DNA of 64,000 nt from Thuidium tamariscinum. Its lineage: Eukaryota; Streptophyta; Bryopsida; Hypnales; Thuidiaceae. The notes under the pieces are model-generated. The model did not search any database. It worked only from the letters and a program-made list of their open reading frames with translations, and had not been told where the DNA came from. The first letter of the stretch is position 1. Each line of letters starts with the position of its first letter. This document shows, one piece after another, positions 1 to 64,000 of the stretch. The stretch is taken from NCBI GenBank assembly GCA_947034885.2, contig OX344752.2:2728001-2792000 (forward strand), in the 5' to 3' direction. Both the position numbers and the translations under genes were made by a program.

Positions 1-1162
1 TTATGCATCAAGGATAATTGTAAATTACTCATTCCTACATGCACATCGTCCACAATGCATATCTGGACGCACGAAGCTCACGGCTATTGCACCGAAACTT
101 AAATTCAATTTAAATAAATAAGACAAGGCATGCCAAACAGTAGGATTTTTTTCATCACACTCTCTCAGCTAATTCAAATCCCTCCAAAGGCTGATTAAGC
201 TCCTCTTAATGCATGTTCCTGAATCTGCTTAGCATTTACTACACAATGGCGTAAAACTTGCACAAAGTGCACACAAGTAAGCCATTTGCCAAAATTACAG
301 ATGACCATGCTTCATCGTTATCCTGATCATTAAAACTGATGTATCCTTCCTAGTGCACAGCATGAACCCATTACACATGATAATGAATTCTACAATATCT
401 ACCTCCATTGTATTACTGAAAAGACAGCCTACGAATTCCTTTTTGCAGAAACGCTTTACCCGTGAATGGGTTCCTCCCTTTATTCTAATCACAACAGCTG
501 TCACTAGCTACATCCTTCAATTTTGGTCCGCCCACCTCACTACTAAATTACAGACATGGTAAAACACTATTCTACTTGATCGAATTCATGCAACAGGACT
601 CCATGATGCCCACAGAACCCCCTGGTCTCCCCCAATGAACCCGACTTCTTCAAATGAAAACTGCTGCAAGCATGCATCTCACGTTGGAACTCAATATCTT
701 CGACCCTGCACAGATACACGTACAACTTCACTGGGTGCTGCTCTAATATTGTCCTCCATCTAGATTCAATGAAACAAACCCATGCTATACAGAAGCACTT
801 GTGGCCACCTACAAAATATTTTGACACCCTTCGACCATCCTCTTACTTTCAATCAGATGCCCACTTATAGATAAGTGCACAGTCGCTGCCATGCTATGAG
901 AATGGAAAAAACCCTGGACACGGCATAAGTCAAAACGACGACCAAAAAAACGCCAATAGAACTGACAGTCAATCTACTTTTACGGTACACAATCCTCTGG
1001 TACTAATTACAAAAGAAATTCATACCTGCAAACAATGCGTCGTTGCTCCCAACAGTTCACCACGTTCTCCAACTCTAAAACTTCACTGATTTTATCCATA
1101 TAAAGACGATTCAAAGGTAAATCTACTGATCCATTTCATTGAAACAAGCACTTCTGACTTAC
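1..1162. other. Interior of CACTA element downstream of tnp2
   Basis: No recognisable gene. The stretch lies inside the CACTA element, because no CACTACAAG-type terminus is visible here and the tnp2 gene reads leftward into it. A consensus splice donor (GTAAGT) directly follows the tnp2 stop at 1163, so one or more 3' exons may lie here. The only longer minus-strand frame (567-827) has Cys/His residues but resembles no family I know. Confidence 0.4.
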
Positions 1163-4100
1163 CTAAACACTACTGCTGCTCATAGAATCTGAAGACGACG
1201 TTGACCTCCTGAAGTTGCTGCTACCGTTTCCTTCATCCTCACTAACGCTTAGATTTGGCACTCCATTCACACGGCGGCGATTCATTTCTCTGGCTCCATC
1301 CTCATCAGCTTCTCGATTTCGTCTTCGACGTCCACCTCCGACATCTAAATTTTGTTCGTACATTGCCTCCACTTCCTCCCTATCATCTTCATGAGGACTT
1401 CCACTTCCCCCTCTAGAATCATCCGCATTCCCTGGTACTGGGATTGTATCCCGTGGGTCCCTTCCACGGCGACCACGTCCCCGACGATGCATCCTCCGAC
1501 CATTTCCACCGTCGATACACCTACCTATACCACGGGTTCGACCTTGTCCTCTGCCACCCATTCCTTGTTGCCTTCTTTGTACTAGAACCTCCTGAAATAC
1601 CACTTGCTGACCTGTTTCAACTGCTGGAGTTGCCTCCTCTCCTACTTCTCTCTCAGGACGTAGTCCTTCAAAAATCTCATCATCACCCATGTCGAACATT
1701 TCGGGCTCGCTTTCTTCCTCATTGTCTGGTAAGACACGTCTACCCCTAACCTCCTTCCTAAGAACAACTTTCCAGCCTGGAGACTCCCGTGCGTCACAAT
1801 AAAAAACCTGCTCACATTGCTTCGGGAATACAAAGCTGTCACGACAAACAGTCCCGGGCCTCCTCTCATAATTTGCCAATGTGAATCCCCATTTGTCTTT
1901 TTTAATTGTAGCATTCTCCCCTACATAATTGGCCTTCACGAAGTCACAAACCATTACTACAACACAATGACGTCTGTAGTTCAGTTCTAGGATTTCTTCT
2001 AAATGCCCAACATACTCCACATTCGCATCCACTTGATGTCTATCACGGATTCCGTTCCTACACACTTGTCGAAAAGTAGCTGCAACTCCACTGTCCACTG
2101 TTTTCAGAGATCTCTCACAACTCAGAACACGAAAATGGTTACCATATGCATACATAGACTTGTATGACGATGCTACAGGCAAAGGACCCCTAGCTGTGTC
2201 GAATACCTCTGGGTCCACAGCAACACCCGACCGTTGTTCCCGTCTTACCTCCTCCCAAACCCACACAGAAAAATCAGGAATCACCTGCAAATCTAGTGGG
2301 TACACAAATCTCGCACGACGACCACCTCGACGGTGCTCACGTCGATATACTTCTCTATCATGGTTCCGTTCTGTCACTGCTTCTTCGTACCTACTAATCA
2401 TTGAAAGTACAAAGCATAAAACAACAAAACACGCCGTCAGAGATTGAGACGTTCATCACCTGCTATTAGAAAGACCTTCCCATACTACTTAATAGTACTG
2501 TAACAGCAAACCGAACCACTCTCACTTAAACCAATTCCAATGCTGATGAGTTGAATGACCGCAGGTTGAAACTGTCACTTACAATAGCAAGCAACTGAAA
2601 CATACATAACAAGCAATGGGTCGCTCCTCATACCCCTAGGCCACAACACTGAAATGTACTTAATGATTGTCCTTGAGGTTTTAGAACTTACCTTCGATAT
2701 AGCTCCATACCCTCCATGTTGTCCAGTACAAAGCCGTGCACCAGTTTTTGAAATTCCTCTGTCATTCCTCGATCACGCTTTGTCCCCTCCAAAATCTCGT
2801 CATACATTGTCGCTTCCTCGTTGTCATCCCAGGCCCTTTTCGTTGTAGGAGTGTATTCTAGTAGATATTCATTTAGAAAACCGATCGATTCCTCCCTCAA
2901 GTAACCATATGCCATGCTCCCTTCAGATTTTGCTTTGTTTTTGACAAAACCTTTCAGTCCTTTCATATATCGCTCAAACGGATACATCCATCTTGTTTGT
3001 ACTGGTCCGCACATAAACAATTCCTCTACCAGGTGTATGGGCAAGTGCATCATCATGACAAACACTGAGGGTAGGAATTCCTTTTCCAAGAAACAAATAG
3101 TTTCAGCTGCATCCTGTAACATCTGCTGCTTCTGCTGTGAATCCACCACTTTAGAACATATTCTTCTAAATAGTCTACTCACCCGCATTACTGCTCCAAC
3201 AACTTTTGCATTTCCTACATTCCTCAAACACAAAGGCAATACCTGTTCCAACAATATGTGGAAATCATGGGTTTTCAATCCGGATAGCTTTCCGTCTTGA
3301 ACTCTTCGCTTCAGCACCCCCACATACTGACTTGGGAACTTCAAGTCACGAAGTGTACTGAGAAATTCCTCCCTCTCTTGCCTTGTCAATACTTAAGGTG
3401 CGTCCGGCATGAAGTACGTTTGACCATCTACATTTGGATGCAGGTGAAGATGACGTCGTATATTGCGAGCTCGCATATCTTCCCTTGACTTCACCCCATC
3501 TGTTTCTCCCCACAAAGTTCGCAATAAATTCTCACATACATTTTTCTCGCAGTGCATTGCATCGAGCAGGTGGCGTGTAGGAAGTTTCTGTTCACATCAT
3601 ACTCCTCTGTTAATATGTAACTCAAACCAAGCAAGCACAAAATCCTCAACATATTCTACCACACATTCTAATTAACATATGATTTCCTTCAAAGCTTTTT
3701 ATTAATTACAAACTGTTACAGTACTACTACTGTAATTAACATAACTATGCTTGAATTCAGAATCTCTATACAAAATTCAGCATGGCACAAGAACAACTCA
3801 GTCCTATACTCTCTTTATTTGAGCACCTACTGACCAGCCGTGAACTTCATGGGGACCTTTCACTCCGCAGTGAATGGCCTCCTAACACTGACAGACACAC
3901 CGGAGCCTTATCATTTTGGACAACTACTTTTAAAATATTCGGTTTGATTGAAAAAAAAAATTTGACTTAAACTCTCAAAGCTTAAACAATGAATGCCCAA
4001 GCACTGAAGCAATGCTTACCTCCCAATAAGGCAGCTCAAACAATATACTTATTCTCTTCACACCTGTTGTTTTCACTGGATCGTGGTTCCCATTCCTTCG

Positions 4101-5933
4101 ACCACCACATTGGAGGTAAGATTCTCTTATAGCGCCGAGACGAACAACTGTCTGTCCAGACTGCCTCGGGGGAGCATGGTCATGGTTCGGATGCCCACTG
4201 AAAGCGGCCCTCGCATTCCTCCATCGGTGATTTGGTGGTAACCATCTCCGGTGACCAAGGTATAGGGTCTTGTTTGCCTCTTTCGAATACTCAGCAAAAG
4301 TACCTTCTCCACATACTGGGCAACTAGCGTAACCTTTACCCACTTGCCCAGATATCAAAGTATAAGCGGGGAAGTTGTTTATTGTCCAAATAAGCATACC
4401 CCGCAATGTAAAATACCTGGAAGGTCCGGTTGGTTTAGACATGTCCACTGTTGGGACTCCGGCCCACAGCTTCTTCAACTCATGTACTAGTGGCTACAAG
4501 TAGACGTTGATGGTGTCTTCGGATGGAGAGTTGGGTCCAGGGATAATCATCGTCAAGCATATAAAAAACCTTTTAGTCAGTAGATAAGGAGGTAAATTAT
4601 ACATGACCATCATTATTGGCCAAACAGAATGCTTCGAAGACTGCAAGCTGTGGGGGTTTACACCGTCTAGAGCTAACCCCATCCTCACATTCCTTTCGTT
4701 TCGGCTGAAGGCTGGGAAATTCTCATCAATGAATCGCCATTGTTCACTATCAACAGCGGATCTCATTTTCGTGTCATTTGAGTGATGTGTCAAGTGCCAC
4801 CTCATAAGCTTAGCTATTTCTGGGCACCGAAACATTCTACGCAACCTCTTAATCAAAGAAAAATACCGTAAGACTCTCACTGGTACTGTGTCTGATCCCT
4901 CTATATACCTAGATTTATTGCACTTTGGACAAGCATCTAACTCCGCATTCTCTTTCCAATACAGGGTCCTCCCACAGGAACAACAATGAATGCTTTCATG
5001 TGACAATTCTAGTTTCATTAGGACGCTCTTCATCTCATACGAATTTTTGGGACACTTATTCCCTGGAGGTAACACATCGTGCTTCAAAAATGTAAGAATT
5101 TCATCCAAGCCGTGATGACTTATGGAAAACAAGGTGCATAAGGACATGAGTATAATGCTGAACTGTAACCGAGTAGTGGTGGAACCATCGTACAAAGGCT
5201 CCGCTGCTTCTCGAAGTAAGTCGTCCACCACATCAGAATGGTCTTCTTCTTCTTCTTCTGATGACATATCCTCAAAAGACAAGTCGGCATCCTCTTCCTC
5301 TACGAACTGCCTGTGAATTTCATCGACACGTGCAAAGTAGTTTTCAGCCATTTCTTCGAAGTTCACTTCGTTGTTTGCTGCTGCCTCTTCAAAGTATTCG
5401 AACTCCTCAGCATCTACGTAGATATCTTCTTCTTGCATATCTTCTTCCACAGCCTTACCATCTCCGTTTGCATGTGGGACAACATTTGGATTCCTCTGGA
5501 AGAAGTCAGAGAATCAGAACCACCAATGCCGAACTAATTAGCACTGACATGAATAAGGCATGTACAAAGAAGGTCCGCTGCAATGAAGAAACTGAAATGG
5601 CCACTCTTTGATTTTAAACTACACTAAAACAAATGAGTTATTGAATTATAAAATATGCTTTCACAAAGGAATATCATTAGGAAATGAGCTCACTAGAAGT
5701 GGTTCAGATAAGCGACTGTCTCTTCCATATTTTCGGTGGTGAGTCTCCACAACTTGAACTGCCTGTGTCTTAAAACCGTGACATTTCTCGCACCCACAGG
5801 GATATCTCCGAATGCCTTGCCTTGCCGCTAGTGCCCTTTCAATGTGGTATGCTTGTCCTAGGCGATCAGGCCTCATTTTGGAATGAACCTGCACATCCAA
5901 ACTTATGAATATTGAAGGGAAGAACACATCCAT
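1163..5933 (-). pseudogene. tnp2: CACTA (En/Spm) transposase TNP2, broken
   Basis: Transposase of a plant CACTA element. Exons I can place with matching phases are 5933-5694, 5495-4020, 3587-2692 and 2393-1163, about 1280 codons. Exon 1 carries the transposase-associated zinc domain (CGCEKCHG, then HHRKYGRDSRLSEPLL). Exon 2 has an acidic leader, a C-x2-C knuckle (CCSCGRTLYW...CPKC) and the TNP2 core (MGLALDGVNPHS, FELPYWE). Exon 3 continues with LLDAMHCEKNVCENLL and a DUF4218 domain (PIHLVEELFMCGPVQTRWMY). Exon 4 has a DUF4216 domain (FPKQCEQVFYCD) and a long Arg/Gly-rich tail. Two in-frame stops break it: TAG at 4496-4494 (about residue 414, between NVYL and PLVHELKKLW) and TAA at 3395-3393 (about residue 637). 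The final TAG at 1165-1163 sits directly on a GTAAGT donor. The true 5' end is uncertain. Family assignment is firm; the element cannot make full-length transposase from this copy unless stops are bypassed. Confidence 0.9.
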
Positions 5934-6367
5934 ATTTCAGTAAATTCAGCGCCCATCAATTTACGAAGCTATTTAGTTATAGAGGGTCTATTCATTTATT
6001 TTCATTTCCCTGAACTTGTGAAGAACTGCTTCTCAAGGATTCCAGGAAGTAGAAGTGAATTAATTGACGTACAAAATTAATTGACTTACCAAATTGGCTG
6101 TTACACCGCGCTCCTGAAAAGCAAGCAACTCAAAATGACGGTCAACTATCACAAGTTGTTTCTGAATAAGTAGTGGTCACGCGCACATGCTAGCACTCTG
6201 GTACACCACTTACAAGTCCTGATCAACAGGTTAGTAGGTCAGTTCACGCTGCCATATGACTTCGGACGTTATCGCAACCGTGATTACTTAATCTCTATTA
6301 ATACAGTAGACCCTCCAATGTGAACTGCCAAGAAACATTCCCCACAAGCGAATAAAATAAAATAAAG

Positions 6368-7388
6368 TTAAGAAACGACCCCGCAACCTATGCATTTAAA
6401 AAACGAAGTAGATATATGTTCTGCATTCTTACCTGTGCCAAAATTATGATGCACATGCTGCCTTTGACGGAGAAGGGAATCTGTAGGAGTGAAAAGCTTT
6501 GGACATGATCGTCTTTCTACTCCTCTGTAGAGAGTGAAAATTTTGTTTGCCAGAACACCTCCGTCGTTTAGAATGCCGACCACCAATTCATGACACTGTT
6601 GTTCCCTGTCCTACATGCATGAAATGCCAAGGCTACCGTCATTGAATATGAAACACAGAAAACATTTGTTACAAGAACGGCACTATTCTTTCTGTAGCAG
6701 TCAGCAGAAAATGAAGAAGACATACCTCTGTCATGGAGGTATTCTCGTATCCATTTAAGCCACTAAATCAAAAACTGTCATGAATGACATGAACACATAT
6801 AACAACACATATTCAGTGCGGAAGAAATGTGGAACATGCCACCTTCATTAGCGCTTTCACTTGACCAAGTACATTCATGAACTTCAAAAAGAAACAGTAT
6901 ATTCCGCTGAGAGAGGTGATATGGTTCTCAAGATTTCGATCTCGCCTCTACTTAGAATATATGTGTTGCAGCAAGCGCAAAATAACGGCGTCTTCTATCT
7001 CAGAAGACGATTCTACGTCGAGTCCTTCCTCGGCTGAGGGGATATCCTCCATTTTGAACCTTGCTAAATGTACGAGAGAGTCGCACAGCGACTGGGCTTC
7101 CTTTCCTAATGCTATCGAATCCACAAGCATGCTGCGGACTTGCGCAATTTGGCCCCTTCTGCGAGCCCACCCAGCAATTTCTCTCTTCATTGCATTTGAT
7201 TTCTAGTTGAGCAAACCTAGCTTTTTGGCAATTGCTGGGCTGGCAGCAGACTTTGAGTGTGACTCTACTTTCTCTTTGTGATCCACATCCCTACAACGTT
7301 TCTGTCCTACAGATGGTTCCTTGAAGGTACTTCTCGTGTCGTGCACCTGCAAGTCTTCTCCCGTCACACTTTGGGAGTTCACATGCAA
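6368..7388 (-). pseudogene. Unrecognised broken minus-strand frames upstream of tnp2
   Basis: Two frames read in the tnp2 direction. From 7388 to 6948 one frame is open except for a TAG at 7205-7203 (AKKLGLLN, stop, KSNAMKREIAGW). It encodes a Lys/Ser-rich part, a helical stretch (MLVDSIALGKEAQSLCDSLV) and an acidic end. A second frame at 6586-6368 ends in a good donor (GGCACAG then GTAAGAATG). They could be 5' exons of tnp2 or a separate element gene; I recognise no domain. The in-frame TAG in otherwise coding-like sequence suggests decay. Confidence 0.35.
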
Positions 7389-9009
7389 AGAAAAAAAGGA
7401 CAGTTAGGCACGGCCTCTACATCCACAGGTGCTTATTCCCTTCTCACTCTAAATTCTGAAATGGTTGCAAACATCATTGACGGATTAGGAAGACTGTACC
7501 TTCAGTAATAGACCTTTCAAATTAGGTAAGCAAACTCGTAATGGGGAGTAGTACTTGAGGAATTATAGTACTAAATTTTATCAAGGATCTCGTCATTTGA
7601 GAGAGTAGCGTATCTGTATCTGATACTTAAAGTCCATTTGCACTCAGTGCAAATGGTTCATTAGCAGTTCTACGCCCTCAAAAAGCATTGCCTTGGTGCA
7701 ACATCGAAGGTACGATTGAGTAACCGAAAGACGATTGACATGGGAAAGCCTAAAGCAGCCGTGAGTAGGAGTACGTCACAGTATGTTCTCAAACTTCATC
7801 AAGCATAGACCTCATAGTCATGGCTTTGAAGGAAGTAGAGAGTACGAGAGAATGAGAGGACGTTGAGGATTTCGTAGAAGAATCCTAAATCGGAAAATGC
7901 CTTCTAGTGGAAGACATATTCTGGACTCAGTCACCGAAAATAGTGTCGTTAAAGTTGTGTGACGTTTTTTTAAACGACCTAAACCAATTATATAGGTCTC
8001 GGTACCAGACTTCTAACCCTAGAGAGTTTCAGTGCTACTTGCAGTTTCGATTAGAAAGGCGATTGCCCCAAACCCTAAAACACCTCAAAGAATTCAAGGT
8101 CCCAAGCCCTCACATCAGTCATGAATGAAGGCCAGTACAGTTTGAAAGTAGGAAAGAGAGGAATTCATTTTATTCAGCAGTCATGCAACGACGTAGGAAT
8201 GGGGCTTATAGAACTTCCGCTATGCAGTTCTAAGCACTAGTCAGAAGAAGTAGCAGGACAGGAAGATTTGTTAACTTACTCGTTTAATTTTGATTTTCCG
8301 CGGCTTCGAACCCTAGGAGCTTGTGACAGAGAGGGATGCATAGTCGCTGTGACACAACCGATAACAGAAGCGTCAGATCAATGAACATTTTCCAAATCTG
8401 TATACAGAGCTTGTAGGGTTAAAGGGTTCAGGATTGCATCGAAGCGAACCTCACCAAGAACGAGCAACGCTGTCTGGAAATTGAGGCGCTGCTGAACAAT
8501 GTCACGAAATGAAGATAAGGCAGATGAAGAGACGGAGAAGGAGAAAACGTAGTAAGTTGCACGAATTACCTCTTGCCTTTGTGAATGACTTGAGAAGTCG
8601 CATGTATTTTACAATGTTGTTGAGGATGTAAATTTCAGAGTCTCGAAATTTGCGCCTTAACGCCGAATACGATGGACGTCAGAGGTCACCTAGAGTAGGA
8701 CGTGTTAATGACCGCCGCTCCAACGCAACCACTTTTCCGACTATGCAGCACCAATTTCGCTCGCGAATTAGCTCCCATTCTATTATCAGATGGAGGATGG
8801 CCAGCACGACAAGTTTTGCACAAGTTGTTTACATATTTTTGACAGAAACTCGGTGTCTTATCAATTTTAGGGTACACCTTTGGATGAAAAAGCATTGACG
8901 TGCGTGCATGCTACAGTGCGGAGGTCAAGTAGTCAATTAATTTTCATCCGATTTGCGGCAGCCGTCAAGACGCGGACAGTGCTTAGGGTTTGATTTTATT
9001 GAAAAGTGA
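7389..9009. promoter_or_regulatory. Interval between divergent CACTA genes
   Basis: This stretch separates the minus-strand tnp2 side from the plus-strand TNPA-like side, so it should hold promoters for both. It is richer in G+C than the flanking AT-rich DNA. A short plus-strand coding-like piece near 8503-8552 (MSRNEDKADEETEKEK) ends at a GTAAGT donor and could be a leader exon. No TATA box or other signal could be assigned with confidence. Confidence 0.3.
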
Positions 9010-9318
9010 ATGTGCAGGTATGCAATGCAGAATTCACCAGCCCTTGAAGACGCAAAAACACTGCAAGTAACCAAGGAGTGCAGAAGTCCTTCACTAGACA
9101 AAGGCGTCGACGAGGGTAATAAGTGTATCGAGGGAGGTGTGATTGAAATCAGTACCTGTACAGATTCAGTGAGTTATAGAAGCGGCGAGGAGTGCAGTCG
9201 TCTAAACTTTGGAACTTGCAACAAAGGGCAGACAGATTCAAAGGTCGGGGCCACATCATCAGCGGAGGAATCGAACTCGGTGGAGCAAGAGCAAGAAGAC
9301 TTCGGGCAATCAACATAG
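9010..9318 (+). CDS. Unrecognised plus-strand frame inside CACTA element
   Basis: An open frame of 102 codons rich in Ser, Glu and Cys that ends QEQEDFGQST then TAG TAG. Just past it, another frame continues with helical, coding-like sequence (NIVEKLSSNIEEIL, TAG, QLRKSTQYVDLVVLK), so a frameshift plus a TAG may have broken a longer protein. No domain recognised. It could be an upstream exon of the TNPA-like gene or a separate element gene. Confidence 0.35.
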   Translation: MCRYAMQNSPALEDAKTLQVTKECRSPSLDKGVDEGNKCIEGGVIEISTCTDSVSYRSGEECSRLNFGTCNKGQTDSKVGATSSAEESNSVEQEQEDFGQST

Positions 9319-10579
9319 TAGAGAAGCTGTCGTCCAACATCGAAGAAATCCTGTAGCAGCTCCGCAAGTCTACTCAGTATGTTGATCTCGTAGTATTGAA
9401 GGGGTACTAAAACTTGACTGTGATGAGAGGAAGGTGTAAAACATTTGAGTACTGCAAAATATATATGAGACGTTGTTAGGTAGGCTTCGTACTGTAATGT
9501 GAAGAATTGTTTTTAAAAAAAAAATTTCTGTGATGCGTTCATGTTTGCAAGAAGTCGTCAGCTTAAAAGGGTAGGAGGTGGCTAATTCTATATTTTCTTT
9601 GATTAGTGAATGTAATTGTCGTTGTCCGTCTTCCACAGACTAACTCTGTCCCTTACCCTCCTGTAGTATACATTTTGAACGTGGTAACAGAGTGCATGAA
9701 ATTGATCTTGAGGTGGAAGAGGGAAGACTGCGCCGAAGATTGAAGACGCAAACAAGGTAGACACGGTGTCTTACTGAAACAGTAAGTTATTTTTCAAATG
9801 ATGGATGGCAGAGGACATTTGTTTGTGTAAGTCTTTGTTAATTATAAGTACAAATTTCCTAATATATTGTGAAGAAATGCTGTTGCAACTTGCAAGAGGG
9901 AAATTACTGCTGCGTACCTGACATGTGAAAGTGAGTGAGTTGAATATTTTCCTCCGTAACTAGGATTCTTTTCTAAAGGAAGTGGAATCTAGAGATTATG
10001 CATTGTACTGTTTTTTGTTTTAGGTAATTCCTTGGTCTTCTTATAACAGTTGGATAAGAATAAGTGTAGGAGGCTTGCTGCGCTTTGGTAGGGATGTATT
10101 GTAGGAAAGTGGTCAACATTAGCGTCATTGAAAAACTGAAGTACTATTGTTACAAGCACAATTAGATAGGAACGGATGTGTGTAGCAAAGGTCCGAGCAC
10201 TCGTGCTTAAGGGGTGTCTGATTGTATTTTCTTGAAGTTCTAATAATATACAGTGTAGGTTGAATGTACGGTGTTCTCGGAAAGCAGTCTCCTGCCTAAG
10301 GGAATGAAATGGTATTTTGGCTTCTGTAGTATAGAGCCGTACCCTCTACTTTTTAATAAAACTGTCACTACGTTGTATATGACCGAGTATGATTAGTTTG
10401 GACGAGAATGTTGTGTATAACATGCTATGTGAGAAGTGTGAAGATGTAGTCCTGAACATAATTAAAGTATACTGCTAGTGTGGGGAAAAACGAAGTATTT
10501 TTCGGCTGAAGTATTAAAAAAATTTCAATAGACGTTAGAGGAAGCATAACTGTGATTCACTTTGTATTACTCTTTGCAG

Positions 10580-13576
10580 ATGCGTGGTACAACAGCAGCT
10601 GCACCTTCAGGAAAGGTACGTGTCCTATAGAATTCTACTTTGATGCTGTGAAGTCTACAAGGTTTCATCTAGTCATGAAGATAAGTTGTCTTACCTGTTT
10701 TGTGGGAGAGGTTGATCTTTTCATATGGACGTGAATGTGTTGTTGCTATCTTGTTTGTCGGCACTTCTGACATGGCACTGTGAATAGGGCATGCGGAATC
10801 CCGTGAATTCAAGAAGGTCGGTAGAGGGATTTGTCTCATGGAAAGAGCCTGTTCCTTCTGGGGGAGGAGTCGAGCAAAACGATTCTTCGTCTACCGACGG
10901 CGGTATTCGAAACAGGCGTCCTCGAAATACAGAGTCGTCGACATCCGCAGGAATGCCACAGTATGAAGCCTCAGTCATGGGCGAAGCGAGGAAGTCCATG
11001 ACTAAGAGTCATCTTCCGTCTGGGTCAACAGCAGGCCTGTTATCATGTGCCAGACCAGTGTCTCATGCTCAGAACGCTGAAGGAAATCGATTTATTCCGC
11101 CTCGGCCAGTTCAGAAAGGCGTCAGCAGAGGTAGGGGGGTAGTAATTCAGGGTCAATGGGGACACGGAGTTCACAAGGTGATCAAGCTACAGAAGGTGGA
11201 CTGAGGAGGAGGACTTCCTCGTCGTTAGGAGGGGGACGGCAGACACTGGTGAAAGATGGGATTTCAAACAGTGGAGCAGGAACGTTTGGAACGCAAAGAC
11301 AGAGTAAGAATCTAACTTTGGATGTAGGAACTATAAATTGATGGTGTACTAGTAAATTTTTTGCAGAACCAGGAAGAGTATTGTTCCTCTTCTGTGCATC
11401 CATTTATTTTATTTCTGTGAATTTAAGGAAGTATAGAATTAGAATAATATGTACCATGTCTTCGTATGCAGTGAAGTAGTATGTAAGGTTTGAGTATTGG
11501 AATAGCATATCTTATCGCATGCTGAACATGGTTTTGTTGTAGAATCAAGACCGTCTAATAGAGCTTCTGCAGGCAACGTATATGCATCCACAAGTGAACC
11601 ACAGTTTGTACACGGTGAAGGACAAAGCAGTGGAAGAAAAGACTACTCTCACGTGAGTATGTCCCAAAGGAGAACATCAGAAGCCCCGTCAAATTCTTTG
11701 CCTCGCACAGATGACGCTGAATCTCCAAATAGGGAGAATGAGGAGAGAAATATACACTGCCCAAGTGTAGAGGAGGCTATTCCCGAGGGTCGAGCGGACT
11801 ACAGTGGGGAGAGAACGGCAGGTCGGTTTAGAGGAAGAAATTCGGAATGTCGAGAAGCCTTTGCGAATCCTGACCGAACTCAGTCGGACATACAGGAAGA
11901 TCAGGTAAGGATTAATTTTTGTAAATGATAAATCAAGTTACTGTGAAGGCAATGCCATAGATCATATAAAAGTCATTGACATTGTTTGTAGTGTGTAGTA
12001 TTACTCGTCTAATGGCTATGACCGTGGTAGTTAGTTCCAGTTACTATTTCGGTAGAAATTGTTGATGGCGTTTTTTGGTTTATGAATAGATTTATGAAGA
12101 AGATGAAGAGTTAGAAGGTGAAGCCGCAGAAGCAGAGCACACTCAGTCATTCAGTCAACATTTGTCAAGGCCATCAGGTCGGCATTTGTCATATGTAAAC
12201 GATGACCCGGAGAACAATGACAGTGAAGGCATCGAAGATAGAATAGAAGAAAGTCATGGAGAGGACCAATGTAGCGAAGGAAGGCATGAGCTCATTGTCA
12301 CAGATGGATTCATACATGATACTGAATCAAGTAAAAGAAGGGAGAGACGCCACGCACAAGCTGCACGAGAGAGAGAAGGTCACCGTCGCCGAAAAGAAGG
12401 GAAGAGAAGGAATTTCTTGTTAGTAGATGAACATACAATGAAGCCTTATGGTGTGGGTGTTGGGGATTGGAGGAAAGAGTTGATGTTGCTGTCTAAAAAT
12501 TTAGACCCAGCCATAGGGAACATTAATCAACAACCGGAGGGTGCTGTGATGGAGATTGCAGATTGGATCTAGGATACGTGGGAGTACAGTTCACCAGTTA
12601 AATTCGCCTTTGTAAGAGAGGTTGTGGCACGGGGAGTGACATTGAGACGCGCAGAGCTCTGGAAGATGATAAAGAATAATGAAGACAAACCAGAGAAGGT
12701 ATCAGACCGCTCTTGGAAAATTCTAGAGTGGCAGTTGGAGAGCCCTGCCACAATAAAGAAGTCCGAAAGTTGTAGGCGTGCGAATGCTAGCAGGGTTAAC
12801 TTTGGGCGAACTGGACCTTCAGGGGAGGTAGGTGTTTGTGAAAGATTGAGGAAGCGATTGAGGAGATCGCCTGAACCAGAGGAAATCAGCTTCGAAATGT
12901 CACGTGACAAAGGATACGGTGGACATTCACGAAACTTGAAACGGAAGCATGATGTCATTCAGACAATGCAAGGCGGAGGAGGTGTTGTAGCAGTAGGTCG
13001 ACGGAAAAGCGACCCCCGGGTAGATGCATTAGATGACATAGTTGAAGAAGACTGCGAAGAATTAAATGGCAACAATGCAATGGATCAGGTGAATGGGGAA
13101 GAACAAATTCGTGCGGGCATTGATGTGCCAGTAGTGGGAGGGAGAGAAGTTTGCTCGTCCATACCAACAAAGGAAATAGCGCAGCATCCATTGGTGAAGA
13201 GCCTCATGCAGCGTTTGGAAGCACTGGAAGGCCGAAAAATTGTAGCGGAGGTGGAAAACGGCATTACCGAGGAAGGAAGAATTCAACAAAGTCGCCCACC
13301 AATGGAACATGAAGTAAGAGAAAGTGCGGATGTTTCAATGGAGGTACATGAGTTTCATTTTTTTAATTGTTGGTATTACAGAGGAATCTTTAATTCATTT
13401 TTGTGAGGCCAGTATTTGAGAGTGTATGAGGTCATTGTAAATTGACTTAGCTTCTCGAAACATTTCAGTAGTAATGTATAATTGTGCTGCAGGAATGTGG
13501 AGAACAGCAGGAAGTGCAAGGAAGTAGCGAGCCTCGCAGATCTGGTCGATCGAAGAGGATAGAGCAGCGGAGTTAA
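10580..13576 (+). pseudogene. TNPA-like accessory gene of CACTA element, broken
   Basis: Five exons join with matching phases: 10580-10615, 10788-11303, 11543-11904, 12090-13343 and 13493-13576, about 750 codons. The first half is Ser/Arg/Gly-rich and of low complexity. The second half has an Arg/Lys-rich segment (RRERRHAQAAREREGHRRRK), then a region resembling the plant transposase family PF03004 (DWRKELMLL, REVVARGVTLRRAELWKMI, WKILEWQLESPATIKKSES) with the characteristic basic SxxxRRANxSR tail, and a heptad-like stretch (LVKSLMQRLEALEGRK). Two breaks are visible: a one-base slip in the G run at 11134-11139, and an in-frame TAG at 12570-12572 (IADWI, stop, DTWEYSSPV). By analogy to TNPA it would bind subterminal repeats and assist transposition. 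That role is inference; the exon model is well supported by phases. Confidence 0.6.
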
Positions 13577-14455
13577 TTTATGAAGCAAGTACAAGCATAG
13601 GTGTTCAATTGCAGTGTAACGGGAGCTGCGGTAGCTAGTAAAATATGGTTTTGTGCAGTAGTTCGTTCTTGGGGTAAGGTAGACTCAATTCTATGTGAAG
13701 TTTGTATGCAATGCTCATGATCAGGAACTGCCTGAGGTGCATATTTACTTGCTAAATTCGATAGTAATGAAGGAGCTTAAAGTATTGTATATGCAACAGT
13801 AGATATACGTTGTGAAGCAATGAAAAAAGAGCCCTTTCAAAGGGCTTAGCATCTGCCTATTACCAAAGAATTGCAAGCATGTAGTGTTGATGACCGATGT
13901 CATGCTTGCCACTATGGCATGCCTGAATAGTCTGTGGAAGAAAAGGAATTTGAAGAATTTTTTGAGACCAAAAGATTGTGAGGTCTCGGCATGATGAGGA
14001 TACCATCCCGATTTAGAAGTTGTGGACGTGGAATTAAACTATTTAAAGGTACTGATTTGTGCCAAATTGGGAAAATAAAAAACTGTATTGAAGGTGTAAT
14101 GGCAAGGACGGTTGAGGTTCCAAGCTCCAAATCCGTCCACATGTCACGTCCTGAAGCCTATTTATTTTTAGTGCCGGTCGATGGAAATGGAGCAGTTTTT
14201 TATCCTAGTTGAAGCGAGGATTAACTTCAGGTAATTAGATCATGTAATTGCCCAATTTGAGGACGTGGCGCAGTAATAAAGGCACTGCCACCGTGTCACA
14301 CTGAAATGGAAATGACGTGGACTGATGTCCGAAATGACAAAAATTTGACTGAACCCTGTCAACAAAGCGTCCGAATCAGCCCCTCCTAATTGACACCTCA
14401 GTTGATAGGGTTCTCTCAATTTTTTGTCATTTAAGCCAGAATTACTCTTGTAGTG
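13577..14455 (+). mobile_element. Right terminal region of CACTA element
   Basis: The sequence reads, on the minus strand from 14455, CACTACAAGAG followed by a G/T-rich subterminal stretch, which is the canonical start of plant CACTA termini. The next three bases (TGA, 14456-14458) would be one copy of the 3-bp target duplication. The left end is not in the window, so the duplication cannot be checked. A small open frame at 13991-14212 is unrecognised. With the genes to the left, the element is longer than 14.4 kb. Confidence 0.65.
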
Positions 14456-14630
14456 TGAGTGATAATTATGCATGATGAAAAAAACCCAATTTTATTCTAT
14501 CCTACGTACAAATCTTTGAAAGACTCAGCGAAGCAATTTGTAAGATTATTGTACACAACTGTACAATTTGACATTGATTGTTATTTAGTAGTTCAAAGTC
14601 AAGATCAATACTAACAATACATAACAATTA

Positions 14631-15208
14631 CTCCCTCTATTCTACTAAAAACCTCCAAAAATCGTCCCCTTGAGAAATTAATTGTATTTTTAGTCATTGT
14701 GCTAGCAATACATGCATTCAAGAACAATAAACCCATCCCTTAGATCTATGCAAGATGTTTAGCTTAGGTGCTATCATTTAGACATCCAAAATCCATGTGC
14801 AAAGTATGATTTTTGAGCACAATTTGTAAATGCTACCGGCTCTATGATTTTAAATAATCGAGAGGGTGGTGGCAACACTAGGATTTTAGAAACATGTTCC
14901 CTAACCTAAATATCTACAATAAAAAAAAACTTGTTGACTTTATAATCAAATTTTCATAGCAATGAAGTGGTCACTAAACACATTGTCAACACTAGTGCTT
15001 CAAGGAATAATTTATACAATGAGCTTTAAATGGGCAGGACCAAGCTTGAAAATCTAAAGGTATGCTCCTATATTGTTTCACTTACCCTTACAAAGCCATT
15101 CAACACAAAAAAAACTCTTACCAAATGGTCAAAATCAAGAAACGAAGTTTTGTAGTAGAATAGAGATTCTACTAATTTAGAGCTTTTTAGTGGAACAAAG
15201 GAAGAAAG
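14631..15208. mobile_element. Stowaway/mariner-like MITE
   Basis: The left end CTCCCTCTATTCTACTAAAA and the inverted right end CTTTCTTCCTTTGTTCCACT form imperfect terminal inverted repeats of the type seen in plant Stowaway (Tc1/mariner) elements. Each end is flanked by TA (14629-14630 and 15209-15210), the expected target duplication. The inside is AT-rich with no coding capacity. At 578 bp it is long for a Stowaway. Confidence 0.6.
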
Positions 15209-16189
15209 TACTTATCTTATTAGAATATATGACACAAATCCATCATAGTCACACAATTTCAACCCTTAAAAGGATAGACCTATAATCACTTATTTCAAGC
15301 CTCATTGCCTATCATTTAGTTTGGTGCCATTTTTGAACTAGATATTTATGAATTTTCAATTTATTTTTCAAAAATGAAGTTACATGTCTTCTATACTTCA
15401 CAAAAAATTAATTTTTTTGAGAATTTTTGAAGAAAAATATGAAAATTTCACCAAGTGTGTACATTACAATGATAGTGACAAACATTTTGGTGTAAACTCA
15501 ATTTCTATGCATCCAAAGTTCAAATTGCAATAAAATTTTCAATATTACAAAATTTTCAAAATTGGAGAATAGATGCCTTCATTTCGTAACTTGGGGTCAA
15601 ACTCAAGAAATATCATTTTGGGGGAGGTGATTTAGAATAAGGTGCAACAACTTCCCAAAATATGCTCAACAAAATATATTTTGTGATTTTTTTTTTAATA
15701 ACTTCTCATTCATATGAAGATAAAGACTAGCAAGACTACAAAGTCAATTAGGTGTTCTTCATAACCCTCCATGAAAGGTCAATAAGCAAAACATGGATGA
15801 AAAATTGGTTTCAAACTCTCCACATACCACCTCCTTGTCATTGAAATGCCATGAATTGGCATTGCTAGCATTAAGGGAAGGTGTTGTTAAAGCAACCTTT
15901 TAAGAGTTGATTGCATTTTGGAGGAAGCTAAACTCTATAAAACAATTTTCAATAAATTTTCATAGGAAGAAAAATAGAATTGACATCCAACACAAGTCAT
16001 TTCATATTTTTTGGAAACAAATTTCTGAAGCTGAAATGAAGCAATTTTGAAAAGCGACCTCCTCTTGAAATGAACATTGTTGGTACATTGTTGGTACATT
16101 GAAGAAAGCAAAATCCTCCATGTTAGAGGTCCCTTTTAGAGCTGGATCCCTTTTAGAGCACCCTCCCTTACTGGGTTATGCAAGCTGTA
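15209..16189. other. AT-rich intergenic, nothing recognised
   Basis: No open frame of note and no repeat structure apart from a small doublet of TTGGTACATTG near 16080-16105. Confidence 0.5.
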
Positions 16190-16449
16190 TAAGGTAGGTA
16201 CACCCAAAAGCGCCCTGTTCCTAAAAGTGCCATCTACAGTGCACATACATTTCCGAAATCAGTCATGTTCACAGGCTGTAGATGGCGCTTTCAGAAACAG
16301 ACTTTGACTGTTAATAACTTTTGCATACGGTATCCAAATCTTGCGTTCTTTGGTGCATTGGAACTTGCTTTCACTTGCCAACAAGACCACATAAAAATTT
16401 GAACTAATTAATAGCCAAATAAGTGGCGCTTTTGGGTGTACCCACCTTA
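16190..16449. mobile_element. MITE with 25-bp inverted repeats downstream of Nepro
   Basis: Both ends begin TAAGGT(A/G)GGTACACCC and continue AAAAGCGCC, a 25-bp terminal inverted repeat with one mismatch. GTA flanks both sides (16187-16189 and 16450-16452) and may be a 3-bp target duplication. A second inner inverted repeat pairs GCCATCTACAG (near 16230) with CTGTAGATGGC (near 16275), so the left third can fold. The internal part carries a module found elsewhere in the window (see findings). No coding sequence. Confidence 0.7.
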
Positions 16450-16957
16450 GTAGGAATTTCCACAAGAATAATCTGTTGTAACACTAATTTTGCAGGTTAC
16501 ACTACAGTACTTTCGAGGCCTCACTAATAGCCAGTTGAGTATTACGGGTCATTCCTACGATCAAATCGATTGCAGCGTCCTCACAGAGAGACCAGCATCC
16601 TCATATAGACAGAACGCAGAGTGAGTACCCACCCATCCTGTCCTAGTCCTTTGCAAGGCACAACCTCAGCCAAAACTGATGATAAGCGGAATCTGGTACC
16701 AGTACTAAGCCCAAATATTTAATTAATGCTACTTTCTGCTCATGACAAAGATGCTCCAAAAGCTAGTTTACAAAAAAATTTAACCCCGACAATGCAAAAC
16801 CTGGGTGTAATAGAAGACATGTGCATACCAAGTGCTTGCATGTCTTGCAACTCAACTAATGATTTGGATACATGACAGAGAAAAAGCTACCACTTCTGTA
16901 AGCAAAAACATTTTCCCCAGCTGAGAAGATAGCTTGCTTCTGCTCTGGAAGCTGCTC
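16450..16957. other. 3' flank of the Nepro gene
   Basis: Lies downstream of the minus-strand Nepro stop and presumably contains its 3' untranslated region. No poly(A) signal could be assigned firmly and no other feature is visible. Confidence 0.4.
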
Positions 16958-18241
16958 CTACATAAAATGACCCGCTTTCAAAGTTTTGGATTTCTTAGAC
17001 TCTCCAAGCTCAACAGAAACATACGCCACTCGTTTCTTCTTACTTTTGTCCACTAACTTGTCTTCCTTAATCCCCCAGCTCTCTAACTCAGCCTTCCAGC
17101 TCTCTAATTCCGCTCTCACATCTGATTTCAAATCCTGCGCCAACTTCTGCTTACCCGAAGATATCTTTGCTTCCCTACTTGAGCAGGGTGTGGAAACTGC
17201 CTCTCGAAGATCACCAGTCACTTCAGCGCTACAGCTCCGCGGCGTTATCTCCTCAATACCTGAGAAGACCTCTGCTTCCATGGCAGCACCGAGTGTTGAA
17301 ACTGGAGCAGCAGCCGCTTCTACGTCGTCGTCCTCTTCTCCGAGAAGCTCAAATTGAGAACCTTCCAAGATAAAGCTTTCCTCCCGCTCATAAAGAGCAG
17401 GCTTCAATGCTCCAATGCTCTGAACCGAGGTGGACCGGTCTTCAATGAACCAACCGACATCAGGAAGCTTTTCTGCTTCTGATAGAGAGGACGGCAATGG
17501 GATAAGCTCTTGAGTTGGCGGCGGAGGAGGAGCTTTCTCGAAGAGTACCAGCTTCACACCATCCCACCTGCATTCTAAGAAGAGAGGAACATCTGTCTGA
17601 ACAGCTGGAATTTCCAACTTCTTCACGGAGGCTGATACCAAGTTGAAAGCTGAGATCACCTCATAAAGAGCTTTGATTAGTATCATACGAAAGCGGGCAA
17701 GCAAGGCCAGTACGGTGAGGGCGAACGGCATGAAGAAAGCTTGGCTCAAGAGTCCCTCAATCGCCAAGCCCGCATTTAATATAGGATCTTCCATCATCTG
17801 TAATAACCGAGAAGCTCCTAACAACCGTCGCTGGACAGTTAAAATCATCTGTTCCTTGGATTCCAAGCTTTGCCCCAGGCTGCTTAAGACAGCTTTCGGG
17901 GGGAGAGCCTTCTGCTTCGAGAAAGAGACGCAATGAGGTAGTGCCTCGACAACCTCTTTGAGTGGAAACGATTCAAGTAGAAGTAAATCTCGCCGCACTT
18001 GCAGCAAACGACGGAAGTAAACCGTTCTCCGGTGTTGGTTTTGGTTCTTGTACATGATTCTTTGAAAAATAGCATTATCTTCCCAGATTTGGGTAAAGAG
18101 ACTCCTCAATCGGTTTTGAATAGATTTCGCCTCTTCCTCCACCTTCTTGCTGTCGAAGGTTTCCTCCGCGAATTGTTTTAGGCAAGTGGGTGGACGCGGG
18201 ATAAAGGCAGGTAGCCCACCTTTCCCAGATTTCTTCCCCAT
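16958..18241 (-). CDS. Nepro-like nucleolar protein (DUF4477)
   Basis: Single-exon frame of 427 residues. The start is the ATG at 18241 (MGKKSGKGG); the frame is open two codons further but without an ATG. Residues about 40-75 match the Nepro N-terminal domain: an Ile/Leu-rich helix, then IMYKNQNQHRRTVYFRRLLQ and VRRDLLLLE, the basic signature of the family. A hydrophobic helical stretch follows near residues 170-200, then a proline-rich linker (APPPPPTQ), an acidic Ser/Ala-rich middle (GEEDDDVEAAAA) and a Lys-rich C-terminus (KSKKKR) suitable as a nuclear signal. Animal Nepro is nucleolar and has been tied to RNase MRP and pre-rRNA processing; the same role in plants is inferred. All its roughly 20 Gln codons are CAA or CAG. 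This is a conserved host gene, with no sign of damage. Confidence 0.85.
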   Translation of the reverse strand: MGKKSGKGGLPAFIPRPPTCLKQFAEETFDSKKVEEEAKSIQNRLRSLFTQIWEDNAIFQRIMYKNQNQHRRTVYFRRLLQVRRDLLLLESFPLKEVVEALPHCVSFSKQKALPPKAVLSSLGQSLESKEQMILTVQRRLLGASRLLQMMEDPILNAGLAIEGLLSQAFFMPFALTVLALLARFRMILIKALYEVISAFNLVSASVKKLEIPAVQTDVPLFLECRWDGVKLVLFEKAPPPPPTQELIPLPSSLSEAEKLPDVGWFIEDRSTSVQSIGALKPALYEREESFILEGSQFELLGEEDDDVEAAAAPVSTLGAAMEAEVFSGIEEITPRSCSAEVTGDLREAVSTPCSSREAKISSGKQKLAQDLKSDVRAELESWKAELESWGIKEDKLVDKSKKKRVAYVSVELGESKKSKTLKAGHFM

Positions 18242-19012
18242 ATTCAATCCTCCTCAGCTTCTCTTCTATTTCATTGAATATTGACGAAAGATTTAACAGT
18301 TGAACGCAGAAGCCTTTGCTTCCCAGAACCCTAATTCGCAAAAAGCTGAGCTCCAATCTTCAAAACTCCATGATACTTATAAGACTCCAACCAAAAACTT
18401 AATATCATGCTCACGAAATGAAGGAAAACAAAATCTCCTTAAGTAATAGGGTACAGGCTGCAAACCCTAAAACGTGACAGCAAAATTCCAGAGAATGAGA
18501 TTCTGCAATTCCAAACTATTCGAGATCAGACAAAAAAATAACCAGTCAACTAATTTTGCAAAAGAACATAATGATCATTCGAAGCATTGTAACCGAAGAA
18601 GGGCACTCTTACTTGACTCGTTGCAAATACTTCCTTGAACGCATCTCTCCCGATCCCTGTTCATGACAACGATGAGATAACGTCAGAAGCAAGCTCTGAT
18701 ACGCGCCATATCCAAATGTAGATACTTGGTGGCGGCGCAGCTCCGGAGGGTCCTATTCTGATAGGATTCCCCCAGTAGCGATCAAATGATCCGTGGCGAC
18801 TAAGATAGTTTCTAAGCCCAATCCAGTTCTGTAAGTTTTTCTCTAAGTTAGCTTTCATTTCCCAGATTACCGAGAGTAGCAGGGATCAGGTCGGGGTTGG
18901 GAGACACATGACGTTAGGTCAAAATTAGGGTTTCGGCGCAAGATCGCCCAATCTCAAACCAGAGCAATGCAGAATCCCTCCTATACAAACTCGTTAAGGA
19001 GAGAACCAACTC
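18242..19012. promoter_or_regulatory. Upstream region of Nepro
   Basis: The 5' flank of Nepro. An AAACCCTAA telo-box near 18465-18472 and its reverse at about 18926-18933 (TTAGGGTTT) lie here; telo-boxes are common near starts of plant ribosome-biogenesis genes, which suits a nucleolar protein. No other gene was recognised. A minus-strand frame at 18661-18858 has no known similarity. Confidence 0.4.
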
Positions 19013-19735
19013 AGAGCATCTCCTGCACCACTCCAATTATCCCAGCCTCTTCAATTGCGATCTGTCCAACTTAGAACATCCCTACCAATTGGTTCCCCAT
19101 TGGTTCCCCGTATTACAAGTCTTCATAGGAAAGATAGGGATGGGGAAGACCTTCCCACTAGTCCTCCCTAAAAGTTTACCAAATTCACACAATTACATAG
19201 GCAAACGTGGTCATGCGTGGCCATGAAGCCTAGATTGAGTGAAAAAAGGTGAATAAGTATATACTTTTTTTTGGTAAAAATAGGATATAGTTTACTGAAT
19301 CTAAGTTTTATATATGGGAGCTCCATTTGGAGAACTGACCTTCCCTTTCCCTAAATTTTTAGGGATATAGGATATTGGTAGGTGGGTTTTCTTCCCTACC
19401 CAGATGAAATTCATTGGAATAGGGATAGGCATCTCCATTGAAGGGGACTGATGCTCTTAGAAGGGATGGCCATTTATATCCCCAATAGTACAATTCACTA
19501 AAATATACTTTCAACCAATTACAATTCAATGAACTTGTAAAAGCAATAAATACCCTATCATTTATTATACAGAGTGTGGAGAATATACAGAGTGTAGAGG
19601 GATTGGTGACCCCTTCAAATATGGCTTATTTGGAGGGAAAAAGTGAAGGTTGAGTTGGATATACACTAAAATTGATTGTTTATCATCCAAAAATTAGAGG
19701 AGAAGGGATACTTGGAGGGGTGCAAGGGATGCTCT
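19013..19735. mobile_element. TIR element, possibly with a second one nested inside
   Basis: The left end AGAGCATCTCCTGCACC and the inverted right end AGAGCATCCCTTGCACC form matching termini, with similarity continuing as CTCCAA. Inside, a second pair (TTAGAACATCCC at 19071 and inverted CTAAGAGCATC ending at 19460) suggests a nested relative. GAGCATC-type termini occur in plant PIF/Harbinger MITEs, but I could not find a clean 3-bp duplication, so the superfamily is open. No coding sequence. Confidence 0.5.
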
Positions 19736-20655
19736 AAGTCTTTGATGTTTTCACCAAAATATTGGGGCCCTACATCCTACCCACCACAGAACCCTATCCA
19801 AATTTTTTGCAAGAATTACCTCCTACCCGACTAGAGACCTCCCCTCCCCCAGTTCTCTACCTACTGACTTTTCTAATACCCTTGTCTTTGTCGTTGTGGC
19901 CCTCCCATGTCACCCTACCTTCATGGCATGCACTTCAAAGATCTTAGAAACTTTCTTCAATGCACGCACTTCAATTAGCACAACCATTTTGTTTTGCAAA
20001 TGAAATCACAGTTTGTACTATGTAAGTTAGTTGTTGTAATTGGATTAGTGACAGTGAATTCAATACTTTTTTTGTCACTATTGCAATTTCGAGTCATCTT
20101 GAAATCAATCCTTCTTATCATTGACACCATCTTAATATCTTGCGACAATATGGTTATTGTACTATTTTTGGTTTTCTACTATTATTTTGTTATATTTGAT
20201 TGTTTCACTTGTCAAGATTGAAGATGTTGAGATTAGATTTTGACCCTAAAAAATATTATTGAATTTGATTGGGGATCACTCTTAGAAATGAATGTATCTT
20301 TTCTTTGTGTGAAATCTTTCAGCGCCTTATTTGTAGAATGAGCTTGCTTTGTTCTAACCACCTATTAAAGAAATTCAACTATATTTCTTGAAGCATGACA
20401 TATTCTAGAACATCATGATTTGTATAATAGATCCTCAAAGATTAATGCGTCCATTTCACCTTGGAAGATACCATAAAGAAAATATTGAAGAGGTGGTTTT
20501 CCTTCTTTGAATTTCAACTTCAATTTCAATCAACATGAAAAAATTCATCTCTATGATGAATCTATACATGCATGCCACCTAGCTTGAAGTGTAGGTTCCA
20601 AAATCTATCATGAGAGAAATACAATAGTTACTTTCAAGTTAACTTCTTGATAAGC
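19736..20655. other. AT-rich intergenic
   Basis: A small Leu/Pro frame at 19762-19947 and a Leu/Val-rich one at 19994-20221 are open, but neither resembles a protein family. Nothing else is seen. Confidence 0.5.
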
Positions 20656-20659
20656 TTAA

Positions 20660-21582
20660 CCCCTAAAGGACCAAGGCCTTTTTTCTGTCAAAAACCTCTC
20701 AAAACTGCCATTTCTGTTGCATTCATCCAAGAAAACAAAAAATATTTTTTTTTTAAGAATCTAACCGTAGGATCTTGTACTTAACTTGATTGAAATCAAG
20801 TGGTAAAAATTTCATGAAGTTTGACCGTACAGATTGGAAGATATGAGCATTCAAAGTTGGAAATACAAGTTTTTTTGAACTGTGGTTTGCAATTTCAGAT
20901 GACTTTGACTGGAATTTGTATTAAAAAATTACACTATAGACTTTGAATTTATAATTTTTTGTGTTAAGAAATTGAGTTGAGAGTCTAGGAAAAAATTTCA
21001 CACAAAAAACACTTCATTTTCATTCTTTAAAAAATTGTTAAGTAGATGTAGGTCCAAGATTGAAAGATAAACTAAATGGTTAATAACTCTAAGATGGGAT
21101 TGAAATACAATAATCCCAATGGTGAGATTGTTTTAGAAAGTAAACATAACCTTGTCCAACAATTTTTTTTGAAAAATTGTGAAAATTGCATTCAAAAATG
21201 AATCCTATAAGTTATTTTTTCAAGAAATTGTTTAGATTGCCCGAAAAACAAGATTGTCCATAACTTTCTCATTATAAGTCCAAATAGAGTGAATCAAAGC
21301 TTCACATGTAGGCAAAAATATATTATTTTAGAAAAAAAAAATTTTAAATTAAATTTTGACTTTTTGCAAAAAAAAATTTCTGCCCACCGAATGAAAATTT
21401 GGGCTTTTTGTGGTATAACTTTTTCTCCCGGTCACCAGTTGAAATAAAAATTACATTCCCATAAAGCTAATCAGTTTTCCTATCTTATGAGAAAGTTTCA
21501 AAAAGATTCATTAAAAATTGAGGTCTACGGAACCTACCCGAACTCCAAATTGTCCCCCGAGGGGACAACGGTCCTTTAGGGG
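20660..21582. mobile_element. TTAA-flanked piggyBac-like non-autonomous element
   Basis: The element begins TTAA then CCCCTAAAGGACC and ends with the inverse GGTCCTTTAGGGG then TTAA, giving 13-bp terminal repeats starting with CCC and a TTAA on each side (20656-20659 and 21583-21586). A TTAA target and CCC-type ends are the hallmark of piggyBac elements. The inside is AT-rich and non-coding, with a module TAACTTTCTCATTATAAGTC that is shared by the related copies at 32601, 45600 and 48355. At 923 bp it is a deletion-type or MITE-like member. Confidence 0.6.
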
Positions 21583-22370
21583 TTAATATGAAGAAATGCA
21601 TCCTCATTAATACATTACAAATTGCCATTAGATTTAAAAGCCACAACAAGCCATTGTATCATGGAAGTTCTAACATCTAAGATCAAAACAACAATGTGAA
21701 AGATCTTACAAAAATGTATATGCAAAACCAACCTCCTAAAATCTTAGACAACCGGTATATTTTCAGTAGGATGATATACAACACATAAATGTATGATCTA
21801 TTGTCAAATCTAGCAACGAGTTAAACTATGATAATTTTGCATATAATATCCAAATGATGTATTTTTTAGTGCATTAAATTGGAATACAAATATATAAGGA
21901 TTTGAACATTGTGAAAATAATACTATGCATGGCATTATTATAATAAAGTGTTAGTTTGAGGAGTATATAGTTTAAGAATGTTCTAAATTGGTCTATATTC
22001 AAAATTAGTATTTCCTTGATTATCTAGAATAGGGATTGATACTGAAGTTTTTATTGTAAAGCGGTTGCATATTTTTGGATAGGAATGGATTGAAAATACT
22101 TTTCACTTTGAAGTTTGATAAATTACATTTAATTTTAGAATCATCCATTTCTACAAATCATATAACAATATTGTAGCTAAATCATGTCTTGCCATTCAAA
22201 AATGTTGGGATAAAAAATTAGGTGAAGTTTAGGAGCATCCTAGGTTCCTTCAATTTATTAACAAACATGTTCAATATTTGAAATGGAACACCAAAATCCT
22301 ACATCCTAAAAGCTCCTCTTCCACTAGATGAAGTACTCACCAATAGCTATAAGATAGTAAGTAGTAATGA

Positions 22371-22586
22371 CACTTTAAGAAACTTGTATTTTAGGTGACA
22401 AGTCCTAATTTTAATAGAAGAATTTTAGTAGACATCAAATCTAACAACCCGTATTTTTATGTCAACATTGATGTTATGTTGGACGTTTTTATTGACATAA
22501 AAACACAAGTTGTTACATTTGATGTCTACTAAAATCCTTCTATTAAAATTAAGACTTGTCACCTAGAATGCGGATTTTTTATAGTA
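22371..22586. mobile_element. CACTA-type fold-back MITE, family B, copy 1
   Basis: The ends CACTTTAAGAAACTTG and inverted TACTATAAAAAATCC are flanked by TGA on both sides (22368-22370 and 22587-22589), a 3-bp duplication as expected for CACTA elements. The two halves are inverted copies of each other (GGTGACAAG...CTTGTCACC; ATTTTTATGTCA...TGACATAAAAA), so the whole 216 bp can fold into one hairpin. Confidence 0.65.
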
Positions 22587-23344
22587 TGAAAAAAGTTTAA
22601 CAAGCCAAAGATAGGTCAAAGGAGGAGGGCAATGACGATGAACTCAAAGAACCTTTGAGGTCGTGTGCTGAAGTCACCAGGTAGAGAACCGAGTGGAGGC
22701 GTGTCTCAAGTTGGGTGAGAGGCAATTCTTGTAAAAAAATTGGAACATGGTTCTATGGTACGCAAGATGTGGGGCCCCGACATTTTGGAGAAAATGTCAC
22801 AGACTTACGATGGCCTTGTAGATAGAAGAAAGGAGAGACGCAAAGAGCGTCACAAGACCCGCTTAGGCAATTGAACCAAAGCAATAGATATTATATCCTA
22901 CCATCAGAGGTTGGTCTAGTAGGATAAGTTTTGGATTTTCTGGGGTAAAAATGAAAAAAACACTATTTTGTGCGATGTCTAGGGTATATTCAAGATCTCA
23001 TCTACCTAATTTGGAGTCTCTAATTGCAAATACAAAGTCATAGACTCACTTTTTACATTTATTTTGTTCATTTTGATATTTTGAACAAATAGCACCTCAA
23101 CAAGGAGGATGTAGCCAAAGATTCTAACTATGAACTCCACCCCAGCACTACTCTGCTTAGCTTCACATCCAATTCAAGTGCATGTACCTTACAATGCTAG
23201 TATACCACAAGAAAAAAAAATCAAAAAAATTTGTTGACTATATCCTTACAATTCTCACCAGATGGATTATCATGCTCCATAGCACATTATCAAAATTTAC
23301 CAATGATCTGGACTCTCTTTTGTGAGTCGATCGCTCCAAACAAC

Positions 23345-23484
23345 AACACATGTTTTTATGTGACCAATGATGTTTGCCATATTATCTTGATGTTATAGCA
23401 GACATCATTGGTGACATAAAAATACAAGTTGCTACATTAAATGTCACTTAAAATTTGTCATTTAAAATATGAGTTTCTTATACT
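23345..23484. mobile_element. Family B MITE, left-truncated copy
   Basis: It shares with the copy at 24549 the stretch CATGTTTTTATGT(G/C)ACCAATGATG, its inverse CATCATTGGTGACATAAAAA, and the right end ATGAGTTTCTTATA. The left terminus is missing. Confidence 0.6.
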
Positions 23485-24548
23485 GAGCCAAACTTTATCT
23501 CTTCGTAACTTTTGCAAATTGTATCTAAATGTTACATTTGTTAGTGAATTGGAACCTCCTTTCACTTGCCATCAAAACAATATATATGAAAATTGGATTA
23601 GCTTGAAAACAGTTACTAGGCATTGTACTAATTAGGTATATAGTTGTATACAACTTGGAACCCTACCAATGGTTTGTAAGAATCCAAAAAAAGGTTGTAC
23701 TCTAGTAACCACGCCTCAATGAAGAGTAGCTAGCCATAACTAACGAGTTATAAATGCAATAAAGCCTTGATGGTATCATTTGCCTCTTGAATAAACATTA
23801 TAAAGTCTTTGTATAAACTCACTATCTTCCAGCCAATTTTCACCATGGACTGCTTGTGAAAAAAGATTTGTGCCTCTATTCTAAGGACAAATCTTCCATT
23901 TGCTACAAAACTATTGAGATCTTTATCAAAGGACTTAAAAAAGAAAGCCACTAGCAAAATCCGAGACATGTTATAATACAACAAAATTATAGTGTTTTTT
24001 AATAGTTTTTTTATAAAAATTTGAATGCTTTATATTTTTTCATAAACATTTTAAATTATTATCATAACTATATTATGATTATTTGTTAAAGGTTGATCTG
24101 CTTGAATCAATTTACCTTCTAAAACAATAAGTTTTAGTCCTACATGCACAATATCTACAAATTGTCAACCATCTAAACTATCAATAGTTATTTTACAACC
24201 ATTTGTCCTTCCACTTATTTTTACTTTTATTTAATATACTTTAATACTTGTATAATGAATACAATCACATTCAAATTGATGGTCAAAGGCAATTTTGGAA
24301 CTATAAAGTGATTTTTGTAAATTAAAAAAGCCTCCCAAGTCATTATTAAGCAAAAAATGTTAACATAAATTTATAAGGTCATTCAATCTATCACTTTACA
24401 AAAAAATAAATTAAATGACGAGAAAAATTAGGATGTAGTTTAAAATAACTATAATTAGTAGTTAAAATAATTGTCAATTACATAACAAAATATACAACTT
24501 ATAAAAATAAGAATGGAAATTACAAATTTAAATTACTTCTTGAATGGT

Positions 24549-24744
24549 TACTATAAGAAACTCATATTTCAGGTGACAGATTTTAGGTGACATCCAATGT
24601 ATCAACATGTGTTTTTATGTCACCAATGATGTCTACCCCATCATTTTGATATTATGGCGAACATCATTGGTGATATAAAAATACGAATTGTTACATTAAA
24701 TGTCACTTGAAATTTGTCATCTAAAACATGAGTTTCTTATAGAA
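24549..24744. mobile_element. Family B MITE, copy 3
   Basis: The left end TACTATAAGAAACTCAT and inverted right end CTATAAGAAACTCATGTTTT pair, and the halves are inverted copies around a centre near 24645. The flanks GGT and GGC are close to but not a perfect 3-bp duplication. No coding sequence. Confidence 0.6.
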
Positions 24745-25607
24745 GGCCATTGTGAAGTTGATCAGTGCAATAAGTAGCTTGTTGTTGATCGTAATAGCTA
24801 CATCTAAAGCATTCTTAGCTTGTACTATGTGGGCTAAGGACTCATTCACTTCATCTTTGTATGCAACTTTACTAGCATCTTTGTGTTTTGAAGCTTTCTT
24901 TGTTGAAACTGTAACATCCAAATTAACACATTGTTAGGATGCAACAAAATAATATGTAGAAAAAAAGATATAACCTAGATGCAAAAGGAACTACTATTAA
25001 GAGGCCCAAAACAACAATACATAGCAACAACAAGTTCAACAAAACTGCTATGACAATTAGAATGGACAAAGGGGCTTTGATGCTGCCTAATCCAATTATT
25101 GTTGTTGATGCCAAATATGCAATCAAACTTGAAGTAGTTGCAACAACTGTTAATGAAACTTCTCTAGTCTTCCAAGATATGGCCAACACGCAAGTGATGG
25201 TGATTCATTACAGTCTTATCCTTTTGCAAAAAGAGAAAACCAAAACAATACTTAATTCAAGCTTGAACCTCCATGAACTTTACCTTAATAAAGCTACATT
25301 ATTTTTCAAGCATTGATGAAGTGAATGATTACCTCCAAAGCAATTTTGGATTTGGTTTGGCTTGTTTCATGCTTTTTTTTAAAGTCTCCAATGAGGTGTG
25401 TTGCTTGTCTTTTCCGTTAGTTGAAATGATCTATTAAGCATGCATGCAATTCAGTCACTAATTTTGCCAAATGCGTACTCTTTTTGACCTCCTTTGCAAG
25501 ATCTATATCAAATTATTTAGTTCATACTAGTAGTTCTTGAGATTTTTGCAATAGAATTAAAGTCCTTATTTGTTATATTTAGACAAAGTATAGTCTCAAT
25601 TTTATTG

Positions 25608-25860
25608 TTGACTCAAAGATAAACCGTTTGAGACTATTTGATAATTTGAGACTTTAATATATTAATATATATAAAAACCTATGATTATCCAAAGGATGCA
25701 ATCTCATCTTATCACTGACTCGACGATAAATCACTATATTATTTTGGTAATTTGAGACTTTAATATAATAATATAAATAAAAACCTTTGGTTGCCAAAAG
25801 GTTGTAGTCTCATCTTATCGTCAACTCGATGATAAATTATTATACCTATTTTAGGGTTGA
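25608..25860. repeat. Tandem repeat, about 120-bp unit, two decayed copies
   Basis: Two adjacent blocks share GGTAATTTGAGACTTTAATA-type sequence, then AAAAACCT, CAAAAGG(T/A)TG, and TCTCATCTTATC followed by ACTCGA(C/T)GATAAAT. They are diverged and AT-rich, with no coding. Confidence 0.45.
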
Positions 25861-26200
25861 TAAATCACTACTTTATTGTTAGCTCAATGATAACTTACTA
25901 TATTTGTTTCAAAATGTGAAGACATTAAAAGAAATTTTTTCTACCACAACCAACTGAAATGCAACTATGTGTGGTATGTAACTTTCTTGCAACTACAACC
26001 TCATGTATTTGCACCAAATTTGATGTATACACTATTGTATTCACAAAATAGTCGCAAAGTAGTTGTAGATTGAAGTTTTGAGTTGCATGTAGTTGAAGTT
26101 TTGGATTACAAGAATGTAACCTCTAAAAAGGTCTCATTGGAGAAACTATTGTAGTTTCTATAAGTTGTCTTCACCATATTGACAAGCCTCTTAGATATGA

Positions 26201-26430
26201 ATAAGTGCAAGTTGTGGAATAGTAGCATTGTCTTAGTAAGGTCTACATAGATGTCTGTACATCGAGGATCATATGATACATCCATAGTATAATACTCCAC
26301 CAACCATGAAAGTGTTGTGTATAAGTGCAAGTTGTGGAATAGTTAGTGAGGTCTATATGGATGTTTGTATATCAAGGATTATGTGAGACATCTATAGCAT
26401 AACACTCTACCAACCATGGAAGTGCTTTGT
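26201..26430. repeat. Tandem duplication, 120-bp unit
   Basis: ATAAGTGCAAGTTGTGGAAT recurs exactly at 26201 and 26321, followed in both by related AGGTCTA(C/T)AT(A/G)GATGT and CTC(C/T)ACCAACCATG(A/G)AAGTG. The second copy has lost about a dozen bases. No coding. Confidence 0.6.
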
Positions 26431-27116
26431 ATAGGAAACTCTTAGATCCAACCATCGCTACATACACACCATCAACAATGTCTATTGTAACCGCTATGAA
26501 AAAAATAGCCTAGGAAAAACACACAAGAACATCAATTACAATTGAGTTCAAAAGAAATATGTAAAATGCTTACCTACAAAACAAGATTTATACACATTAA
26601 AAGAAAAATATGTATGCCACTGTATCTTATGCAACTGCCTTGCAACTACAATCCTCTATATTTGCACCAATTTTGACATAGTTGTACTATAATTGCAAAA
26701 TAGTCGCAAAGTAGGCACAAAATGAAGTTAATTTATGGTTATGGGAACATAATAAAAGAATTGATGTAAGGTGTTTTACATTCGATATCCATGACAATTG
26801 TCGATGTGGACAACTTTACATTTTGTAGAGTCCAATGTGCCTATCTACAACTGCATATAATCTAAATTTGATAGCAATTTAACTAAAAAACAATTGCAAT
26901 GCAACTACAATTCCACTAGACTGCAAGTGCAATGCAACTAGATTGCAATTACAATTTGACTAAAGTTGAATTAAAAAACGACTAGACTTTAACTTAAAAG
27001 ACAACTAGAATGCAACTACTATTAAGTCTTTCATTAATTGTCCCATATCAATGGTCAAGAATACCAATAGGTTGAATATATAAGAATTGTAAGTTATAGT
27101 ATTCTTGTATATTAAT

Positions 27117-27342
27117 TACTACAAGAAAAAGGGGCATTTTAAATATAGTCCTAGAGATAAGATTTTAAATAATGACCTTTTCAAGAGATTTTAAGTAAGA
27201 AATACGTATCTTTCTAGTAATTTTAGAAATATTAGAATTTTACTAGAAAGACATGTATTCTTAGTTAAAATCTTTTGAAAAGGCCATTACTTGAAATCTT
27301 ATTTTTAGGACTATACTTAAAACACCCCTTTCCCTTGTAGTG
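27117..27342. mobile_element. CACTA-type fold-back MITE, family A, copy 1
   Basis: The ends are TACTACAAGAAAAAGGGGC and inverted CACTACAAGGGAAAGGGGTG. AAT flanks both sides (27114-27116 and 27343-27345), a 3-bp target duplication. The halves are inverted copies (ATATAGTCCTAGAGATAAGA against TCTTATTTTTAGGACTATAC), so the element folds into one long hairpin. The CACTACAAG terminus equals that of the large CACTA element ending at 14455. Confidence 0.8.
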
Positions 27343-29265
27343 AATAAATTTTGATATTGAAATTATAATATTTCTACATTTTGTAGATTTTTACACTTTG
27401 TAAATTTCTACAACTTATAGATTTCTATAATTTGTAGATTTCTATAATCTACAAAAATCTATAAACATTTAAAGTTAAGAAAATTTTGGATGTGACAATC
27501 TAAAAAAGAAGATAGATCTAAAATTTTGAATCTACAAATCTATGAAATTAAAATTTCAAATTTTCAAAATCTATGACCTACAGACACATTGTAAATAAGT
27601 TGTAAGCTAATTGCATGCTAGTCGCAAACGAATTGCACTTTAGTTGCAAATGAGTTTCATAAAAATTGCAATTTGCAAACCAATTGCTTACAAATTACTT
27701 CCATGTAAGCAACCATATCAAAAGAATTCATCAACAACCTTTCAAGAAAGTTGTCGAATGAGAAACAACTTTGAAAATCTTTGCAATTTGTAGATGGTTA
27801 TTTTAATAGTATGGAAACTATTGAAAATATCTATAGTAGAGTTCGTTCACAGGGAAGAAGGAATCGGCCAATAAATAAACCCAAGGATGACTATTTGTCG
27901 TTAATTCCTAAGGATTGCACAATAGGAGATGAGAAAAATGCTCAATTGATCCCAATCTCACAATAGACATAACCCATAGCCATATTATAATTGAGACAGG
28001 GAAACTTAGCCAACCTTTGAATCTTTCTTCTATAGCTCCAGCTCTCTCCAATTCCAACCAGAATAATCTTCAATTGACTTTCTTTGAAGCTTGACTACAT
28101 CACCATTGCTCCATTCTTCCCAGCATGGCTTCTAACATCAATTGATTCACCAAATCTCCTTTTCTTTAATTTCACCAATCGGTCTCTCTCAAATAACCTC
28201 ACAGTTGCAATAGACCTTCTCAAATTCTAATTGTTCTGAACTATAGACTTTCTTCTCAGTTACTGATTCTATTGGGTATTTCATACAAGCCATCTCATCA
28301 CACACACGCAATTGCAAGATAAAATCTATAGACCTAAACACAGCCAACAACCATATCCACTATAGCTTCAAACACCAACCAGCACATCCACTACAATAGA
28401 CTCTCACGCCATGGCATACATGCATACAATAGAAAAATCAGCAAGCCATCACATCACACACAATTGACAGGCAATTTAATTCTATCCATTCAAATTCATC
28501 ACACACAACTCAATAGACTCCACATGCAAACATACACACAACTGCAAATTTACAATTGAATTCCGATTTGTATTCATCTCCGAAAAATATTACAATTAAT
28601 CCGCATAGTGTTTCACAGCCACCGCGCTCTGTAAAATCTATTGACTCACACCCACAGACACTAACACCGCAACTATAGACTCGCTTCTGCACACACTGAT
28701 TGCACTAAAACTATTGCTCACACCTACTGTTGGCCTCCACTACCGTAGGAGCTCTGGCTTCCTCCAGACTGCCTTCCCTTCCGTTGACAATAGCTTTAAC
28801 TACCATTTCAACCTCCAATAGTAACCGCCTTCAACTGACAATGGCCATTCATCCCATAGATTGAAAACTACAGATGATAATACTACCATAGCTGAAATAG
28901 ACTACCAACAATGGAAAGTTAACCCAAAAATACTCTCACACTATAGAAAATGTGTGAAGTTACCATAACCAAAAAGAATTTAAACAAAATTTACTATAGC
29001 TCTCAGACTACACAATTGCTTTGCAACTAGTGCAACTTGCCCAGTACAACTGTGGGCTCTAAATTGTCACTTAGTTGTAAACATCTCATGCAACTTCAAA
29101 ACTAGTTGCAAATAACAGTTATAGAACCCCTCGTTTTCTTCTAGTGGCATAAATCCTCAATGTTAATTCTTAGACTTGCATACTCTTATACAAAATCTCT
29201 TATTTCTTCCATTTTAATTGCATTATTGACTGCCTTGAATTGCACCTTCTTTGACTTTGATATTA
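27343..29265. other. Intergenic with scattered short Gln/Asn-codon-like repeats, no gene
   Basis: Contains runs of TTGCAA/TTGCAAC-like words and stretches of moderate G+C (28.0-28.9 kb). A 61-codon frame at 27781-27966 is unrecognised. Nothing supportable. Confidence 0.4.
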
Positions 29266-29477
29266 TACTAGAAGAAAAAGGGGTGTTTTAAGTATAGTCC
29301 TATAGATAAGATTTCAAGTAATGACCTTTTTAGGAGATTTTAAATAAGAAATATGTGTCTTTCGAGTAAAATTTTACTAAAAAGACATATTTTTTAAATT
29401 TAAAATCTCCTAAAAAGATAATTACTTAAAATCTTATCTCTAGGACTATACCTAAAATACCTTGTTCTCTTGTAGTG
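29266..29477. mobile_element. CACTA-type fold-back MITE, family A, copy 2
   Basis: Same family as the copy at 27117: left end TACTAGAAGAAAAAGGGG, right end inverted CACTACAAGAGAACAAGG, with inverted halves around AGTATAGTCCTA...TAGGACTATACC. TTA flanks both ends (29263-29265 and 29478-29480), a clean 3-bp duplication. Confidence 0.8.
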
Positions 29478-30088
29478 TTAGAGACTCTAAAACCTCTAAC
29501 TACGTAGTAGAAGATTGAAAATTGTCAAAAAAATAATATTGAACTTTGGCACAGAAAATAAAAAATCCTAGTGAAGTTTTGATCTCATGAACTTTGCCAC
29601 ATTTTTAGTACTTAATTTCTTTTGGAAAAAGAAACTCTCCCAAAAATTTAGGGTTGTGATTAATGCAAGCAATGACAAAGTCTATAAACTCACCTAAGTA
29701 GCCAACATGAAGAAAGTAGTGGGGCTCAAAATTCTTGTTACTCTCAATTAATGGTGGAGATACGCCCACCTTGTAGATCCAATGCATTACAAAGGTGAAA
29801 TAATGTAGGCACTGAAGCGCATCTATCGATTGAAGAAACCCTAATCATATGCTTTAGGCTTTCATTTAAGAGCTTGTCATCTTGAGAAGACAATAAGCGG
29901 TTATAGGGTGTATAAAAAGAATTGAACCATTGAATTTTTCTTTTTTGGCGATGTTAGAAAAAATTCACATGAATTTTTAACTCTTTGAAAAAGTATGGAT
30001 TGTTCATATGGTGTTCAAAAAGTGCAGTAGAAGAGAACCTAAAATCCTATATAAAGTTCCATCAATATGCAACAAAAATGAGGCATTT

Positions 30089-30445
30089 CAATAGTAAGAA
30101 CAATATTCAATAGGTTGTTTAGACATATTTAAGTGTAGTTTCCTTACAATATAGTAATAGTTATAATGTCAGAATTAGGTCACTACAAAATTAATTTCTG
30201 AACATATCAATAATAAGAACAATATTCAATAGGTTGTTTAGACATATTTAAGTGTAGTTTCCTTACAATATAGTAATAGTTATAATGTCAGAATTAGGTC
30301 ACTACAAAATTAATTTCTGAACACATCAATAATAAGAACAATATTCAATAGGTTGTTTAGACATATTTAAGTGTAGTTTCCTTACAATATAGTAATAGTT
30401 ATAATGCCAGAATTAGGTCACTACAAAATTAATTTCTGAACACAT
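30089..30445. repeat. Three near-identical 119-bp tandem copies
   Basis: The unit starts CAATA(G/A)TAAGAACAATATTC at 30089, 30208 and 30327. It includes AAGTGTAGTTTCCTTACAAT and ends with CACTACAAAATTAATTTCTG. Only a few substitutions separate the copies, so the amplification is recent. No coding. Confidence 0.9.
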
Positions 30446-32596
30446 CATTTTGTACAATTTTGAATTCTTTGATATAATGGACAATTTTTAGTTTCATTAA
30501 ATTAGTGTCACCTGTATGTACTAAATTAGTGTAGTGTAGTTTGTGGATTTAGTATCGTGATCTTCTCCAATGGTTGATTCTTGGGGACTTTTATACCAAA
30601 TATATTTTCCACTACAAGTCTTGAAATCTCAAACCTAAATATAAATATGAATTTTATTACAGTTTATTCTTTGTAATGTTAAAAGATTAATCTTCATATC
30701 AAAAACAAAAAAAAACAAAAAACCATCAATTAGGGCCCCATCGAAGAGGGACAAGACCATTAAGAAACTAAAGTGACATATATTTTTTTCAATTGTTAAA
30801 ATCATCATGTTTGAGTGGATGCTATTAAAAAAATAATCAAAGCATATAGTTAGATTTGAGTAGAGTCTTGATGATGGTAATGAAAATAAAACTTGTTCTA
30901 AAGTCATATTCACTCATTCACCAAATTTTTCCATGATATTCTTTCTTTTTTCTAAATGTGATTTAATAATTGTTCTGTTTTTGTAAATAATTGCAACAAC
31001 ATTTATAGTTCCTATAACATTTATTTAAAATGTCATGCCATCTCAAATGTAATAATATTTTTTTATTATGTTGTATCTATTTCTATATTATAAAATATAA
31101 ATTATTTGAATTGGTTCATATAGATACTAACTTTAAAGTTGTCAAAATCTTTATCATTTAATAATAATGTAAACCAATAATATTTAATCTTTCCCCAAAT
31201 AAAAGATACAAAAATAAAAGTTAATCTTAGAAGCATGTTGTGGTTCGAAAGTGATCAATGACTTTCAAAGAATATTGTAAAAATAAAGAATGCATCTACT
31301 AGTTGTTCATAATTAAATAGTCTTTTAAAGTATAATTAGTCAATCTCACAATAAATCCCAATATTAGGTCAAGGCAAGCTTAGTTTTCGTAGTAGATTTT
31401 CAAGCTTTGTCCCACCTTGGTACTCTATATTGTCCATAGGCTTTTATTCTTCTTTAACTTCCTCCTAAATTCTTTAAGAAAACTATTTAATTGTCTCTTG
31501 TTATTAACACCTTTATTTTTTTTGCTTCTCTTTTAAATTCTATGAAAATTTTAAAGGTATTCATTAAAATATAAACAAGTGGCACTCCGAATTATTTGAC
31601 ATCAATTTTGTATTAGATAAATCATAGAACTAAAAATAATTTTTTTAATAGAGAAGATCATACTCTAAACCCAATGAATGGTCCCTAGGACCAAAATATA
31701 AAAGCCCCATTATAGGTTGCCTACCTTTTCCTTGGACTTCATCAAAAGAAAAAAAGAAAAAGAATAATTACCAAAGAAATATGAATACAAAATTTGACTG
31801 GCACAAAAATATATTTGACGTAAAATTATGATTGAAAAATATGATTAGGCACTCTTCAAAAATATTTTCCACCCAAATTTTCCTTTACATGCTGCCAAAA
31901 GAAAAAAAAATGACTACCAAAAAGATGTGACTGTAAAATATGACTTGAGCAAAAATATGACTAGGCACTTTCTAAACATATTCCTTAGCCAAATTTACCT
32001 TAGACTCCCCCAAATATGAAACCATTGAATATAGATGCCAATTTCATTAGTCTTTAAAAATTCAACCCTCCAAATTGTCAATCACTTTTATAAACCTAGT
32101 ATAGAAAGAAAATGATATGATGTAACTACAAATCAAATATTCCTCTATTTTATGTTATTTAAATTTTGTATTCTTATCTTGAGATTTTTCTTTGAAATAA
32201 CCCAAGAATGAAGTTTATTGTAGGTGTCAATTAGATTTGAACATTTAAATCCATTTATCATACTTGATGCATGAAATCACATTTATGTGAGTATTTGAAT
32301 TGATGTCTTTGAAAAATCATAATGATCTCAAAACATGCTGAAGTATTTATGAACTTTGTAAGAAAATGAAGATGATATTATTATTGTATTATTATATTGT
32401 TCCTACTTCCATTTAATAAAATAAAAGTGATCTGAATTGGTTCATGAAGGGACTAATTTTAAAGGTGTCAAGACTCTAACACCCTCAATAACAATATAAA
32501 TCAATAAATCAATAATACAACTTGATTTATTGCTAAATAGCTATTTGCATGGTGATTTGAGTTCTAAAGAGGTTTTCGATTCTTCCCCTTATATCT
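30446..32596. other. AT-rich intergenic, nothing recognised
   Basis: Very low G+C, short homopolymer runs, and no repeat structure or coding frame that I can support. Confidence 0.5.
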
Positions 32597-32600
32597 TTAA

Positions 32601-33341
32601 CCCTTAAAGCCCTGAGGTGCGTTTTTTGGCATTATAGTTTTTTTAGGCAGCTCACCACGAATGGAGTTTTTATTTTTTTTCGCTGAAATTCTTACACAAG
32701 ATGTGCCCAAGGAGTAGCTTTAAGGCCCAACAATTTTTGTAACTTTTGACTTTGTGGTTAAAAAGTTATGGCATGATATGTTGTTTTCTTTACTCGGAGG
32801 GCAGCCTGGGCAGCTGAAAATACTTCTTTAAAAAAAACTTTTTTTTCAAAAGTAAAATTTCAAATTGATTTTTTAGGTTTTTATAGACATGGGAAACTTT
32901 GTTTCATCCCATTTGGATTAAGGAGTCAAAAGTTATGAGCAATTTTAGTTTGCGGGTAGGTATGGTTTTCAAAAATTACATACCTACCCACAAACTAAAA
33001 TTGCTCATAACTTTTGACTCCTTAATCCAAATGGGATGAAACAAAGCTTCCCATGTCTATAAAAACCTAAGAAATCAATTTGAAATTTTACTTTTGAAAA
33101 AAAAGTTTTTTTAAAGAAGTATTTTCAGCTGCCCGGGCTGCCCTCTGAGTAAAGAAAACAACATATCATGCCATAACTTTTTAACCACAAAGTCAAAATT
33201 TATAAAAAATTTTGGGCCTTAAAGCTACTCCTTGTGCACATCTTGTGTAAAAATTTCAGCGAAAAAAAATAAAAACTCCATTTGTAGTGAGCTGCCTAAA
33301 AAATTTATAATGCCAAAACACGCACCTTAGGGCTTTAGGGG
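32601..33341. mobile_element. TTAA-flanked 741-bp near-perfect palindromic element
   Basis: TTAA (32597-32600) is followed by CCCTTAAAGCCCTGAGGTGC, and the other end, read inverted, is CCCCTAAAGCCCTAAGGTGC next to TTAA (33342-33345). The two arms, each about 365 bp, are almost exact inverted copies around a centre near 32971 (GGGTAGGTATG against CATACCTACCC). Termini and target match piggyBac rules and resemble the element at 20660; the internal words TAACTTTTGACTCCTTAATC and ATGGGATGAAACAAAGC are related to that family. No coding sequence. It may be two copies joined head to head. Confidence 0.75.
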
Positions 33342-33345
33342 TTAA

Positions 33346-34917
33346 TGTTGGGGTGAATTGGCTTGTTTATTGAGCCACTCCAAGTCATTTGACGAATGCA
33401 AAACTAAAAGCCTCCTATTTTGTGCTTGATTAATTTCCTTCATGTACATGTATTATGTAATGGAGGGCCTTTGATAGCAAATATGAATTTATAATTTGCA
33501 AATTTTATTACGCGTGAAAAAATAATAAAATTTGGCATTTTCCTAAGTGGTTGAGAGAAGGTTCAATTCACCTTGGGTGGCCTATCTATAAGGTCACTGC
33601 ACCTAAAATCCCACACTTTCTAAAATTGCACACTACATACATATTCTTGCCTAAAATGTACTCTGACTATTCATGAGTTTATGATTGCTTTTAGGAACAC
33701 CTATTTTCAACACTTTGAAAATTTATATTTTTCTTCATACAGAGGCCAAAAAATGTATTCTAAAAGAATCTAGAATCTCCTCTTCACTACCAACATGACC
33801 CCACAAAAAAATTTCCAATTTATTCATGGGAACTTTGCAAAAATTGCTTATTTGTGTGATTTTAGGTGAGATTATTGAGTGTTGATTGAACCGATACAAG
33901 GTGGATGTGCCATGTTGAGATCGGGGTGACCGTGTTTATATTTCAGGTACAGCACATCCATGAAATTAGGTTTTGGATTTGTTGTCTACGTCGCCGAGTT
34001 TCGGATCCACGAAGTTTCAGTATTTTAAAAGGATTAGGTTTCAAAAAATTCCAATTAATTCATACTTTTGCCCCTCTTTCATAACATTCTATTTTCATAA
34101 CCTCAAGTAGCATAGCCATGGTAGAGCTCCCCCTCAGTGAGTAGTAAATAGTGTCTCTCCTTAATTCACTGGATTTCCTTGAATACTTACTACTCTTTCT
34201 AGCAAGGGAATCATTTGCTTATGGAATTTGATTGTTAGGGTCCACGACATGAATCCTTCGATTACTTTGTTTTATCTTGTGCACTGACTCTAGGCTTCAT
34301 GTGCTTCGAAGCTTTCCCGTTCCAGAGACCATCATATTTTCTTTTAGTGTTTGCTTTTGCCACACTTCCATGTAAAAAGATGCTTCATTGTTCGCTTACC
34401 GGCAATCAATGGATAGGGCTTGATGGTCAGTGTTCATTACACTGTCACCCATGCCTGTGAGAACACGCTATCCTAAGTCTTAGAATTTATGATTTTGGGT
34501 ACAGATTTCCCAAGAACCAGATTTTAGATTCTGATTGATTTTCTCCAGAACTGAAGAAGAGCAGGATCAGCAGCAGCAGAGTTGATGCGAACCCTTTCAG
34601 ACTTTAAATCCACATGCAACTCAGCCCTAAACCTGCAGTTCCTACGCAATATACTCCATCAAGGAAAAAGAATTGGTTCTTAATTCTGAATACCGGTATC
34701 GTCCATTACCTATACTGTGCCAGGAAATTGAGCAATTCTTGCAAGCTCGGATTGCTAGAAATCCAAAGTCTCTCAGCTGAAATGCAGATTGCAAGCGCTG
34801 TGCAATTCAGGCTGTGGCAATCCTAAACTGAAGCATGAAATTGACATCGGAGGGCCTGGATCCGACCAAAATGAATATCGTTCAGGGTCTAATCAGGGCC
34901 TGATTAGGGCACGATGA
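33346..34917. other. Intergenic, partly gene-flank
   Basis: AT-rich at first, then G+C rises after about 34.1 kb toward the dynein light chain gene, whose 3' untranslated region should lie in the last few hundred bases. A 70-codon plus-strand frame at 34614-34826 is unrecognised. Confidence 0.4.
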
Positions 34918-35553
34918 CTAAGTAGCAGCTTTGAAGAGCATGACAGCCAGTCTTCCAATGCAGAAGTGAATGAAAGAACCCGATGAATGCGTGATGTAGG
35001 AGCCAAAGCTAACACCGGTCACACACTGCCATCCTGGTCCATAGGCCTTGTCAAATTGCTGCAGCAAGGCAAAGCCAAACAGAAATACGAGACAGTAAGC
35101 CGTGTACGAATTTGACAAGCACTGAAAACTTTACGAACTAATAACATTCAACTTGGTTTAGGGTAACTTACGTAATCAGTCCACTATTTGAATTATTACT
35201 ATGCAAAATAGGATTGGTCCTAAGCAGGCTCGAACTAAAAGTCTGTATCCAATTTGTGAAATTAATTTCGTTGACTTTCGAATAAAGATGCATTGTTGCT
35301 ATGGCTCCACACAGATAGCAAAAGTTTAGCACTGGTCACTTTTGCGCTATCGTACCTTGATCATGTAGCAAGCGATTTCCTTGAAGTCCGTCGCGTTGTG
35401 CGTGTCCAAAGCTTCCGACGCAATGCGCAACGCATGCGCCTGCATTCCTTGTGGCATGTCTGTCTCGCCGATCAGCGTCTGCTCATCTGGAATTTGAGAT
35501 GGTTCTCTCGACTTCGCCTTTCGGCTCACCAGTGAGGGAGTACTGTCCAGCAT
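34918..35553 (-). CDS. Dynein light chain, LC8 type
   Basis: Two coding exons, 35553-35356 and 35058-34918, with intron borders AAG/GTACGA and TTGCTGCAG/CAA, phase 0. The product is 112 residues. After a 30-residue Ser/Lys-rich leader, the LC8 fold is complete: MPQGMQAHALRIASEALDTH helix, DFKEIACYMIK helix, then across the splice QFDKAYGPGWQCVTGVSFGS and the diagnostic YITHSSGSFIHF and IGRLAVMLFK strands. LC8 is a dimeric hub protein that binds short peptides in dynein and in many non-motor partners; plants keep it even where dynein heavy chains are lost. A good acceptor (CTTTGACAG at 35571-35579) just upstream of the ATG implies a non-coding first exon further upstream. The stop is TAG at the normal family end. 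Confidence 0.92.
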
Positions 35554-37400
35554 CTTGCTCGAAGATCGTGCTGTCAAAGAAAAGAGGTGAGAAAATAATT
35601 TTTGATAAATGATCGAAGGAACAGCTGGGGATTGGAGTGATACTAATGCGCACCTCTGGAAGGAAGTGCGTACAGCGACGGAGGACACAAACGTCATCGA
35701 TACACCTAAGTTATTTGGCAGCGTCGGCAATAGAGTAAATTAATGTCAATAGACGGGCACCTCGCCATGAATTAGCCAAAGGCTTCAGAATGACAAGACT
35801 CGAAAACAAGCTACGGTGTGGAGGTTGCAACCATTCGCAACCATCAAAGATGACTGGTGACAAAGCCTATCAATGTGAGAGACCTAGCGCGCGGTACGCT
35901 AAATGTTATCACACGGGCTCCAATTTCGGAAGCCTCGTGTAGTAGATCACAACATATTGTTGACCTTCGGTACGAAAAACATCACTGAATATCACCGAAC
36001 TCCACAATGCGACATTTCTAAAGCTAAAACTCTATGAAATGGATATGAACCTCAAGAATGCCGACCGACATGCATGGTCGAAACGGCCAGCTCCACGCAA
36101 CCTCTAAGTAATACTCAAGGTCAAGTCCAGGCTTCACCAAACAAATTGGACAAAGAATCGTAATACATACCAAATCCGAAATTTCGCGATGGTTTGAAGC
36201 TCTAAATTGGCAGCATTCTTCCGCGAGATCTCACAAGATGAAGTTCGCAAGAGCACTGATCATCCTGCTACTCCCACGGGCTTCTTCCCTATCTCGTTCG
36301 AGCTCGAGAGAAGACGTGCGTCCGAGATAAAAATCAACTCGATAGTTGTGCAGCCATTACTGCAGGTGCGGAGACTCTGGCAAGCAAATGGTATCTGAGC
36401 GCGCACCAATTCTGTGCGACTCACATAGATCCTCCTCCAACAACTATTCCGTCCTATCTTTCGGCGATACCTGATGTGGACGCAACCACTGCAGCTTCCT
36501 CGGATCCGCGTCTTCCTATAATTGCTCGTCCGTCGCTCTTACATTTAGCTATCTGTGTAAAATCAAATTTTAAAAAAACACACATAAAAGTCTGCTCCCT
36601 CTGTAAAAAATCAAAATTTTAAAAACATTTCCATACGGACCATAGCCAGGCGAATCTCGGAATCTGCATCAAACCGAACGGTTACTTGAAAAAGAATGAC
36701 AGATGCTTCCCGAAAGCCACGATGCTTCTTACTATTAAAAAAAAAGACTACAGCTCGTAGGCCTGTTCGAAGCTATCTTTGCAACTGCCAAAAACTTACT
36801 TACTTACACACAGTGCAGGATGACAGACATCCGCCAAAGTATCAAATTCTCCAGCTCTGGAACCTGGAAATGTCTGCAAATTGTTAGGAACGTCGTTTGT
36901 GAATCCTTCCATTTGAATGCTTGTGTTTCTCACTTTCTCTTCCTCCTATCGGTAAGCACCACATCTCGTCTACGTACTTTGTCACTCTTGGTTTCTCATG
37001 ATTCGCACGCTTATATTGTGTGCCCTATGGTGTGAGGAAGGGCTTTCGGCTACTCTTTCCAAATGCACTTGTAAATCATCGGTCCTAGCTTGTGTCCTTG
37101 ATTGCTGACACTTCATCGGAGTGTCAAATCATCGTGTACTTCAAGCTTTCATCAACCGAAGTCCACCAGCAAGCACTCACTACTTCCAAAAAACAACCAT
37201 AACATTAGGGCTTGTCCCACCTTCTTCAACACTGTTGTAATTCTCAGAGGGGGCAGTTCCAAGTTGGCAATTTGTCAGAAGTGCAGCTTGGTTTCTCTAA
37301 GAATTCAGAGTGCCATTTCTTCTTGTCTAGAGGTGAAAAAATGTTTTCAAGGAAAATTTTCTTAAAGGAAAATTCTTAAAGGAATTTTGTAATTTGGTTG
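35554..37400. promoter_or_regulatory. Upstream region of dynein light chain
   Basis: G+C is higher than in the surrounding intergenic DNA up to about 37.4 kb. It should include the non-coding first exon and promoter of the LC8 gene. Several small frames on both strands were inspected and none was recognisable. Confidence 0.35.
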
Positions 37401-39883
37401 GTTGTGCTTGACTTGAGGAGCTCCCATCACCTTTGTAGGTAATAGATTCCTTGAGAATCACTTCAAACACAAATAAAGGGGTATCACACCTCCTTCATAC
37501 ATAACAGTTCAATGTTGGCTCCTATTTTCTCTAGCCAATTTCTCCGACTTTATAGAATTTTTTTTCTTGAAGGAGGTGTGACTACCCCATTGTATAACCA
37601 AAAAATGGTCCTTCCCATGCTAGGAAGGTTTTATGCTTTGTTGTATACCATAGAGAGACTCATCAATTAATGTGTATGGATTAGAGTTTCTAAGGATTAG
37701 AGTTGGATAAAGAGCCATGTAAGACATTTTAGTTCACTCTAACGGTTCCCTTTTCAAGGATGCAAAAGGGACCCTTGCGTCATTGATAAACAATGTTATA
37801 TGTCTCTTGCATTATCAGTCTTAATTTGTTGTCTTCATTGCCAATTACAACTTGTCATAGTCGTAGACTTGCCAATACTAGGCCTCAAGTTTATTTTCAA
37901 AAATTGTTGTGACTTTGAACAGTTATTTCTACATACACAATAGAAGGACCTCCCTCCAAAGTATTGTACTACATAGTACTCTTTAATATTTTTGAAGGCC
38001 ATTTTTTGTACAGAAAATTTTAGGTTTTTAGATGAAGTATATTTGACCTATTTAAAGTTATAGTAGATCTAAGTAGGAAACACCTAAAACCATCAAATAA
38101 GCAATTTAGTATACTTGGAGGCAAAAATTTTGAGAATTTTTTTTTTTGTAATATTAGTAATTGAAAATCATTAATTAAAAAAACAAACTAGACTTTTAGA
38201 TAAGGCATGTTAATTCTATAAATTTCAAAGTGTAACTCTCTAGGCACATTGAGACCATCATGTAGCTTGGTCTTAGAACCAAAATCTAAAAAAATCATTA
38301 GTCAACCAATGGTTATTAAATATGGGAATGGTTTGATCCCAAAAGGACTAAGGTGTAGTTTAGATTTCCCAAATTGTGGAGATGTATTAAAAAATGCAAT
38401 CTAGAAGAATAATTTAATGACAACTCTCAAACATTTTTTCTTAAAAGTTCAAATTTTGAGTTCTCACCATAATAATTTTTGAAGATTTTAATTTTAATTA
38501 TTTATTTAATTCGCTTTTGAAAGGTCATTTTTTGAATTGATAAGGATACTTCTTTAGGCTAGAGTGGCCTTCTGGTACCTACTAATGAATAGAATATTTG
38601 CAAAGCAAAGTCTTCAAAATCTATAATTTACAAATGTTAAAGAACCAATATAAGAATCTTAATAAATTTGAAGGATGAAATTACATTTTGTATACTTGGG
38701 ATGTGTTTTTGTTCATCCAAATGCTAAACATTTGGTCTTCTAGGGGCTAGTGATATTTAGAAGAACATTTATAATAGAAGTCTACTTGCTATAAATAAAT
38801 AAAATCATGAACAATTCTAAATGTTTTCACCTTATAGAAAAAAGTTTTGACAAAGTGTACTAAATCAATATTAAAAAGCAACCACCTTGGAACCTAGAAT
38901 CATGATTAGGATGGATGTAAATCTTAAAGGTCTAGGAAGCTCAATTATTGACACAATTGAACATGGATATTTTAGTTTGTTTATGACATATATAATAAAT
39001 GCAAGGATTGAGGTTTAGAGTGGTGACAAAATTTTGCATTCATATTGAATTGGATTCAATGATACGTGGCACATCCAAAGTACCAATTTGGATTATTATT
39101 GCACTTCTTGCATGTCTTAGGAGTTATTGAATGGTTACATATTTTATGTATATGCTATTGTATTAGAGCATTATAACATTTAGATGTTAAATGACATCCA
39201 AATGAAAGATGCTAAATTTTGTTGAATTCATATCCGATCACAAATACAACTCTACATCTAGATTGTAACATAGCTACATTTTTAAAGATTTAAAAAAAAA
39301 GTTTTGACATAAGATTTTGTTTGCAATCTTCTAAAACTTGTTAATACATATTATATTTAACAATTTCCAATAGGTTTTAAGAAAAATTTGTCAAAAGAAT
39401 CATATATATTGAGAGACTTGAAACCAATTTACTGAAGATCTATTACTTTACAGCCTTCTTATATCACATATAAAGTTGAAGACTTTCACTATAATGATCT
39501 TTTAGTTTCTTTATAAAAAAAAGGTACAATTCAAAACAAAAGTATACAAACTAAGTATGTCTTGCTTGAAAGGAAGGAAGAGGATCTGAGGAAACTAATA
39601 TAAACTATCTCATGATTTTAGACCAAATGGGAGCAAGCCCATTTGTTGGCTAAATTTCAATTTCTCTTACTATTTTTCATACTTTTCTTTATGAGGATTT
39701 TTAAAAAAAAATTTCAATAATATCATGAGGACAAGCTTCTCCTTCCGGCCACAATAGGTTGTTTTATCTTACACTTTAGTTAACAATTTGCTAATTTGAA
39801 ACATAAAGAAAGCAATGAGACTCTAAGTTAGCATGCCAAGCTGCAAATTATAGGTCCTACAATACCTACCTGCAAACAAATGA
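37401..39883. other. AT-rich intergenic, nothing recognised
   Basis: No coding frame or clear repeat. A short local duplication of TTCTTAAAGGAA occurs near 37360-37385. Confidence 0.5.
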
Positions 39884-39999
39884 AACGTAAGGGGTTACGA
39901 CCCTCCCTAAGTGCATATCGGGAAATTGCTGCCCGAGGGCGGTAGCCCGAGGGTAGCAAATTTCCTGATATGCACTCAGGAGGGTCATAACCTAGCGTT
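39884..39999. repeat. 116-bp hairpin with GC-rich loop
   Basis: The left arm AACGTAAGGGGTTACGACCC pairs with the inverted right arm AACGCTAGGTTATGACCC, and both continue GTGCATATC(G/A)GGAAATT. The arms are about 46 bp with several mismatches. The loop holds two CCCGAGGG words around CGGTAG. It stands out from AT-rich surroundings. It could be a small fold-back MITE or a small-RNA precursor; nothing here decides. Confidence 0.6.
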
Positions 40000-41847
40000 A
40001 AGCACGCCGGGGTTCTTTTTCTTTTGAGTGTTGCAATGGTGCAGTGCATCGTTGCACTTTCCCAAGTATTGTAATGCGTTATTGCCTCAATTATTTAAAA
40101 TGAGAGTGGAAACCCAAGTGCTTAACGATAAGTGCAACAAGTACTAAATACAGTGGTGAGTATTCTATATTCATTCCTTGCCACAATACCTGCCTATGTC
40201 ACCGAAACCTTATTTCTTGCTTTGTAATTGTTGTTTTGCAATGGATTTCCATTTATTATTAAAAAAAAATTTTAAAACTATTTCTCCGTGTTGTCAGTGG
40301 TGAACAACTCACCGCCAAAAAACATCCTTTTTATCCCATCTATACTTATTTTCAGTTTGAATCCAGAGAGTATCTAACTTAGTATCTTTTGTTTAGTAAC
40401 CCTTGGAGGACTCTCCGCCTGTGTTTTGGATGAATGACAAATAATCTTTGTATGTAAGATGAAAGTGCAATTGTTCATTCTTGAAATTTTGTGCAAAAAG
40501 AAGATATCATGTACATTAATTTGACATTCAACGAGCATTTTTTTTTTCCAAAAATTAAAAAAAAATGATATAGTACATGTAATAGTAAAAAGGATGATTT
40601 CCCTCAATCACTATTTAAAAATTAAATGCAAATTGAGTGAAAATGTCATCTAGAATGTTCTCATCTAGATGCACAATTACATTCTCATCCAAAATTTTGA
40701 AAGAATTTTTTTACCTTCGTTTGGAAGTAGTTAATCTATTCTCAATGCAATCTTTGTCTCTTTGGTGCAATCACCATTGAGAATGGATACACTATTTTCA
40801 AGTGAAGGGAATATTAGTTTGAACAAATGTTAATCCTAAAATGTACCAATTCAACAAAGTGGACTAAATGTATCCAATGAATGATCTCTCACAAAATTAT
40901 AGAAACAAAGAATGTTTTGATTCATTCAAGATTTTGATAATTTTAAGCTGAACCTTTTAGTGATAAGACAACAACTTTGGGATTATAGAAAATATAAGTT
41001 TTTCATATACAATGCAATATTGATGCAAATGTTACAATTTTACAAAGAATGTACCAATTCATCAAAGATTTTGACTGTGCTTGGATGACTTTTTTAGTAT
41101 TACAAGGCAACATACTTTCAAGATTAAGGAAAATTCTATCTTTTATTACACAACAAGTTGTTGTTGCCAATGTTGCAACCATTGTAAGTCTACAAGTATA
41201 TAAAACATGCAATGGATAGGATATAATTATGGATGAAATTCATTTTTTTCATCCAAAAATATTGACTCTCATCCCAAAGATCACTATGTAATTCTAATTT
41301 TTTCGTTAAAATTAGCTACTTCATTTATTAGGAAAGAACGAGTATATTATAAAATATTCTTTAAGATGTTTTTTGAAAGAGAAATTTAAAAAAGAACCTT
41401 GCAACCATATGTATTGTGAACCTTACAACAAATAATCTATCATCTTCATTTGTTGTATGTTTTAATCCATAGCAATCCTTTGGTTAGAATTTGCCTATTG
41501 AAAGGAAAAACCAAGGGTAACTAATAAAGTATAGAGTTTTCTAAAAGTATAGACCATATTATTTGTTTTGCATTAATATACCCATAAAACAAACCAAGTA
41601 TGTTGTATTTTACAAGGTTCTTTTATTTTCATATTAATAAATGTATTTTATTCATCAACAAAAATGTGTTTTGACCAAGTCATGATCTTACATGGATTAA
41701 TCTTGGTACATATTATATGAAAAATATTCATTATAAAGTGTAAATATTTAGGCCAAATTTATTTTTATTTTTATAATCACAATTTGTAGGTTGAAATATT
41801 CGATAGATGTAGTGATTTGAATAGGGATTGTAATGGGTATGCTTACC
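40000..41847. other. AT-rich intergenic, nothing recognised
   Basis: No coding frame or repeat structure that I can support. Confidence 0.5.
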
Positions 41848-42132
41848 CATTAGATGAAATCTGAGGGCATTACAGGACCGTTTTGGGTCTGTTCCCGAAA
41901 CGGCTCCCAATGCCGCAGACCCCTATCAGGCCGACTTTTATCGGAAAAAATAAAATAAAATAAAATTTGGGGGTCCTGAAATATGAAAATAAGTCCAAAA
42001 AAAAATTGAAATTTTTTTATAATTATGTGGCAGTGTCCCGACCACGTAGGATTCGAGTTCACAGGGCAAAAAACTGCGTTTCCGCAGTCCGGGAACCCGC
42101 AGTCTCCTAATGCCCTCAAATTTCTTCTAATG
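41848..42132. mobile_element. MITE with 25-bp inverted repeats
   Basis: The ends CATTAGATGAAATCTGAGGG and inverted CATTAGAAGAAATTTGAGGG, both continuing CATTA, match over 25 bp with two differences. The interior is GC-richer than its surroundings and has CCGTTTTGGG...CCCGAAACGG style local pairing. TTAC lies next to both ends (offset by one base on the left), so a 3- to 4-bp target duplication is possible. No coding. Confidence 0.65.
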
Positions 42133-42283
42133 TTACTAAAAAGTAATGAAAGAGCACAACATAAGTAATCCAACAAATTAAATTATTGACCATAATGCTA
42201 AGTGTATAATAAAAAATAAAAAATTTGGCAATTATCTCAATTATCTCTACTACCGTCCCAATCAATTTTTTTGTGCCCCTATT

Positions 42284-42395
42284 AAAAAAAATGGACTACA
42301 TAGATTAGGGACAAGATTCACAAGAAGACCCCGAATCACAAAAAAAATGGACTACATAGACTAGGGATAAGATTCACAAGAAGACCCCAAATCAC
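42284..42395. repeat. 56-bp tandem duplication
   Basis: Two adjacent 56-bp copies start with eight A residues, then TGGACTACATAGA(T/C)TAGGGA and end CAAGAAGACCCC(G/A)AATCAC. A looser third relative (ACAAGAAGATCC) follows within 100 bp. Confidence 0.85.
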
Positions 42396-43079
42396 AAATT
42401 TGACTAGTTATGAGTCTTGAGCGGCATGTTTATGTAGTTTACAAGAAGATCCTACATGGCAAAGTTGACTAGTTATAGGTCTTCTAAAGCATGTATGCAC
42501 CCCATGTTTCTACTAGTGTACCATTTCAAGGTAATTTTTCACTTTTTGCCAAATAAAAATAGTTTTTTTATCACCAAATTCTTTTCATTGAATTTCTCTT
42601 TAAAACGTGGATGAAGTCATCAATTTTGGATTAAAAAAGGTGCATGAATATGTTTGAAAGGTGTTTTGGGTCCAAAAGATGAGTGAATATAGAAATATAG
42701 AGCTTCAAATAATTTAAGATGTAAAAAAACTAAAGCCCAACCACAACATGTTTCTTAAAGGGTTCCAACGATGTACCATGCCATACCTTAGATGTAGGTC
42801 AATTTCAACAAGTTCATGCCAAAATACTTTAGTTTTTGCAATTCGACAATTCAATAAATTCATAGAACTTTCATTTATTTTCAACACTTTATAGAAGGAT
42901 ACTCCTATTTTGGATTAATTCTTTCTATTCATGTGTAAATGTGTTCCTTTTTCTATTTTTTCTCAAGTTTAGAAATAGGTGCAAATAATTTTCTAAATTT
43001 CAACATCTTCCAAATTTTCCCAAGTTATTTACAAAACTGACCTACACGTATAGTATCACTTCATTTTCCTAGGATTCGA

Positions 43080-44720
43080 AAATATTTATGTTACCCACAA
43101 GAAAGGTGAACCTCCTCCCGGGAGTAATCTCTTCTCCTAATGGGAAACCTCTTCAAAATCAGAGTGTAAATTTTCAGCAGCAAACAATCGTTCTACTGCT
43201 CAAAGTTTAGACAACCTTCACTAGTTCAGTGTGCGTCTTGCATATGGATTACTTGTTCGTGAGTTCTTCAGCTCCTTTCACTAGCTATTTTCCTGATGCT
43301 TGCATTAGGAGCTAGTTACAAGATGGTTGTAGCATTTGTTGCATTTCCAGATTCAACATCCATATCAGACTTCGCTTCTCAGACTTTGGCTTTACATATC
43401 AATCGTTGTTGTGCGTCAACCCTTTAACAACTCAGGGTTAAGTTGAGAATTGCCTTCATCAATGAGTATGATCACCACATCCACTTCACTCGGGCACACT
43501 GGGATTGATAATCTTTGAAACAACGCCAAACGACATCAATTTCGAAGCCCCTACAAATATCTCCACTTGTATGACATGAGCATTTAACAATGTCGGAAAC
43601 ATTCAGACCGATTAAAGAAACAAATTCCAACTACGATTATTTTTGAAGCAGTATATCGTTGTTGGTACAGTAGTTGATTGTTTGAAGTGTCCTGGTACAC
43701 CTTTAATTTCATGAATAGCGACGGTTACGCCAGTTACCTCAGAACGATGGCGCCAATTAAGCAGAAAAGAAAGCCAGATGGAGAGTGATGAGGTGAAACC
43801 TCAGAAATCCTAAGCCATGACAACATCATTACAACATTGTAGAGGTTAAGATCGAGATCATGAAGATATCATCATGCACCGGTCTTTCTAAGCTTGCTCT
43901 GAGTACTCAGTAGAAGACTAAGTTTCAGAAATGAAATTCACAACATCGTTAAAGGGTTAACACAAGACGTCCAAATAAGAGCTCATGGCGCAAGTGAAAA
44001 CCCTGATAAGCGAAGATTAGAGTAACTGATCTAACACAGGCATACAACCAAAGCAAAAGCATACTCCGGGAGACAATGTTGGGACAGGCATGGCAAGCGA
44101 CGATCTCGATGAGAGAGTGAACCGCAATTCTCCGCCTAAGCCCCTTTACTCTGGCAACTCGTTCTTCAACAAGGCTCATAGGAAACCCTACTCTTGTTGC
44201 TTTTTTAAGTGCCTGATCTGTACTACCCTAAACTCAAAGAAGTTCACAAAATCTTCATGGACTATACCAAGAAGGTCTTTCAACATACTGTCTTGTCGCA
44301 CACTCTACTACATTGACCGGAGCAAAACCGGCGATCAAACGCCAAAGGTTTTGAAAAGGACCTGAACAAGAATCCAAGATCTCAAATGAGTCGAGCAAAG
44401 AATCAGAAGAGAAAACTAAATTGGAGTCACTACCAAACCATATCCGGTGCAGTACCATTCCTCACTGCGGCTCGTAGACCGGAGCGAGAGGATGACTATC
44501 GCACGAAGAGCGATGACACAGATGTCTGCATCTCCATAGCCGCCATCGGGAGCACTTAATAAGCGACGAAAGGAATCCAATCAACGTTAGGGTTTTGAAA
44601 CGGCTGTGGAAAATGAATTAGGTTTCTTTTAGGGTTTAGGGCTCAGGCATCCCTCTCTAATTGCTCATCCGTGGACTTCGAATTGCACTCTGAGTCTCTG
44701 ATACGTGTTTCACTTTGACA
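43080..44720. other. Unassigned GC-richer block, possibly a broken host gene
   Basis: G+C is clearly higher than on either side. Near 44580-44640 the minus strand has AACCCTAA-type telo-boxes followed by an ATG at 44546 opening a transit-peptide-like start (MAAMEMQTSVSSLFVR) that meets TAG at 44498-44496, after which the same frame continues Ser/Arg-rich for 21 codons. On the plus strand, 44090-44365 is open (MASDDLDERVNRNSPPKPLY). Neither resembles a family I know. It may be a decayed gene or a promoter with short exons. Confidence 0.3.
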
Positions 44721-45599
44721 AGAGGATGTTGGCCAATGAAGTTTGTGAGAATTGAGTAGTGGGCTCTAAAAAAATATGCAATTTTAAAATGTGTTTAAAT
44801 AAGTGTTTGAGAAGTTATACTTCAATCAAATTTTATTAAGTTGTTTTAGGATATTTGAGTTATTTGTAAAGTCCCCCCACTTTGGGCATGACTTTTTTTG
44901 AAGTTGAGAAGGCAACTATAGTTGAAGCATCAAACTTTTTTGCAAGATACTTATGTCACATGACTTCAAAAGTGTGGACCAAACTTTGTTAGGCACCATT
45001 TTGATGGAAAAATTAATTTTCATACCCACTTTTATTTCGACTTTTTTTAACTCAACTGGCTTTTTCACAAAACTCATGGGTTTAAATCCCGGTTTAGGGT
45101 ACTTTACAAATAACTCAATTGTTGGCAATTAAAATGTGGTTCTAATTTTGTTTAGGATGGATTTATTTTGACAATGTTAGATAAAATTACTTTGTATAAG
45201 TTTTGAAAGTCTTGAATGGTAGTTGTATTAAAACTTTATGCTAAATTTTCATGTTCAAAAGGTGTACAATTTTGGCAAGAATGTCTTGAGGTCACTTATA
45301 CAAATTTAGTTGCAAGTAGGTGGTTATCTTGATTATTTTTTAATATCACTCGATGTTCTTATATACTTCATATTTTCTTGAATTTAGTTTAAATACCATC
45401 AAATTTTGAACAAACAACACTTCTTTATAAACCACATAGGCACTTACATTCTAAAGTCTGATAGTTTTCTCATGAGACATAATTGATTTGGTGCATGTTA
45501 TTACAATTTCAATATTTATTGTGATTTAGAAAAAAAATTGTGATGATAAAAAAAAATATGGTGACTATCTAGGAATATAAATTTTATTTAAATTGATGA

Positions 45600-46329
45600 A
45601 TAAAAATAAAAGTTTTAAGAAAAAAATTTGGTAGGCAAAAAAATCAACAGAAATTTAATATAAGTTTTTTTTAACATAGTCATTATGATTTTATCTATAT
45701 AGGAAGCTTTGATTCATTGCATTTCAATTTTTTATACAAAATTTGTTGACAATCTTATTTTTCATACAACCAATGCATATTTTGATTCGAAGAAATAATT
45801 TATAGAATTCAATTTTCATAATTAAAAAAAAAAATTACAAGGTTAAGATTTTTTTTCTAGAACAATCTCATTGTTGAGATTAATGTATTTCAATTCCATC
45901 TAAAAACCATTAACAATTAAAATTTTTCCTTCAATCTTGAATCTACATCTATTTACTAATTCTTTAATAAGTAAAAATTTAATGACTTTTTAAAAAGAAC
46001 TTCCAATACTTTCATCTCAATTTTTTAGTATAAATAATTAGAAATTCAAAATCAATAGTGTAAAAATATTAAGTTCAAAATTTTCAAAGCTAAAGAATCT
46101 AATTTTGCAAGGTACAAAAGTATTTGAATTTTTCACTTTAAATACAAATATCTTACAATATATATAGTCAAAATATTTGAAATTTCTTTGATATATTCTT
46201 GAACTAGTCTAGTAAAAGATTCTTTAGTTAGATATGGTCAAAAAATGTAATTATTTTTGCTCTTTATAATAGAAATGACGCTATTGAGTGGTTTTTGATC
46301 CAAAAGAAATGGTCCTAGTCTTTTATGGA
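45600..46329 (-). mobile_element. Decayed reverse copy of the TTAA element family
   Basis: Read on the minus strand it starts at 46329 next to TTAA (46330-46333) with ATCCATAAAAGACTAGGACC, a degraded form of the terminus at 48355. It continues with the family's internal words, including one close to ATGAATCAAAGCTTCC and one close to CAATGAGATTGTT. The far end is not recognisable. Confidence 0.45.
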
Positions 46330-46333
46330 TTAA

Positions 46334-48350
46334 AATGATAGTAAATGTGGAATAATAAATAAATAGTTCTTAAGACACTATTTTAATTCGCATCCAAAGC
46401 AATTTAATTTGTAATATGTTGTAAATGGAAATTTTGAAATTTTTGTGTTTAAAAAGTGAAGTCGAAAATAGACCTTAGATGGTTGATTTAACAATTGTAT
46501 CTTAAGAAGATAAAAATTCAAGTGCATTGGTGAATTGTATATTAATTATAACTTCTAAAGAATTTATTGGTACTTGTATAAATTAATTGTACTCTAAGGC
46601 TATTCCATATCTTTATGACTTTGTTACAAAAATATGTATTCTTCATTCAATTGTTAATGTTTTTAAATTGTATTGATAAATTGACTAAAGTTCCCAAATT
46701 TGAGAGACTACAAATTTAAAAGTACAAAACTATTACAGGCCTACTACTACAATGCAATAATTGAAAAAGTGTGGTAGCATTCAATTGTAGTTGATACTAA
46801 ATAAAATAAATCAAGCAATCGTATTAACAAAAAATGGATCATATATACTAATTAATATATTTATTTATTTCCATTTTTTTAAAGCAAAATATGATTGTAG
46901 GTAGTAGTCTAGGTTAATTTGCATTCATAGCTACAATGAGTTTTTTGATAAATTAAATCTTAATTCCAAAAATGTATTTGTAATTTTTGAATTATCAATT
47001 TCATTTTCTTCTTTCGATTTTCAATAAACTTATAATTAGATGATTTCTAGTCAAAATTTATATTTGACTAATCATACACATACAAACCAATTATGGACAA
47101 ATTTATTTATTTAATTACCATAAAATAAACACAAAAGCAAAGTGAAAACATTGAAACACAAAAGTTGAATTTTAAAAATGTAAAAATAAATTGGAATGAA
47201 GCAAAATCAAAGCATTTTGAATGAAGTCATGTAAAAAAATCAATGGCTTGGTGTTGTAATGCCTTCCTTAAACTCAATCAATAGTTGATATTTCTAACAT
47301 TTTTCTCTCACTTTTTCATTTCTTACTAGCAAGTGCACTCAATTCAACTATAGATACAATAATTATTATAATGAAAACACAATTTTGAGCAATCAATATA
47401 TCAATTGGCTTTACAAACATGTATCAAATAGTAGTCAATACATAGAATTAACTTAATCAATAACTTATTGGTTGTTGAGTTTCAAATCAAAAGATATAGC
47501 AATACTAGGTGATCAATATCAAAGGTAGATAAAATTGTTTTAAACATTTCTATGTATCTTTGCCAACTAATACATTATTCATTCAATCATTCATTGGTTG
47601 TACACATATAGAGTAGTTATGTGTAATTTGTTAGCCAATACATTTTTTATTCAAGAACTATTTTCCTTTATGAAAAATGTATCTTTCATAAAATTAGCTT
47701 TAATACTTCAATTGAAAATTTATTTGATTTGTTTCTTTTGTTGAATACTACAATCTATTTTTTTGCCATGTGACGTTCTATCCACTTCTAAGGCCAATTG
47801 AGAATAAATCCCTATCAATTAGTAATTGAATGATGATGTCTTTATTAATGTATATATTGTTTTTCTTATATGTTAGAAAAAAAATTCAAAATTGCTTAGT
47901 AAGCAAATTGATAACTTACCTATTACATCAATCTCCAAATTCCCTTGAAATAAAGTGAATACAATTGAATTCTTCAAATTTTCAATCTTCAATTCCTAAA
48001 TGGGTGTCAAAGTAGAGTCCAATTGGCCTTCTAAAGAATGGACAAATATTTTGTTTAAGTTGATTTTGGTTAATAAAGGCCAAAATTTTCAACTCCAAAT
48101 AAAAATGAATCAAATCCTAATTCTAAATAGCCTAAGTTGTAGAGCCTTTCATGTTCTTTTCAAAATGGTAGAATACTTCCAAATCAAACTTTCACATCAA
48201 GAGTTATTTGCATATGGAATTATCAAATTTCATCCATCAATTCCATTTAACCTATTGGTTCAAAAACACTTGATCATATCATCCATTGGACACACAATGT
48301 TTGGAACATCCTTCTAAGATTAAAGAGCTTGAAACAAGGATTGTTTCAAT
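46334..48350. other. AT-rich intergenic, nothing recognised
   Basis: Very AT-rich. A 105-codon frame at 48000-48317 is open but has no recognisable features. Confidence 0.45.
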
Positions 48351-48354
48351 TTAA

Positions 48355-49250
48355 CCCCTAAAGGACTAAGGCATTTTCTGGCTTGAAAACCACTCAAAAC
48401 TGCCATGTTTGCTACTTCTTCCCATAAAAATTAAAAGATTAAAAAAAAATTCTTAAAATCTAACCGTAGGATTTCTAAATTATTTGTCTGAAATCATGTA
48501 GTAAAAATTTCATGAAGTTTGACGATATGGATTGGAAGATATTAGCATTCAAAGTTAGAAAAAAAAGTTTTTTTGAATTCTGACTTGCAATTTCAGATGA
48601 CTTTGACTACCATTTGTTGAATTTTTTTGCACTATGGACCATGAAGTTAAACATTTTTATGTTGAAAATTTGAGTTGAGAATTAGTGGAAATTAAAAAAA
48701 ACAAAAACTACTTGATTTTCATTCATGAAAAAATTGTTAAATAGAAGTAAGTCCAAGATTGAACAAAACACTAAGTTGTTAATAAATTTAAGTGTAATTG
48801 AAAAACCATGATCCCAAAGGTGAGCTTGTTCTTGAAAACATCCTAAACCCTATCAAAAAAGAAAATTTGAAAATTTTGAAAAATTGCAGTCAAAAATGAA
48901 TTCTATAAGTTATTTTTTGAAGAAGGTGCTTAGATTGCCCGAAATACAAGATTGTCCGTAACTTTCTCATTATTTGTCCAAATAAAATGAACCAAAGCCA
49001 ACGACGCTAGCGTTCGAGCGTGGAGCGGTGAGCTTGTGAGCTGCGAGCGGGAAAGTTGTGAGCGGTGAGCATGAAGTAGCCTTTTTTTTAGAAATTTGGA
49101 CTAGAATTTTTTTTCAATCAGTTTTTGTTCCAAAATTCAACAAATAATTACTATTTATAGTAAATTTTGCTACCCATGACCGTGTCTCCTATAACCGTGG
49201 ATTTTCGTGAAATCTCATATTTTGGGACCATTAAGAATATCATCTATACA
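48355..49250 (+). mobile_element. TTAA element related to the one at 20660, interrupted
   Basis: TTAA at 48351-48354 is followed by CCCCTAAAGGACTAAGGC. The interior follows the 20660 element closely (ATCTAACCGTAGGAT, TAAAAATTTCATGAAGTTTG, GATTGCCCGAAATACAAG). At 48999 the match stops in an abrupt GC-rich insert of about 80 bp, after which only vague similarity returns. The right terminus was not found; the end given is approximate. Confidence 0.55.
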
Positions 49251-49533
49251 TTTAAGTTTTGGGATTTAGGATTTGGGGGTCAATAAAAAATAGGGCAAAC
49301 ACTTCAAATACAAAAGACTCATGTACCTTGTTCTAGGGTTTAGGAATTTTTCGATTGGATGGAATGAAAATGGGCAACTGTAAAAAATGGATAGAAAAAG
49401 AAATTCGAATAATATAAATGTACTCCAAAGACGGTCAATATTCATAATTGGGCTCCATCACTTCATAGTTTCATTTGTAGCACATGTAAAGAATGCAACA
49501 TGAATGTACTACACTCCAAGAAACTAATCATAT

Positions 49534-52500
49534 CTACTTTGAAATAATGATGATCCCTGCCCGAACTAAGAGTAGCTTCAACTCATTAAAGCTATAACTA
49601 GGTGCATGAATGAATTTGTCATCATGACTATCCATCTTGCAGAAATACCTATACAAATAATACAAGTGCTTACAATTCACGTATTGTGCTCGGCCTCCCA
49701 CAGCAGATACCATCATATTGACAAAGTCAGGGCATGTGCATGTAGGGAATGTGCCCACAGTAACTCGATATATATTCTTGTTAGACTCCGCTCCAGTCTG
49801 CAAGACCACTATTGCACCAAGTCCAGGAAGAGGTACAAGGGTTACTCCCAAAATTTCCCCTATAATATTTGAAGCACTTTCCCATTTGTTGCGTTGCTCT
49901 ATGGTTGGAGGATTTGCAAGTCTTTTGATTGTTCGGTTGTTCCTCACTGTAGGGTGCACATCTGCATTTGGTGGACATGGTTGGGTGAAGAAGATAGGCT
50001 CAAAAATCTTAGACATGGCAAAAAGTTCACGTGGCGACAATATAGGCTGTTCTTGAAGACGGAAGCCTGCATGTTGTAACAGTAAGGTTTCTTCACGATT
50101 CAAATTGGTCCCCATTAGAATAGGCCAAACTTTAGGCAGCTCTGGCCTATCAATTACCCACTTCCTCTTTGTACCTTTCACACATCGTTCAATGTCATCC
50201 CAACAAAACCAAAAATCCACGACAACCGGGCGCTTAGTTCCATACTCTTCTTTTCTACCATGATAAGTAGGAGCAGGGGTTCCTTTTCCACCCTTGGCAA
50301 TCCTTGAGGTACACTTGATGTTTGACGTCCGTTGTTGAGCCCAGCATCTTGCATTTGATTTGTGGCTGATCCTTGCAATGTGCCACTTGGATGTGTCACA
50401 ATCGCTTTCAAATGCTACCGTCACATAGTTGGAGGTATTGACTTCGTTTCGATTTCCAATGCCTTTCATTGAATGTTCTACAACTTGTGTAGACCTTGTT
50501 CGGACCCGAGGTTGTGAAAAGTTGACTTTGTCAGGTCTATGTGAATCTCCAGCATCACCAATAGGTACATCAAGCCTCCTCTTTGTGCTTCCAAAAATTT
50601 CTTCTCCTTCTAGATGAGGTACTCGAGTTCCCACTCCATGTGCTTCTGGCAATGTATTCAACGCCTCTGCAATTTTTTGGGGGCACCCACTACGCCTAGC
50701 TGCCCTCAACCTCAATTCTCCCTTTGATGGTCCTGACCCACATGCATTTCCTTTAAGGTATGCTCGATAGTTTGTCATTTGCATCCAAGCTCGAATACTG
50801 TCATCACAAGTGGCATCAAATAGATTGTTTCCTTTTTTGCCCGACATTTGTAGCCATTTATTATGGACCGTTTCCGATAGATTACAAAAAGGCATGTCTG
50901 TCATCTCCTCTAAAGTAAGCCCCTGAAATCCAACCATAGGCAGATATGAATAAGAATAGAGTTCACTATTATTACACCAATTATATTTGAAATTGCTCCC
51001 TATACTTCTAAGAATTTGCGTATGGCGTTAAAGTTTAGAGAAGTACAATTGAAAATAAGAAACAAATAGTGGTGGGTATATTTGGAATATCCAAAATTGT
51101 CACTTGGCCCAAAAAATTTGAAACATTGTACCATCAACTAGTTTATCAACGGCATCCAATATTTGTATTAGGGAACAATATATTTCTTCAAAATTAAAGA
51201 GGTTTAGGAATTCGTCGGATCCGACGGATTCAAAATACAATATCACTTTCTAGTGCATTAATAATACTAAATCATTAAAACTTACCAAAAATTTGTATCT
51301 CTATATATGCTTTACCACAAGGTTCATAAAAGGTATACTTATATCCATTGAATCCAATGGATAATTCATTCATTTCCCACACTGCTTCCTCTAACAAAAC
51401 TTTCAAATTTGTACTCAAAATTATTTTTTAAAATTTGAAATTATTTGTAGGGTAATTTTTAACTAGAAAAATATTTAAAATAATAAAAAATTATTTTCTC
51501 TATACAATTTAAATGGGTTTAGATTTCTAACTAAATTAGAATACAAAATATAATCTTTTAACCAAAATAAGATCTACATACCATTGTCATGAAGCCTCCC
51601 CACTGTAAATAACGAAAATGCCAAAATGCCAGCCAATGCTCCAAGTGATGTAGTGAGTCTTCTGTTGTAGCTCCAGATGATATCCACCATGACCAAATTG
51701 CAAGATAGCGCACCTCCGCTTCATCCAAAGTCTTGGATTCTTTGTATTGTTTACAAAGTGCAATGTGTTGTTGTTGTAATGCTTGCTTTATGTGCTTCTG
51801 TGTGTGCTTCTGAAGAGAGTTACTCCAGTGTAGTAAACACGTTCTCTCACGATTCTTCATAATGTCATCTGCAGAACCACTACCATATACAATACGAACT
51901 GCATTCCAATTGGCCATTGCGCTATCTGCCATAAATCCTTTAAAATTTGGCTTTGCCACTCCATATTTCTCCATTATAGCATTCAGTGACCTCCAGAACT
52001 GTACTTAAATCTCTGTATCTTCTGATTGCATGTCACACACTGCAATAGTCATTACCTTCTTGTACTGAGAGTCGTACACGTGGCATGCCATGGTGGTCCA
52101 GTCCTTCATGCGCTTCACGTGGTCGAACATCATCCACGCATTCTGTAGATCACCTTCAGGTTGCATGCGCCTTACCAAGTCCACTCCACTTCCAAGCCCT
52201 TCAGTGAGCATTTTGAAGATGTAAACCTTCTCTTTGCCTTGGCCTGGAAAGACACTGTCGTGTATGAACTCGAACTTCGATTCCTTCTTCATAGTCATAA
52301 TGTTGTCAATGACCCCTCCTTGGTTGTTTGAGCGGAAAGAAGAGATGATATTCCGTATACTAGGACTACTTAGAAACTGAAAGCGATCCATGACCTCTTC
52401 CATTTCTTCTCCCTTCAATATCTTCTTCTCTCCATCTCCGTGGTGAAAAAGGTGGTTCGTAAGGAAGTCTTTGCTAGCAGATAAGGCTATGGCGGAATTC

Positions 52501-53754
52501 GTGGCTGAAGGAGTTTTAGCAACTTGCTCTACTATGAGTTCAGTAATTTCTTTTGCAGAATCTCTATACATGCCTTTTGCTACCGGGTGAGAGTGATTTC
52601 CTAGGTGAATAGCAGCCCTAGTCATATTTGGATTATCACTGTAGCAATAGTAAATTCTAGCATCACAGGTACTAAGACATGTAGGAACTGTTTTGCAGAC
52701 TTTACAAACTAGCTTGCAATCTTTGGGTGGAACGACTCCTACTGCAAATGGAAATACTGTGGAACCACTCCACTCTATTTCATTCTTCCTAAAGGTCCTT
52801 GACAAGTACTCGCAGCTAGGGTTTTCACAAATAAGATGGCCAGCGCAAAAGGACTTACGGAACTTCAAATTGTCCGAGTTGTTGATGTTCGTTGTCACTA
52901 GCTTGCACCAACCATGTCCGTCGTACCGCTTGTCCATTCCCTCCAAGTTCTTAGCTGCAGATGAAGATGAAGAGGCCCGACACGGCGATAGTTCAAAGAT
53001 GGCATCTCCGTTGTAATCGGGTGGTAGAAACTCCACTTGGTGGTGCTTGACGGCATTCATATCTAATGCTGACAATTCATTTCTTGAACGTTGAAGACCA
53101 GAAAGTCCCTTCAAGCATTTCATTATACTTGTTACATTGCTCACAATAGGATGACAAACTTCCTATGAGAAGGTATGTTGCTTAGAAATACTAGTAGAGG
53201 TGTTCTGTACAGAATTCGTAAGTTTCATATCATTGGACTCTTTTTTGACCAAAAAAGGGTCCATCTCTAGAGTCAAGGAAGGAGATTGGCCTTCAGACTC
53301 ACTGAATAATTCTACAATAGTACCTAACAACTCCACCTTTCCTTCAACAGACAATTCATTCTGTACAAATGCTGGAAAGCATCCTATAGGAGTAGTAGGA
53401 TTAGTATTTTGAGGTCCGTTCACTGAAGGTCTATTCACCGTAGAATTATCAGATTGGCGACTTGCTATCTCAGTGGACAAAGCTAACATAGATAATGGGA
53501 GACCATAAGCCCTATAGTTTCCGAGACCTAGAGACCAATAGGCAATAGTGCCCTTCATTAGAGAGACATTTTAGAAGCGGGATTGACTGAAGTAATTCAC
53601 TAGACTCAGAATGGCACTCTTCTTCAACATAGATAGATGACTCTACAAACTTGAATCGAACATGAAGCAAGTGGCTAAATACAGTAGCATGACCTTCTAG
53701 GTCTAAAGGAAACACTAAAGGAACTTCGTGACCATCTACACGAATGCTGGCCAT
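49534..53754 (-). pseudogene. MULE-like transposase with WRKY/GCM1-type and SWIM zinc fingers, broken
   Basis: Two exons, 53754-51582 and 50922-49534, joined in phase 0 (ATG/GTATGT and GATTTCAG/GGG), about 1185 codons. The start is the ATG at 53754 (MASIRVDGHEVPL). The N-terminal half has a zinc-binding module: FCAGHLICENPSCEYL, CKVCKTVPTC, then AIHLGNHSHP, the Cys/His pattern of WRKY-GCM1-type fingers found in MULE transposases. A DDE-type core follows: MTIAVCDMQSED, GFMADSAMANWNAV and CLLHW. The C-terminus has a SWIM finger (CTCPDF...CKHLYYLY). Breaks: a one-base insertion near 53550 (frame shifts between LSNEG and IAYWSLGLGN), TAG at 53165-53163 and TAA at 52007-52005. The intron holds a TCGGATCCGA palindrome. 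It diverges from the plus-strand genes starting at 54723. Transposase class is well supported; exact MULE subfamily is not. Confidence 0.8.
51208..51231. repeat. 24-bp palindrome, CGTCGGATCCGACG core (P1)
   Basis: Lies in the transposase intron. It is a 24-bp palindrome with one mismatched pair: GAATTCGTCGGA joined to TCCGACGGATTC. It shares its core and its GAATTC-like outer bases with the palindrome at 62439. Confidence 0.85.
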
Positions 53755-54220
53755 GTTGTTTACAATCAACTATAAGATAGAAATGCAGGTACAAATGAAT
53801 TGAGGGCTTAGTAAAAAACAAAACATGTGGATTCATATAGGGTTCTCAAGGGTGCATTCATTACTTGTAAATGAAAGTGGCAACGACAATATGGATTAGA
53901 ATTTAGCATTGATAGTGTGTACAGTAGAGGGGCTCTGGAGCTAAGCAATCATTTCAAAAATAACCGTCACATTATCATTAGCTAATACGAAATATACGGT
54001 ACAGTCCCAAATTACCATTCTGACGATTTTCCAGTGTTGGGTTACTAATTAGAGTCTCAATAATTGAATAATTTTATACTTATAGAAGTTTCCAATCTTA
54101 GATATGTTGTCAGTAGATTTGTGGGGTACTATATCATTATTACATTGTCGACTTCTTTGGAACGGCTTCAATAGATTTCATAGCATACACAAATCTGTAC
54201 TTTGACTGACATTGGCTGCG
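53755..54220. promoter_or_regulatory. Divergent promoter region, transposase side
   Basis: Upstream of the transposase ATG on the minus strand. No open frame. Together with the tandem repeats that follow, it forms the roughly 970-bp interval between the divergent genes. Confidence 0.4.
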
Positions 54221-54442
54221 CGGTCTCGTCAAGTAACCTCGGGCAATTTTCGAATTTTGGAAGTGCCGGCGCTGTCTCGTCAAGTTGTCTCGGGTAGTGC
54301 ATTTTTTGATTTCTAGAAATGCCTACACTGTCTCATCAAGTTGCCTCGGGCAGTGGAATTTTCGAATTCTGGAAAAGCTGGCGCTGTCTTATCCAGTTGC
54401 CTCGGGCAGTGGAATTTTCAAATTTTGGAAGTGCCGGCGCCG
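54213..54442. repeat. Four ~55-bp tandem repeats between divergent transposon genes
   Basis: The unit GCGCTGTCTCGTCAAGTTGC, then CTCGGGCAGTGGAATTTTCG, then AATTTTGGAAGTGCCG recurs with starts of TGTCTC-like words at about 54223, 54274, 54331 and 54386 (spacing 51-57 bp). It is GC-rich and conserved in an AT-rich setting and sits in the promoter interval between the MULE-like transposase and the plus-strand genes. Confidence 0.8.
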
Positions 54443-54722
54443 AAATAGTTATGTCATATGACACGCGCGAAATCGTGAAGAGCAAAGACGGTGTTTAGGA
54501 AGAGGAGTACATAGGTGATTCTTGAAAGAGCTGGATTCATTTCATAGTTATCCTTCGAGTGGAGCTCTCATCTGTGTGTAGAGCAGAATTAGGTGTTTCT
54601 TTGATGTACTCATGATTGTAGGACATTCTATTGTACATTCTGTCCTTTTAGAGCAAAGGAAGAGTCATAGGAAACATTGTTCTTTCTTCTATTCTTCGAG
54701 GAAAGTGTTGAGGAGAGCCAGG

Positions 54723-55170
54723 ATGACTCGTGCAAAGAAGACACTGTCAAAGCGAGGTCGTGCTGAACCAAGTGGGTCACAGAAGTCTCTTAGTCTTGAG
54801 ATAGAAGGGGGCGACCAATCGATGAGTGTTGAAGGCGAAAATGTAGATCCTATGCAGGAGTACCTAATGGAGACGCTTGTCGAAGACGAAGGCATAGAGT
54901 CCCAGGAAACGTCTACTGTAAGTGCCATTACACGCATATTTTCGTTGATTTTCATTTGATGTAGTTAGAATTAGAACAACACTGAATGAATTCAGTGTAT
55001 AGCAAGTCAGTGAGATTCAACAAAGTGGTCATTGAGAATTTTGTCATTTTGTGCTATTGTAGGGGATGCAATTTTTGAAAGTACATAGAAACGAGCCAAC
55101 TTATAGAGCAACACAGGGATACTACATAGAGTGGCAGGATGAGAGTAGAAATATAACTAAGAAATTGTAA
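54723..55170 (+). CDS. Small acidic protein gene A of the transposon block
   Basis: Exon 1 54723-54917 (ATG after AGG, 65 codons) ends ACT/GTAAGTGCC. Exon 2 55063-55170 follows a GCTATTGTAG acceptor in phase 0 and ends TAA, giving 100 residues. The start is basic (MTRAKKTLSKRGR), the middle acidic (MQEYLMETLVEDEGIESQE), and exon 2 encodes GMQFLKVHRNEPTYRATQGY then YIEWQDESRN. No known domain. Exon 1 ends in phase 0, so it could also splice to the exon at 58223 and serve as the N-terminus of the next gene; an RNA read would decide. Confidence 0.5.
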
Positions 55171-55608
55171 TCCATATGATCTATAAATTCTGTTTGATGC
55201 TTTGTGTTAGGAAAGAAGTTTAGGTAAGGTAGAACCACCTATATCTGATCACTTAAGCAACTGAAGAACAGATTGTAAAGAATATGAGCCTATGAAAACT
55301 TTTTCCATATAGCAAGATAGAAAAGATGGGAATCGCAAATTTGTATACTTCTTAGTCCAAGAAGTGAAATTTCTTTGATTTTTGAAAGCCCATAAATGCT
55401 TTGAATCCATATCCCAACGTTGAGAGTCTTTTAATTTTGATCATAGTCAATACTACTTTCCTAGTCAATACTTCCCTATTACTTCATGACACTTTTGGAC
55501 ACGTGTCGTGACCTTGACAGTACAGACCTTCAAAATTCATGAAAAAAACTTTCAAAACTTTGGTTGAATTTTTCTTCTTTGGTTGAATGTACACTAAGTA
55601 TTGTCCAC

Positions 55609-55890
55609 TAAGTATTGCCGGGTATCAATACTTCTTCGGGTTTCAGTGTCAGTCCTTGGGTATTGCCGGGTATCAATCAGTCTTTAGCAACATGGGTCAG
55701 TCCTAGGGTATTGCCGGGTATTGATCAGTCCATGGCGACATGGGTCAGTCCTGGGTATTGCCGGGTATCGATCAGTCTTTGGCGAGCTGGGTCAGTCCTT
55801 GGGTATTGCCGAGTATCAGTCCTTCAATAGCACGTGTCAGTCTTGGCGATGGTCGGGTATTAATCCGGCTTTGGCTGGATTTGTCAGTCC
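55609..55890. repeat. 48-bp minisatellite
   Basis: TATTGCCGGGTAT recurs at 55613, 55661, 55709, 55756 and 55804, a 47-48 bp period, with TCAGTC(C/T)(T/A)TGG-type words between; a decayed copy follows near 55848. Because 48 is a multiple of three all frames look repetitive (16-residue repeats), but no start or splice context supports translation. Confidence 0.85.
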
Positions 55891-57187
55891 TTCGTCGGCT
55901 CCAGATGGTGGGGAAGATACTGAAATGAAAAGTCACCGAGTAAGACAGAGGACACGTAACACACCAGTTACAAATCGAATCTCCAAAGTCAATGCAAACT
56001 TGGAATTCCATGATTCATGGATCGGCGCCAAGTTGGAAACTTTTGCATTCATGGGCCGCCTCAATTCTTGCGCAGGCAAGTCTGCTCCAGGCTGCCAACA
56101 CAGATGGAGTCCAAAAATCGAGGAAGTCATGGAGAATTTCGATCCAGGCAATACTTTTCGCTCCTGGATTCGCTGGCGAGTGAGTCAGAGTTCGAGGGAC
56201 CCCGCGCGCCAAGCCTGAAATTCATGAACTCATCTTTGTAACTCACATCTTGAGCCGCGACCTTCAGGCTTCTCACAATCCTGAATTTTTTCTCGCAAAC
56301 TCATTGGAAGGTTGATGCAGATGCCGAGGATGACGCGGAGCCGAAGGAAAACTTCGGGGACTCAAGACGGATAGGGGTCTCAGCCTGAGGTACCTGCTAC
56401 TGTCTCGATTTCAATTGCTTGTTTCTCATGAGTGCCGTGAACCTCTTCGATGCTAGTCAGCCTGTCTTCAGCGTGCTGTAGTTCAGTTTTTGGGTGGATT
56501 TACGATCCCGCGGCAACAACATCTGAGTGTACGTGAGAGATTCGGGAAATGTCAACTGGAGCTTTTGGGCTTGAGAGACGACCGATAGAGCTCAAAGTCA
56601 TGCTACTTAGATTTTCAGAAGTCATGCTACTTAGATGTGAGGACATTCAAGGCAGAGCCTTCAGGGTGCACAGGACGTACTCATGGCGAGCAAGTCCAGA
56701 ATCCGCCGTGTGCACAGTGAACCTCAGCCATTCAATCCAGAACTCTAAGTCTAGTTCAGTACCGCCATGAACTCGCTGCCATGGACTCGCTTGGATTCGC
56801 AGTCGTGTTCTTCCTTGCACGCGCATCTGAGGCCGTGTTGCAGGTGCGTCAAATAGCACGAACGGAGCCTGCTTCTCGTTCTGTCTCCACGAGAGAGCTC
56901 TCGCCCGAACCAGACTGTCGTTGGACTTCCGCGAAGACCGGTACTGATTCTTGCTTGCAGATTTTCTGCTTCTCAGTGTCTCCATTCACAGTGTTAGATT
57001 TCACGCTGAATCCCTTTCGGATGTCCGTTACTTGAGATTTGAGGCTTCACTTCGAAAGCCTTCGTTTTCAAATTTGAATGCCAGGAGGCCACCGACCCTG
57101 AGCTCGTAGTCACGAGGAGAGAATCCTTGATCTGAAGCTACAGTAACATCAACTAGTTTTTGATTCAAGAAGTAGATAAAGCTGGAA
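55891..57187. other. GC-richer stretch between genes A and B, no gene assigned
   Basis: Many overlapping frames are open on both strands because of the composition, but none shows a domain or convincing exon borders. A short duplication (TCATGCTACTTAGAT twice near 56598-56637) is visible. It could be intron of a gene running from 54723 to 58933. Confidence 0.4.
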
Positions 57188-57194
57188 AAAAAGT

Positions 57195-57282
57195 GAGCCC
57201 TGTGGGTACCACGAGGCCCACGGGAAAACCAAGTCGGATCCGACTTGGTTTTCCCGCGGGCCTCGTGGTACCCACGGGGCTC
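57195..57282. repeat. 88-bp near-perfect palindrome (P3)
   Basis: The arms are 44 bp with two mismatched pairs. The centre is AAGTCGGATCCGACTT, then GGTTTTCCCG, and the ends are GAGCCC...GGGCTC. RNA from either strand would form a very stable hairpin. Confidence 0.9.
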
Positions 57283-57442
57283 TGAAATTTTTTGAATTTT
57301 CACCGAATCATGTCCTGGAGCTTCTGTGGTGAAGACTGCCTGCGCTGCTCCTGCCGTACCTCCGTGTCAATGACCAAGTTCAGTTTCGATTTTATGGAGT
57401 CATGTTTGACTTGTTCGATTCAGGTAGATTAAAAAAAAAAGT

Positions 57443-57530
57443 GAGCCCCGTGGGTACCACGAGGCTCGCGGGAAAACCAAGTCGGATCCGACTTGGTTTT
57501 CCCGCGGGCCTCGTAGTACCTACGGGGCTC
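57443..57530. repeat. 88-bp near-perfect palindrome (P4)
   Basis: Same family and length as P3, with the same AAGTCGGATCCGACTT centre and GAGCCCCG...CGGGGCTC ends; a few paired differences from P3. Confidence 0.9.
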
Positions 57531-58079
57531 TGTAATTTTTTGAATTTCATTCGAATGCTATCGTCGAAGATGCCGCGGTGAAGACTGTCGCACCCCTCCT
57601 GCCGTACCTCCGTAAGCATGGAGCAGTCCAGTTTTGATTTTATGGCGACGTGTTCTTCTTGTTCAGCACTGACTTCATCAACTGGTCTTGATTTAAATTC
57701 GTTGCGTTGAAGACTTTCAGTGTACTTACTTTCATCAGTCTTTGCTAACTTTTAGTTTGATATAATCTTCTTTGGCACTTGAGTTATCTAAGAGTGAATC
57801 TCCTGTGAACTCGTGAAGCTGCCTAGGGACCGGTTTTCTAAAGTAAAAGCTAATTTTTAATTTTGAGATTGATACGGAGAAAGATTCCTTAAATCCCTCT
57901 TGTTTCCTACTGAATCTCTGACAATGAGAATTTGGACCTCTTTGTCTCCATAGAATCTTGATTTGTTTTATATATCCCTCTGAAAACATGCTATTTGGAT
58001 GCAAGACAGTAAATTTTCTTGATCATATTTGGTCTTCTTTTGAATTTGTGGATATTTCAAAGAAAATGGGCTATTTGTG

Positions 58080-58149
58080 GGGTACTACGAGGTGTTTGGG
58101 AAAATCAAGTCGGATCCAACTTGAATTTCTCAAACACCTCGTAGTACCC
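58080..58149. repeat. 70-bp diverged palindrome (P5)
   Basis: Related to P3/P4: GGGTACTACGAGGTGTTTGG and its inverse flank a TCAAGTCGGATCCAACTTGA centre. Several mismatches in the arms, but paired changes (GGTGTTTG/CAAACACC) keep the fold. Confidence 0.8.
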
Positions 58150-58222
58150 AATTATTTTCATCTTTTTTTTAAATTTTAAATTTTTAAATTTTCTAGTACT
58201 CACATTGTGATTGTTTTTCCAG

Positions 58223-58933
58223 CCTGCTGCAAAAACTGGAAGCATTGGAAAGGACAATGATGATTTGAAGCAACAGGTTTAATCTCTTTCATTGTGAAAA
58301 TTTATTTTGAAGTAGTGTCTTTCCTGATAAATAATTTACCTGTCAATGATCCTAAAGGCATGATTTAAATGATCTAGAAATTTTTTGTGAATTGAAATTG
58401 ATTTAGAGCATTTAAATTTCGGAGTTGTTTCAAGTACTTAGAATCATGACTTTGCAAACGAATATTAAATTTTATCCTTTTGTGTCCAGGGTGGCCAGGG
58501 GCGGGGAAAACGCCAGAAGGTTTTGATTCTTGAGGAGGAGAGTCCTGTAAACCAGACTGTCCCTGATAAGGACGTTGGAGGACCATCCAAGCCCCAGATG
58601 TGGCCACAGCCAGGGGTGTCCATTTCACTTGACCAAAGTGATGCAAACCAAAATTTGGTGAGTTTTGATGACGTCATGGATGCTGCGAAGTATGCCGTTG
58701 ACGCATTTCAATCAAGTGTGCTTAGTGGGACTAGGGGCAATGGCCCGTGGTTCTCATCTTTCAGTGAGGAGGAGGAGTATCCCTCTGATTATGAGCCCTC
58801 CAACTCCAGCAGTGTAGAGTTTTTTGATTTGTACACAGGGGAGAGTGAGGTGTCAAATATGGACCTGTTTCAGTCAGATGAAATCATCATCCTCAGCTCT
58901 GATGAGGATGAGGATGTTCAAATCATAGACTAG
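58223..58933 (+). CDS. Gene B: acidic protein ending in a SUMO-interaction motif
   Basis: Exons 58223-58276 and 58490-58933 have good borders (TTTTTCCAG, CAACAG/GTTTAA, GTGTCCAG) and both start in phase 0. Its first exon is not certain; 54723-54917 would fit by phase. The protein has a basic start (GGQGRGKRQK), a Pro/Gln-rich part, a helix (FDDVMDAAKYAVDAFQSS), an acidic Ser-rich stretch, and the end DEIIILSSDEDEDVQIID. IIILSSDEDED is a textbook SUMO-interaction motif (hydrophobic core followed by Ser and acids). The TAG stop at 58931-58933 is directly followed by GTGGAG, a plausible splice donor, and the next ATG at 59160 directly follows a strong acceptor. So B and the ParB-methyltransferase gene may once have been one gene, with CAG changed to TAG at the exon end. 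Confidence 0.55.
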
Positions 58934-59159
58934 GTGGAGTTTTGTTCTCACAAACACTATATACGAGGCCAGGCTTTATCTATATATTCAATGTACTTTA
59001 TTTTTGTAGATGCAATTGACCATCCAATTGCAAGTAATATATTCCACTTGAAGTAATATATTTTTCTATTCATTGATCCATCACTTTGGTCAAGCAATTT
59101 ATATTTTTTTTGTCTACTGTAAACCTTCCATTTATTAAACTTGACCTTTGTTCTTCTAG

Positions 59160-62100
59160 ATGGACATCTCCCCCGCCAAAACCACAGAAGCAAAAACAAT
59201 ATTTGAAACGCCATCCTCTCAAAACCAGAGACAACCAGAGATCGAACAAGGAGAAGGAGATGGAGATGAAGGAGAGGAGGACATAGAGATTGTCATTCAA
59301 GACCGTGAGGAGGAGAAGGTGATGTCAGAGGAAGAACTCCGGCACATTCAAAAAGGTGATGTTGTGAAGCTCTTGGCACAACTTCGGATGAAGCCCGAGG
59401 AGGTATTTCGAATGCACATACCATTGTGCAGGCTTGTGGCAATGCCAATGGTCAGACCCGCATTGGCATCTGATATCCTGCAGCTAGAGCAAGAGTTTGC
59501 AGGTGGAGGGTACCGAGATGGTGCTGCAGTATTCTATGTGTCAGCTACAAACGAAGATGGGAACACTGAAGAGTTCACCCAACAGGAGATGGATAGTTGG
59601 GACCCCATTTGGAAGGAGAAGAATGAAGTCTTCAAACAAAAGTTTGAGTCCAAGCCAGAGCTTCAGTTCTTGAAGAACTTGAAGATCTTCATTTGCGATG
59701 GGAACCACAGACGAATTGCGTGGATGAACTACATCTCTAAGCACTCGAAGGAGCACTGCAGTGTCGATTCTATCATGTTAGACACGAAAGGTCGGAATGA
59801 ACTTGTCATGCAAGTCATGCATGACGTAAACAAGTAAGTTCCTTCTTTCTTATTGTTTTTATTTTTCAAAAAAATATTCAATTTGAATAATGTACTTTCT
59901 TGGAGGTAGTTCAGATCTTCGGCTTATGTTGCATTGAATGGTTCTCAGGTTTGTAGAAGACTCCCACGTGAAGACGAATTTGGTACACACCTTGTACCAA
60001 ATTCAGAAGTACGGAATGCTACCCATAGCAAAGTTTGCAGCTCTACTTAGGCCTGTAGAGAGGAAGAGGTGCCTTGAGCACAAGGTCACTAAGAAATGGT
60101 ATTCAATTCAACCCGAGGTCTTCACATCTTTCATCTTCCGGGTAAGCTCCTTCAACTTGTTTTTGATCAAAATATTTTTATTTTAAAAAATCATCATTGT
60201 CCATATTGACTTCACATCTATTTGGGTTTCTTGTGCAGCAAGAAATTTCACAAGCTGCAGATGCAACAGTAAGAAGGTACATGGAGGCCACACAAGAGAC
60301 TGGAAGTGTACCACTACAGGCAGCCGAGGCAATGAGGTTGGGAGCAAGGGAACGAACAAAGGCAGCTATGGTGAAGATGTTCAAATTGCTGGCGGTGGCC
60401 AACCCAGCGAACGGAGTGGACTTCCTTAAAGAGGTACAATTCAGTAATTAGCCTCCAACTTCACTTTATTTGTTTAAAAAAAAGTTCAAATCCATATTGA
60501 AAAACTAACTATTGTCTTCTTGTAGGTGGAAAAGCATTGGGACAATTACGAGGTGCCTGAAATGACTTTGGAGAAGCTCTAGCTGGTCGCCACCTGCAAG
60601 ATGACTGCAAAGCACAAGACAAAGATACTTCAATGGTGGAACTCTTCTACTCTTTCACGCGAATCAAGGAAGTTGCCACCAAAACCTGTCTCCGAACTCT
60701 TACTTCCTCAATTTTTGGTGAAGTGCACTTGGTACACTGGGGTAAGTGTTCAATATCTTTTCAAGAGTGCTTTGATATTAGGGGAATTCCAGATCCCCTC
60801 TGATGCCTTTAAAATGGCATCAGTTGGGGTCCTTCATTGAATTTGAAGGTGTACTTAGCAAAGATTCACTCTATTTTTTCCGGTAATTTTCATGTATTTT
60901 GACACTGTAATTTTTGTGAAGGTACAATTTTTTGTGAAGGTACATGAATTATAGTACCATAATCGGTTTTGTTTGCTAACGTCAAACAATAAACAATTAA
61001 GTAGTAATGGTTTATGAGTTTCTCAACTTATTAGTGAGAATGTATTTTCTTTAATATTGTAGGTACTTTTTATTCTAGATGTTTGCACAATCTAATTTTT
61101 TTATTGAATAATAAGTTATTTTCATTAAAATATTTGGTAATACAATTGAACTTTTTGACTATATCCCATTTTTCAGATAGAAGATGCTGCAGTGGAGTTC
61201 TTCGACAAAATTGTAAAGGAAGACAACTTTTCCATCGACTACAACGTAAAACCAGAACCAGAGCGGCTACCAGAGTACATTGAAGGATGGAGGCATAAGA
61301 TTTGGGAACATGGCTTCATGAATTACTTCAAGGGCTCGAAGTACTTCAAGAGGGGCCAAACTTTTTCATCTCACAAAGGCTCTAACGTTGTGGTGCGCAG
61401 AGTCCTTTATCGGTATGTCATTTTCTTTACTACTTGGAATTTTTCACCCTTGAAAGGATTGTAATCTACAACTTCTATGATATATTTTGCTCTTATTCTT
61501 TCATTTTTAAGTTGAACAATGCTCCATATAACTCATTATGATTGAATTACAGGTACTTCAAGTTAGAGCTTGAAGCGAAGGGGGCCATTGCAAAACTGGA
61601 CCTCCCTCAATTCCTTCCATGCTTCCCCGACCGCAACTCAAGTTCATGCATGTTCAGCCCACATCAATTGCGCACCTACACTACTGCTCATCTCTCTGGC
61701 ACGGGTTGGTACTTGGACTGCACACTGGAGTTCACCCATAATTCGGAGGTTCAGCTCAGGGCATCATTGGAGGGCAAGGGGGTGATAGATTTGGAGGATG
61801 TTGACGAGTTCATTGGCATGGATGATGATGCCAGGAAGAAGGCCATCGACAAGAGGGATGCACTGGACCGAAAGAAAGAAGTGAAGAATCAACTCGTCGT
61901 GGAGGCCAAGGAGAAAAAGCAGGCAGAGAAATCAGCAAAGAAGGCAGAGAAAGAAGCCGAGAAGGAGAAGGAAGAGAAGACTAAGGCCAAGGGAAAGAAG
62001 AAAGTGGAAGAGAAAGGGCAAGTCTTAGCTTCCTCCACTGTGGATCAAATACAAGGCGGAGTACCAAGGACAGTCACCATCTCACAGCTCACTGAAGATG

Positions 62101-64000
62101 TCATTTCACGTGTGACACAAGCCATGGTCCTCTCCGACGATGATGTGCCACAGACTGAGGATTTAATCCTTAATATTTGCATTGAGGACATCGCCATGGA
62201 TATGGTGGACAAAAGACAGGGTGCGTACGATGAGGTCTTGAAGTACTTGGTTCAGGTGATCTCTTCACACATCTTTGCTCAAATTTATTTTACTTATTGT
62301 CAATGATATGAATGCTAAGCACCAAAGTTGCTATAATGAAACATTGAAGAAAAATTTCTCTCTCCTCCACAATTATATTTTGTATTGAAGAATTTCTGAA
62401 TTTGAAAAAATTAGTATGACAACAAGGCAGAATTTACAATTCCGTCGGATCCGACGGAATCACCTAAACCGATATTTTGTCCTGTATTTCCCTACTTAAC
62501 ATTACCTACTTTCATATGGTTTTGTTTTCTTTAGAAATAGTTGAACATATTGACAAATGTAATTTCTTTTTTAGCTCAGACTTTTATTGAAGTGACCCTA
62601 AAATTCCTAATGTTGTACTAAATATTATGAATCTACTTTGAAAGGTAGAAAAGTATGCAATACTAATATATTGAAATTGTATTGAAATATGCTTTTGCAG
62701 ATGGCAGTGGGCAAAACTCGCATGTTTGAAGGTGTCGCAAATGCAAGGGCTGGTGTTGATGTCATCTTCATTGACTATCCAGAGAACTTGCCTGTGCCAG
62801 GCATTTCTCTTACGTCGAAGGAGGTGCCAAATTGGAATGCAGATTTAGAAGCTAATGCTTTGCAATCCGCATGCACCTTTGCAGTAGAGCATCTGCACGA
62901 TGATGGATGCATCATTGTGTTTCACTCCTTCAGCATTGCATCCAGGGAAGATCTAGCAGGAGTTTGCGAAGCATTTGACTTTAAGAAGAAGAAAGATTGG
63001 CTAGGCATGAACCGCATGCATCTCACCTCGCCAATGGACACCACAAAGACGGTAATTTCAGTACAGATGCTTCAGTTTTTGTCACCTATTTTTTTTTAAA
63101 TTCTATTTATTGATCTCTAATGTTCTTGTGTCATATATGTTGCAAACTCAGAAGTTTGGAGTCACTCTCCTTGTCAAGGACCTCAAAGCAAAAGGCGAAT
63201 CCAAATTTGCTTTCAAGTGTACTGAGATGATGAAGAAGGCTAGGGTGGATGTCGAGAATGATGACATGCTGATGAATTACATGCATGCAGATGACATCTC
63301 CATGAATGGGAAGAAGCCATGGAGAGGCCCACGTGAAAAAGATCCAAGGTTCTTCACCCTCCTCCTTGAAGCCACAAGCAATGAAGGCGATGTCATTGTG
63401 GACTGCACGGCATCCACAGGTTTGTCTTCAGTTTGAATATTTCACACTTCTATGTCATTGTAACAATTTTGTCACCTCTCTAACACATTTTTTTTACATG
63501 AATGCCCTAGGTGCTTGCATTTTGGCTTGTAGAGGAACTGGCCACAACATTCTAGCTTTTGAGGGGGACAAAGATGTTTTCAATGCCATTTTGAAGCCCA
63601 TGAAGAAGTCATCACCCTTAATGCCAGTGGCTCCAACCCCCGAGACAACAGTGAACTTGACAATGGATGTGCAAGATGCGCCTATTGTGCCTCGCAAGTT
63701 TGTTCGCAAGGAAAAATCCAGTAAGTAAGTGGAAACTTCTTTCATTCTTTATTATTTTTCTTCATATCACATTTGCAAAGACTAATATAATGTCTTCAAT
63801 TTTTGCAGAGGTTGTGGATTGATCTTGAGAGAGGTCATGGACCAAAATCAAAGGCTTGTCGTTAGTCCAGAGAAGCCTTTCGAGCTACCACCCTATGCTG
63901 AGCAGATGGCAAGTGCCTTTGCAAATTTTGGTTGTTCCAAATCAAAGCGACGCAAAGACATTTACGCCCTCAATGTCTTACAGTTTATAGATGCTTCTGC
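59160..64000 (+). pseudogene. Gene C: ParB/sulfiredoxin-like domain plus permuted DNA-methyltransferase-like domain
   Basis: Ten exons with consistent phases: 59160-59833, 59949-60141, 60239-60433, 60526-60741, 61177-61412, 61553-62255, 62701-63051, 63152-63419, 63511-63724, and 63809 past the window end; over 1080 codons. Residues about 85-230 look like a ParB/Srx-type domain, with IFICDGNHRRIAWMNYI as the DGxHR signature at 178-194. A Lys/Glu-rich coiled stretch spans about 610-660. Residues about 740-980 resemble a beta-class (permuted) amino-methyltransferase: VDVIFIDYPENLP at the place of the DPPY motif comes before HLHDDGCIIVFHS and, later, GDVIVDCTASTGACILACRG then NILAFEGD at the SAM-binding motif. 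DPPY is replaced by DYPE, so activity is doubtful. An in-frame TAG at 60580-60582 (TLEKL, stop, LVATCKM) would end translation at residue 372. It follows gene B and lies 5.4 kb from the divergent transposase. Domain calls are by eye. Confidence 0.7.
62439..62460. repeat. 22-bp perfect palindrome, CCGTCGGATCCGACGG core (P2)
   Basis: Lies in the intron between exons 6 and 7 of gene C. ATTCCGTCGGA joined to its exact inverse. Same core as P1 in the transposase intron. Confidence 0.9.

Follow-up and report, generated by a model that had tools for sequence, protein, structure and literature searches.

The transposon and its three genes

The window, i.e., the whole stretch of 64,000 nucleotides of moss DNA that was analyzed, contains most of an element of 15,898 bp (48999..64896), whose right end lies 896 bp beyond the window. 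In the LEAFY alignment examined for the host, which is taken to be a moss, 100 of 106 residues are identical. The span of 49534..64000 originally proposed for a transposon at this locus lies inside the element and is too short. A transposase gene on the minus strand is divergent, as had been predicted, from genes B and C on the plus strand, and all three are enclosed by common termini. The left terminal region (48999..49070, plus strand) carries a CAACGACGCTAGC end and GAGC iterons with a period of 7-8 bp, and both features are mirrored at the right terminus (64896). Terminal inverted repeats are present in the form of short ends that mirror each other and carry GCTAGC and GAGC iterons, unlike the long terminal inverted repeats of classical Mutator elements. 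The terminal GAGC iterons are a candidate transposase-binding array.

Three subfamilies of the element exist, with a gene order common to all in the one copy compared per subfamily. The target-site duplication of the window copy, GAACCAAAGC, is found at 48989..48998 on the left and at 64897-64906, beyond the window, on the right. Exact 10-bp duplications flank 22 of the 25 insertions checked, whereas none of the 380 mismatched end pairs used as a control reaches 9/10. A subfamily 2 insertion in nested position, together with 20 additional pairs, fixed the length of the duplication; three inexact pairs among these 20 (one of 9 bp, one with 9/10, and one with 2/10 positions alike) were kept within the count of 25 insertions. 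Duplications of 10 bp fall inside the range of 8-11 bp reported for MULEs (PMC6446971). Genome-wide, the left end is matched 260 times (with up to two mismatches) and the right end 223 times, with no match for either control. In the alignment of other copies the termini enclose both the transposase and gene C, and these two genes belong to one transposon, which upholds the central claim of the original prediction.

The transposase consists of exon 1 (51582..53754, minus strand), which is degraded in the window copy and open in a subfamily 2 copy, and exon 2 (49534..50922, minus strand) with a SWIM-like CxC...CxH arrangement. Judged by dN/dS values of 0.121 for exon 1 (one pair, copy C4b versus subfamily 2) and 0.084 for exon 2 (one pair, window copy versus subfamily 2), the transposase is under purifying selection. 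Regarding the two zinc fingers assigned to it earlier, the SWIM finger is retained as a SWIM-like pattern with sub-threshold Pfam matches (E 0.069 in one search and 0.67 in another), and a WRKY/GCM1 finger was found by no search. As no Pfam match to a MULE transposase domain was obtained up to E 10, the element is named MULE-like.

Gene B has a first exon at 54723..54917 (plus strand), coding for a small protein, and a last exon at 58490..58933 (plus strand), which ends in the SUMO-interaction-like stretch IIILSSDEDED; a short middle exon is perhaps present at 58223 (plus strand). Both stretches had been described before, as a small acidic protein and a SUMO-motif protein encoded by separate genes, and they probably represent opposite ends of a single gene B. 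With a dN/dS of 0.12 (143 codons, one pair), the last exon is under purifying selection.

Copies that are 99-100% alike across 646 bp and one element nested inside another show recent activity. The window copy has decayed, as exon 4 of gene C contains an in-frame stop and the transposase contains stops or frame breaks. Of the six gene C copies fetched, a full-length frame is open in two, the sequence is truncated in two more, and the remaining two contain an internal stop; no copy with all genes open was seen among those examined. The family is described here as one of large, 15.9 kb MULE-like DNA transposons with three co-inherited genes, i.e., transposase, gene B, and gene C.

The protein encoded by gene C

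Gene C (59160-64070, plus strand) is a spliced gene, as predicted, with 10 exons that run beyond the window end at 64000. Exon 1 (59160..59833), which carries a ParB/Srx-like motif, is followed by exons 2-3 (59949-60141 and 60239-60433), exon 4 (60526-60741), which is interrupted by the stop in the window copy, exons 5-6 (61177-61412 and 61553-62255), exons 7-9 with a methyltransferase-like region (62701-63051, 63152-63419, and 63511-63724), and exon 10 (63809..64070, in the window as far as 64000), all on the plus strand. The protein has a length of 1104-1112 aa and an identity of 66-81% between subfamilies, all three of which keep the 10 exons. Values of dN/dS for the three subfamily pairs (0.109, 0.132, and 0.112 over 1,095-1,098 codons) indicate that gene C is under purifying selection, and together with the conserved exons they mark it as an old, maintained gene of the element. 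No relatives of the protein were found in the protein collection searched, nor in viral contigs or prokaryote genomes when two short peptide patterns were used as the only queries, and these shallow searches gave no sign of a recent capture of gene C from bacteria.

The ParB/Srx-methyltransferase fusion proposed originally is sustained for its second half, i.e., a methyltransferase-like C-terminus. In PHROG searches with one gene C member, the five best matches are all methyltransferase families (E 2.2e-5 to 0.0068), the best one being annotated as DNA-methyltransferase (E 2.2e-5), and two of these families are matched by all three gene C members. PF01555 is also matched by 3/3 members, at best with E 0.013 and 15.9 bits, which is below the cut-off of 26.7. 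A match to DpnA (E 0.51) stands alongside a chance-like match to monellin (0.8); in the DpnA alignment the regions of motif IV (query 763-839, 0.9 bits) and motif I (935-982, 7.8 bits) have non-significant scores. As far as this weak match (E 0.51) can be followed, motif IV precedes motif I as in the beta class. The end of gene C resembles N4/N6 DNA methyltransferases. The predicted structure of the region has a mean pLDDT of 28.6. A search of the moss genome for a canonical N6_N4_Mtase gene elsewhere found none at E 0.001, and the same search misses gene C as well.

The first half of the proposed fusion found no profile match. The ParB reading is based on the exon 1 motif FICDGNHRRIAW with its DGNHRR, a DGxHR-type motif that we take to be a signature of ParB/Srx (ParB-CTPase) proteins. 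In the alignment of exon 1, CDGN and RR are invariant in 6/6 copies and the H is present in five of them; five of nine fetched exon 1 copies have a stop in the displayed frame and were excluded from this alignment, and one of the excluded copies reads CNENHRR. None of the six exon 1 copies matched a ParB/Srx profile in PHROGs, PDB sequences, NCBIfam, or Pfam, and the predicted structure of exon 1 has a mean pLDDT of 35.5. The N-terminus of gene C is described here as possibly ParB-like.

In beta-class N4/N6 methyltransferases the canonical motif IV is (D/N/S)PP(Y/F/W). Gene C departs from this class signature, with DCPEN at the corresponding position in copies C11 and C2 of subfamily 1 and in subfamilies 2 and 3, and with DYPEN in the window copy and DYLEN in copy C8, both of which are degraded members of subfamily 1. 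Due to this non-canonical motif IV, catalysis may be lost, and gene C is called methyltransferase-like instead of being assigned as an active member of the class. That gene C is catalytically dead and acts like VANC by binding and shielding alone comes close to an even chance. The occurrence of DCPEN in one aligned sequence of each subfamily, in a gene under purifying selection, and the alteration of motif I as well, which reads DCTASTGA, would agree with such a loss, although motif IV still has its aspartate and motif I still contains glycine, and motif changes are tolerated by some methyltransferases.

Element-specific palindromes and their possible role

The 12-base palindrome GTCGGATCCGAC occurs 655 times in the genome, compared to a single occurrence of the reversed control, and all 50 matches listed of these 655 are near element ends. 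It forms the center of a 66-bp site of three boxes, which consists of the core TCGGATCCGA, centered on GGATCC/GATC, and of outer GTAC boxes centered 31 bp, i.e., about three helical turns, to either side. Such composite sites are found 190 times genome-wide (control 0), and all 50 listed of the 190 are near element markers, so that, as far as these listed matches show, the 66-bp site is confined to one element family. In the window copy the composite sites are arrayed between the exons of gene B, where site 1 (57206..57271) reads GTACC-N23-TCGGATCCGA-N23-GGTAC, site 2 (57454..57519) has AGTAC as right outer box, and site 3 (58082..58147) combines the core TCGGATCCAA with the outer boxes GTACT and AGTAC; no strand is assigned to any of the palindromic sites.

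Single palindromes GTCGGATCCGAC are located in the transposase intron (51214..51225) and in intron 6 of gene C (62444..62455), the latter being perfect across 22 bp. The former recurs in the transposase intron of subfamily 2, and subfamily 3 has it with one mismatch at a comparable position. The intron 6 palindrome is missing in gene C of the copies from subfamilies 2 and 3. Allowing one mismatch, six palindromes are counted in the window element and six in subfamily 2, where 0.15 and 0.13 would be expected, and none in window positions 1-48990. Outer GTAC boxes at equal offset are present on both sides in 8/12 aligned units and on the left side in 11/12, and the sequence between core and outer boxes is little conserved in these units. 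Subfamily 3 has a weaker 12-base palindrome, with two sites at one mismatch and three at two, and three 10-base cores are intact.

This element-specific palindrome array is new here. The combination of a transposase, a methyltransferase-like gene, and palindromes specific for the element suggests that the element may encode the recognition of its own DNA, and the palindromes are read here as putative sites at which a self-recognition protein of the element, probably that of gene C, would bind. The transposase would act on the GAGC iterons at the element ends, and the gene C protein, in a dimeric or oligomeric form, would bind the palindromes in the interior, by which the element could recognize its own copies in trans. 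Gene C would then mark or shield the DNA of the element, through base methylation provided that its active site is functional and otherwise through occupancy, and thereby keep the element from being silenced. We assign a probability of about 0.5 to this explanation as a whole, i.e., self-recognition by means of gene C and palindromes in a three-gene MULE-like element. The self-modifying or anti-silencing role suggested in the original prediction is still a reasonable guess, which gains support from the intronic position of the palindrome array, as VANC motifs sit in the introns of VANDAL elements. Overall, the original interpretation is partly supported, and the observation itself was confirmed in part.

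Palindromes are the kind of site at which ParB proteins act. A full bacterial-type system of self-recognition, in which a ParB-like and methyltransferase-like protein nucleates at parS-like 66-bp sites on every copy and sets a base mark that plants otherwise lack, seems unlikely as a whole; the AMT1 pathway for writing 6mA is reported to be lost in plants (PMC12695648). It is quite unlikely that the palindromes are instead sites of the transposase or a transposition enhancer and that gene C is an accessory gene with another role. The transposase can be presumed to bind DNA, and its intron contains one of the palindromes in both subfamily 1 and subfamily 2. The ends, however, bear another array, of phased GAGC at the same left-end positions, as is usual for transposase sites, and the 47 composite sites that are listed together with a listed left end are not terminal (43 at 8.0-10.3 kb and four at 13.6-14.7 kb from that end). 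RNA hairpins, i.e., precursors of small RNAs, or chance foldbacks in place of protein sites are an improbable explanation. Subfamily 1 arms do form long near-perfect palindromes, and the arms covary complementarily between units, yet in several subfamily 2 units the arms no longer pair fully while the core, the outer GTAC boxes, and their spacing are kept, and the site length is 66 bp in 49 of the 50 sites listed, where 56 to 84 bp were permitted. Although MULEs are reported to gain extra reading frames often (PMC6446971), an ordinary Pack-MULE-like event, in which a piece of a host or bacterial gene was taken up and does nothing for the element, is highly improbable for a complete gene C whose 10 exons persist in three subfamilies, with a protein identity of 66-81% and a dN/dS of about 0.11-0.13, and for which no host or prokaryote relative was found in a host search that misses gene C copies and a prokaryote search with two short patterns.

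Under the favored reading of self-recognition through gene C and the palindromes, the 66-bp sequence supplies a precise candidate target site for a transposon accessory protein, and such a defined site makes self-recognition of transposons and their evasion of host silencing directly testable in mosses.

Comparison with known systems

ParB-methyltransferase genes in transposons have already been reported from algae, as described for Sola1-1_Ec32 from the brown alga Ectocarpus, which encodes a 1104-aa protein with ParB-like and N4C/N6A methyltransferase parts; transposons of green and red algae (Iyer 2011; Bostrychia genome paper) are cited alongside (PMC12477816). Within the part of the literature covered by our searches, no report of such a gene from a moss or a MULE was found. 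This class of accessory genes in transposons, which is little understood and was reported there only from algae, would now extend to a land plant. Like Sola1-1_Ec32, the moss element is a very large DNA transposon with a protein of nearly equal length (1104 versus 1104-1112 aa) and a methyltransferase-like region of the N4/N6 kind, and the algal paper proposes that the protein binds and modifies its own transposon. In contrast, the element described here resides in a moss, shows MULE-like ends with 10-bp duplications where the algal element is of the Sola1 type, and possesses a third gene B and the element-specific palindrome array, and its gene C, which is compared by description only, has an altered motif IV and a ParB part without profile support.

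VANDAL elements of Arabidopsis are MULEs. They carry the genes VANA, VANB, and VANC, the last of which encodes an anti-silencing protein, and short element-specific motifs accumulate in their introns and other noncoding DNA (PMC5735166; PMC10398659). Similarly, motif arrays specific for the element are found in noncoding DNA of the moss element. However, the VANC21 motif is reported as 9 bp long, non-palindromic, and of a single orientation (PMC5735166), whereas the moss sites are palindromic, and gene C, which is likened to VANC by description, differs in having a methyltransferase-like region.

Phage proteins with a ParB-CTPase fold fused to PF01555 methyltransferases have been reported (PMC12704722) and share with gene C the claimed pair of domains, but gene C is a eukaryotic, intron-containing gene for about 1,110 aa, and its ParB part is unrecognized by profiles. 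Retrotransposons with acquired cytosine methyltransferases (PMC5890265) are likewise mobile elements encoding a DNA methyltransferase-like protein; the enzymes reported there are of the cytosine-C5 type, whereas the moss family would pair an N4/N6-like protein with a DNA transposon.

Boundaries, copy number and target duplications of the element

The MULE-like element extends from window position 48999 to 64896 (15,898 bp), its right end lying 896 bp past the window. It encodes a two-exon transposase (minus strand, 49534-50922 and 51582-53754), the small gene B (plus strand, 54723-54917 and 58490-58933) and the 10-exon gene C (plus strand, 59160-64070). In the 363 Mb genome (19 contigs, with the window being part of contig C4), a 501-bp piece of gene C has 121 candidate places, of which 40 were scored; these, the window among them, are 93-100% identical to it. 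The left end of the element has 260 matching places genome-wide (up to two mismatches) and the right end has 223, and reversed controls give 0 in both cases. Six copies were taken from the genome for comparison. Four of them (window, C8, C11, and C2, named by contig) have the left end CAACGACGCTAGC and the right end GCTAGCAACCCTG/A in common, and in the remaining two at least one end lies beyond the stretch taken or was not found. Around each of the four copies a 10-bp duplication, different in every case, can be read from the sequences. On contig C1, a full element of about 15.67 kb, belonging to the diverged subfamily 2, interrupts exon 7 of a gene C of subfamily 1, the subfamily of the window copy, and is flanked by a 10-bp duplication too. 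Among 20 further end pairs, which we chose from the ends listed, 17 show exact 10-bp duplications, one shows 9 bp, one 9/10, and one 2/10; of 380 mismatched end pairs serving as control, none reaches 9/10. Because shared ends and 10-bp duplications enclose both genes, transposase and gene C are mobilized as one unit, which bears out the original prediction of common outer termini with target duplications. Judging from the 99-100% identity of subfamily 2 copies over 646 bp, activity of the element is recent.

A variant left end, CGTGCGAGCG, is common to eight listed left ends (C1:15918181, C2:302681, C2:449620, and others), which perhaps represent a further subfamily or non-autonomous derivatives. 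Of the listed left ends, 68 are perfect, and 20 of these lie on contig C11 (17.5 Mb, about 5% of the genome); C11 might, for instance, be a gene-poor or sex-linked chromosome. On contig C6, three equal-scoring gene C copies with matching ends are located on the same strand at about 25.21, 25.44, and 25.64 Mb, a spacing of about 0.2 Mb, perhaps reflecting a segmental duplication that carries the element. Elsewhere in the window, minus-strand open frames with DUF4216, DUF4218, and Transposase_21 domain matches (1163-5513) are part of a CACTA/En-Spm-type transposon, and a minus-strand frame matching the NEPRO_N domain (16958-18253) is probably a host gene. The genome also has the plant gene LEAFY, the DNA-binding part of which matches structure 4bhk, LFY of Physcomitrium, in 100 of 106 aligned residues (238 bits; next structure, 173). 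On the evidence of this one gene, the host is probably a moss.

Structure, conservation and identity of the element genes

Both transposase exons are open in the subfamily 2 copy, and Pfam recognizes in this protein only a sub-threshold SWIM domain, so that the SWIM finger originally proposed does not reach significance there. The first and last exons of gene B are conserved between subfamilies 1 and 2. Of the subfamily 3 gene, the first exon could be located, and the last lies mostly in a short gap of the stretch examined. SUMO-interaction-like stretches occur in the N-terminal part of the transposase (VDLSSDSEG in F2, VELSSESEG in F1) and at the C-terminus of gene B. Eight of the 10 gene C exons are equal in length between subfamilies 3 and 1, and in subfamily 2 the length of exon 7 differs as well, due to a one-base break in that copy. 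In the window copy, gene C exon 4 is interrupted by a stop and the transposase contains breaks; in copy C8, a stop interrupts gene C. In copies C11 and C2, gene C is open and the transposase broken. The subfamily 2 copy combines its open transposase with a gene C containing a stop besides the one-base break, and in the subfamily 3 copy both genes are broken. Among the copies examined, none with every gene open was seen.

Codon comparisons, made with one sequence per subfamily although further groups exist, indicate that selection maintained the element genes through the subfamily split. For gene C, the three subfamily pairs (1,095-1,098 codons) are 67.7, 65.9, and 80.9% identical in protein sequence and have dN/dS of 0.109, 0.132, and 0.112, with dS (2.08, 1.81, and 1.07) saturated or nearly so. 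For the transposase, dN/dS is 0.121 and 0.084 (one pair each), and for the last exon of gene B 0.12 (one pair). Inter-subfamily dS in gene C exons 8-10 (63152-64070) is 0.43-1.11, below that of exons 1-7, where all but one of 21 values are above 1.1 or saturated; recombination between subfamilies or constraint at the DNA level could account for this.

Gene C had been proposed to encode a ParB-methyltransferase fusion, of which the methyltransferase-like end finds support and the ParB part no library match. With three gene C members as queries, member 1 has methyltransferase families as its five best PHROG matches (2.2e-5 to 0.0068); all three members match two of these families, and each of the other three is matched by two members. 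PF01555 reaches 0.013 at best, below its cut-off. The top solved structure is the adenine methyltransferase DpnA (E 0.51), with the motif IV and motif I regions both aligned in beta-class order; this match is not significant on its own, as monellin follows at 0.8. In tblastn, the methyltransferase-like region finds 65 phage records at E up to 1, and the 15 listed (E 0.02-0.6) comprise 11 annotated as DNA methyltransferase, one hypothetical, and three unannotated. Canonical motif IV is (D/N/S)PP(Y/F/W), from which gene C deviates: at this position subfamilies 2 and 3 and two copies of subfamily 1 have DCPEN, the window copy has DYPEN, and C8 has DYLEN. The N-terminal exon contains a CDGNHRR stretch resembling the DGxHR motif of ParB/Srx proteins, its H being present in five of six aligned copies. 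As none of the profile or sequence libraries searched recognizes ParB in exon 1 and AlphaFold gave no usable model of this exon from six sequences, ParB identity is a lead.

Palindromic sites inside the element

The 12-base palindrome GTCGGATCCGAC occurs at six sites each in the window element and the subfamily 2 element (up to one mismatch), with 0.15 and 0.13 sites, respectively, expected from first-order Markov shuffles when two mismatches are allowed, and is absent from window 1-48990. It is weaker in the left 10 kb of subfamily 3 (two sites with one mismatch and three with two, three of these retaining the 10-base core) and absent from the 6.5-kb gene C stretch of that subfamily. Between the gene B exons, GTAC-containing boxes are centered 31 bp on either side of the core TCGGATCCGA (or TCGGATCCAA). 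Both outer boxes are present in eight of 12 units over three subfamilies (3/3, 4/5, and 1/4) and the left box in 11. On alignment of the 12 units, core and outer boxes are high in information with little in between, and the arms are often complementary yet different in sequence. Units inside one element stem partly from tandem duplication and so lack independence; more weight attaches to the comparison between subfamilies.

Genome-wide, the composite pattern GTACC-N(18-32)-TCGGATCCGA-N(18-32)-GGTAC has 190 sites (reversed control, 0). Of 50 listed, 49 measure 66 bp and one 62 bp, with 56 to 84 bp allowed; for 47 there is a listed left end no more than 20 kb upstream, and the remaining three have a gene C match within 14 kb. 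The 12-base core is found at 655 sites (control, 1; about 5 expected from base composition). Among 50 listed, all on contig C1, each has an element end at most 20.5 kb away: a listed left end for 46 and, with the core on the element's side, a right end for four. Measured from the left end, cores cluster around 2-3 kb, within the transposase intron, around 7.5-10.5 kb, where they lie between the gene B exons, and around 12-16.5 kb. The core includes GGATCC and GATC, which known N4C and N6A enzymes target. The ends carry a different motif, GAGC each 7-8 bp. Left-end positions of this motif coincide in subfamilies 1 and 2 (and 3, by eye), and it recurs in mirrored form at the right ends of the first two.

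Possible role of gene C and known systems

Separate repeated sites at the ends and in the introns suggest two DNA-binding activities. The terminal GAGC sites would fit the transposase as binder, and the internal palindromes would fit an element-encoded recognition protein. In view of the two site sets and the VANC21 and Ectocarpus precedents, we favor gene C as the palindrome binder, with a role in self-recognition or anti-silencing, at a probability of about one half. Methylation by gene C itself seems somewhat improbable, as motif IV is altered.

VANC21 of Arabidopsis binds motifs of its own VANDAL elements; these motifs accumulate as tandem repeats within introns of both VANB21 and VANC21 as well as upstream of VANA21 (PMC5735166). 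A second study describes, in its passage on a Sola1 element of Ectocarpus, a 1104-residue ParB-like/methyltransferase protein for which binding to and modification of the transposon that carries it were suggested, and such transposon-borne genes are known from brown algae and, as cited there, from green and red algae (PMC12477816). In the open-access literature searched, no earlier report of such a gene was found for mosses or for MULE-like elements. The passage on the algal protein mentions no palindromes of the type described here (PMC12477816).
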